This document shows, in pieces, positions 1 through 64,000 of a DNA stretch of 64,000 nt. The stretch spans positions 6,578,066-6,642,065 of the forward strand of contig NC_087386.1 in the NCBI RefSeq assembly GCF_963675165.1, written 5' to 3'. The position numbers were made by a program, and so were the translations under genes. The number at the start of each line of letters is the position of its first letter. The first letter of the stretch is position 1. The DNA is from Halichondria panicea. Lineage: Eukaryota > Porifera > Demospongiae > Suberitida > Halichondriidae. Below the pieces are notes generated by a model. That model searched no databases. It was not told where the DNA came from and saw nothing but the letters and a program-made list of their open reading frames with translations.

Positions 1-490
1 CATACTACGTCCAGTATGTTTCCTTTTGTGTGTGTTGGAGATGCAATCAGTTGGAGAAAGTTCTGAGCGAAAAGTGAGTTACAAATAGAAACCGAGAGTG
101 GAGTTTTTCCAGACAAAGATGACCAATCTACATCTGGGCAGTTTAGGTCGCCCACCAAGATGGTGTTGTGGTTTGGAAGAGACGATATGGCGTTTGCCAC
201 TTCTAAAGAAAAATGTGCTGGTGGTATGTAGATACATGCCAGGGTTGTTTTGGGAGAAACAAGCAGTTCAATTACAATTAGTTCCAGAGATTCGTGCCTG
301 CAGATTAGTTGAGAGGGTATATCTTCGGATATCAGAATGGCTACACCACCTCCTCTCGCACTTCTGTCTCTGCGGTAAATTTTGTAGCCAACTGGAGAAA
401 TTTCATTATCATATATCAAATCAGTGAGCCAAGACTCAGTTATACATATCACATCCAGAGATAGGCTCGCTATCATTGATAGACTATGCT
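1..490 (-). mobile_element. LINE (non-LTR retrotransposon) endonuclease fragment
   Basis: The minus strand reads open from about 490 to the window edge. It shows the hallmarks of an apurinic-like LINE endonuclease: ICITESWL, then GYKIYRRDRSARGGGVAILI, then LVGDLNCPDVDW, and finally PTHTKGNILDVV. Order and spacing fit CR1/L2-type non-LTR elements. The reverse transcriptase would lie outside the window to the left. Towards the 5' side the frame meets the TAG of a neighbouring frame near 505, so the element looks truncated or frameshifted. The clade is inferred from motif style only. Confidence 0.8.
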
Positions 491-712
491 TCTTTTCTAG
501 TAGCCTAGATATCCAGCAGGAGCTGTTTCTGCATTCTCCAGAGAAATACAGTGTCCCAGCTCGCCTTGTCAGCTAAATTGAGCTGTAAGGTTTCCCACTT
601 GAACGCAGCAATCTGATTGGGCTGCAAATTTCTTGCAGTGGGAACAAAACTGCTACATGTACTGATACCCAACCATGAGCAAAGCGTTGGTTGGACTCCG
701 CCCAACTAGTCA
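491..712. other. Stretch between LINE fragment and CARD-TIR pseudogene
   Basis: No recognisable coding or repeat structure. It differs from the 5' region shared by the other CARD/TIR genes in the cluster, so the first pseudogene appears to have lost its original promoter or to have been cut here by the LINE insertion. Confidence 0.4.
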
Positions 713-2714
713 ATGACTACCGATACAGCGGAATACAAAGCCATCTGTAGGCTAGCTGCAGAGTGGATCTGACAGAGAGGCTCTCTAATTGCTTCAAAGA
801 TGTAGCTGAATACCTAAGTCGGAGTGGAGCACTGACTGGCAAACAATACCAGACAATCATTAGTGCTGAGATGCTCATGAATTATGTTCTTGTGGACATC
901 AAAGACCCAGACACAACATTGGATGCATTTGCCTACTTTGTGACAGCAATGAAACAAAGTGGAAACACATTCTTCAAAGCATTTGTCAAGAAAAAAATTG
1001 AAGCTAAACGAAAGGAGTTCTATAGGGAACTGCTCCAAGTTCCACCAAGTAACGGAAAATGGTGATAATTATATGATCATGATTGAATTTTCCCATGCTC
1101 ACAGGTTTCGTGGCATCTCAGGAATACGACGTCTTCATCAGCTACAGCCGTGAGACTGACATTATGCGCACAGTGGACACTCTTCTGTGCTCTCGACTGA
1201 CACAAAAAGGCCTCAGCGTGTTTGTAGACAGAGATGACATTCGTCCTGGGAACAGATGGCGATCTGAAATTGCCTCTGCCATCAAAACCTGCAAAGCCTT
1301 TGTTTGTGTGCTCACTAAATGCTACGTGAGGTCATGTGTACTGCAATGGAGAGCTGTACAAAGCAGTGTCTCTTAAGAAGCGACTGTTCCCAGTGGTGTG
1401 TGAGGATGGTTGGGGAGATGTGCCTGGAGGTGCTCCTGTGACAGAGGTAGTGAGAGACTCTCTCTAGTGGCAGAGGACAGAGAGACACAATTCAAAAGAC
1501 TGGTGCAATGGATTAAAGGTCAGTCATTGCATTGCAATCACTCTCATAGTGTTACTGAACTTATTTTGAAGTACTTTGCATAATGATATCATTATTCATT
1601 TTGCAGAAACTGTGGCACCTGTTGCAGTAGCTCCAGGCTCGTCTAATCTACCCACCGATCATGCTGGTAAGATGATGCTATATTTACTTGTTATTGTTGG
1701 TGCAGAATGAGTTATTATCCCTCATGCAGGTCCCTCGTCCTCTGTAATGGAAGGTGTGTGTAAGGAGACTGGAGTGATCAACAACTCGATCAAGAAATCT
1801 CTGAGAGTGACATCATTCTATTAGCGGAGAAATTTCCTCACCTGCTGAGCGTGCACAAGTTAGGTAGTACATATAAATTATATACGTAACTTGTAGTCCT
1901 GACATTTTGGTGAGAAGAGAAATGGTGTTCATGTGTATGGGGGATTGATGACATGTATCTAGAGGGTTCGGGGTATGCCCCCAGGAACTCTTTACTACCT
2001 GCTATTAAGAATATTGTTCACCTGAACCACTCAATTGTATTCCCATCGAGTTTCTTCTAGAAGGTATTTCCGAGGGGGCAACTCCCACCAAATGTAACCC
2101 TGTTGATTGTTGCTTTTGTACAGGCTTTGACAATTTACGTTCTACAATATGTTTACGAGAAACTTAAAAGTGTAAGCCCTCACTGGTTCGATCTGGGATT
2201 GGCTCTAGGTCTAACTCATCCTGTTCTCACCAACATGTATAGCGAGCATCGTGGAAATAATGTGTTGTGCTTGCGTGAAATGTTGGAGTACACAAGATGT
2301 AACATGGAGTCTCCTGTCAGATGGTCTCAAAAAGCCTACAGTGGAGCTCATCAATTTGGCTGATAGCATCACAGGTAACTATTTTTCAGTGTTTATGCAT
2401 TTGACCCTGTGTGATTCAGTGGTAATATGTACATCAAACGTCATTTAAAATTTTTTTCTTTGCATTCAGCCACAACTCCTAACCTGCTCAATCAACTCGA
2501 CCTCACCCCAGCCAACCTCGATGATGTAACTGATGTCACACATCGTTATGACAATCAAGCTGGAGTGGCTCATGCATTGAGAGTGTAGCGAAGAGTGAAT
2601 CCTTCCAGAACTACCTTCAGGGCCTTGGTGGAAATTGCCATAGGACTGAGAAGAGGAGACACCGCTACAGACATTTGTAGATTCATTGTAAAGGAACTGA
2701 ACAAAGATATTTAA
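713..2714 (+). pseudogene. Broken CARD-TIR-Death domain gene
   Basis: This is a decayed relative of the intact CARD-TIR genes at 13742 and 23761. The start MTTDTAEYKAIC is recognisable, but a 5-base insertion near 750 breaks frame. The CARD-like part (763-1056) and the TIR (about 1107-1500, EYDVFISYS, VFVDRDDIRPG) follow. In the TIR a 1-base insertion near 1335 destroys the YCNGEL segment that holds the conserved Glu, and a 10-base deletion near 1460 follows. A Pro-rich linker exon (about 1606-1671), a Death-domain N-half with a frameshift (about 1729-1858), a second Death domain broken near 2290 (2125-2377) and a Death-domain C-half (2469-2711) complete it. In that last part TAG at about 2587 stands where the related Death domain has Trp. 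At least five lesions make a functional product unlikely. Confidence 0.85.
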
Positions 2715-2825
2715 CGTTTTGTTTTTATTCTGTGTCTTCAACCATAGATTGAGTAGTTAACCTATGCTTCAATACATTGTGGTGGTGGTCTGTGTAAAGT
2801 TGAGCATGCGCAATAGGAGCACCTG

Positions 2826-3083
2826 GAAACAGGGGTGGGGCATGTAGCCCAATTGAGCTCACATGTGCTTTGAAAAATAGGCGTGCTCCCTCCCCCATCT
2901 ATGTTGAAAGCCAGGCAAAACAGAACAAGAATTTTCATTGTCTATTATATATTATCACTTTTATTGTGTGAGATCACAACAGCTAAAGGTACATGCATGC
3001 TGCACTGAGTCAACAGTACACATTTACACTAAAATTATATCCCCCCCTCACAGATAGTAAAGAAGTATAGTCAATAGATAATA
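2826..3083 (+). promoter_or_regulatory. Shared 5' region, copy 1 (upstream of 2A-Death-ROCO gene)
   Basis: Starts with GGGGTGGGGCATGTAG, continues with GAGCTCA, a GCCAGGCAAAAC-like stretch and TTTATTGTGTGAGATC, and ends in a run of C followed by CTCACAG just before the start codon. The same ordered blocks precede the genes at 13742, 15287, 23761 and 25115. The kB-like site of the other copies is missing here (CATGTAGCCCAATTGAGCTC). It is probably a duplicated promoter and leader; CCCTCACAG may be a 3' splice site of a 5'-UTR intron. Confidence 0.5.
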
Positions 3084-6000
3084 ATGGGGATCACTGTGGA
3101 GTTGTGGAGAGCTCGTATTGGGCAGTTTAGTGGTGGGAGGGGATCCCGACCACACAGTAAAGCTCCCTCGACAAAACAGCCTCTACACTTCAGTGATACA
3201 GTGGGTACTACTGCGAAAGTGGTTCAAGGAGGCTTGCTTTTATTGCTAATTCTCAAGTTTCTGAGCTCTCAAGACAAATCACATTTGCTAAAACGCACAA
3301 GGAATGCTGGTCTCCTGGCGATTGCTATTGTTGGGTTGGCCCACTCTCTTGCCCACCTCTTGCTGCTAGCTGGAGACATTGAGAGCAATCCTGGACCTCG
3401 AATGGGTATGATTTATATTGTGAAGGTGGATGTTTCTGCCTGAAACTAAATTTCCTATCTTGTTGCAGATGAAGTTCTGACTGTAAATGACCTGAGTGAC
3501 ATTTACGAGAAGCTGTTCAAGGCTCGTACAGAATGGTTCAATATTGGGATAACTCTCAATGTCGATTACAATACTCTTACTGCTATCAATCAGAAGTATT
3601 CTAGTGATCATCGATATCGTGACCGTCTCCGAGATATGTTGGCTCATCGTCTCAATTTAGCAGATTCACTCACTTGGGGAGAGGTGTGCAAGAGTCTTAG
3701 ACACGTCACAGTAGGACACAACGATGTGGCGGATGAAATAGAAGGATCTGTTTCAGGTATAGTTTAGTACAGGTAGCGAACCACTCCAACTCAGAACCTT
3801 ATTAATCAAAATGTGTATGGCACTCAGTAAGTTCATTGCGTACAATATTATGTATGTAATCATGCCTATACCCCTGCTGTCAACTAGTCTCGCGAGCAGA
3901 CTTGTCCTAGAGGGAACGTCTGGTAACTATTGCAGCAATTCCATGGCACTGAGGAATGTAGTCACGTGCAAGATATTTATTAATTAACCAAATTCACATG
4001 TAGACAAATATTTTCATTTGCAGCTAGCTAGCTCTTGCTTGGTCTGAGCTCCTTGTAACCGAGTTCCTTCGCAACCAGGTATGGTTCAATACTAAAATTA
4101 GCCTTTGCTAGAGTCAATAATCCTTCTTTTCACGTTCATTTTATGCTATAATAGGAAAATATACGGGGTGTTACCGCCCACTAGCTATGACGTGGACAAA
4201 TCTGATTGGCACTGCCAACATTCTGGCAGGGGCCACGGAATTGCTGCAATAGTGACCAGACGTTCCCTCCCTCCCACGTCTGCTCGCGAGACTAGCTGTC
4301 AACCTGGGGGCTATAATTACAATTGTTTTGTATTCATACAGCAGGATACTCATATTGTTGATTGTGTCATTCCATACTGTAGGGTCCTCTGCTCAACCAG
4401 TGAGTGCAGTTCTTCAAGGGCTGATGGACAAATATCAAATCACTACTTCTCAAGTCGACTGTGAAATCCAACAAAAGGACATACCATATTTGGCTCCGCA
4501 CTTTGACGATGTTAACCTCTATGTTGATGAGATGGAATTAACCGCTGGGGAGCAAACGGATGTCAACGGTGCAGATACTAAGCAATTAGCCATGATCAGG
4601 TGCTTGAATCTCTGGACAAGAAAGAATCCCGCACAAGCGACATTCAGGGCCCTTCTGGAGATGTTGGTAAAGCTAAAGAAGGAAGAGATTGCTATTCAAA
4701 TATGTCAGTACTTGAAGGTGAGTCTGTGTGTACACGTTCTAATATTTCTATAATACTTATACATGTATTCAGGGTTTCATACAGAGGGGTGGGAGCCCTG
4801 GGATTTCCTCCCCCCTGGAAATATAATAAATGTCATACCAAATTGTGGTATTTTACAGTGAAGAAATAGTTATAATCTACATGTAGCTATAGAGTAAACA
4901 ACCAATTATCGAACACGTTATATTTTGGAACGCTTGTTCTCGAGGACAGCGGCTCAGAGCACTAAGCTGATAGTACCTAAGTATGGACTAAGTAAGGCTC
5001 TATTCAAGTCCGAACTCACGGCCAACAGCAAGCTTCCTCGGCGGAGTGACAGGTCCAAATACTCAACTATTGGAACAGATTTAGTTCGAACATAGCCACG
5101 ATATTCTTCGAACTCTCTCTCTCGTATCGATAGAAGGCTCTATACAGCTAGCTACAATGGCATGACTGTAATCTACAACTAGTAAACTATGTACAGCTCT
5201 GGTTTTAAGGTCTGACTGCAAGCTGTTAGACAACGGTGGCCTCTTAAAAAAGTGCAGTCGTGCCATCAAAATCCAAACGATTAATACCTTTTCTACAATC
5301 TCCATATTTAAAGTTGCTGTTTTATAACGTCATGGCTACACTGTCGTTCGGATTTTGATGGCATGCACTACTGCACTTTTTTAAGAGACCACCATTGTCT
5401 AACGGCTTGCAGTCAAACCTCGAAACCAGAGCTGTACATAATTTACTAATTGTAGATTACAGTCATGCCATTGTAGCTAGCTGTATAGAGCCTTCTGTCG
5501 ATACGAGAGAGAGAGTTCGAAGATGTATGGCTATGTTCAAACTAAATCTGTTCCAATAATTGAGTGTTTGGCCTTGTCACTCCGCCGAGGAAGCTTGCTG
5601 TTGGCCTAGTCTATACCTAGGTACTATCAGTTTAGTGCTCTGAGCCGCTGTCCTCGACAACAAGCCTTCGAAAATAGAACGTGTTTGATAATTGGTTGTT
5701 TACTCTAACATGTATCAGTTATCCATTTTGATCTGTTAGTAAGGTGCTTCTTCAGTGATACCACAATCACACTCAAGAAACAGTGTGGTTAATTACATGC
5801 ATTGCGCAAGCACATGCGATAGAATTTGTGATTGTAACCTAGTCACATGGTTACAGTATAATTTATCGGACAGCAACAAAATGGAAAATTGTTTCGGATT
5901 TTTAGTACACGTGAAATGTCCGGAATACCATGAGGTGCAAAATTTCACATTTTTCGAAGGTATAGAGCAGTAATCAAAACTAGGATAAACCCAGTATTTC

Positions 6001-9000
6001 AAATGCAAAGCTAATTGGTGGGTGTGGTTTTCCAACATTTATTAGAACCCACGAACATTTATGCTGAGTCCAAATAGCGAAAATTTGCACCCACGAAAAT
6101 TTCCTGTTTGTATTCCCATCGAGTTTATTCTTGAAGGTATTTTTGAGGGGACCAAATGAAACCCTGTTTACTGTTGTTTTGCACAGGCTTTGACAATTTA
6201 CGATATACAAGATGTTTACGAGAAACTGCACACTGCAAGCCCTCGCTGGTTCGATCTGGGATTGGCTCTAGGTCTCAGTAATTTCGTTCTCACCAACATC
6301 GATAGCAAGCATCGTGGCGATAATGTGTCGTGCTTGCGTGAAATGTTGGCTCACCTCCTGAGTACACAACATGTAACATGGAGTCTCCTGTCAGACGCTC
6401 TCAAAAATCCCACAGTGAATCTCATAAATTTGGCTGATAGCATCACAGGTAACTATTTTCAGTGTTTATGCATTTGACCCCGTGTGTGTTTTAGTGGTAT
6501 ACGTACATTAAACGTCATTTTAGGAATGTCTTTTTTCTTTGCATTCAGCCACAACTCAGATCAGTCAGTAACTAATCTCTCAAATACTGTTACCACCAGT
6601 CCTGCATTTTGATAGTTCATTGAGTACCGTTTATGCTCGTTCTAAGTGGTGTTTCGTTTTGCAGGAGCTGTGGCACCATTATCACCTTTATTACCTGTTG
6701 CCGTAGCTCCAGATTCACCTAATCTACCCACCGATCGTGCTGGTAAGATGTGCTCACTATATATAGTGTGTCCTTTAATTAAAACTTTGATCCCCCCTCC
6801 ACTCTACACACACACACACTCAAGTATCTATTTATTTTGACTAGTGCCTAAACATAATTTGATATCAAAATAGAGGTTAGGACCAGCCACACAGACCAAC
6901 AATTGCCAATTGGTAAAGGATCACAAGTCCCAAAAGCAAATATCGTGTGCCGGTCCATGCCGGTCTGCCGGTCCACGACAGACATACACCACAGACCATT
7001 AATGACTAACTAAAGGACTCGCTTTGCTCGCCCCAATAATACTGCTTTCTGCTTTTACTCTGTAGGATTGGTGAACAAAGCCGCTACACAACTGTCAGAG
7101 CACACACCTCTAACACAAGATGAGATTGATGCTCTACAGAAGCTTATCGAGGGAACAGGAGTGAACATTGATGACATCATTGCTACTGGTCAAGGCCTCA
7201 CGCTTGAAGAAGCTCAACAATTGCTTGCTGAGAAAGGACACATTGAGGACGCAGTGAAGCTCAAGATAAGGCTACAAGAAAGTACGTATCTAGTGTTCCA
7301 TGTCTAAATTGCCTGAGGGTTGTATGCCATTCACTTAATTCAAGTACCGTATAGCGCGAAATTTCCAAGACGTTTAATTTTCGCTGTTTATAGAAACTCT
7401 CCACAAAAATTAGGTCCACTTAGCTACATCATTTGGCCAAAATCAACAAAAATAATGCTTTTAGAGTCATTTCCACGAAAATAAGTGCCTCAAACAATTT
7501 ATGTGTGTGTAGTGTTTTGATTCGTGGATTTACAAACTATAATTTTAGCTACAAGAGTCAGAAAAGAGCTGCAAACTGTACTGCCAGAAGTTGCAGCAGC
7601 CATTGCGAACTTTAACCTAGCTATTGCAGATACACTCTTTTTTCTGCGCATGGAATTGCCTCTTCTATACTTTTGAGCAAAGCAAAACATATTAGCATAG
7701 CCAGGAGCACATTACAGAAGGAGCGTCTTACCTTGGGAATCGCATCTCGTGCAAGTTTGCAAAGCATGACCTTATATGCAAAACCGCTAAGTGGGTGATA
7801 ATCATCTGTGGGCGAGTGCTAGTTGAGCTGACGGTGCACTTTTACCATGCAAGCATAGGTCAATAAAAATGAAAAGCTACAGCTAGCTAGCTAGCTATAG
7901 GCCTGGTAGTAAGGCTCTCTCTTCTAAGAACCCCAGTAAGACTCCCTACTGCAAAAACAAAACGCCTAGTATGTGTTAGTCTAGGTCTAGCAAACTTTCT
8001 CTTCACAAAGTAATGGATATGCTCCTCTTTTAGAATTGTCTATACCTCACCAATGACAGTCTCTTCCATGATGTACACCAACATCCATCAAAGACCTAGC
8101 TATTCATTTTAGCTCTTTCTGGCTCAACCTAGCTCTCCTGCTGCTGCACTACATACAAAATCCGTTTATAATGATATTCACAGGCTGACCGCAGTCTGTA
8201 ATTTATGTACACAGTACTTTCACACTTTTCTTATAAGGCAATGCGGCGTTTAGGAAAACACACGAGATGCGATTTCCGAACCCATGCACAGTTAGACGCT
8301 CCTGTATTGTGCTCCTGGCATAGCCAGGGTAGCATACAGGATTTTACAGTAGAGGGGGGAAATAAGAAAAGTAACCAGAACATTTTGCTAAAAAAAGGGT
8401 CAACTGTTATTTCAATACCCTGTTATAATAGGACACCCAGTCATACAACTAGTACCTGAATGCAAAAAATGGGGGGGGGGAATTGGAGCTGGGGGGGTAT
8501 CCCCCCTTTCCCCCTGTATGACACCCTGATAGCGCACATTCATTGCATTAATTTTTTTTCATAGTTGCTAAAGAGCAGCAGCGATATCTCGAGATACTCA
8601 AGGATTTAATGACAGCTGCTGGCACCATCGACCTTCGCTACTTGAAACTGTATCTTGTTGGCCCACCTAATGTGGGCAAGACGACCACTCTAAGCCGTCT
8701 CCTAAAAACATTTGAGAATATTCATTCAGCAGGAGACAAATCAAACATTCAAAGTACGCTACTCGCTAACTGTATTCAAGCGTTTGCTTTTGTTGGTGAC
8801 GACACAGCAGAGTGGCTATCTTCCAATAACGTCGACAATGAAGCGCAACTTTTGTTCAACTATTTGTGTGGACCGCTGAACACACCCCTCAGTGAACAAC
8901 TAAGTGAAGAACACACTACTCCACCCGAACCTTCCAGAGAACAGTCACATGTTCAACAAGATGAATCCCACAAGCTCATTTCTGTAGAGAACGTTGTTTC

Positions 9001-12000
9001 ACAAGTTGATAAACTCGATACTTCAGATGGAGAAACAAAGACTTGCAAAAATCAAAGAATTAATGATGGTATCAGTCGATTCCAAAAATTGATCAAAAGT
9101 GGAGACTATTCTACCCTTTTCAAGGCTTTGGGCACATTTTTAAATATTAATGATATTGGAGGTCAGCCATGCTTTTTAGAAATGCTCCCAGCTCTGAGCA
9201 CTGGTCCGGCCATGTATCTCGTCTTCTTAGACTTGAGCAAAGAGCTAAACGAGCCGTACAAAATCCATTTTAGTCGCAAAGGCAAAAAAATCACTCCCTA
9301 TGACGCTATACATACAGTCAAAGAAACAGTGTCTCAAATCCTTTCTTCCATCAGTAGCATACATAGTATCCCTCAAGTGACCTGTTCATTCAAGACCGAT
9401 AAAGTTGATGGATTTAGCGAGAAGCTTGAATTATTCCAACAAGTTAGTCCCTTGGCTGCGTTGATAGGCACTCACAAAGATAAGCTGGAGCATCCAGAGA
9501 AGGAAATCAAGAAAAAAAGCGAAGATTTAAATGACATTGTAAAAAAACAGTTTGGAAAAATAATGATTACTCCTGGCGCTACTGATTCAAATCTATTTAC
9601 CGTAGACAACCACCATGGAACTGAGCAGTCGGACATAGGCCCACTTCGTAAAGTGTTAAGTGACAACTTTCAAACACGCTTCAAGAATGCTTCGTTACCG
9701 ATTAGACCAAAATGGCTTTTATTTGGACTCATTCTCCGAAGGGAATACAAGATTGCTAATATTGAAGATTGTTTAGAGTTAGGGAAGAAACTTGAAATGG
9801 ATGAAAATGAAACGACATTTTGTCTGCGGTATCTTCATGACTGCGTTGGCACTATCATGCATTTCACAAGCGTTTTGAATGATAAGAAAAACTGGCTCAA
9901 GAATCATGTAATTTGCTCCCTTCAAGTTCTTTTCGATAGCATCAGTGAGCTGATTCTACCTTCTTTGTGTGGGCTTCGTTCTGGAAGTACTTTCACTGAG
10001 AATGAAAAAAAACTGTTTAGAAAGGGGCAATATTCAGCTAAAACTATCGAAATGTGTTGCAAAACGTCAAGAAATAATGAATTTATCCCAGCCAAGAATC
10101 TTATATCACTTCTTCAACATCTTAACCTTCTCTCTGAAATCGTTCACAAAGTTGTTAATGACCCAAGCAAGTGTCAAATCACCTATTTTATGCCGGCTAT
10201 CTTAGAGTGTGCTTTACAAGAGGAGCTGACCAACCCCCCTCCACCAGACGCCAACAACCCAGAGCCACTGCTCATTACATTCAGCCGTGGTTACGTTCCA
10301 ACAGGAGTTTTTTGTGTTCTGATCACTCGACTAGTTTCCCAAGGCCCTCGTGGAATCCTTGTATTTACTTGGGAGTTGGTGGAAGATGGTGTCAAGCGAA
10401 ATTGTGTATCTTTTCTCGTCGACAAAACACACAAGGTGACTCTACTAGCACACAATCAATACTACGAAATTCGAGTTGTCTACAATCCTGATCCTGATGG
10501 TCACATGTGTCTTCCTGATCCTGATGGTCACATGTGTCTTCATGACCTTTGTACTTATGTTCTCTCAGTGATGCTCTACACTCTCAAAAGCCTTTACTCA
10601 GACTTGGTTCCTCAAATTGCATTCCGTCACCAGTCCAGCCGAGATAATTTGTGCGTTCTTACCAAAGATTTCTGGGTACGGTTTCTTTGTGGTAGTAATC
10701 CAGTGACACCAACGAAAGACCAACAAGTTTGGTTGGGTAAGGTAAGTTATTTATATATATTTAAATGTTTTGTGTTTTATATTTCGTATATTCGTGCAGA
10801 CTGTCTCCATTGGTCAGAGTGCTAGCTTGGAAGTTCTCAAGTTCATAAAGGGACAGCCTCTGGAGAGATTCTCTTTCAATTGGAGCAAAGTGGGAATTAA
10901 CGACACACGACCTCCAGCTGATGACTGCAAGCCCAACATGCTCACCTTCCGGAGTGTGAGTGAGGAGTACCTGGGCTACTACCAGTGTGACGTAGAGGAG
11001 GCTGGGAAAGTGGTCTTCACTGTCTATAGAGCTCTCTACAAAGGCGAGCTCAGTAAGTTCAGTACGTACACGTGTCGACCTTCTGCTTCTGTGCTTCTTA
11101 CCAATTACTTACGTATAATTATTGTAACTAACGCTTAAATTTTCGCATTACATCTTCATTAGTGAGTGAATCATTGCTAGGAGAATACTCAGGAGCAGCT
11201 GATCAGAAGAGAAGACTGTCAGCTGTGGAGATGTCCAGTGCAAAACACACACGGTTAATATCTCCTCAAGGTGTGTTGGGTGGTGTCCTCCATGATTATT
11301 AGCAGTATTTAAAACCATACCATTGTACCCTATGCCTAGAGTCTTACTATTCAATGTGTGTGTGCGTGTCTATAACCCCTAGCTAGTTTTCTACTTTAGT
11401 GACCTTTTTCTATTGTGCCTGGTACGGGGATCCCTTCAGCTATAAATATGTAGGGTACCTCGAATAAAGGCCGCGTGTAGTTAGCCAGAGGAGATTTAGC
11501 CTCGAATCCAGGCCGATTAAAATACGGCCTGGTACCTATTGCATGTGTAATTAATTATAGGCGTGGCCGTCCACACCCATGTACTATCTACTATTATATG
11601 AAGCTTTTATAGCCTAGCTAGCTAGCTAGCTGTGGCCTTCTCTATGGTGTTGTGTTGAGAAGGCTTGCACACGAAGCCAGAAGAGGCTCTCATCTACCTC
11701 TATGATGGTTGGATGGTCGTGATGTTTTGAACTGGGTTTCTGACAGACTATGGCAAGTCTTTGACTTTGTGCTTCCAACTGCAACCATAGGACCATTGTA
11801 GAGGTAGATGTGAGCCTCTTCTGGTTTTATAATAGTGTGCAAACCTTCTCGACAACACAATAGAGAATATAAGCCACAGCTTCACAGGAGAGAGAGTTTA
11901 AAGTGTTTCTGACAAACTATGGCAAGTCTTTGACTTTGTGCTTCCAACTGCCACCATAGGACCATCGTAGAGAGCCTCTTCTGGCTTTAGACAAGTGTGT

Positions 12001-12600
12001 AAGCCTTCTTGACAACACAATAGAGGGCATAAAGCCACAGGAGACAAGTATTTGTTAAAAATAATACTGAAAGAAACTAGTAAACAAACTAGTTTACGGT
12101 ATAATTTTACAAAGGTTTACTAACGTGAACGAATTCCCCAGATTCTGGGGAACTCAGTTTGCGCATGTGCACTATCACCCATGCAATAGAGACCAGGCCG
12201 TATTTTAATCGGCCTGGTCTCGAGGCTAGAGGAGATTCGACAAGGTGCGGTGCAGCTCAAGTAATTAGCTCTTGATTACTCTCAGCAAAAACATACGACA
12301 TGGGCTGATAATTATTGTTCAATCAAAGGCTAATTGTCTGAGCTGCACCGCGCCTGTCGTACCTCCTCTGGTAGTTAGCTAGCTGCTGCCCAATATTTCC
12401 TCAATGTGTGTCCTGATCATTAGCAGTATTTGAATGGAACCAAAATCATACCAATTTTGTACCCTTGAGTCTTATTATTCACTGTGTGTGTGTGTCTAAC
12501 CCCTAGCTTTCTACTTTAGTGACCCTTTCTATTGTTCCTGGTAGGGGATCACTTTGATCAGCTTATTATTGCATCATTAGTGAGTGACTCATTGCTATAG
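3084..12600 (+). CDS. 2A-leader, triple Death domain, ROCO (Roc-COR) GTPase, Ig-like protein
   Basis: Hand model with continuous phases: 3084-3405, 3469-3756, 4383-4717, 6187-6448, 6665-6742, 7066-7281, 8565-10741, 10800-11052, 11163-11270, possible last exon 12581-12600; about 1352 residues. Residues 1-105 form a hydrophobic leader ending in a 2A motif. Death domains lie at about 115-200, 225-315 and 316-402, followed by a Pro-rich linker (403-428) and a helical exon. The Roc domain has P-loop GPPNVGKT (533-540), G3 DIGGQP (about 698) and G4-like THKD (about 803). COR (IRPKWLLFGLIL, DCVGTIMHF) spans about 870-1100. The Ig-like exon (1227-1310) has W and GYYQCDV. Roc-COR proteins are GTP-regulated scaffolds; with Death domains, a cytosolic death-fold signalling role is inferred. 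Oddities are three extra residues (NIN) just before G3 and a 24-base tandem duplication near 10490. The C-terminal end and the joining of exons 3 and 4 across a 1.5-kb intron are the least certain points. Confidence 0.7.
3375..3398 (+). other. 2A / StopGo ribosome-skipping motif (D-I-E-S-N-P-G-P)
   Basis: Codons 98-105 of the gene starting at 3084 encode DIESNPGP, an exact match to the 2A consensus D(V/I)ExNPGP, preceded by the Leu-rich run LLLLAG typical of active 2A sequences. In known 2A peptides the ribosome fails to form the Gly-Pro bond and resumes at Pro. Here that would release residues 1-104 and start the downstream product at Pro105. Similar motifs are known at the N-termini of sea urchin NLR-type proteins and in some non-LTR retrotransposons. 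Activity here is inferred from the motif. Confidence 0.85.
3885..4294. mobile_element. Non-autonomous inverted-repeat element with target duplication
   Basis: The ends are TAGTCTCGCGAGCAGAC and its reverse complement. The terminal inverted repeats extend about 65 bases inward (AACGTCTGG, TATTGCAGCAATTCC). GCTGTCAAC occurs at 3876-3884 and again at 4295-4303, a target-site duplication of 7-9 bases depending on how the ends are drawn. It lies inside intron 2 of the ROCO gene and encodes nothing. The duplication length is compatible with a hAT-like origin. Confidence 0.75.
4891..5706. mobile_element. Long foldback (hairpin) element
   Basis: The left arm starts AGAGTAAACAACCAATTATC at 4891 and the right arm ends with its near-perfect reverse complement at 5706. 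The arms stay complementary, with scattered mismatches and small gaps, to about 5281 and 5342, leaving a loop of about 60 bases. Each arm is close to 390 bases. A 7-base match ACATGTA lies just outside each end but is not adjacent, so no clear target duplication is claimed. It encodes nothing recognisable. Confidence 0.8.
5930..6115. mobile_element. TATAGCG-family inverted-repeat element, degraded copy
   Basis: The internal marker (reverse complement of CACACCCACCAATAGCTTTG) and edges resembling AAATTTCAC/GAAAATTTCC match the copies at 12703, 21600 and 54207. The terminal GTATAGCG sequences are eroded. Confidence 0.55.
7344..7494. mobile_element. TATAGCG-family element, partial
   Basis: Starts TACCGTATAGCGCGAAATTTCC and contains AAAATTAGGTCCAC and AATGCTTTTAGAG, features shared with the better preserved copy at about 34155-34315. 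It lies in intron 6 of the ROCO gene. A duplicate sits at about 17145-17295 because the surrounding intron was duplicated. Confidence 0.55.
7549..7676 (+). CDS. Possible alternative terminal exon of the Death-ROCO gene
   Basis: Preceded by AATTTTAG and in phase with the exon ending at 7281. The reading continues ...RVRKELQTVLPEVAAAIANF... to MELPLLYF and a stop at 7674-7676. Used instead of the exon at 8565, it would give a protein of about 540 residues with the three Death domains but no GTPase. The segment is conserved with its open frame and stop in the duplicated locus (about 17350-17480), and a more decayed relative lies near 22300. Conservation could simply reflect recent duplication. 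Confidence 0.35.
8326..8527. repeat. AGGGT...CATACAG inverted-terminus repeat
   Basis: Left end AGGGTAGCATACAGG and right end CCTGTATGACACCCT are imperfect inverted repeats around a G-rich/C-rich interior. A copy sits at the matching place of the second ROCO locus (about 18127-18318). A one-ended relative (CAGGGTTTCATACAG) is at about 4770. No coding content. Confidence 0.5.
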
Positions 12601-12690
12601 GAGAATACTCAGGAGCTGGCCAGAAGACAATGCCACCACTTCCAGTGCAAACTACACATGGTCAATGTCCCCTCAAGGTGTGTTGTTTGA
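11163..12690 (+). repeat. Repeated small exon downstream of the Ig-like exon
   Basis: The 108-base exon at 11163-11270 (phase 1 to phase 1) encodes MSESLLGEYSGAADQKRR and onward, ending SPQ. A related segment at 12581-12690 starts identically but reads MSDSLL followed by TAG. Similar copies follow the second ROCO locus at 20927-21034, 21225-21325 and about 21480-21566. The stop-bearing copy may serve as the last exon. No known domain is recognised. Confidence 0.5.
11271..12580. other. Non-coding stretch with nested inverted and direct repeats
   Basis: An outer inverted pair is formed by about 11458-11536 (AGGCCGATTAAAATACGGCC region) and about 12193-12240 (GGCCGTATTTTAATCGGCC). Inside are a second inverted pair (CCTTCTC...GTTGTGTTGAGAAGG near 11635-11710, with its complement at 11798-11870) and a direct repeat of about 75 bases (GACTATGGCAAGTCTTTGAC) at 11745 and 11915. 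It looks like a decayed, partly tandemly copied transposon. No gene seen. Confidence 0.5.
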
Positions 12691-12702
12691 TGTCCTAATC
12701 AT

Positions 12703-12912
12703 TATAGTACCTATCACGGGAAATGTTCGCGAGTGCATGCAAACTTTCGCTATTTGGCCTCAGAAGAATTGTAATAAGGAAACCACACCCACCAATAGCT
12801 TTGCATGTGAAATACCGGTGCGTGGGAGTTTCTCCCAGTTTTATTTTTCGCTTTAACTGCTCTGCCCTTGAAAAACAGACCTCACGAACATTTCCTGCTG
12901 TACGGTATAATT
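12703..12912. mobile_element. TATAGCG-family inverted-repeat element
   Basis: Runs from ACCTATCACGGGAAATGTTCGCG to CGAACATTTCCTGCTGTACGGT and carries the internal marker CACACCCACCAATAGCTTTG. A truncated counterpart at about 21600-21755 occupies the same place in the duplicated locus, so the insertion predates that duplication. Confidence 0.65.
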
Positions 12913-13215
12913 TATAGATGTTAGTGAATTTGTTTATTAGCGTTCTATAATGTTGGGATATGATCATACAAGTAATAGTTGTGACACCGCCACGACTGCC
13001 ACATGAGATATATTGGCTCAGTGTATAGTGACGTAGCTGAGGCACTCAGCACCATTAACTGTCCAATATGGCATACATTGGCACACCGCGTTTCCTTCGT
13101 CGGATCTTTGAGATCAAAATGTAACAAGTTATACATGTAGTTATTGACTGGCTGACTAGTAATTATGGCTTGAGGTTGTTTTTTTCGGAATTCCGACCTG
13201 ACCAATCAGATCAAG

Positions 13216-13436
13216 GTACCGTACGGGTAGAAAATTTCGAGGGTGTAAATTTTTGTGCAATTCAATATTCTGTCTTATTTGGAAAATTTCGCGGGTAGTA
13301 AATTTCGTGGAGTTAGGGTGTGTCACTATCTCGCATGCGTAAACAAAGCCTTTCGCGGGTTTTAATTTTTGTGTTCTGCAGCCACCCACGAAAATCGCGA
13401 AATTAAAAACACCTCGAAATTTTTACCCGTACGGTA
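13216..13436. mobile_element. Inverted-repeat element with TACCGTACGGG ends
   Basis: TACCGTACGGGTAGAAAATTT at the left pairs with AAATTTTTACCCGTACGGTA at the right. The interior has repeated AATTTCG/GCGGGT motifs and no coding content. The termini differ from the TATAGCG group only in the central bases, suggesting a sister subfamily. Confidence 0.7.
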
Positions 13437-13542
13437 TGCGTTTTGTACAGTAGGACGCATTTATAGCTAGTTCTAACTGTGGGTATAGTTACTGTTGACC
13501 AGTCTCTGTATAAGTAATCATTGTGTGGGATGGGGTGGAATG

Positions 13543-13741
13543 CAGGGGTGGGGCATGTAGGGGGTTTCCCTGCTGAGCTCAGCTTTTTGAAAGCCACAAG
13601 CCTAGCCAGGCAAGAACTAGAGCAAGAATCTTGATTGTCTATTATAATTAGCTGTAGCTTTATTGTGCTGGTATCAATATAGCTGAGGTGCGTTGAAAAC
13701 ATGCTGCATATAGTACACATTACACATTCCCCTCACTGCAG
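13543..13741 (+). promoter_or_regulatory. Shared 5' region, copy 2, with kB-like site
   Basis: Ordered blocks: GGGGTGGGGCATGTAG, GGGGTTTCCC (13561-13570), GCTGAGCTCAGC, AGCCAGGCAAGAA, CTTTATTGTGCTGGTATCAA, then ACACATTCCCCTCACTGCAG immediately before the ATG. GGGGTTTCCC matches the NF-kB consensus GGGRNNYYCC. Regulation by NF-kB is inferred. Confidence 0.55.
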
Positions 13742-14792
13742 ATGACTACTGATACACCTGAATACAAAGCCATCAGTAGCTGCAGAATGGATCTGACAGA
13801 GATGCTCTCTAATCACTTCAGGGAGGTAGCTGGACGTTTACGTGATAGTGGAGCACTGACTAACAGCCAATGCGAGGAAATCATTGAATCCGGACCTCCT
13901 AAAGCATGTGCTCGTAGGCTTATAGATATGATCACTATCGACATCAAAAATGACCCATTGGATGTTTTTGCCGAATTTGTGACAGCAATGAAAAGCAGTG
14001 GGAACAAACGCTTCAAAGACTTTGTCAAGGAAAACATTGAAGCTAAACGAAAAGAGTTGTATAGAGAATTGCTCCAAATTCCACCAGGTATGTAACAATG
14101 GTGATAATAATTATATGATCAAGGGCATATAAAAGAAGAGAGGGCATGCAACAGTAAAAGAGTAGAATTCAAATGTTGGGCGGATGAATGTGCATGAAGT
14201 GCTAAATATCTATTTTTAGCAGTTCATGCACATTCACATTCATCGTCCACATTTGAATTCTGCTAGCTACGTGTACTATAGATAAGTGAGTTGCATGCAT
14301 GCCCTCTCTTCTCCCTTGATATGATCATGATTGACTTTTCCCATGTTTACAGGTTTCGTGGCATCTCAGGAATACGACGTCTTCATCAGCTACAGTCATG
14401 AGGCTGACACTATACGAATGGTGGACAATCGTTTGTGCTCTCTACTGACAGATGAAGGTCTCACTGTGTTTGTAGACAGAGACGGCCTTCGTCCTGGGGA
14501 CAAATGGCGATCTGAGATTGCCTCCGCTATCAAAACCTGCAAAGCCTTTGTTGTAGTGCTCACTAAACGCTACATGAGGTCTGCGTACTGCAATGGAGAG
14601 CTGTACGAAGCAGAAGCTCTTGGCAAGCGTATACTCCCAGTGGTGTGCGAGAAGGGATGGGGAGATGTACCTGGAGGTGCTCCTGTGACAGAGATAGTGA
14701 AGGAGGTTCAGTATGTCTCTCTAGTGGCAGAAGACAGCGAAACACAACTGACAAAACTGGTGGAAAGTATCAAAACGTCAGTCAGTGCGTAG
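13742..14792 (+). CDS. CARD-like plus TIR domain protein
   Basis: Two exons, 13742-14087 and 14353-14792, joined in phase 1, give about 261 residues. Exon 1 encodes a helical CARD-like domain (about 18-110; SGALTNSQCEEIIES, FVTAMKSSGN). Exon 2 encodes a complete TIR: EYDVFISYS (box 1), VFVDRDGLRPGDKW (box 2), and YCNGELYEAEAL with the Glu that is catalytic in NAD-cleaving TIRs. No membrane span or signal peptide is seen, so a cytosolic adaptor or enzyme is likely. It stops at TAG directly after SIKTSVSA, exactly like the paralogue at 23761; the longer family members instead splice at this point (AAAG/GTCAGT). The intron carries the mobile element at 14119-14319. The domain families are clear, but signalling partners are unknown. 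Confidence 0.88.
14119..14319. mobile_element. 201-base foldback MITE with target duplication, in CARD-TIR intron
   Basis: Ends TCAAGGG/CCCTTGA; the arms contain AGAAGAGAGGGCATGCA and TAGAATTCAAATGT with their complements. TATGA at 14114-14118 is repeated at 14320-14324; with shifted ends the duplication is TATGATCA. The related intron in the pseudogene at 1060-1085 reads TATATGATCATGATTG without the element, a natural empty site. Confidence 0.85.
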
Positions 14793-15037
14793 TACCTGAA
14801 CTAACTGCACCGTTACATAGTTTATAGGTATAGTTTTGTTAGCAAACTGCTGTAATTATTTATACATTTTGTACATTTCCTATAAGATTTTTTTTTTGTA
14901 TGTTACCCTTATCAGGAGTGCATAATCTCCTGCCCCTATCTATTTATAATTATGTGTTCAGTCAAGTGTATAGTCTAACTCTTGGTCTCTGGTGCTCTAT
15001 TGACATGCATGGTGTCATCATGGGGGTGGTGGAAATA
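14793..15037. other. Intergenic stretch after the first CARD-TIR gene
   Basis: Contains no recognisable gene. It matches 24599-24870 closely, showing that the CARD-TIR gene and the following gene were duplicated together. Confidence 0.5.
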
Positions 15038-15286
15038 CAGGGGTGGGGCATGTAGATCTAGGTTTTCCCACAGCTGAGCTCAAACTTCATGTGCATGCTG
15101 AGTTCGAGTACAAGTACGTATATTGTGTGCTGCTCTGGCTCCTGCTATACCGAGGCCAATGCAAGGCGCATAAAAGCTTTATTGTGCGTGGTATCAATAG
15201 GTTATAAGGTACGTTGAAAACATGCTGTATTATTATAGTCAGCATTACACATTTCAATATCCCCCCTTAACTTGGCTCACTTGTAG
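15038..15286 (+). promoter_or_regulatory. Shared 5' region, copy 3
   Basis: GGGGTGGGGCATGTAG, then AGGTTTTCCCA (15060-15070, a weakened kB-like site), GCTGAGCTCA, TTTATTGTGCGTGGTATCAA, and ATTACACATTTCAATATCC with a C run. It precedes a broken gene but closely matches the copy at 24871. Confidence 0.5.
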
Positions 15287-16354
15287 ATGACTACCTATAC
15301 TGCTGAATACAAAGCCATCTGTAGCTGCAGAGTGGATCTAACCAAGAAGCTCTCTACGTGTGTCAATGAGGTAGCTAAATACTTTTACGTCAGAATGAAG
15401 TACTGACTGACGACCAATGCCAGACTATCATCAGTGCTGAAGACGGTGCTGAGAAGCTCATGAAGATTATTATTGTTTTCATCGAAGACCCAGTCAGCAC
15501 ACTGGATTCTTTTGCCTACTTAGTAACAGCATTGAAAAGAGGTGGAAACAGATTCTTTCAAGAATTTGTCAAAGACAAAATTGAAGCTAAACAAAGGGAA
15601 ATCTACAGGGAGAAATTTCTCCAAGTGCCGCACGGTATGTAATGATGGTTACGTAATGGTGATGATCATTATGAGTTTAATTTTCCTAGATTTCCTGGCA
15701 TCAAAATACCACGTTTTCATCAGCCACAGCCACAGCTGTGAGGCTGACACCATGCACACAGTGGACATTCTTATGTTGCGACTGAAACAAGAACGCCTCC
15801 GCGTGTTTGTGGACCAACGTAGCATTTGGCCTGGGGACAAATGGCCATTTGAGATTGCCTCCGCCATCAAAACCTGCAATGCCTTTGTCGTTGTGTTCAG
15901 TAAACGCTACGTGAGGTCCGTGTACTGCAATGGAGAGCTGTTCAAAGCAGAAGCTCTTGGCAAGTGCATGTTCCCAGTGGTGTGCGAGGATGGTTGGGGA
16001 GATGTACCTGGAGGTACTCCTGTGATTGAGGTGTTGAAGGTCTTTCAGGATGTGTCTCCAGTGACAGGAAATAAGGAGAAGCAACTAACAAGACTGGTCC
16101 ATAGTATCAAAGGTCAGTCAGTAATGAATCTCAGAAATTAGTGTGCCACCATCTTAATTGAAGTATACTGTTACTAAGCAGTATTTCGTTTTGCAGGAGC
16201 TGTGGCATCATTATCACCTTTATCACCCGTTGCCATAGCTCCAGATCCACCTAATCTACCCACCGATCATGCTGGTGAGATGTGCTCACTATAGTGTTCA
16301 AACCTTTACCCCCCTACACACTACACCCACACGCACACACACACACACACACTA

Positions 16355-16399
<45 letters not shown>

Positions 16400-19300
16400 C
16401 ACGCACACCACACCCACACACACACATACATACACACACACGCATACATACACACAGACGGAGCTACACCAGAGAGGAAACAATCGTTAGTAGCTGCCTG
16501 GAAGGAAAAGCTTGCGCCAAAGCTGTCTCTAGAAATCAGGCAATATGATCTAATATTGGTCGCTGGATTATTTGACAAAGTGGAGCCTTATTTAGATCAG
16601 TTCTGGTTAACAGATGGTGAAAAGAGTGACGTACGTGCTAGTGCTCTGCTCAATGGCACCCAGGTTGGAATGAACACTGCTTTATCAACGTGGAAGTCCC
16701 ACCAACCTTGGCATGCAACGTATGGGGCACTACTGGATATTGTGTTGAGGCTGAAGAAAGGGAAGATAGCTCTTGGACTGTGCGAATTCCTGGACCAACG
16801 GCAATGTTAGCAAACTATAACACTATATGTAACATGTATAATAATAATAATTATTTACTCTGTACAGTGGTGAACAAAGCCGCTACACAACTGTCAGAGC
16901 GCACACCTCTAACACAAGATGAGATTGATGCTCTACAGAAGCTGATCGAGGGAACAGGAGTGAACATTGATGACATCATTGCTACTGGTCAAGGCCTCAC
17001 TCTTGAAGAAGCTCAACCATTGCTTGCTGAGAAAGGATACATTGAGGACGCAGGGAATCTCAAGACAAGGCTACAAGAAAGTACGTATCTAGTGTTCCAT
17101 GTCTAAATTGCCTGAGGGTTGTATGCCATTCACTTAATTCAAGTACCGTATAGCGCGAAATTTAATTTCCAAGACACTTAATTTTCGCTGTTTATAGAGA
17201 AACTCTCCACAAAAATTAGGTCCACTTAGCTACATCATTTGGCCAAAATCAACAAAAATAATGCTTTTAGAGGCACTTCCACGAAAATAACCTCAAACAA
17301 TTTTGTGTGTGTAGGGTTTTGATTCGTGGATTTACAAACTATAATTTTAGCTACAAGAGTCAGAAAAGAGCTGCAAACTGTACTGCCAGAAGTTGCAGCA
17401 GCCATTGCGAACTTTAACCTAGCTATTGCAGATACACTCTTTTTTCTGCGCATGGAATTGCCTCTTCTATACTTTTGAGCAAAGCAAAACATATTAGCAT
17501 AGCCAGGAACACATTACCGAAGGAGCGTCTTACCTCGGGAATCGCATCTCGTGCAAGTTTGCCCTTATATGCAAAACCGCTAAGTGGGTGATAATCATCT
17601 GTGGGCGAGTGCTAGTTGAGCTGAAGGTGCACTTTTACCATGCAAGCATAGGTCAATAAAAATGAAAACTACAGCTAGCTAGCTAGCTATAGGCCTGGTA
17701 GTAAGGCTCTAGATCTCTCTTCTAAGAACCCCAGTAAGACTCCCTACTGCAAAAACAAAACGCCTAGTATGTGTTAGTCTAGGTCTAGCAAACTTTCTCT
17801 TCACAAAGTAATTGATATGCTCCTCTTTTAGAATTTTCTATACCTCACCAATGACAGTCTCTTCCATGATGTATACCAACATTCATCAAAGACCTAGCTA
17901 TTCATTTTAGCTCTTTCTGGCTCAACCTAGCTCTCCTGCTGCTGCACTACATACAAAATCTGTTTATAATGATATTCACAGGCTGACCGCAGTCTGTAAT
18001 CTATGTACACAGTACTTTCACACTTTTCATATAAGGCAATGCGGCGTTTAGGAAAACACACGAGATGCGATTTCCGAACCCATGCACAGTTAGACGCTCC
18101 TTCTGTATTTTGCTCCTGGCATAGCCAGGGTATCATACAGGATTTTAAAGTAGAGGAGGAAATAAGAAAAGTAACCAGAACATTTTGCTAAAAAAAAGGG
18201 TCAATACCCTGTTATAATAGGACACTCAGTCATACAACTAGTACCTGAATGCAAAAAATGGGGGGGGAAACTGGAGCTGGGGGGTATCCCCCCTTTCCTC
18301 CCCCCTGTATGACACCCTGACAGCGCACATTCATTGCATTAATTTTTTTTCATAGTTGCTAAAGAGCAGCAGCGATATCTCGAGATACTCAAGGATTTAA
18401 TGACAGCTGCTGGCACCATCGACCTTCGCTACTTGAAACTGTATCTTGTTGGCCCACCTAATGTGGGCAAGACGACCACTCTAAGCCGTCTCCTAAAAAC
18501 ATTTGAGAATATTCATTCAGCAGGAGACAAATCAAACATTCAAAGTACGCTACTCGCTAACTGTATTCAAGCGTTTGCTTTTGTTGGTGACGACACAGCA
18601 GAGTGGCTATCTTCCAATAACGTCGACAATGAAGCTTTTGTTCAACTATTTGTGTGGACCGCTGAACACACCCCTCAGTGAACAACTAAGTGAAGAACAC
18701 ACTACTCCACCCGAACCTTCCAGAGAACAGTCACATTTCAACAAGATGAATCCCACAAGCTCATTTCTGTAGAGAACGTTGTTTCACAAGTTGATAAACT
18801 CGATACTTCAGATGGAGAAACAAAGACTTGCAAAAATCAAAGAATTAATGATTGTATCAGTCGATTCCAAAAATTGATCAAAAGTGGAGACTATTCTACC
18901 CTTTTCAAGGCTTTGGGCACATTTTTAGATATTGGAGGTCAGCCAGGCTTTTTAGAAATGCTCCCAGCCTTGAGCACTGGTCCGGCCATGTATCTCGTCT
19001 TCTTAGACTTGAGCAAAGAGCTAAACGAGCCGTACAAAATCCATTTTAGTCGCAAAGGCAAAAAAATCACTCCCTATGACGCTATACATACAGTCAAAGA
19101 AACAGTGTCTCAAATCCTTTCTTCCATCAGTAGCATACATAGTATCCCTCAAGTGACCTGTTCATTCAAGACCGATAAAGTTGATGGATTTAGCGAGAAG
19201 CTTGAATTATTCCAACAAGTTAGTCCCTTGGCTGCGCTGATAGGCACTGACAAAGATAAGCTGAAGGACCCAGAGAAGGAAATCAAGAAAAAAAGCGAAG

Positions 19301-21034
19301 ATTTAAATGACATTGTAAAAGAACAGTTTGATAAAATAATGATTAGTCCTGACGCTACTGATTCAAATCTATTTACCGTAGACAACCACCATGGAACTGA
19401 GCAGTCGGACATAGGCCCACTTCGTAAAGTGTTAAGTGAAATCTTTCAAACACGCTTCGAGAATGCTTCGTTACCGATTAGACCAAAATGGCTTTTATTT
19501 GGACTCATTCTCCGAAGGGAATACAAGATTGCTAATATTGAAGATTGTTTAGAGTTAGGAAAGAAACTTGAAATGGATGAAAATGAAACGAAATTTTGTC
19601 TGCGGTATCTTCATGACTGCGTTGGCACTGTCATGCATTACACAAGTGTTTTGAATGATAAGAAAAACTGGCTCAAGAATCATGTAATCTGCTCCCTTCA
19701 AGTACTATTCGATAGCATCAGTGAGCTGATTCTTCCTTCTTTGTGTGTGCTTCGTTTTGGAGGTGCTTTCACTGAGGATGAAAAAAAACTGTTTAGAAAG
19801 GGGCAATATTCAGCTGAAACTATCGAAATGTATTGCAAAAAGTCAGGAAATAATGAACTTATCCCAGCCAAGAATCTTATATCGCTTCTTCAACATCTAA
19901 ACCTTCTCTCTGAAGTCGTTCACAAAGATGTTAATGACCCAAGCAAGTGTCGAATCACCTATTTTATGCCGGCTATCTTAGAGTGTGCTTCACAAGAGGA
20001 GCTGACCAACCCACCTCCACCAGATGCCAACAACCCAGAGCCACTGCTCATCACATTTAGCTGTGGTTACATTCCAACCGGAACTTTTTGTGGTCTGATC
20101 ACTCGACTAGTTTCCCAAGGCCCTCATGGAATTCTCAGATTTACGTGGGAGTTAGTGGAAGATGGTGTCAAGCGAAATTGTGTATCTTTTTTCATCGATA
20201 GATCAAACAAGGTGACCTTACTAGCCCACGATCGATGCTACGAAATTCAAGTTGTTCGCCATCCTAATGGCCGCATGTCTCTTCATGACCTTTGCACTTA
20301 TGTTTTCTCAGTGATGCACTACACTCTCAAAAGCCTTTACCCACACTTGGTTCCTCAAATTGCGTTCCAATGTCCCTGCCCTGGTCACCAGTCCAGCCGA
20401 GATAATTTGTGTGTTTTTACTGAAGATTTCTTTCTTTGTGGTAGGAATCCAGTGACACCAACGAAAGACCAACAAGCTTGGTTGGGTCAGGTAGGTTATT
20501 TATATTTAAATGTTTTGTGTTTCATTTCTTTTCATATTTGTGCAGACTGTCTCCATGCATTGGTCAGAGTGCTAGCTTGGGAGTTCTCAAGTTCATGAAG
20601 GGACAGTCTCTGGAGAGATTCTCTTTCAATTGGAGCAAAGTGGGAATTGACGACACACAACCTCCAGCTGATGACTGCAAGCCCAACATTCTGACCTTCA
20701 AGAGTGTGCGTGAGGAGGACCTGGGCTACTACCAGTGTGAGGTGAAGGAGATGAAGGCTGGGAAAATGGTAGTGGTCCTCACTGTCTACAGAGCTCTCTA
20801 CGAAGATACGCTCAGTAAGTTCAGTACGTACATGTGTCGACCTTCTGCTTCTTTGCTTCTTACCAATCACTTACGTATATTAATTATAACTATAACGCTT
20901 AAATTTTCGCATTACATATTCATCAGTGAGTGAATCATTGCTAGGAGAATACTCAGGAGCAGCTGGACAGAAGAGAAGACTGTCAGCTGGGGAGACGTCC
21001 AGTGCAAAACACACACGGTCAATATCTCCTCAAG
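15287..21034 (+). pseudogene. Broken CARD-TIR-Death-ROCO-Ig gene (second ROCO copy)
   Basis: Exons seen: CARD 15287-about 15633, TIR 15690-16112, Pro-rich linker 16197-16274, Death domain 16458-16805, helical exon 16868-17080, Roc-COR 18356-20490, Ig-like 20546-20814, small exon 20927-21034. Junctions are in phase 1 except COR-Ig, which is phase 0. From 16868 on it parallels 7066-11270. Lesions: +2 bases in the CARD near 15384, -5 near 18634 and -1 near 18737 in Roc with a TGA between them, and +4 near 20556 in the Ig exon followed by TAG. The Roc G3 motif is canonical here (DIGGQPGF), so this copy keeps the ancestral form where the intact gene has an insertion. A shorter product containing the TIR and Death domain cannot be excluded. 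Confidence 0.8.
16327..16457. repeat. (CA)n-rich microsatellite ending in a 3' splice site
   Basis: ACACAC tracts with interruptions (ACTACACC, ATACATAC) end in CACACAG directly before the Death-domain exon at 16458. Confidence 0.8.
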
Positions 21035-23460
21035 GTGTGTTGTTAGGTGCCCTCCATGATCTTTAGCAGTATTTGAATGGAACCAAACCATACCAAGTTT
21101 GTACCCTATTCCTAGAGTCTTACTATTCACTGTGTGTGTATAAACCCTAGCTTTCTACTTTAGTGACTATTGTTCCTTGTAGGGGATCACTTTGATCAGC
21201 TTATTATCGCATTACATCTTGTTACTATATAAGGAGAATGCGCAGGAGTAGCTGGTCAGAAGAGAAAATTGTCAGCTGGGGAGACATCCAGTGCAAAACG
21301 CACACAGTCAATATCTTCTCAAGGTGTGTTGTTCAGTGTTCTGATTATTGACAAACCTTACCTGGCGTTTACTATTCACTGTGTATGTGTCTAACCCCTA
21401 GTTTTCTAGTGACCCTTTTCTATTGTTCTTGGTAGGGGATCACTTAGATCAGCTTATTATCGCATTACATCTTCATTAGTGAGTGGCTCATTGCTATAGG
21501 AGAATGCTCAGGAGTAGCTGGTCAGAAGAGAATGCTACCAGTGCAAACTACACAGGGTCCCAAGGTGGTGTTGTTTGGTGTCCTAATCATTATAATTATA
21601 TATAACTATAGCTGGAAATGTTCGTAAGTGAAAAGTTTCGCTATTTGGCCTCAGAAGAATTGTAATATAGGTAATAAGGAAACCACACCCACCAATAGCT
21701 TTGCATGTGAAATACCAGTGCGTGGGAGTTTCTCCCAGTTTGCGTTAAAGTAAATTTTTATTAGCGTTCTCTAATGTTGGGATATGATCATGCAAGTAAT
21801 AGACTTAGTTGTGACACCGCCACGAGTGCCATGCACATGAGATATATTGGCTCAGTGTATAGTGACGTAGCCGCGGCACTCAGCACCATTCACTGTCCAA
21901 TATGGTATATATATTGGCACACCGGATCTTTGAGGTCAACCTGCAACAAGAGTGTGTTATTGCACCTCTCATTATGCCTCGAGGCGTAGCCGCACAAGGG
22001 ATACGGTAAAGCTGACTGTGTGTGTGTCTGTCTGTGTGTGTGTCTGTTCCAGCTGTAAATGCTCAACGGTTGCAATGAGACGAAAACTAACAGCTTCTAT
22101 AGGCTTCTAGCCACCTTCTCTTGGATTTTGATTCGTGGATTAGCAAACTATAAAGCTTCTTTCTCGAGTTATGGCTAGTTTGACTCACATTGAAGGCTGT
22201 TGCAGTCTCTTCAGAATCTTTCATAGCATCATCTGTCCGCACAAACTTTCTATTCAACATATGAGTTAGCCTTGCACTAAAGCGCTAGCTTTTTGTTAGC
22301 TACAAGACTCAGAAAATACCTGTTAAAACAGCTAGCTAGCAGTAGCCATTTGTGAAATTGATCTCTTTGGACACACCCTTTAATTATTCCTGTGGATGTA
22401 ATGCGCATGCGCCCATGTGATATCCAAGATCCAGATCCAGATCCTCCTGGCAGAATCATATTTTTCTTGAGGGCCTGGTAAGTCACAAAACACTACTATA
22501 TAACAATATAGATAACAATATGCATGTACAGAAGTCTTTTCTTCTTAGATTAAGTCTTTTCTTCTCACTCAGTGACTTTATATAGATAAGCTAACTTTAT
22601 GAAATAATTAGTAAAATTATGCACTTCCGCTTATAATTAATTGAAAACAAAATCTTCTTCTTTGTTGCTTCCTAGATCCTTGAGGTCCTGGTATAAGCAG
22701 CCACAAAACACAACAATGATACCATAATTATACAATTGAATAGGTGCAAGTCAGTTTTAGACAAATTATTTTATACACTTTTTCCTCTTCTATACTTCCT
22801 CTTCTATACTTTTGAGCGAAAGTAAATCATGGCGAGAGGCATTAGCACAGCGCCAGCTTGAACACTAGTTGTATACTGTACGTTGCTCAACAAGTCGAAT
22901 CTCAGGAAATCCTATAAAAACACTTATCCTGTTTTGACAATGTATATCAGGGTAGGTGCGATGGAATTAACCTATGCATGGCGAGCAAATTATGATATCT
23001 GGTTGCCTCCTAGCTATGATTAAGTATTTGAAAATCTGAAGCTCTCACCAGCAACACTCAAGCAGGGCCCTTCAGGTTCTAGATATGTTAGTAGCTAGCT
23101 AGAACTAAAGAAAGAGAATTGCTGACCAAGTTTGAGTACTTACATATGAAAGGTGAGTATTTGTTTGCACATGTACATTTGAATAATACCAAACCTTACC
23201 TTATTGAGTTAGAAAGCCATGCACTGAAAATCATTTTTGCTACGATTGACAATCTTTGCCCACCCCTACACCTTATTTTGTTATAATTATATATACCCTT
23301 CAATCAAACACATGCACACAGACGGAGCTACAGACAGCTGCCATGGTGCTAAATCCGCTGCCTGCATGCATGGAAGGGAAAGCTTGGGCAAAGCTGCCTC
23401 TAGAAATCAAGCAATAATTATGATCTAATTCTGGATTATTTGACAATGTGGAGCCCTAAT
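21035..23460 (+). pseudogene. Relics of further Death/ROCO gene copies
   Basis: Contains extra copies of the small exon (21225-21325, about 21480-21566), a truncated TATAGCG-family element (21600-21755) and sequence matching 12920-13110 (21755-21900). Pieces of the ROCO-gene intron with the alternative-exon region lie at about 22130-22420 and 22800-22860. At 23320-23460 is the start of a Death-domain exon related to 16458-16590 (GACGGAGCTACA, GGATTATTTGACAA.GTGGAGCC), cut off before the core. No open product. It appears to be the shrunken remains of at least one more tandem unit. Confidence 0.55.
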
Positions 23461-23583
23461 TTCTTCTGTCAGTTAGATATTGAATGTACATGCCAGTTTT
23501 GTTGTTTGGAAATTACCCTTGTATCTTTAATCAAGAGTTCATTATAGTATATCAGTAATATGTCTCTGTACAATGCATTGTGG

Positions 23584-23760
23584 GATGGGGGTGGAAGTGG
23601 GCATGTATAGGGGTTTTTCCCTGCTGAGCTCAGCTTGTTGAAAGCCACAGGCAAGAACCAATGCAAGAATCTTCAATATAATTAGCTTTGTGTGTTAGCT
23701 AAGGTGTGTTGAAGTGCACAGAGTCAGCATTACACATTTCAATATCCCCCCTCACAGCAG
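23584..23760 (+). promoter_or_regulatory. Shared 5' region, copy 4
   Basis: GGGCATGTATA, then GGGGTTTTTCCC (23610-23621, kB-like half sites with spacing lengthened by two), GCTGAGCTCAGC, AGCCACAGGCAAGAACC, then CAGCATTACACATTTCAATA, a C run and CTCACAGCAG before the ATG. Confidence 0.5.
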
Positions 23761-24598
23761 ATGACTACTGGTACCCCTGAATACAAAGCCATCTGTAGCT
23801 GCAGAGTGGTGCTGACAGATAAGCTCTCTGCATGCATCCAAGATGTAGCTAAACACTTACGTCAGAGTGGAGCACTGACTGACAGACAATGCCAGACAAT
23901 CATCCATCATGAAGACGGTGCTGAGAAGCTCATGGATATGATCATTGTCGACGTCAAAGAGCCAGACACCACATTGGATGCTTTTTCCGACTTAGTGACA
24001 GCAATAAAAAACAGTGGGAACAAACACTTCCTTACATTTGTCAAGGATGTGATTGAAGAGAAACGAAAAGAGTTCTATAGAGAATTGCTCACAGTTCCAC
24101 CAAGTATGTGATATAAATAGTTATTAATGGTGATCATTGAATTTTCCCATGTTCACAGGTTTCGTGGCATCTCAGGAATATGACGTCTTCATCAGCTACA
24201 GCCGTGAGGTTGGAACTATGCGCACAGTAGACACTCTTTTGCGTCCTCCACTGGAACAAGAAGGCCTCACCGTGTTTGTAGACAGAGATAGAGTTCGTCC
24301 TGGGGACAGATGGCGATCTGAGATTGCCTCCGCTATCAAAACTTGCAAAGCCTTTATCTGTGTGCTCACTAAACGCTACATGAGGTCTGTCTACTGCAAT
24401 GGAGAGTTGTACGAAGCAGAAGCTCTTCGCAAGCGTATGTTTCCAGTGGTGTGTGAGGATGGTTGGAGAGATGTGCCTGGAGGTGCTCCTGTGATGGAGG
24501 TGGTACAAGAGGTTCAGTATGTCTCTCTAGTGGCAGAAGACAGCGAGACACAACTGAAAAAACTGGTGCAAAGTATCAAAACGTCAGTCAGTGCGTAG
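23761..24598 (+). CDS. CARD-like plus TIR domain protein (second intact copy)
   Basis: Exons 23761-24103 and 24159-24598, phase 1 junction, about 260 residues. It has the same architecture as the gene at 13742: a CARD-like N-terminus (SGALTDRQCQTIIHHEDGAE, LVTAIKNSGN) and a TIR with EYDVFISYS, VFVDRDRVRPGDRW and YCNGELYEAEAL, keeping the catalytic-type Glu. It ends with SIKTSVSA and TAG like its paralogue. Its intron is only 55 bases and lacks the MITE. The two proteins differ mainly in the CARD (TIIHHEDGAEKLMDMI against EIIESGPPKACARRLI), suggesting faster change in the partner-binding half. Cytosolic location and death-fold adaptor or NADase function are inferred from family. Confidence 0.88.
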
Positions 24599-24870
24599 TA
24601 CCTGAACTAACTGCACCGTTACACTCTTTATAGGTATAGATCTATTGTTTTGTTTAATACCAAACTGCTGTATTATTTATACATTTTGTATACATTTTGT
24701 ACATTTCCTATTTTTTGTATCTTACCCTTATCAGGAGTGCATCATCTCCTGCCCCTATCTATATAATTATGTGTTTAGGCAATTGCAACATGTCAAGTTA
24801 AGTGTATACTCTTGGTACAGTGCCCTGGTGCATGCTGCATGGTGTCATCAATATATGGGGGTGGTGGAAA
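24599..24870. other. Intergenic stretch, duplicate of 14793-15037
   Basis: Shares TGCACCGTTACA, CATTTTGTACATTTCCTA and ATCAGGAGTGCAT with the earlier copy. No gene seen. Confidence 0.5.
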
Positions 24871-25114
24871 TACAGGGGTGGGGCATGTAGGTCTAGATCT
24901 AGGGGTTTTCCCAGCTGAGCTCAACAAACTTCATTTGCCGAGTTCAAGTACGAGTACGTATATTGTGTGCTGCTCTGGCTCCTGCTATACCGAGGCCAAG
25001 GCGCTTTATTGTGCGTGGTATCAATAGGTTATAAGGTACGTTGAAAACATGCTGTATTATTATAGTCAGCATTACACATTTTAATATCCCCCCCTTAACT
25101 TGGCTCACTTGTAG
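24871..25114 (+). promoter_or_regulatory. Shared 5' region, copy 5, with kB-like site
   Basis: GGGGTGGGGCATGTAG, GGGGTTTTCCC (24902-24912, containing GGGGTTTTCC, which fits GGGRNNYYCC), AGCTGAGCTCAAC, CTTTATTGTGCGTGGTATCA and ATTACACATTTTAATATCC with a C run before the start codon. Confidence 0.55.
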
Positions 25115-27483
25115 ATGACTACCTATACTGCCTATACTGCTGAATACAAAGCCATCTGTAGCTGCAGAGTGGATCTAACCAAGAAGCTCTCTACGTGCGT
25201 CAATGAGGTAGCTAAACACTTACGTCAGAGTGGAGCACTGACTGACGAACAATGCCAGGCAATCATCAGTGCTGAAGACGGTGCTGAGAAGCTCATGAAG
25301 ACTATTATGGTGATGATCATTATGAGTTTAATTTTCCTAGATTTCCTGGCATCAAAATACCACGTTTTCATCAGCCACAGCCACAGCCGTGAGGCTGACA
25401 CCATGCACACAGTGGACATTCTTATGTTGCGACTGAAACAAGAAGGCCTCAGCGTGTTTGTGGACCAACATAGCATTCGGCCTGGGGACAAATGGCCAAT
25501 TGAGATTGCCTCCGCCATCAAAACCTGCAAAGCCTTTGTTGTTGTGCTCAGTAAACGCTACGTGAGGTCCGTGTACTGCAATGGAGAGCTGTTCGAAGCA
25601 AAAGCTCTTGGCAAGTGTATATTCCCAGTGGTGTGTGAGGATAGTTGGAGAGATGTGCCTGGAGGTGCTCCTGTGATGGAGGTGGTGAGAGACGTTCAGG
25701 ATGTCTCTCTAGTGGCAGGAAACACAGAGAATCAACTAACAAGACTGGTCCAAGGTATCAAAGGTCAGTCAGTAACAAATAGTGTTACCCCCAGTCCGAC
25801 AAATAGTGTTACCCCCAGTCCTACAATTACAGTTTCCATTCACAGGAGCTGTGGGACTTTTATCACCCGTTGCCGTAGATCCAGACTCACCCACCAACCA
25901 GGCTGGTAAGACGTGAAAGAAGTAACTATGCAACCTCCTGGACCACTGCAGTGCATGTGTTAGCAAATTTTGTATCTTTTGTATTTATTTTCATTGCATT
26001 TCCTTTATTTCATAGATATCTAGGTCTATATACCGTATAGCAGGTAATTTTCGTTGATGCAAATTTTCGTACGAACCACAAGTTTAATATTTCGTATTCT
26101 AATTACATATACACTCGTATAGCTCAGAATGGTGGACGTAGAAAACCAGGAGTAAAAGAGAAGGTAGAACCTTTTTCGTACAATAATTTTTTGTGTTACG
26201 AAAAATACGAAATTTGGACCATATGAAAAATAACCTGCTATACGGTAGTTTGTCCACTTGATGGGAATTCCCCCTGTAGTTTTGATAATGTATTATGATG
26301 TCATGTGGTAGGTTGACTGACATAATTTGCTACAGGGATTGAAGAGGCTGAGATGAGTTCTTTACAAGCAGCTGACACCTCCACAGATGAGGACAGCTCT
26401 GATGAGGCTGGACCAGACTCTCTCCTACAGAAACATAAATATCTCATAGATAAATGTCGTGAGGTTCTCTGCGGATTATTGGACCCTTCTCAAGTGATCC
26501 TACAGCTCAGAAAACAAGGCGTATTCACTCAACTAGACCAGCAGACCATCCTCGCCAGGCCTACAGATTTAGAACAAACTGGACATATTCTGGATCAGCT
26601 GTTCAGACGAGGACCCCATGCACTGCACGAGTTTGTCCGATGTCTCAAATCCTTCGAGGACAAGTACTCCTCCATTGCCTACACCCTCCAGCCAGTCAAC
26701 CATCGCATTCTCTGGTTTGCCTCAAGCCCCACACTGGCAGCAGCTGTTGTACACACGTTGGAGGAATACAATGCAGCCAAATTTCCAGAATTCCCCGGGA
26801 AAATGGGACCAAAAAGCAAGTACATTGTGAGGAGAGCGTCTGTTTTCGTGAAATGGATTCCAGTTGAAGATTCTGATTTGGACGATAGTTTGGACATTTT
26901 TGATTGTGTTGACGATATTGAAGTGTGCCTAGTGTTCCCCACGGCCGAGAGAAGTGGTCATGTGACTGAGGCCATGACGGCTGCATTTCAGGAGTGCCCC
27001 CGTCCGTCTATCGCTGTGATGAGTGGAATGTGTGAGGGTGTGGATGTGAGGGCGTTAGACGGTGGCAGTGATGTCATTATTGTTAACGGCGTTCGTACAC
27101 AGTTCCCTCAAATTGACCTCGATCCCCCCACCACAGAAATAGCCAAGAAAACCATACAAACTAAATTCACACGATCTACAGAATGGAGCAAACGCTTCAC
27201 CAGAAGACACAGCGTTCGCCCCAAAGAGCCGCTAATGAACTGCATTGACACGAACCCTCCTCAACCATTGGACACCAGTCTGCACACCACCTATGTGAGT
27301 GACGATGGACACACCCACCAGTTCTATGAGCTATGTCGGAGCAAGCTTCCTGGGGAAACCCCATTCCTGGCCACTGTGGGCGTGGTCAACAAGGAGTGCC
27401 CGGAGGAGACGAGATCCTCTTACACTGTGCTGAGCAGTAGAGTTACCATGGAGATATGCAGAACTTTCATGGAGAAACATTGA
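25115..27483 (+). CDS. TIR-CARD-nucleoside phosphorylase-like fusion protein
   Basis: Exons 25115-25763, 25846-25905 and 26336-27483; phases agree and the total is 618 residues. Residues 1-64 are the first half of the family CARD. Residues 65-76 are a former intron end now read as protein. A full TIR follows (78-215; VFISHSHS, VFVDQHSIRPGDKW, YCNGELFEAKAL), then a Pro-rich linker (217-236), an acidic stretch and a classic CARD (about 267-347; CREVLCGLLDPSQVI, FRRGPHALHEFVRCL). Residues 352-618 resemble the PNP/UDP-phosphorylase/MTA-SAH nucleosidase superfamily (GHVTEAMTAAF, PSIAVMSGMCEGV, GGSDVIIVNGV, a late FLATVGVVN). That family cleaves nucleosides. The match is visual and catalytic residues are not assigned. 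A TIR that may consume NAD joined to a nucleosidase-like domain suggests a nucleotide-signalling or effector protein. No membrane anchor is evident beyond the short hydrophobic run 65-79. Confidence 0.75.
26031..26247. mobile_element. TATAGCG-family element, complete
   Basis: TACCGTATAGCAGGTAATTT at the left and its complement AATAACCTGCTATACGGTA at the right, with interior ACGAAAAATACGAAATTTGG. It lies in the last intron of the TIR-CARD-PNP-like gene. Confidence 0.75.
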
Positions 27484-27761
27484 ACAAACTAACCATTAAA
27501 ATAATTGTCAATGAATATTTTCGTCGTGTATAAATAATGTACGTACTTTCAGTTGTCAATATTGTAATGAGCAATTGTCAATAATAACATTAATAATTAA
27601 TAATTATTATTATAACATTTATTGTGCAATAAAAAATAATTGGCTGAACTATAAATAGCATTTGCTACAAACGTTGGGTATAAAAATACACAGAAAATAG
27701 AGTATATATAATGATGAGTTCAAGGTTTAGTTTAATTATGAGCTTAATCAGGGGGTTTCCC
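27484..27761. terminator. 3' region between convergent genes, with polyadenylation signal
   Basis: AT-rich 3' sequence. AATAAA at 27628-27633 lies about 145 bases after the stop of the TIR-CARD-PNP-like gene. The stop of the phosphatase gene on the other strand is at 27762, so the two genes converge here. Confidence 0.6.
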
Positions 27762-35579
<7,818 letters not shown>

Positions 35580-35807
35580 TATCCAGTCACTCAAGGGTTA
35601 AACTGTATACACATGCATGCGTGTATAATTATATAACAGGATATTATCATGGCATATTATTAAAACAACAATATACATAGTTGCGATATGGTAGGATACA
35701 CGAACATGCACACACTGAGATGGTTGAAATACCAACAAAATATGTTTTTATGTAATATAGTACTATGCAACGTACACTCCCACCAGTATAGTATAATAGC
35801 GTGTGTG

Positions 35808-35879
<72 letters not shown>

Positions 35880-35950
35880 TGTGTGTGTGTGTGTGTGTGT
35901 GCGTGTGTGTGTGCGTGCGTGTGTGTGCGTGTGGGTGTGGGTGTGTGGAG
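35808..35950. repeat. (TG)n microsatellite with GC interruptions
   Basis: TG units with occasional TGCGTG. Located upstream of the phosphatase start. Confidence 0.95.
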
Positions 35951-37178
35951 TGAAGCCTTATCACCACCATAATTATGAGCATTGGATGGCTTCCATCGCT
36001 AACTAGGGCTTGTGTTAGTGAGAATGCTATGTGTGTAGATTGATGCTATGCAGTCAATTTAGCAGAGCTAGGTCAAGTTTCCCCCGAGTGTGTGTATGAG
36101 ACCCACCACCACCTGGTGACATCCCTACAGTAAACAGTGTGTGTGTGTGTTTCCAATCAGTGCGTGTGTAATCTAGCTATAGCAACACGTAACCAACACA
36201 GGCTCATAAGATCAGAGTAGACTAAAATCACAATACTATAAATATAGAGAGTACAGAATATTCCCCCAAGCTCGGTATACCGTATAGCGCGAAATTTTCG
36301 AGGCACTTATATTTCGTGGATTAGCCTCTAAAAGCTATTTCGTTGCACAATGTTCGCGGAATGACTGCTTACCGGAAGCCACGCCTTTAAATCTATGCAT
36401 GCTATAGCAGGTAATTCAATTTTCGTGGACTTAATTTTCGTGTAGGATTCTAACCCACGAAATCCGCGAAAATTAAGCCCCTCGAAAATTTCGCGCTATA
36501 CGGTAATTAACAAGGGCAAATGTTAGCACGCCTTTAATGGCTTCATGCAGACACTACAAAGCCCCGACACTGCTCACTGCCAGGTAGCTACGGCAGCACA
36601 CACACACAGAGGGGTACAACACACAAGGTCTCTATCTATTAACGCAGCTAGCTAGTACAGTTACTAAAGTCTCAGTTACTCACAATACTGGCCGGCCATA
36701 ACCTGGGGCCTGGGAAACTAGAGGGGTCTTTACTAAAAATTAACTAGCACATTCCACGACGATTATGCCTCAGGTCTAGCAGCATGGATAGTATGTGTTT
36801 GCTAGTATAACTCACCTCAGTATTAGAGACTGGGTACACAGACAGCAGAGACAGGTGGACGTACAGTAACAACAGAGAGAACAGCTCTTTGCTGGGCTAG
36901 CTAGCTATGCTGATCTAGCACTCCAGCCGCCACGCCCCTCACCTACACCCACGCAAATAGCTATTGCTACGGTACAACAGTGCAACAGTGTATGTAGTGA
37001 TGTAATTATTCATTGCTATAAATGTATAAATGTAGATATCAAGTACCTCGACGTTCACAGTAAAGTAAGTACGTACTTGTATTGTACATGGTTCATTTAA
37101 CATCATTGTGCTTCCTCTCTCCTGTAGCCAATGCTCTCCCCACAAACTGACAGACTGTATTAATCGATAGCTACGACA
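35951..37178. other. Intergenic region between divergent phosphatase and GT92 genes
   Basis: No gene recognised. It contains the mobile element 36278-36505. A CTCACCTCAG motif near 36814, read on the minus strand as CTGAG/GTGAG, could be a 5'-UTR splice donor of the phosphatase gene. Both promoters must lie here. Confidence 0.4.
36278..36505. mobile_element. TATAGCG-family element, complete
   Basis: TACCGTATAGCGCGAAATTT at 36278 pairs with AAATTTCGCGCTATACGGTA ending at 36505. Interior includes CGTGGATTAGCC and AAATCCGCGAAAATTAAG. It is the best preserved copy for defining the family termini. Confidence 0.8.
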
Positions 37179-38546
37179 ATGAAGAAGGCTCGTATAGTCT
37201 GTAGTCTCGTTGGTGCCGGGGCAATTGTAGTACTCAGCCTGTACCTCCTCCTCAACAGTCACAGTAACGGAACTATAAATACAACAAAACAATTGATTAA
37301 ATTATCTCTTCTGAGGATAATAGACCTACCAGTGAATCCACACGACGCTTACCCAAGCATTCCTGCACTGGATAGCAATGAGAGTGCACTTGTTCAGCTC
37401 CACTGGACCATACTAGGAGGAACTAATGAGGACAATTCCTATCATTTCTTCTCAGCCTATTACGACGGACGGACATCCAAAAATCTGCAAAGGCCTGCTG
37501 TCATTGTAATGGGTTATGTCAATAGAAAAGTTCCATCCATCAAATTCTACTGTTTGTTTCGTTACAACAATCGTAGCACTTGCAAAGAGAAACCTGCAAA
37601 TGAGAGACACGTGTCCCCTTGTTTTCCACCCAATCTGTCTTCTAGGCCATACCACTATGTGTGTGAGGTGTTGGTTGGTGAAGAGGTGCCTCTAGCTGTA
37701 CACTTAAGCATGTCAGAAGATTGCAAGCCCGATTCCATCTCAGCTCCCATTCCGGTACAGAACAGAGACGCTAAAATTGAGGAGAAACCGGCTAAAAAAT
37801 TTGGAGTGTGTTTGGGAGGACCTTTAGTGCAGGAGAATGCTAACTTCTTGAGAGATGTGGTGGAGTACGTTGAGATGAGCATAGCCGTGGGTGTACAGCA
37901 AATAGTGTTCTATGTCAATGAAAAGCAAGTGGATAAGAGTTTGTTGGAATATTTATGGAAGCATTATCCTGATGTGGTGAAGACTATCGCTTGGAGGAAG
38001 TTTGACAAGTGGGTCCCCATGCATTACTATGGACAGTTGTTGATGATGAGCGACTGTTTCTACCGACACATGTATGAGGTTGAATACTTGGCCATGACTG
38101 ATTTGGATGAAATGATAACGCCAGTTGGAAAGCATACCTCATGGGGGGAGATGATCAAGGCTTTGAACAGCAACAGTGATGTGTCTTCATACACATTCCA
38201 GAATGCGTTTTTCACCTCGCCTGAAAATGAAGCTAAACAAGTGTTACCAAACTGTTCTAATGCACAAGTGCCCAAGTATTTCACACGAACTGTACGCCAT
38301 GACTGCTACCCTGGTTATGCGTACAGACCCAAGACTATGAGTCTAGCTCGATACATTTATGAGCCAAACATTCACTGGGTCTGTGCAAGAGTGGATGGAC
38401 ATCCTGGTAATACTAATGTTCCTACAGAGATTGGGATTCTAGCGCACTACAGACCGTCTGTACCAGATGACTGTGTGGGGAAACCAACATTTACTGACAA
38501 TGTAGCTAGAAAATTTAGGAACAAAGTTACAGATTCTATGTGCTGA
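37179..38546 (+). CDS. Glycosyltransferase family 92 protein (type II membrane)
   Basis: A single 455-residue exon. A short cytosolic N-terminus and one hydrophobic segment (about 6-27) form a signal anchor, as in Golgi glycosyltransferases. The C-terminal half is a GT92/DUF23 domain: GVCLGGPLVQENANFLRDVV, EYVEMSIAVGVQQIVFYVN, YYGQLLMMSDCFYR and EYLAMTDLDEMITP, whose DLDE (about residue 309) is the likely nucleotide-sugar/metal site. Late Cys residues and EIGILAHYRP match the family. GT92 enzymes of animals and plants transfer galactose; the acceptor here is unknown. Several N-X-S/T sites fit a lumenal domain. It lies 120 bases upstream of NDUFA9 in the same direction. Confidence 0.88.
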   Translation: MKKARIVCSLVGAGAIVVLSLYLLLNSHSNGTINTTKQLIKLSLLRIIDLPVNPHDAYPSIPALDSNESALVQLHWTILGGTNEDNSYHFFSAYYDGRTSKNLQRPAVIVMGYVNRKVPSIKFYCLFRYNNRSTCKEKPANERHVSPCFPPNLSSRPYHYVCEVLVGEEVPLAVHLSMSEDCKPDSISAPIPVQNRDAKIEEKPAKKFGVCLGGPLVQENANFLRDVVEYVEMSIAVGVQQIVFYVNEKQVDKSLLEYLWKHYPDVVKTIAWRKFDKWVPMHYYGQLLMMSDCFYRHMYEVEYLAMTDLDEMITPVGKHTSWGEMIKALNSNSDVSSYTFQNAFFTSPENEAKQVLPNCSNAQVPKYFTRTVRHDCYPGYAYRPKTMSLARYIYEPNIHWVCARVDGHPGNTNVPTEIGILAHYRPSVPDDCVGKPTFTDNVARKFRNKVTDSMC

Positions 38547-38665
38547 AATTGATAATTATGACTAATGCGGTAAAGATCGTCTAGTGAAGGTTATGTAAAG
38601 ATCGTTTGACAAAAATGTAATAATTATGTGATAGGTTAGGGTCAAAGGTCTTTTTGTTTATCAAA

Positions 38666-39014
38666 ATGGTGTCTACAAGACTGCTGCTCCAGCTAGCTCC
38701 AGTTCTACGCCTCCCTCAAGCTACTCGCTCCATCACCTCGCTAGCTAAAAGGGGCAAAGGTGGCCGCTCGTCCTTCAGCGGTGTAGTGGCTACTGTGTTT
38801 GGAGGGCCTGGTTTCTTGGGGAGATATGTGGTGAACCGGTTGGGTCGTGTGGGGTCTCAAGTGGTTGTACCTTATCGTGGAGATGAGCATGACTACAGAT
38901 ACTTGAAGCCGATGGGAGACCTCGGGCAAATAGTATTCGTGGTAAGTGTGTGAGCCATTGCACACACCACACACACGGTACACACATCGGTACACACCCA
39001 CGGCCACACACACT

Positions 39015-39048
<34 letters not shown>

Positions 39049-40161
39049 GCACACACACACACACACATATACACATACACAGAAGTATGATCTGCGTGAC
39101 CCTGAGAGTGTGTATAAAGCAGTCAAGCACTCCAACGTAGTCATCAACCTGGTGGGACGAGACTACGAAACAAGGTAGTCACATTTCAACACACACACAC
39201 ACACCCACACACACACACACACACACCCACATACACGCACACACACACACACACACACACGCACACACACACACATAGTTATTCGACCATTATACAGGAA
39301 TTTCTCGTTCACTGATGTGAATGTGAATGGAGCTAGGACAATAGCTGAAGCTTGTCAAGCTGCCGGAGTTAAGAGGTTGATCCACTTCAGTGCTCTCAAT
39401 GCCACCAGTGATTCACCCTCGCAGTTCCTACAAACTAAAGTACGCGTGGAAATACCATACTATACGACCTTTAACCTCTAATAATGACCTTTGACCCCTA
39501 TATAGGCTCAAGGGGAAGAGTTGGTACGAGAAGTGTTCCCTACAGCCACTGTAGTGCGACCAGCGGATACTTACGGACATGAGGATCGATTCCTGCATTA
39601 CTATGCCAGCCTCAGGGTGTTCCCGTTCGGTGTTATCCCAGTGATGAGTGGAGCAGATCAGACCACCAAGAGACCTGTCTATGTGAGTGTGTGTATGTGG
39701 GTGTGTGGGGGTGTGTGTGTGGAGTGTGGGGGTGGGGTGTGGGGGTGTGTGTGTGTGTGCGTTGAAGGCCATTTCAATAGGTATCCTGTTCAGTTTACAT
39801 GCTCTTTGTCAACGCATATACATGTATACTGCACTTTTAATACTCTTATTACCCCCTCTCTCACACACACACAGGTTGGAGACATTGCTCATGCTGTTGG
39901 GAGTATAATATCAGATTCTGCCACTGCTGGCAAAACATACGAACTAGCGGGGTAAGCTCAGCCCTTGGTTTAACCCTTACAGTCCTGTCCATTACCTGCT
40001 GTTTAACCCTTACAGAGCTACTGAGTACCCACTGCCAGAGCTGATACAGTACATCTATCGAGTGATGTACAGGCAGTGTACTGTCACTCCTCTACCACGA
40101 GCACTGTACAGGTGGGTGGTTGAATAGGACAGAGCCGTTCACTGTACCCCCCCCCACACAA

Positions 40162-40208
<47 letters not shown>

Positions 40209-40690
40209 CACACACTTGGTCCACTGTACTCCCCCCCACACACACACTACACACACTACACACTAGGTCCACTATACCTCCCCCCCACACACACACAGGT
40301 TTGTCAGTTCCCTGATGGAGTTGAACCCGTTCGTTCCGTACATGACCAGAGACATTGCCACAAGAGTGAGTCACCATCCCTCATAATCCACTGCACAATA
40401 GCAGTAAAGAAAATCAGTGAAATATCGTTATTCAGTGTTAGATAGACCTTAACTTGTCTAACAATAAGTTACACTATTATACTGGTGCTATAGACTCTTC
40501 TCTCTCTTTCTCTCTCTCTGTGCAGCTCCACCTCTCTAACACGCCCACTCCTGGTCTGCCTGGGCTAGAGGATCTCGGGGTCACTCCTACTCATCTAGAA
40601 GACGTTGCCATCAACTTCATCCGCCGCTACAGAAACTTTATGGACTTTGACCACCCTATTGAAGAAACCCATCCAAACAGACCTAGTTAA
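38666..40690 (+). CDS. NDUFA9: NADH dehydrogenase (ubiquinone) 1 alpha subcomplex subunit 9, mitochondrial
   Basis: Eight exons: 38666-38941, 39083-39174, 39298-39439, 39506-39682, 39875-39951, 40016-40111, 40299-40365, 40526-40690; 363 residues in exact frame. An Arg-rich presequence (ARRL-type, [20 protein letters not shown]) precedes an atypical short-chain dehydrogenase fold. The nucleotide-binding turn is [12 protein letters not shown], followed by [37 protein letters not shown] and the C-terminal [14 protein letters not shown]. This is the complex I 39-kDa subunit, which holds NADPH in the peripheral arm. The ATG at 38666 is chosen because it starts the presequence. Several introns are largely (CA)n, and their ends serve as 3' splice sites. 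Length is normal for the family. Confidence 0.93.
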
Positions 40691-40947
40691 TCAGTGACAG
40701 CCATTGTTAGAGAACAGCATGTACTAGTTAGTGTTGTGTATGTTGTAATAATGTGAGTTATGTTTTAATACTTGAAGGCCTAGTTGTTGTGGCCATTGAT
40801 AATAATTGTCTCTCTTACTTTTAATTAGTTGATGATAATAAGACCACGGACAGATGTATGGATGTGCATTTACATAAATCACATAATTTTATTATTAACA
40901 ATATAGCAAGTTCAAATGACAGCACGAGTTTTTATATTCTTATCATG
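40691..40947. other. 3' region between convergent NDUFA9 and JmjC genes
   Basis: AT-rich, about 257 bases, with no gene. ATTTTATTATTA near 40886 contains TTTATT, an AATAAA on the minus strand, suitable as poly(A) signal for the JmjC gene about 60 bases after its stop. Confidence 0.5.
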
Positions 40948-43928
40948 CTATAATTCATCTCTGTTGTTGTCATGACGACCACCACCTTCCTCCTTCTCCC
41001 GTTCACTGATAGGCCCCTCCCACAAGTCCTCCTCCTCTCCACCGAACTCTGCACCCACAGGGACACACATGTATGGGGATATAATTATTATGAGGTTATC
41101 ACAAGAGCAATACACACACACAAGTAGACATCACATAAGATCCCCTTCATTCATTAGAGTTGGCTCTGTAACTGGCAACCGAACGATTTTAAAACTTTCT
41201 GAAAGCTTAAAAGGAGCCCGTTCAGATGGTATGCTCAAAATAACGAGTTTTACCCCACAAAAATGACCCGCTATACGGTAACACCCATTGTGGGGAGGTA
41301 CTCATGCAACATGAGTGTATACGGCTACAGCTTGTGTTAGTGTGTTAATGACCTCCTAACTCCTGATAGTACTCATCCTCAGAGAATGGTTGCTCCTGGT
41401 CATGAAAGCTCCTCTCTGCTTGACGTCTACTCAACTCGTCAGCCAGGGTGGTGAAGAATTCAAACGCCGCACGAACTCTGTCCTTTGTAACCATATCAAC
41501 GCTTGGTATCACGCCTTTACAGTCAGGTAGTAGGATATCAAACATCTGTGGAGGGGAGGGAGAGTGATAGATGAACTGTGTGGAGAGGTTAGCTCACATC
41601 CTGTATGTACTCCACCTTCATGTCAGCTAGCTCAAAATGCTGCAGAAAGAAAAACATGATTATATAGACAAGTGTGAGAGAGTGGGGGAAGTAGGGAGAG
41701 ATTGTGATTGTATATCTCTACCGTATTACAAGAATATTTTGCTGGTGAAAAACCTTTGCGAATCAGCCAAATCAGCAGAAAATTGGACCCTTTGCGATCT
41801 AACTATTGCGTTCTGGCAAGGATCGTGTGCGTATATTAGGTTTTGCGATTTTATTGGATCAACCCTCGCAAAGTTCAACATAATTATGCATGCTAGTAAT
41901 ACGGTCCCTCACTTGGGATACCAAGTCAAACACATCCTCTGCCATTACTCGACCATCTTCTTTGGCAGCCATCACCAGAACCTCTCTGCATGTAAGGGGG
42001 GGGGTCAGTGGGTGTGGCTAAGATTGCATGCCGGGGCTTACTTTAGTTGCAACTCTGGGGACAGACTGAAACTATCCAATGACTGGAACTGTGGGAGGTC
42101 ACTAAGGTCGTCTGGACACTCGGCAGGGTCGTATCTGAATGGGGAGGGTTTTACCGTGTAGGAAGGGTGATGAAAATTTCGGATAAACTACCAAGTTCAA
42201 TATTTCGTGTTCTAAATATTCGTATGCAAGTAAGAATGGTGACGTTGAACCTATAATTATTGCGCATCTTGCAGTTTAAATTCTGATGCTCTATTACGAA
42301 AAATACAAACATTTTGAGCTATAATTATATACGATAATAACCCGCTATACGGGATTGTTGCTTACTTGAATGCATTCCACCACAGATTAACTCCCATGTT
42401 GCGTCCTTCCGAGTTCACCTGTTATAAGGGTTAACCGAGTATTCCTGCTACTGTACTATGACCTCACATTATGCAGCCATTGGTAGGGGAGATACAGACA
42501 GTCCCCTGGTTGTACTGTGGCCAGGTGCCATGGGATATTAGCCAGGTTAGGGTAGACTGTCATGTCCACACTGTAAAGATAGAGCTAGCTAACAACACAC
42601 ACACACAATACACTATCAGGAGATTCAAGCACTCCTGATAGTATGAATACACACACACTGACTGGAACTGTGCTTGGAAGTTTGGGGAAAATAAATAATA
42701 TACATGTAGACTGATGCCATGGTTACAGGTAGTTTATATACTTGCTATTACAATAGTTTTTTGGCATTAAATTTTTTGCCCCATATTTCCAAGTGAGCTG
42801 CAAACCACTCACCTCTCTACGTCAATGTTGAAGAATCCAGTTGCCTTGTGTTCCGGTCCAATGCTCTCAGAGAAGCGGGGTTCAATGAGCACGAACCTCT
42901 TCCGCCCACTCACCAGGCAATGCAGGTTCTCATACGAGTCTGTGTGAACTACGGACTTTGTACCCCCACTGCTGAACCACAGATACATAAACATGAGCTC
43001 CTCCGTATACCCCCCACAGAGCAGGAACCGTGGCAACACCCACTCCTTCCGCATCTCTTCTGATAGGTCGCTGACCATGTATATATTCTCATCCTGATAC
43101 CTCTACAGTGGAGTGGGGGAAGAGATGCAACAGAAACTCAAAATAGATACAGTATAGCGGGTAATGTTCGTATTAACTATCCAGTCGTATTCTAGAATAG
43201 TGACGTTGAATCTATTGCACACACAGTTTTAATTTTCGGATTAATGCTCAAAATACGATAATTTTCAACATACAATAGGTAGATACATATAATATATTGT
43301 CACATCCACTAGGTTTTGATGTGGGTCCTATATATACATGATTGTGTGTGTGTATGGGTATATACATGATTGTGTGTGTGTGTGTATACATGATTGTGGG
43401 TGTATTTAGCACAAGACAAATAAAAAGCAGATACTAAACTAAAACACACTTACACTGAGGAACTCATCAACGGTGATGCTGAACCCTGGCTCTGAGCGGT
43501 TCTCCTTCTTGCCATACTCAACACTCATCGTGGACTCACCGTGCACACGTCTGTACGAACAAAAATTACCAGATTCATCCATTACCCTTTGAAATTGAAA
43601 TTGAAACCAGGTTGTACTAAAGGTCATCCTTATCACTACTAGTATGGCCCTTGTCTTGTATGTACCTGAGGTAATCATCACTCTGCCAGTTACTAAGCAC
43701 CTCCTGTCCTGACATGAGCCCCTCCAGCACAACTGGAATCTTGGGCCTCACAAAGTTCTCATAAAACTCACTCGGTGAGGGCATATGGTCTATTCTGCGC
43801 ACTAACTCTGGCTCCATGTGTGAGCCCAATGGCTGCATGTGGCCGGGGAGAGCCTCGTCTCCCGCAGAACACTCGCTACACAGCAGTAACAGAGCGAAGA
43901 GAAGTAGCAGCTTATCGTAAACAGCCAT
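40948..43928 (-). CDS. ER-lumenal JmjC (Cupin_8) 2-oxoglutarate oxygenase with RDEL tail
   Basis: Ten exons (minus): 43666-43928, 43454-43550, 42813-43102, 42468-42570, 42366-42418, 42042-42134, 41913-41985, 41598-41639, 41353-41545, 40948-41048; exact frame, 435 residues. A clear signal peptide (YDKLLLLFALLLLCSECSAG) is followed by the JmjC core: MYLWFSSGGTKSVVHTDSYENLH with the iron-binding HTD, KRFVLIEP, PGDCLYLPYQWLHNV with the distal His, and MGVNLWWN. The protein ends HDNNRDEL, an ER-retrieval (KDEL-type) signal in the last exon. Signal peptide plus RDEL places the enzyme in the ER lumen, where a protein hydroxylase role is plausible; the substrate is unknown. If exon 9 reads through its donor it stops at YYQELGGH and loses RDEL. 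It shares a head-to-head promoter region with the CRAT gene. Confidence 0.85.
42170..42356. mobile_element. TATAGCG-family element, partly degraded
   Basis: The right end AATAACCCGCTATACGG is clear; the left end is eroded (GATGAAAATTTCGG). Interior AATATTTCG/ACGAAAAATAC resembles the copy at 26031. A related partial copy starts at about 43150 (ACAGTATAGCGGGTAATGTT) and a stub ends at about 41280. Confidence 0.55.
43103..43453 (-). other. JmjC intron 2
   Basis: Holds a partial TATAGCG-family element (about 43150-43270) and three loosely spaced TATACATGATTGTG(TG)n units (43330-43410). No gene. Confidence 0.5.
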
Positions 43929-44031
43929 TTTTTGACCAGGCTTGCAAAAGAGAGGCGGGGCTCGGATCGTAGTTCGTTTGGTAAGGGGTCGACACAATAG
44001 AAAGCTTCAAATAGCCTTGTTCACACAAACA
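43929..44031. promoter_or_regulatory. Head-to-head (bidirectional) promoter region of JmjC and CRAT genes
   Basis: Only 103 bases separate the two start codons, so both 5' UTRs and core promoters must overlap in or near this interval or within first exons. No TATA box is evident. GAGGCGGGGCTC near 43951 is a GC-box-like site. Confidence 0.5.
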
Positions 44032-48713
<4,682 letters not shown>

Positions 48714-48997
48714 CTCTGAACACATAATTATCTTCTATTATAGTTTTTGTATAAATACTAAAAGTAGAGTTCATATGCTTGCAATTGTTAGTTTTGTTGT
48801 GTTCTTACAATGTGTTCATAATTGTTACTCACCAAATTCTATAAATGACTTGTAAATTCAAATGTTGTAACATTGATAAAACCAACTCTTAATAGTAAAA
48901 GATAAGTTTACAAAAATATAATAATATTATTATTATTATTGTTATGAAGAACAGCATAATTATTATAAGTGTGTGCAGGCAATCAATAATAATAATT
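48714..48997. other. 3' region between convergent CRAT and surface-protein genes
   Basis: AT-rich, 284 bases, no gene. It is duplicated at 57227-57479 with small deletions, showing that the tail-to-tail pair was copied as one unit. Confidence 0.6.
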
Positions 48998-51900
48998 CTA
49001 AACTAGTTTTCTAATTTCTTGTGGATCAGTTTGACTCCGCTCTACTGAGCCGTAACTATGGCGAGATCTATCCAAAAAATATGAGTTCTCGGTATTGCCT
49101 TGACGTTCACGCCCACTCTCCCTATCGCCAGTTGCTTTGGTAACCGTTATCTTCGGAGCTCTACTCTTGTACTTTTTCCGATAGTTCTGAGGATTTACTA
49201 CTCGATCTGGAAACTCGTCGGTTTGCTCTCTGTTTGAATCCTCGTAGACGAATGACATTGGTTCTTCGTCACCTTGGTTACTGCTTGTATCCGATATAAT
49301 GATAATACTCTCTGAGTTCCATGATTCATTTTTAAATCGTCTACTGCAACAGTTGAGTGAGAGCATGAAGTACCAACCAGCGTAGATAATAACATAGATT
49401 AGTGGGATAAAGAGCAGGCTGTAGTTGATGATGAAGACTGGCAGAGATATTGTTGTAGTCGAATTTATTATTTGACTATTGTAGAAACTGCAAGCGTTCA
49501 ATAAAGACAATAATGCAAACATTAGAGTGTCCAGATGATTGTAGCGGTCTTCCTTATATGGCCTAGCAACGGCAAACAGCATCATACCTAGCAACAGCAG
49601 CACTTGCTGTATAAAGTACTGATCCGCCCATTTTAGATCACTCACCATGACAATCAACATTGCTATGCGAAACAAAAAATACAGACCAGCGAAATATCGA
49701 AAATCCCATCCACCTCTTCTCTCTGTACCATTACGATAACATTCATTGAAGCTTTCGGCAAATGTCTTAATGGCAATATTCTTTGGCAGCCGACTTATAC
49801 AACGCTGCATGATCTTGAGGGGGTAGAGGAGGAAGAATAGCGGCGGTACCACTACAAAGATCCCAATTATGACAATCACCATGGTGAAAATTAACAAATA
49901 GGCTTGACCAAAAGCATCGAGCGAAGCATCGTAGTAAAACTTTCGCTGGTCATGTATGGGTGTGTGGTTAGAGTTACTGGCATCCTTTATGGTCACCATA
50001 TTCGAATTCAGTATTGGGAATGAGACATGGACAAAAGTGGTATAGGAAAACAGGAGAAACGTTGCTATGGCATCGATTATCGATGTATTTGTTTGCGTTC
50101 TCTTTTGAAATTTATCGATGCAGTGTTTGAAAGGTTTCCACACAATCCGCACAACTCGAACGTTATTGTCGTACAACTTGATGCAACCATAGCAAACGAA
50201 TATGAGTAGCAACGGGTAGAGTGCCATCACATATCTCAGGGCAAGGACCACTAACGTACTGACGTTGCCAACGCAAACTGGAGGGAAAACTCTCTCAAAA
50301 AATTCCAAGTTCAGAATTGCATATGGAGTTTGCACAAGTGCTATTAACACATCGGAAACAATAGGAATATCATGAATTTTCGCACTTATTATCCCGAAGG
50401 CGAATGGGAAGGGGTTGTTATAGTGATTGGTGGACACAATCTGAGCAAAGAAAACAAAGCCGTTTATTGCAGGAGATGTTGCTTTGAAGTTGAAAATGGC
50501 TACTAGCAGAAAGAGAGCTGTTATTGGGAGGATCTTGATGAGTAGGAACCAGAGCCAACCTAAAGCTGGGTTGCAAAGCACACACTGGAAGCGGCCATTG
50601 ATAGCCACACCGTGGTTCTCTATGCACTGACTACACAATACCCCCGTCCTTTTCAGTGGACCGCAAACAATGGCGTCTAATTCATCAGCTTTCTGCGGTA
50701 AATTTGGGTTGATAAGATTGAATGGGCACTTACCTAATACGAGAGGTAGTGACTTGTTAGGAGCACTCCTATTGTTCTCCTCGTACTGGTAAGTCATACA
50801 GTGGTATAAAAACAGAGTAATGTTTCTAGGGGAACAATTAAGTGCATTGCTGCTCGCTGGACACACACAATCACATACCATCTCTGGGTTGTCTACACAT
50901 TGTACGCTAATGAAACCAGGGGGGCAGGCCAGAATCTCAACACCTAGCTGACTAGCAATCACTCGGGGGTCAAGGGTTCGTAACTTTAGTAACGATGGTA
51001 CATTTTTCTTTCCATACAGCACAATCTCTTTATTCGAGATATACTCAGTGGATTGATTCACACCGATATGACCAACATCCTTATCACTAGGGAAGGCCAC
51101 GAGGACCGTCTGTATGGTCTTTTCGTAATCGTCCACAGCTGTAACATTGAGGGGGGTGGGCCAACCAGGTACGGCAAAGAAAAACTGTGTATTGGGGGGT
51201 ACAATGAGGGTACTAGAGGCAGTAGATATCTCTTGCTGGCAGTTGGAGTTGACAAACTTCGACGGATGACCCGCACAAAAAACATCATCTGTGTGGTGGA
51301 AGTTACTAGTGGTGGAGTTGTTGCTAGGCCACTTGCATGGTTGAACAGACGTCGTGTATATAGAGTTGGACGTTCCATTAGCCGTATTATTCGTGAAGAC
51401 AAAGCTTGTACTCCATTTGCTAGGAGGTACAGTCGGTTTGTAGTATTGGAAGAAACAGTTTTGGTTAATATTATCATGACCTCCGAACTGTACCGCATAT
51501 ATGGCCCCACCCAGACCACCAGGCTTGACGGAATTGTCACTGAAATTGAAACTTGATCCAATGTGAGACACAATCCAAGCATTACCATAGAGCGCAATAG
51601 CCCCTCCTAATCTACCGTGGTTACCAACGAAATCCGTGGTTGAGTTCTGCATAGCAACCACATAAGTAGACAATACAACCATTGCAGTGCCATCATTCCT
51701 AACAAAGGTGTTATGGCCTGTTAGATTGAATGGTATTCGATCTGAATACAATGCTCCCATGCCTAGAGGGTAGTGGTTGATGTTGCCAATAGTGATGTGA
51801 TTAGAGTCAAATGTACAGTCTGCAAACACAGGTTGTACAGGCAATCCGCCATGCTCATCAGGATAGTGGAGGGAAAGGTCTACTGCAGATGATAGTTGGG

Positions 51901-53137
51901 CTGTGTTAAGTAAAAAATTACAAGTATCGAATATCAAAGAATTTGTGTTAGTTCCCGATCGACTACGAGATGTTACCATGGAAACAGCGCCACCATAACA
52001 AACATAGTTGTAATAGAATGTAGATCCACTAAATTTAACTGTATTATCCTCAACTTTTGAGATATATCCAGGCCATAGTTTGGAGTCTGGGGGGTAATAA
52101 ATGAATTCAATTTTGACCCCTCCACCAGAAGCAGTCCATTTGGATTGCTGTTCGTAGTCACAGTTCATGGAATTTGACGAGAAACTAGAGTTCATAACCT
52201 CCAATGTATTATTAACGCTAACATCACTGAACAAAATGTACAAACCACCACCAACGTTGGCTTGATTTAACTCAAAATTGCACTCTTCAAAAGTTATCGT
52301 ATTTCCGTTAGAATGTCCCCCAAAACTAGCGGACGCACCTCCTCCCTTTCCGAGAACCATGTGGTCTGTACCGTGAGGGTACACTACATTCTGCTTCAAG
52401 TCTGAGACGGCATTGTTGTCATGAAACTTACAATTCTCAAAAGTGTGTGTAGAACCATTGTTAGCATAAATGGTGCTACTAGTCATACTACACTCCAGGT
52501 CCCCAGGGACACAATAACTGAAGTCTATACTCACTCCTGAGCCACCTGGACCTTTGTGCAAGCTGGTATGAAACGCACAGCTGTGGAACTTGTTATTGCC
52601 TCCATTGTTATACAATACAACTCCGGAACTATCCGAGTAAAACACATTCACATTCACCATGGTAATATCGGAACAGAACATGAAATACAAAGCCGTGTAA
52701 ATCTCCACGTACGATAAGCCAGAAGCACTGATATTTCTGCTAGTGCTGTTATGAAGAGCCCCACAAAACTTAAATGATACATTTTCAAGATAAATTCCGG
52801 TTGAGTTGAGAAAAGTAAGCCCAGTGCGGTTGCACTCCACTACAGAACTTCCTCCTCCAATAATGGTCAGGTTGCGAACATGTGATAGCGTTGCATTGAC
52901 GAGAGAGTTCAGATAGAATGTACCATTTGATAGTTTAACACAAACAGACTCTTTAATGTCATGTGCTTTAACTTTTCCCAATGCTTCGGAGAATCCATTG
53001 CAGTTAGGGCTACAGTTGAGCGTGATGTTGTGTTGACAGGTGTACGGAGTTGCCATGGCCACTGGATAAAGCAGGGCAGCTAGCAACAGTGCAGGAAGGA
53101 GAGCAGCTCTCATCATGTCGTGCGTTGCCTGGGGCAT
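48998..53137 (-). CDS. Large beta-helix multi-membrane-span surface protein, copy 1
   Basis: One uninterrupted exon, 1379 residues. A signal peptide (MMRAALLPALLLAALLYP) precedes about 690 residues rich in N-glycosylation sites and in repeats of the kind NTITFEECNFELNQANVGGG and NTVKFSGSTFYYNYVCYGGA, as in right-handed parallel beta-helix (pectin-lyase-like) proteins. A Cys-rich segment follows (about 726-852; CPPGFISVQCVDN, CGPLKRTGVLCSQC). Eight or nine hydrophobic spans occupy about 855-1264 (GWLWFLLIKILPITALFLLV to LLFIPLIYVIIYAGWYFML). The tail of about 115 residues is polar and Ser/Arg-rich. It is probably a plasma-membrane receptor or adhesion protein; no ligand or transducer is known to me. 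The lack of introns is striking beside the intron-rich CRAT. Confidence 0.8.
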   Translation of the reverse strand: MPQATHDMMRAALLPALLLAALLYPVAMATPYTCQHNITLNCSPNCNGFSEALGKVKAHDIKESVCVKLSNGTFYLNSLVNATLSHVRNLTIIGGGSSVVECNRTGLTFLNSTGIYLENVSFKFCGALHNSTSRNISASGLSYVEIYTALYFMFCSDITMVNVNVFYSDSSGVVLYNNGGNNKFHSCAFHTSLHKGPGGSGVSIDFSYCVPGDLECSMTSSTIYANNGSTHTFENCKFHDNNAVSDLKQNVVYPHGTDHMVLGKGGGASASFGGHSNGNTITFEECNFELNQANVGGGLYILFSDVSVNNTLEVMNSSFSSNSMNCDYEQQSKWTASGGGVKIEFIYYPPDSKLWPGYISKVEDNTVKFSGSTFYYNYVCYGGAVSMVTSRSRSGTNTNSLIFDTCNFLLNTAQLSSAVDLSLHYPDEHGGLPVQPVFADCTFDSNHITIGNINHYPLGMGALYSDRIPFNLTGHNTFVRNDGTAMVVLSTYVVAMQNSTTDFVGNHGRLGGAIALYGNAWIVSHIGSSFNFSDNSVKPGGLGGAIYAVQFGGHDNINQNCFFQYYKPTVPPSKWSTSFVFTNNTANGTSNSIYTTSVQPCKWPSNNSTTSNFHHTDDVFCAGHPSKFVNSNCQQEISTASSTLIVPPNTQFFFAVPGWPTPLNVTAVDDYEKTIQTVLVAFPSDKDVGHIGVNQSTEYISNKEIVLYGKKNVPSLLKLRTLDPRVIASQLGVEILACPPGFISVQCVDNPEMVCDCVCPASSNALNCSPRNITLFLYHCMTYQYEENNRSAPNKSLPLVLGKCPFNLINPNLPQKADELDAIVCGPLKRTGVLCSQCIENHGVAINGRFQCVLCNPALGWLWFLLIKILPITALFLLVAIFNFKATSPAINGFVFFAQIVSTNHYNNPFPFAFGIISAKIHDIPIVSDVLIALVQTPYAILNLEFFERVFPPVCVGNVSTLVVLALRYVMALYPLLLIFVCYGCIKLYDNNVRVVRIVWKPFKHCIDKFQKRTQTNTSIIDAIATFLLFSYTTFVHVSFPILNSNMVTIKDASNSNHTPIHDQRKFYYDASLDAFGQAYLLIFTMVIVIIGIFVVVPPLFFLLYPLKIMQRCISRLPKNIAIKTFAESFNECYRNGTERRGGWDFRYFAGLYFLFRIAMLIVMVSDLKWADQYFIQQVLLLLGMMLFAVARPYKEDRYNHLDTLMFALLSLLNACSFYNSQIINSTTTISLPVFIINYSLLFIPLIYVIIYAGWYFMLSLNCCSRRFKNESWNSESIIIISDTSSNQGDEEPMSFVYEDSNREQTDEFPDRVVNPQNYRKKYKSRAPKITVTKATGDRESGRERQGNTENSYFLDRSRHSYGSVERSQTDPQEIRKLV

Positions 53138-54206
53138 TCACTCAGTGAGGGCTATAGGCAGTGAGCAAAGGAGTAGGGGTTGGTAGATTATGCTCGAGAT
53201 GTTACTTATTTGCTATTCTTTATGCTCAAGATTATTCTTTCTCCAAATCACAACATAGACCCCACATCATCACACAAGTAACATTAAACTATAAATAATA
53301 GCCACAGGACTGTAATATAGAATACCAAGCTAGGAGATTTTAACCATCAGTACTTCCATGACCGACCATCACTATGATTCGTACTGACCTGTATTTCCAA
53401 AACCTGCCTATTATTCTCATAATTGTATTATGCTAGCATAATAATTTTATTTTCAACAAAAATTGTGCCTATTATGCTCAAAATTATGCCAGCATAATCT
53501 ACCAACCCCTACAAAGGAGTTGGTTAGGAACACAGCGTAAAATAGAGCATCTTTAAATGACCATAACTCCAATAACATATATCTTATAGAGAGAGGCCTT
53601 TCATATGTAAAATCAAAAGTCTATTTTCAGCCTGTACTTAAAGCATTTAGCATTTTTCTATACTAAATTTATAGGAAAGTTAAAACATGCAACAATTAAT
53701 ATACACAAGTAATACAACAATGATTAATGTACAGAGCACAAACCTACAGTGCAGTGCAGTGTGTGCAGTAGCTTCTCTCAGCCTGACTTAGGCCTAAAAC
53801 TGTGTCACATGCAAGGAAGGATGTGGTTGACCATAATTATACCACCATTGTGTCTCGGTACACGGTCTATTTTCCATTGTGTCAGTCAGTCTCACTGTAT
53901 ACATATGTGTACATGCCTAGTACCCCATGCATGCAGCTAGCCTTTACAATAAATTCAGCACACCACCTGTAATTGATCTGATTGGCTAAAAACAGTAGAT
54001 TACATGGAAGCATAATCTACAGGAAGTGGACACATATACTCTACAGGAAAAATGGACGGCATATTCTACAGGAAGTAACAAATAATTTGCAGGAAGTTCT
54101 CGAAAGATGGAATAAAATGTTTAGTGAAAGTGACAAGAAGTAGCCTCGATCCCAAACCGAGTTTTTGAGTTTTCGCTTTTATAACGGTTAGGCAAACTTG
54201 GATTCT
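53138..54206. other. Upstream region of surface-protein gene copy 1
   Basis: No gene seen. It contains a copy of the dispersed GTTGGCTCTGTAAC-type repeat (53517-53660) and sequence matching 61640-62050 upstream of copy 2 (GTAGCTTCTCT, GTGTCACATGCA, GATGTGGTTGACCATA), including the likely promoter. Confidence 0.5.
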
Positions 54207-54418
54207 CTCGGTATAGCGGGAAATTTTCGCGGGTAAAAATGTTCGCTATTTGGCTCCAGAGCCCTCAGCAGAAATTTTCATGGGTTCTAATATTCGCGGT
54301 TCAGTGCCAGGAAACCACACCCACCAATAGCTTTGCATGTGAAATACCTCCGCGTTCACTTCTCTGCCCTCGAAAAACGTGAAATTTTGCACCCCACGAA
54401 AGTTTCCCGCTATACGGT
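54207..54418. mobile_element. TATAGCG-family element
   Basis: CGGTATAGCGGGAAATTTTCGC and GAAAGTTTCCCGCTATACGG form the ends. Carries the interior marker CACACCCACCAATAGCTTTG, linking it to the copies at 5930 and 12703. Confidence 0.8.
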
Positions 54419-54480
54419 GGCCTTGGGGGCTTCGCCGGAAGTTCACTGCCTGATATGATGTACATGTAGTGGACAATACT

Positions 54481-54680
54481 TCAGTATAACACAAATCAGT
54501 ACCGCGTGTACCGTCATAAATAACGGGCAAAAGTTGAGAGAATGTTCTCGTTACATGTTGAAGAGAGTTCTTATCTCGTACGTGCAAGTGTGAGATAGAG
54601 AGGAGGCCTAGGGGGGACACACTGGTTGCTAGGCAATTACAAAACTAATCTATGACATCATCCTGTGCTTTGGTACTGCC
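54481..54680. pseudogene. Duplication seam with a scrap of CRAT exon 14
   Basis: 54530-54645 matches 62220-62380 (AATGTTCTCGTTACATGTT, GGTTGCTAGGCAATTAC). Directly after, CTATGACATCATCCTGTGCT (54651-54670) and TTGGT match CRAT exon 14 near 48504. This is a fusion point of two duplicated units. Confidence 0.6.
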
Positions 54681-54916
54681 CATAAACACTCTACAAACTG
54701 TGTTACACAATTAATCAAGTTATATCCATGCTTTTTGTGCATTGCCAAGTTAGTTTCCTAATAATGAACACTTTAATTATTGTGTTAACGATCTTTACCA
54801 TTTATTGTGTCATCCACAAAAATTGAAGCAGCAACATATAAAATTAATTATCAGGAGTGCATTCTCATCTTCTGAAATTATACATAGAATGCAGGCAATT
54901 ATTTCTAGACAAGTTT

Positions 54917-56530
54917 TCATGAATCAGTTTGACTCCTCTCTACTGAGCTGTAACCATGGCAACTTCTATAAAAATAAGAGTTCTCGGTACTGCCTTGACG
55001 CTCACGCCCACTCTCCTTCTCGTCAGTTGCCATTATCTTTAGAGCACGACGCTTGTACTTGTACCCACTTTGCTGATAGTTCTGAGGATTTAATACTCTA
55101 TCCGGAAACTCATCAGTTTGTTCTCCATTTAAATGCTCGTAGACGAATGAAATTGGTTGTTCGTTACCTTGGTTACTGCTTGTATCTGATATAACGACAA
55201 TGCTTTTAGAGCTCCACGATTCTTTCTTGAATCGTCTAAGACAGTTGAATGAGAGCATGCAGTATCAACCAGCGTAGATAATAACATAGATTAGTGGGAT
55301 AAAGAGCAGGCTGTAGTTGATGATGAAGACCGGGCAGAGATATTGTCGTAAACATCGTCATCATTTGACTGTTAAAGAAACCGCAAGCGTTCAATAAAGC
55401 AAACATTAGAGTATCCAGATAATTGTAGCGGTCTTCCTTATATGGCCTAGCAACGGCAAACAGCATCATACCTAGCAACAGCAGCACTTGCTGTATAAAG
55501 TACTGATCTGCCCATTTTAGATCACTCACCATGACAATCAACATTGCTATGCGAAACAAAAAATACGGACCAGCGAAATATTGAAAATCCCATCCACCTA
55601 TCTTCTCTGTACCATTACGATAACATTCAGTGAAGCTTTCGGCAAATGTTTTAATGGCATATTCTTTGGCAATCGACTTATACAACGCTGCATGATCTTG
55701 AGGGGGTAGAAGAGGAAGAATAGCGGCGGTACCACTACAAAGATCCCAATTATGACAATCACCACGGTGAAAATGAACACAGAGTAGGGTTGACCAAATG
55801 AAGCATCAAAATAGAACTTTTGCTGGTCGTGTAAGGGGGTGTGGCTAGAGTCACTGGCATCCATCACGGTCATCATATTCAGTATTGGGAATGAGGCAAG
55901 GACAAAAGTGGTATATGAAAACAGGAGAAACGTTGCTATGGCATCGATTATCGATGTATTTGTTTGCGTTCTCTCTTGAAATTTATCAATGCAATGTTTG
56001 AAAGGTTTCCACATAATCCGCACCACTCGAACATTCTTGTCGTATAATTTGATGCATCCATAACAAACGAATATGAGTAGCAATGGGTAGAGTGCCATCA
56101 CATATCTCAAGGCAAGGACCACTAACGTACTGACGTTGCCAACGCACACTGGAGGGAGGACTCCCTCAAAAAATTCCAAGTTCAGAATTCCATATGGAGT
56201 TCGCACAAGTGCTATTAACACATCGGAAACATTAGGAATATCATGATTGATGAGTAGGAACCAGAGTTTATATTAAAAGGGCATTTGCCTAACACAAGAG
56301 GTAGTGACTTGTTAGGAGCACTCTTATTGTTCTCCTCGTACTGGTAAGTCATACAGTGGTATGAAAACAGAGTAATGTTTCTAGGGGAACAATTAAGTGC
56401 ATCGCTGATCGCTGGACACACACAATCACATACCATCTCTGGGTTGTCCACACATTGTACGCTAATGAAACCAGGGGGGCAGGCCAGAATTTCAACACCT
56501 AGCTGACTAGTAATCACTCGGGGGTCGAGG
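54917..56530 (-). pseudogene. Truncated third copy of the surface-protein gene
   Basis: Homologous to the Cys-rich, membrane and tail parts of the two large genes but split over shifting frames (56215-56517, 55598-56221, 55236-55685, 54917-55258). The beta-helix region and signal peptide are absent; the homology stops at VIASQLGVEIL near 56520 and runs straight into CRAT intron-12 sequence. About 400 bases covering the first membrane spans are also deleted near 56265. Its tail sequence is more divergent than that between the two full copies, so it may be older. Confidence 0.8.
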
Positions 56531-57226
56531 ATATCCCTGAGTGTATGTGTGTCAGGTTATTATAAATCGGTTCTTTAATTCTTTCTGTTTAAAGGGCTAG
56601 ATATTTCCCGAGCAGGCAGTGATAATGTTACATTGCATATAGCATTTCATGTGTACACAAACAAACATAATTTGTATAATTGTTACTGTAACTCTCTGTA
56701 CCACTCTTGATCACAGGCTATCAGTGGTCAAGCACCAGACCGCCACCTGCTAGGCCTGAGGCTAATAGCCAGTGAGGCTGGTATAGAGTTGCCAGGGATA
56801 CTCACTGACCCAGCCTACTCCAAGAGCCTGCACTTCAACCTCTCCACCAGCCAGGTAATGAACAGTATATAGCAACCAAAAAGGTGTTATATTCAATTCC
56901 TATATCTGTACGTTTACTGTGCACACACACACACACACACACACACACTTATCACACCCATGCACCCACACCTCTCCCTCCACACACACGCACGCTAGGT
57001 GGCTGTGGCTAACTATGACATCATTCTGTGCTTTGGTGCCGTGGTTTCTGATGGTTATGGCGTGTGTTACAACCCTCAGACCAACAAGACCATCATGTCC
57101 ATATCATCCTACCTGAGCTGCCCACACACGGACAGTGCTCTGTTCCAGGAGAGACTACAGGAGAGCCTCAGGGAAATGAGGGATGTTATGGAGACAGCAG
57201 CTGGTCCACTAGCAGCCAAACTATAA
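56531..57226 (+). pseudogene. Duplicated 3' end of CRAT (intron 12 part, exons 13 and 14)
   Basis: Exon 13 (56718-56854) and exon 14 (56999-57226) are nearly identical to 48150-48287 and 48489-48713 and still open, with splice sites and the AKL ending intact. No upstream CRAT exons accompany them, so no enzyme can be made; a transcript from an upstream promoter is not excluded. Confidence 0.85.
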
Positions 57227-57479
57227 CTCTGAACACATAATTGTCTTCTATTATAGTTTTTGTATAAATACTAGTTCATATGCTTGTTAGTTTCGTTGTG
57301 TTCTTACAATGTATTATTAATTGTTACTCACCAAATTCGACTTGTAAATTCAAATGTTGTAACATTGTAAAACCAACTCTTAATTAATTGTTATGTAAAA
57401 GATAAGTTTACAAAAATATTATGAAGAACAGCATAATAATAATTATTATAAAAGTGTGTGCAGGCAATCAATAATAATT
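57227..57479. other. Duplicated 3' intergenic region
   Basis: Copy of 48714-48997 with small deletions. No gene. Confidence 0.6.
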
Positions 57480-60400
57480 CTAAACTAGTTTTCTAATTTC
57501 TTGTGGATCAGTTTGACTCCGCTCTACTGAGCCGTAACTATGGCGATTTCTATCCAAAAAATATGAGTTCTCGGTATTGCCTTGACGTTCACGCCCACTC
57601 TCCCTATCGCCAGTTGCTTTGGTAACCGTTATCTTCGGAGCTCTACTCTTGTACTTTTTCCGATAGTTCTGAGGATTTACTACTCGATCTGGAAACTCGT
57701 CGGTTTGCTCTCCGTTTGAATCCTCGTAGACGAATGACATTGGTTCTTCGTCACCTTGGTTACTGCTTGTATCCGATATAATGATAATACTCTCTGAGTT
57801 CCATGATTCATTTTTAAATCGTCTACTGCAACAGTTGAGTGAGAGCATGCAGTACCAACCAGCGTAGATAATAACATAGATTAGTGGGATGAAGAGCAGG
57901 CTGTAGTTGATGATGAAGACTGGCAGAGATATTGTTGTAGTCGAATTTATTATTTGACTATTGTAGAAACTGCAAGCGTTCAATAAAGATAATAATGTGA
58001 ACATTAGAGTATCCAGATGATTGTAGCGGTCTTCCTTATATGGCCTAGCAACGGCAAACAGCATCATACCTAGCAACAGCAGCACTTGCTGTATAAAGTA
58101 CTGTTGTGCCCAGTCCAGATCACTCACCATGACAATCAACATTGCTATGCGAAACAAAAAATACAAACCAGCGAAATATCGAAAATCCCACCCACCTCTT
58201 CTCTCTGTACCATTACGATAACATTCAGTGAAGCTTTCGGCAAAAGTCTTAATGGCAATATTCTTTGGCAGCCGACTTATACAACGCTGCATGATCTTGA
58301 GGGGGTAGAGGAGGAAGAATAGCGGAGGTACCACTACAAAGATCCCAATTATGACAATCACCATGGTGAAAATTAACACAGAGTAGGGTTGACCAAAAGC
58401 ATCGAGTGAAGCATCATAGTAAAACTTTCGCTGGTCATGTATTGGGGTGTGGTTAGAGTTACTGGCATCCTTTATGGTCACCGTATTCAGTATTGGGAAT
58501 GAGACATGGACAAAAGTGGTATAAGAAAACAGGAGAAACGTTGCTATGGCATCGATTATCGATGTATTTGTATTCGTTCTCTTTTGAAATTTATCGATGC
58601 AATGTTTGAAAGGTTTCCATACAATTCGCACAACTCGAACATTCTTGTCGTACAACTTGATGCAACCATAGCAAACGAATATGAGTAGCAACGGGTAGAG
58701 TGCCATCACATACCTCAAGGCAAGGACCACTAACGTACTGACGTTGCCAACGCACACTTGGGGGAGGACTCCCTCAAAAAATTCCAGGTTCAGAATTCCA
58801 TACGGAGTTCGCACAAGCGCTATTAACACAGGGGAAACAATAGGAATATCATGAAATTTTGCACTTATTATCCCGAAGGCGAATGGGAATGGATTATGGT
58901 AGTGAGCAGTGGACACAATCTGAGCAAAGAAGACAAACCCGTTCATCGCAGGAGATGTTGCTTTGAAGTTGAAAATGGCTACTAGCAGAAAGAGAGCTGT
59001 TATTGGGAGGATCTTGATGAGTAGGAACCAGAGCCAACCTAAAGCTGGGTTGCAAGGAACACACTCATATTGGCCATTGATAGCCACACCGTAATCCCCT
59101 ATGCACTGACTACATAATATCCCCGTCCTTTTCTGTGGACCGCAAACAATGGCGTCTAACTCATCAGCTTTCTGCGGTAAATTTGGGTAGAGACGATTGA
59201 ATGGGCACTTGCCTAACACAAGAGGTAGTGACTTGTTAGGAGCACTCTTATTGTTCTCCTCGTACTGGTAAGTCATACAGTGGAAGGAAAACAGAGTAAC
59301 GGTTTGATTATCACGGGAACAATCAATTGCACCTCTGCTCGCTGGACACACGCAATCACATACCATCTCTGGGTTGTTCACACATTGTACGCTAATGAAA
59401 CCAGGGGGGCAGGCCAGAATTTCAACACCTAGCTGACTAGCAATCACTCGGGGGTCGAGGGTTCGTAACTTTAGTATCGATGGTACATTTTTCTTTCCAT
59501 ACAGCACAATCTCTTTATTAGAGATGTACTCAGTAGATTGATTCACACCGATATTACCAACATCCTCATCACTAGGGAAGGCCACGAGGACCGTCTGTAT
59601 GGTCTTTTCGTAATCGTCCACAGCTGTAACATTGAGGGAGGTGGGCCAACCAGGTACGGCAAAGAAAAACTGTGTATCGGGGGGTACAATGAGGGTACTA
59701 GAGGCGGTAGATATCTCTTGCTGGCAGTTGGAGTTGACAAACTTCGACGGATGGCCCGCACAAAAAACATCATCTGTGTGGTGAAAGTTACTAGTGGTGG
59801 AGTTGTTGCTAGGCCACTTGCATGGTTGAACGGACGTCGCGTATATAGAGTTGGACGTTCCATTGGCCGTATTGTTTGTGAAGACAAAGCTTGTACTCCA
59901 TTTGCTAGGAGGTACAGTCGGTTTGTAGTATTGGAAGAAACAGTTTTGGTTAATATTATCGTGCCCTCCGAACTGCACCGCATATATGGCCCCACCCAGA
60001 CCACCAGGCTTGACAAAATTATCACTGAAATTGAAACTTGATCCAATGTGAGACACAATCCAAGCATTACCATAGAGCGCAATAGCCCCTCCTAATCTAC
60101 CGTGGTTACCAACGAAATCCGTGGTTGAGTTCTGCATAGCCACGACATAGGTAGACAATACGACCATTGCAGTGCCATCGTTCCCAACAAAGGTGTTATG
60201 TCCTGTTAGATTGAACGGTATTCGATCTGAATACAATGCTCCCATGCCTAGAGGGTAGTGGTTGATGTTGCCAATAGTGATGTGATTAGAGTCAAATGTA
60301 CAGTCTGCAAACACAGGTTGTACTGGCAATCCGCCATGCTCATCAGGATAGTGGAGGGAAAGGTCTACTGCAGATGATAGTTGGGCTGTGTTAAGTAAAA

Positions 60401-61622
60401 AATTACAAGTATCGAACAGCAAAGAATTCGTGTTAGTTCCCGATAGACTACGAGATGTTACCATGGAAACAGCGCCACCGTAACAAACGTAGTTGTAATA
60501 GAATGTGGATCCACTAAATTTAACTGTATTATCCTCAACTTTTGAGATATATCCAGGCCATAGTTCGGAGTCTGGGGGGTAATAAATGAATTCAATTTTG
60601 ACCCCTCCACCAGAAGCAGTCCATTTGGATTGTTGTTCGTAGTCACATTCCATGGAATTTGACGAGAAATTAGAGTTCATGACCTCCAGTGTATTATTGA
60701 CACTAACATCACTGAACAAAATGTACAAACCACCACCAACGTTGGCTAGATTATAGTCAAAATGGCACTCTTTGAAAGTTATCGTATTTCGGCTAGAATT
60801 CCCCCCAAAACTAACGGACGCACCTCCTCCCTTTCCGAGAACCATGTGGTCTGTACCGTGAGGGTGCACTACATTCTGCTGCAAGTCTGAGAGGGCATTG
60901 TTGTCATTAAACTTACAATTCTCAAAAGTGTGTGTAGAGCCATTGTTAGCATAAATGGTGCTACTAGTCATACTACACTCCAGGTCCCCAGGGACACAAT
61001 AACTGAAGTCTATACTCACTCCTGAGCCACCTGGACCTTTGTGCAAGCTGCTATGAAACGCACAGCTGTGGAACTTGTTATTGCCTCCATTGTTATACAA
61101 TACAACTCCGGAACTATCCGAGTAAAACACATTCACATTCACCATGGTAATATCGGAACAGAACATGAAATACAAAGCCGTGTAAATCTCCACATACGAT
61201 AAGCCAGAAGCACTGATATTTCTGCTAGTGCTGTTATGAAGAGCCCCACAATATTTAAATGATACATTTTCAAGATAAATACCGGTCGAGTTGAGAAAAG
61301 TAAGCCCAGTGCGGTTGCACCTGACTACAGAATTTCCTCCTCCAATAATGGTCAGGTTGCGAACATGTGATAGCGTTGCATTGGCGAGAGAGTTCAGATA
61401 GAATGTACCATTTGATAGTTTAACACAAACAGACTCTTTAATGTCATGTGCTTTAACTTTTCCCAATGCTTCGGAGAATCCATTACAGTTAGGGCTACAG
61501 TTGAGCGTGATGTTGTGTTGACAGGTGTACGGAGTTGCCATGGCCACTGGATAAAGCAGGGCAGCTAGCAACAGTGCAGGAAGGAGAGCAGCTCTCATCA
61601 TGTCGTGCGTTGCCTGGGGCAT
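57480..61622 (-). CDS. Large beta-helix multi-membrane-span surface protein, copy 2
   Basis: Intronless, 1380 residues, nearly identical to the gene at 48998-53137 through signal peptide, beta-helix, Cys-rich segment, membrane spans and tail. Visible differences cluster in the Cys-rich stretch (SRGAIDCSRDNQTVTLFSFH against SSNALNCSPRNITLFLYH, and IGDYGVAINGQYECVPC against IENHGVAINGRFQCVLC) and in an extracellular loop (FNDNNALSDLQQN against FHDNNAVSDLKQN). The full reading frame suggests that both copies are functional. Concentrated change next to the membrane may mark a ligand or partner surface. Role and topology as for copy 1. Confidence 0.8.
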   Translation of the reverse strand: MPQATHDMMRAALLPALLLAALLYPVAMATPYTCQHNITLNCSPNCNGFSEALGKVKAHDIKESVCVKLSNGTFYLNSLANATLSHVRNLTIIGGGNSVVRCNRTGLTFLNSTGIYLENVSFKYCGALHNSTSRNISASGLSYVEIYTALYFMFCSDITMVNVNVFYSDSSGVVLYNNGGNNKFHSCAFHSSLHKGPGGSGVSIDFSYCVPGDLECSMTSSTIYANNGSTHTFENCKFNDNNALSDLQQNVVHPHGTDHMVLGKGGGASVSFGGNSSRNTITFKECHFDYNLANVGGGLYILFSDVSVNNTLEVMNSNFSSNSMECDYEQQSKWTASGGGVKIEFIYYPPDSELWPGYISKVEDNTVKFSGSTFYYNYVCYGGAVSMVTSRSLSGTNTNSLLFDTCNFLLNTAQLSSAVDLSLHYPDEHGGLPVQPVFADCTFDSNHITIGNINHYPLGMGALYSDRIPFNLTGHNTFVGNDGTAMVVLSTYVVAMQNSTTDFVGNHGRLGGAIALYGNAWIVSHIGSSFNFSDNFVKPGGLGGAIYAVQFGGHDNINQNCFFQYYKPTVPPSKWSTSFVFTNNTANGTSNSIYATSVQPCKWPSNNSTTSNFHHTDDVFCAGHPSKFVNSNCQQEISTASSTLIVPPDTQFFFAVPGWPTSLNVTAVDDYEKTIQTVLVAFPSDEDVGNIGVNQSTEYISNKEIVLYGKKNVPSILKLRTLDPRVIASQLGVEILACPPGFISVQCVNNPEMVCDCVCPASRGAIDCSRDNQTVTLFSFHCMTYQYEENNKSAPNKSLPLVLGKCPFNRLYPNLPQKADELDAIVCGPQKRTGILCSQCIGDYGVAINGQYECVPCNPALGWLWFLLIKILPITALFLLVAIFNFKATSPAMNGFVFFAQIVSTAHYHNPFPFAFGIISAKFHDIPIVSPVLIALVRTPYGILNLEFFEGVLPQVCVGNVSTLVVLALRYVMALYPLLLIFVCYGCIKLYDKNVRVVRIVWKPFKHCIDKFQKRTNTNTSIIDAIATFLLFSYTTFVHVSFPILNTVTIKDASNSNHTPIHDQRKFYYDASLDAFGQPYSVLIFTMVIVIIGIFVVVPPLFFLLYPLKIMQRCISRLPKNIAIKTFAESFTECYRNGTERRGGWDFRYFAGLYFLFRIAMLIVMVSDLDWAQQYFIQQVLLLLGMMLFAVARPYKEDRYNHLDTLMFTLLSLLNACSFYNSQIINSTTTISLPVFIINYSLLFIPLIYVIIYAGWYCMLSLNCCSRRFKNESWNSESIIIISDTSSNQGDEEPMSFVYEDSNGEQTDEFPDRVVNPQNYRKKYKSRAPKITVTKATGDRESGRERQGNTENSYFLDRNRHSYGSVERSQTDPQEIRKLV

Positions 61623-62480
61623 TCACTCAGTGAGGGCTATAGGCAGTAATTATAGCTAGTTATACAGGAACACAGCGTTAAATATAGAGCATCTCTGAAT
61701 GGCATAACTTTAGTTTTGTTGGTCCAATAACGTTAAGCTTAGAGAGAGGCCATTCAGATGATAATTAGATCATGTTAATCTATTTTCTACTCAGTACTAA
61801 AGTTAAAGCATGCAAAATTAGTACACAGTGATAATATTATATACCTACATGCATATTGATGTACACAGAGCACTGACCTACAGATTGTGTAGTAGCTTCT
61901 CTGACAGATTCTTGTGTGAAGGCCTAAGACTGCGTCACATGCAGGATGTGGTTGACCATATATATAGAGAACTACTACTGCCACCCACGGCCACTCCAGC
62001 CTTTGTGTCACTGCCATTGTGTCACTGTCATGTTACCATGCACTCCATGCAACCCTGACTATCAACAATGAGTATATTTTATGGTAAAGATACATTTTTT
62101 ATTTTTGAATCAAATATGATGAAAGCAGACATTAACTGCACAAGTTTGAATAAATACATATTTTTATAAATTTATTAGATCACAAATAAAGGGATGATAA
62201 CAAAAGCTGAGAAAAAAATGGAAAATGTTCTCGTTACATGTTTGGAGAGTTGATTAAAGCTTAAAGTTCTTATCTCTTTACCTTTGGCTTGAAACTCTGT
62301 ACAGTGCATGTATGAGACAGAGGGAACATACTGAGTGGTTGCTAGGGAACACACTGAGTGGTTGCTAGGCAATTACACAAGTACACACGATCAATTAATA
62401 CATTACAAGTATACAGTACACAGATTGAAACCACACCCACACACATTAGCCTGTCTTCGATTTTCCAGGCCTTTTGTAAT
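61623..62480. other. Upstream region of surface-protein gene copy 2
   Basis: No gene recognised. Contains a dispersed GTTGGCTCTGTAAC-type repeat relic (61664-61800), the promoter-like segment shared with 53740-53840, and the seam segment shared with 54530-54645, which marks the right edge of the duplicated unit. Confidence 0.5.
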
Positions 62481-62514
62481 ATCATTATTTTATCCATTCT
62501 TGGGGGATGGAATC

Positions 62515-62524
62515 GAGGCTAACA

Positions 62525-62565
<41 letters not shown>
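62515..62565. repeat. (CA)n microsatellite
   Basis: About 22 CA units downstream of the last confidently assigned RRM exon. Confidence 0.9.
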
Positions 62566-62566
<1 letters not shown>

Positions 62567-62621
62567 ACGTACCACCCACCCACACACTACACAGCATACA
62601 CAATGCCAATGCTTGACTCAC

Positions 62622-63773
62622 AATCTCAATGTAGAGTGGGTTGGCGTTCCTCGCCAGTGTTTTCCCGTGCAGAGCTGCGATGGCTCTCTCAGCATCTGAG
62701 GCAAACATGTCCTGCACGTGTATGGGACACAGTAACAACACACTACTGTAACAGTGCATGTAGCCAGCTAAAGGGTTTCACAAGCCATTGATTGAGTTAT
62801 GGACACTATAGATACCTCCATAAAAGCTTTGTTTAGCAACAATGTACTGCCCCCCTACACTAACCTAGCCCCCTAGACTCAGTACTGCCCCCCTACACTA
62901 ACCTAGCTAGCCCCCTAGACTCAGTACTGCCCCCCTACACTAACCTGGCCCCCCAGGCTCAGTACTGCCCCCCTACACTAACCTAGCCCCCTAGACTCAG
63001 TACTGCCCCCCCTACACTAACCTAGCCCCCCAGACTCAGTACTGCCCCCTACACTAACAAGCCCCCTAGACTCAGTACTGCCCCCCCTACACTCACCACA
63101 TAGCATACCGTGGTCCTGTCCTTGGCTCTCTCAAGACTATGTACTTTACCATGAGATTGGAACTTTGACAGGACGGCCGCTCGGGTCATGTTTCCAGGAA
63201 TATTCTTAACAAACAGCTGCAAAGTAGGACAGATTTAACACTAGAGCCAGAAAGGGGGGACAGTGGGATAGTGGGGAGAAGCTGTATACACATACATACC
63301 GATACTATCTCATTGCTGTCAACAGCCTCGTGGTGTCCTGGTCTTAGGCTGACATCACGCGCAGAGGGGGGTGGGGTGGTCCGTGCTCCTCGCCCCCTCG
63401 GACTGGGGGAGCGGGTGGTCCCACTAGACGGAGATATTCGCATAGAGGCTGCAATGGATACTACACATCAATAACTGGCACACACACACACACACACAGG
63501 CACACACCCACACCCACCCACACACTACCTGGAGCACTCTTCTCCCTTGACTCTGCCCCTTTGGTACCTAGGTGGGAGAGTATAGACAGATGTGCTTTGT
63601 CTAGTAGACGAGGGGATGAGCGATTCTTCCCGACGCCATCACGAGATGAGATTGTTGCTGGTAGCGATTTGACAGACTGGGGCGAGTTGGAACGAGACGA
63701 CTCTCGCGTGGAAGTGGGTGTGGCTACACGTCTACCACTAGAGCTCGATGAATGATTAACGTGTGGGTCCGAC
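62622..63773 (-). CDS. RRM RNA-binding, Ser/Arg-rich protein (possibly partial)
   Basis: Exons on the minus strand: 63529-63773, 63300-63448, 63109-63216, 62622-62711, in continuous frame; further exons may lie beyond either end. The first two encode a low-complexity region with RRVATPTSTRESSRSNSPQS and TRSPSPRGRGARTTPPPS, typical of SR-like or Spen-like RNA-binding proteins. The next two encode an RNA recognition motif: RNP2 LFVKNIP, MTRAAVLSKFQSHGKVHSLE and SDAERAIAALHGKTL. RNP1 falls where the exon junction lies and looks shortened (DRTT-DMFAS). A possible 3' exon near 62517-62340 (PRFHPPRMDKI) is uncertain. Nuclear RNA processing is the likely role; the orthologue is not identified. Confidence 0.65.
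62845..63100. repeat. Minisatellite, unit of about 40 bases, in RRM gene intron
   Basis: Six or seven tandem units of the form CTCAGTACTGCCCCCCTACAC, then TAACCTAGCCCCCTAGA, varying by one to four bases (for example GCTAGCTAG, CAGGCTC). It fills the intron between the two RRM exons. Unit variation suggests active expansion and contraction. Confidence 0.85.
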
Positions 63774-64000
63774 CTACGCGCGCGCGCGCATGTGTGTGTG
63801 TGTGTGTGAGGGGGCGGTGATTCTACTGTACATGTTAAATTATGGGCCATCAAAGTTAGCTCCAAAAAACACCACTGTTTTTTTCTTCTAGAATTTGGGC
63901 TCGAAAAAAGTGCTATTATAAGCACAGCACTATACCAAGGAACTGCTATAATTATGTAAATGCATCTTTTAGTATCGTTCTCATCACATGAGTGGGCGTT
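63774..64000. other. Window edge: (CG)n/(TG)n tract and AT-rich sequence
   Basis: CGCGCGCGCGCATG followed by TG units (63776-63808) abuts the acceptor of the exon ending at 63773. The remaining 190 bases show no feature; upstream exons of the RRM gene may lie beyond. Confidence 0.6.

What the first reader, a model, noticed from the sequence alone, without database searches (positions are those of the whole stretch)
3084..3405. Ribosome-skipping (2A/StopGo) leader on a Death-domain/ROCO immune-type gene
Exon 1 ends in a perfect DIESNPGP motif after a Leu-rich hydrophobic run, then splices in frame to three Death domains and a Roc-COR GTPase. In characterised 2A sequences, skipping separates leader from body, while failure to skip leaves the hydrophobic leader attached. 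One mRNA could thus supply a cytosolic receptor and a membrane- or secretory-targeted form. N-terminal 2A sequences are known on sea urchin NLR-type proteins. A 2A joined to Death-Death-Death-Roc-COR-Ig is, as far as I know, not described.
Basis: partly seen in the sequence, partly recalled or inferred. Interest (0 to 1): 0.88.

Follow-up and report, generated by a model that had tools for sequence, protein, structure and literature searches.

The report
Ribosome-skipping leaders on death-domain genes
An animal gene that looks like an immune sensor begins with a short leader that should make the ribosome release it and carry on, and the same kind of leader sits in front of dozens of death-domain genes in this genome, although such self-releasing leaders are thought to be rare outside viruses.

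Summary
Exon 1 (3084-3405) encodes a canonical L-rich StopGo/2A element (LLLLAG-DIESNPGP, 3357-3398) and joins in phase to a Death domain (3469-3756). It is not a one-off: the genome has 116 D-x-E-x-NPGP sites against 1 for the reversed pattern. Of 109 listed sites, 78 are followed within 1.6 kb on the same strand by a Death exon (61 by one query, 17 more by a second); upstream Death exons are rare (0 of 109; 5 of 48 with the second query). Bodies after these leaders include Roc-type GTPases, NACHT (NLR-type), ankyrin repeats and a metallopeptidase. The leader is under purifying selection (dN/dS 0.35), with a conserved N-terminal island that skipping does not need. Best reading: release of a conserved small hydrophobic leader from a death-fold receptor during translation, the skip ratio possibly setting a membrane-tethered fraction. 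Skipping, expression and targeting were not tested. The link from exons 1-3 to the Roc-type body rests on splice phase alone; COR and Ig labels are weak. N-terminal 2A on sea-urchin NLRs is published, so this is a new variant of a known kind, notable for scale and range of bodies.

The parts
3084..3405 (+). Exon 1: 107-aa leader (family A), ends in phase 1
   Evidence: ORF and splice model; 18 full-length matches at 83-100% identity genome-wide, 17 without internal stop; dN/dS 0.35, bootstrap 0.23-0.52
3084..3149 (+). Conserved N-terminal island MGIxVELWRARIGxFxGGRGxR, shared by leader families A and A'
   Evidence: Conserved columns in 5 aligned leaders; dN/dS of first 23 codons over 7 leaders of A and A' 0.28 (0.08-0.81)
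3222..3272 (+). First hydrophobic stretch (about residues 47-63), weak in this copy
   Evidence: Kyte-Doolittle scan: best window of this copy at residues 40-56 (mean 1.64), in most family A copies at 47-63
3312..3374 (+). Second hydrophobic, Leu-rich stretch running into the 2A octamer (residues 77-97)
   Evidence: Kyte-Doolittle scan, best window residues 77-93, mean 2.09
3357..3398 (+). StopGo/2A element LLLLAG-DIESNPGP (octamer 3375-3398)
   Evidence: Exact core; L-rich hexamer ending (A/S/C)G with p12=D and p15=S matches published motifs 2/6 (PMC12846837 section 10); octamer dN/dS 0.14
3406..3468 (+). Intron 1 (63 nt, GT..AG, phase 1)
   Evidence: Phase-1 junction recurs in paralogues
3469..3756 (+). 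Exon 2: Death domain (phase 1-1 exon)
   Evidence: Profile of 14 relatives hits FADD/PIDD death domains in PDB, E 0.0012-0.035; AF2 pLDDT 72.8; Foldseek ranks 1-25 all death domains, best E 0.017
4383..4717 (+). Exon 3: second Death-like domain, phase-0 donor
   Evidence: Pfam Death E 0.003, below cut-off; 72-73% identical to exons after two family A leaders in L070
4890..5707 (.). Fold-back (inverted-repeat) element in the proposed intron between exons 3 and 4
   Evidence: Three nested inverted-repeat pairs, 92-94% complementary
6187..6448 (+). Exon 4: third Death domain, phase-0 acceptor, no in-frame ATG upstream
   Evidence: Aligns with exon 2 (37%); frame opens at 6160 without ATG, first Met at residue 53 of 87
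6665..6742 (+). Exon 5: linker
   Evidence: Copy at 16199-16273, 80% identical
7066..7281 (+). Exon 6: segment of unknown kind
   Evidence: 90% identical copy at 16867-17079; no Pfam family over its cut-off
8565..10741 (+). Exon 7: Roc-type GTPase (GPPNVGKT, DIGGQ, THKD) and following region (COR not confirmed)
   Evidence: Motifs; Pfam Roc E 0.0027 below cut-off; 74 matches genome-wide, 62 of 329 candidates scored
10800..11052 (+). Exon 8: possible Ig-like domain
   Evidence: Pfam Ig_3 E 0.0094, below cut-off
11163..11270 (+). Tentative exon 9; the 3' end of the gene was not worked out
   Evidence: In-frame continuation and a copy at 20929-21030; 3' boundary read

Best explanation
Exon 1 is a working StopGo/2A leader of a death-fold receptor gene. 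The ribosome makes 104 aa ending ...DIESNPG, fails to form the Gly-Pro bond, releases the leader, and continues from Pro to make the body (P-R-M-D-E... Death-Death-Death-Roc-type GTPase). The leader is a conserved small hydrophobic protein in its own right, with an N-terminal island kept by selection. When skipping fails, the body stays joined to the hydrophobic leader and is probably membrane-tethered. The same 2A-then-death-fold arrangement is a recurrent N-terminal module in this genome, carried on Roc-type, NACHT, ankyrin and other bodies. Shown here: sequence, splice phase, conservation, genome-wide association. Inferred from published StopGo work: skipping. Inferred only: separate leader function, membrane-tethered fraction, immune role.
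For: Core octamer and L-rich hexamer match a published class of StopGo; a representative of its motif 6 was active in vitro (PMC12846837 section 10). 116 sites against 1 control; p13 V/I in 37 of 37 distinct 23-mers copied from the list. All 18 full-length leader copies at 83-100% identity, found without using the motif, keep D[VI]ESNPGP; three degenerate copies with stops have lost it (NHGP, NLEP, NPEP), two broken copies, L041 and the split L058/L060, keep it. Leader dN/dS 0.35 (0.23-0.52), 0.37 without the octamer, no bootstrap of 2000 at or above 1. Phase-correct exon 1 to Death exon junctions in 34 of 38 leader-Death pairs by fixed thresholds, 27 of them reading directly into the Death domain in phase 1. 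A Death exon lies downstream of 61 of 109 listed sites with the C14-type query, 0 upstream, 0 on the opposite strand; with the exon-2 query 34 of 48 fetched sites downstream, 17 of them new.
Against: No transcript, proteome or translation data. The exon 3 to exon 4 junction is not backed by a paralogue. COR and Ig are not confirmed. With the exon-2 query 5 of 48 sites also have a Death exon within 1.6 kb upstream, at least two of them the one belonging to the preceding tandem site. Fourteen of those 48 sites had no Death exon by that query. The hydrophobic run may serve only StopGo. Family A' leaders evolve faster (dN/dS 0.65, 0.47-0.90), so a function of the free leader is less clear there. 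A single hydrophobic stretch with a basic N-side (A') would place a tethered body in the lumen, which suits a death-fold receptor poorly.
Confidence: 0.72

Rival explanations
1. Two neighbouring genes: exons 1-3 (2A-Death-Death) are a truncated relative of the leader-Death-ankyrin genes, and the Roc-type gene starts elsewhere. The 2A is real but not on the Roc-type protein.
For: Exons 1-3 resemble the front of the C5 leader-Death-ankyrin genes (exon 3 72-73% identical, L070). The intron between exons 3 and 4 holds a fold-back element. A 93% identical Roc-type body at C14:4.78 Mb and one 82% identical on C13 have other fronts without a 2A in the stretches fetched.
Against: Exon 4 has no in-frame ATG before it and its first Met is at residue 53, so it needs an upstream phase-0 exon; exon 3 has a canonical phase-0 donor. 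The other upstream candidate, the CARD/TIR remnant at 751-2700, has its TIR frame broken. All five Roc-type copies listed on C2 lie 3.7-6.1 kb after a 2A site, so 2A before a Roc-type body occurs elsewhere too.
Confidence: 0.2
2. The hydrophobic run has no targeting role. It is the upstream part that L-rich StopGo needs in the exit tunnel, skipping is nearly complete, and only a cytosolic receptor and a leftover peptide result.
For: L-rich hexamers are a major StopGo class, and mutating characteristic residues of the tested upstream motifs nearly abolished activity in almost all cases (PMC12846837 section 10). SpNLR2A6 recoded about 80% in vitro and its major products were cytoplasmic in HeLa (PMC4981915 section 3 part 1).
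Against: The N-terminal island and much of the leader lie outside the stretch StopGo needs, yet are conserved. Family A has a second hydrophobic stretch; A' has a strong one before the octamer (17-aa KD mean 2.87-3.30).
Confidence: 0.35
3. The motif is a relic: a leader captured from a non-LTR retrotransposon, or a decaying copy, no longer used.
For: Four 2A sites sit in ORFs with a PHD-like cysteine pattern, like retrotransposon ORFs (label recalled). An APE-endonuclease-like fragment lies at about 1-600 (label recalled).
Against: Purifying selection on leader and octamer; little excess of one-mismatch sites over control; leader homology starts at the ATG while the sequence before it differs between subgroups.
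Confidence: 0.06
4. Chance NPGP in an ordinary transmembrane exon.
For: None beyond the shortness of the motif.
Against: 116 against 1 genome-wide, p13 V/I, one-sided association with Death exons.
Confidence: 0.01

Closest known systems
N-terminal 2A-like signal sequences of Strongylocentrotus purpuratus NLRs (SpNLR2A; Roulston et al. 2016, PMC4981915; abstract, passages and section 3 part 1 seen)
   Same: N-terminal D(V/I)ExNPGP after a Leu-rich hydrophobic run, on death-fold immune receptors; recoding and dual targeting shown there. In this genome the C14 cluster (2A-Death-NACHT) is the same arrangement.
   Different: There a 26-aa sequence at the extreme N-terminus; here a 107-aa separate first exon (26-146 aa across families as I read their starts) with a conserved island, on Roc-type, ankyrin and metallopeptidase bodies as well as NACHT.
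L-rich StopGo/2A elements of RNA viruses (motifs 2 and 6, Li et al. 2026, PMC12846837; abstract, passages and section 10 seen)
   Same: L-rich hexamer ending (A/S/C)G, p12=D, p15=S, (V/I)ExNPGP.
   Different: Viral polyprotein processing there; first exons of cellular genes here.
2A in APE-type non-LTR retrotransposons (Odon et al. 2013; paper not held, known from reference lists and PMC4981915)
   Same: N-terminal 2A in an animal genome; four such-looking ORFs occur here.
   Different: The window leader is followed by an intron and a Death exon, not by a PHD-like ORF, and by eye shares only LLAGD.E.NPGP with those.
Amphimedon Death(1-3)-TRADD-N-variable C-terminus expansion (PMC8195603; section 10 and passages seen)
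   Same: One to three Death-like domains then a variable body, often ankyrin; the L070 locus has Death, Death-like, a weak TRADD-N match (E 0.0066, below cut-off) and ankyrin.
   Different: No StopGo leader is mentioned in the section and passages that I saw; the word 'skipping' occurs 0 times in its main text.
ROCO proteins
   Same: P-loop, DxGGQ and THxD motifs of Roc (motif names recalled).
   Different: COR not confirmed; StopGo-Death front.

Membership tests
StopGo/2A element | Core (D/G/C/N)(V/I)ExNPGP | tested here: met
   DIESNPGP at 3375-3398
StopGo/2A element | One of the recognised upstream contexts | tested here: met
   LLLLAG, p12=D, p15=S as in motifs 2/6 (PMC12846837 section 10); compared by eye
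StopGo/2A element | Skipping activity, abolished by mutating NPGP | not testable with these tools
   Needs a translation assay
SpNLR2A-type signal-2A | 2A at the N-terminus of the protein | tested here: met
   In the first coding exon, octamer at residues 98-105
SpNLR2A-type signal-2A | Short (26 aa) element that is itself the predicted signal peptide | tested here: not met
   The leader up to NPGP is 105 aa with a hydrophilic start of about 40 aa; no signal-peptide predictor available
SpNLR2A-type signal-2A | NACHT-LRR body | tested here: not met
   Window body has Roc-type GTPase motifs, no NACHT in the Pfam scan. L072 on C14 has NACHT; LRR there was not confirmed by Pfam
SpNLR2A-type signal-2A | Dual targeting of the product | not testable with these tools
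   Needs localisation
Death domain (exon 2) | Six-helix Death fold with sequence relatives among Death domains | tested here: met
   Pfam Death not reached for exon 2 alone, reached at E<=1 by 5 of 14 aligned members
ROCO (Roc-COR) | Roc GTPase | tested here: inconclusive
   Motifs present; Pfam Roc E 0.0027 below cut-off; model unusable, pLDDT 33.6
ROCO (Roc-COR) | COR domain directly after Roc | tested here: inconclusive
   No COR match at E<=1; AF2 model unusable; resemblance recalled only
Non-LTR retrotransposon ORF | Continuous ORF with PHD-like or later retrotransposon domains after 2A | tested here: not met
   Phase-1 intron and Death exon follow

The most novel reading that the evidence does not exclude
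StopGo works in this animal as a general two-product device of the death-fold receptor repertoire. A first exon, easy to shuffle because it ends in phase 1 before phase 1-1 Death exons, delivers a conserved leader protein in step with each receptor, across at least four body types. Both products function: the free leader (MGIxVELWRARIG...) as a membrane peptide, and the receptor whose tethered fraction is set by skip efficiency, so that anything that perturbs translation would shift receptor location.
Probability: 0.3. Interest if true: 0.88.

Novelty: new variant of a known kind. Interest (0 to 1): 0.72.

Why it matters
A 2026 StopGo study calls cellular use rare (PMC12846837, passages). One animal genome here has 116 canonical sites, 78 of 109 listed ones before Death exons, with Roc-type, NACHT, ankyrin and metallopeptidase bodies behind them. 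It gives a natural experiment: a 93% identical Roc-type body with another front. It also bears on reports of putative membrane-bound sponge NLRs deduced from predicted transmembrane segments (PMC12909245, passages): if those segments lie in StopGo leaders, most of the receptor would be cytosolic. I have not shown that for those genes. The selected N-terminal island makes a specific, testable claim that the released leader does something.

Tried and rejected
Retrotransposon or viral origin of the leader: no relatives in prokaryotic genome contigs or in IMG/VR; both are weak negatives, as neither collection is meant to hold animals. Confirming Roc-COR by structure failed. PDB search with exon 7 gave nothing below E 0.16; NCBIfam gave only a small_GTP match below cut-off. 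My splice script asked for 6 pyrimidines; the 4 of 38 misses had an in-phase donor and acceptor with 5. It also accepted 5 weak phase-0 donors (C2 family) and 2 long joins (L013, L072), which I do not count as direct; some leaders enter with two Death exons. The statement that Death exons never lie upstream holds for the C14-type query only; the exon-2 query finds 5 of 48. The first pattern search used a wrong pattern without the Glu codon and is not used. Rao et al. 2025 (Cell Rep), Odon et al. 2013 and Yuen et al. 2014 were not held. Rao surveyed cellular 2A sequences, as described in PMC12846837, and could already list some of these; that is the main risk to novelty. Ten paper searches listed no paper that by title and abstract start deals with 2A in sponge or death-domain/ROCO genes; the listings were capped.

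Full report
Check of the observation. DIESNPGP is at 3375-3398 and is the only NPGP in the six frames of the window. Exon 1 runs 3084-3405; the frame has a stop two codons before the ATG, which has A at -3 and G at +4. The gene model reads without a stop through nine proposed exons with GT-AG boundaries (the 3' boundary of exon 9 printed there is two bases short, so I give 11270). The hexamer before the octamer is LLLLAG. Published L-rich StopGo motifs end in (A/S/C)G, prefer D at p12 and S at p15, and a representative of motif 6 was active in vitro (PMC12846837 section 10 read whole). The window has these features.

More than chance. In the whole assembly (131.5 Mb, 39 contigs) the exact pattern occurs 116 times, the reversed pattern once. 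Allowing one mismatch gives 184 and 52, so there is little excess of nearly intact sites. The pattern leaves p13 free, yet 37 of 37 distinct 23-mers copied from the 100 listed places encode V or I there.

A leader family. Searching with the exon-1 protein alone, without asking for the motif, gave 39 matches at E<=1. Eighteen cover the whole query at 83-100% identity, 17 of them without a stop; a nineteenth (66%) has two TGA. All 18 keep D[VI]ESNPGP. Among broken copies, L057, L059 and L061 read NHGP, NLEP and NPEP, while L041 (one TAG) and the split copy L058/L060 keep the motif. Pooled Nei-Gojobori dN/dS over the 17 intact leaders is 0.35 (codon bootstrap 0.23-0.52), 0.37 without the octamer, and 0.29 for about residues 1-46; the octamer alone gives 0.14. 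Related copies are not independent; a subset of 8 gave 0.38. A second family, A' (seven copies), differs in its middle but shares MGIxVELWRARIGxFxGGRGxR and LLLLAGDxExNPGP; its dN/dS is 0.65 (0.47-0.90). Homology starts at the ATG, while the sequence before it differs between subgroups.

Junction with the Death exon. Of 38 leader-Death pairs in fetched loci (some leaders with two Death exons), 34 had an in-phase GT-AG pair by fixed thresholds. In 27 of these the join is phase 1 and reads straight into the Death domain. The four misses had an in-phase pair with a weaker pyrimidine tract.

Genome-wide association. One C14-type Death query gave 150 listed matches (150 of 584 candidates scored). 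Of 109 listed 2A sites (100, 9 more; 7 of the 116 were never listed), 61 have such an exon within 1.6 kb downstream on the same strand, 0 upstream on the same strand, 0 on the opposite strand; on C14 it is 40 of 41. The exon-2 query was run on 48 sites in fetched loci: 34 have a Death exon downstream, 5 upstream, 0 on the opposite strand. Two of the 5 upstream ones (C2) are the exon belonging to the preceding tandem site; one is the remnant at about 2121 in the window. The exon-2 query adds 17 sites, giving 78 of 109. Fourteen of the 48 had no Death exon by that query; four of these are the PHD-like ORFs, and two, on C1, belong to leaders that look like distant relatives, one with a NACHT match 1.8 kb on. 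Conversely only 63 of the 150 Death exons have a 2A upstream, so most listed Death exons do without one.

Bodies. C14 (L072): Death then NACHT (Pfam 2.1e-20). I compared ten of the 102 NACHT matches, those near 2A sites on C14, C1 and C6; nine lie 1.1-2.3 kb after a 2A. The other 92 were not compared. L070 and L071: ankyrin repeats. L081: Death (9.4e-5) and a Roc-like GTPase (1.5e-4, below cut-off); L079: an astacin/matrixin-type metallopeptidase (2.8e-7) after a CARD-looking stretch without Pfam support. C2: a CARD-looking stretch (no Pfam match), Death and a Roc-type body in L074; all five Roc-type copies listed on C2 lie 3.7-6.1 kb after a 2A. In L076, L077, L078 and L080 the 2A is followed in the same exon by a stretch that looks Death-like to me; only L077 was tested, with weak support (E 0.16). 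Four sites are in PHD-like ORFs (label recalled).

The window gene. Exon 2 is a Death domain: a profile of 14 relatives hits FADD and PIDD death domains at E 0.0012-0.035 and next only ferritin at E>=0.74. The AF2 model (pLDDT 72.8) has Death domains at Foldseek ranks 1 to 25 (lowest E 0.017). Exon 7 has GPPNVGKT, DIGGQ and THKD, but Pfam Roc stays below cut-off and COR is absent. Exon 4 needs an upstream phase-0 exon and exon 3 offers the donor, so one gene is the simplest model, not a proven one. The neighbour at 13.7-21 kb and the C13 copy carry CARD-like and TIR fronts, and the 93% identical C14:4.78 Mb body another front; no 2A was seen in those stretches.

Mechanism. Skipping would yield a 104-aa leader ending NPG and a body starting PRMDEV. 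Hydropathy shows two hydrophobic stretches in family A and one in six of seven A' copies, the last one abutting the octamer. In sea urchin, a 2A signal sequence recoded about 80% in vitro, and the unskipped mutant went mainly to the Golgi (PMC4981915 section 3 part 1). Here the same outcome is inferred. The conserved N-terminal island is not explained by skipping or by targeting alone, which is why I favour a function for the free leader.

Organism. Unnamed. A sponge is likely from the many NACHT and Death genes and from the Death/TRADD-N/ankyrin architecture described for Amphimedon (PMC8195603 section 10); this is inference.

Novelty. N-terminal 2A on sea-urchin NLRs is published, so the kind is known. 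New, as far as the ten capped searches of held papers show, are Roc-type, ankyrin and metallopeptidase bodies, the scale, and the conserved leader island. Rao et al. 2025, a survey of eukaryotic 2A sequences, could not be read.

Noticed in passing
window 751-2700: Decayed copy of a CARD-like/TIR/Death front directly upstream; TIR frame broken at about 1376.
   Followed up: partly
window 13697-21316: Paralogue with CARD-like, two TIR domains, Death-like and a Roc-type body without 2A; 2 TGA inside the body match.
   Followed up: partly
window 1-600, minus strand: Fragment that reads like an APE-type endonuclease of a non-LTR retrotransposon (label recalled).
   Followed up: no
window 4890-5707: Nested fold-back element, arms 92-94% complementary, inside the proposed intron 3.
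   Followed up: no
window 48998-53137 and 57480-61622, minus strand: Two tandem 1379/1380-aa ORFs, 94% identical, starting with a signal-like hydrophobic stretch and with hydrophobic segments in the later part; no Pfam match at 1e-3, and none in NCBIfam at E<=1 for the first.
   Followed up: partly
window 25115-27483: TIR (2.6e-20) and CARD (2.7e-9) ORFs, a further immune-type gene.
   Followed up: no
L079 (G000:C7:4930167-4933167): 2A leader before a CARD-looking stretch (no Pfam support) and an astacin/matrixin-like metallopeptidase in one locus.
   Followed up: partly
G000:C14:500842-1625926: Cluster of 41 listed 2A sites, 40 followed by a Death exon and several by NACHT: a large set of 2A-bearing NLR-type genes.
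   Followed up: partly
L012, L014, L016, L028: 2A in ORFs with a PHD-like cysteine pattern, probably retrotransposon ORFs (label recalled).
   Followed up: no
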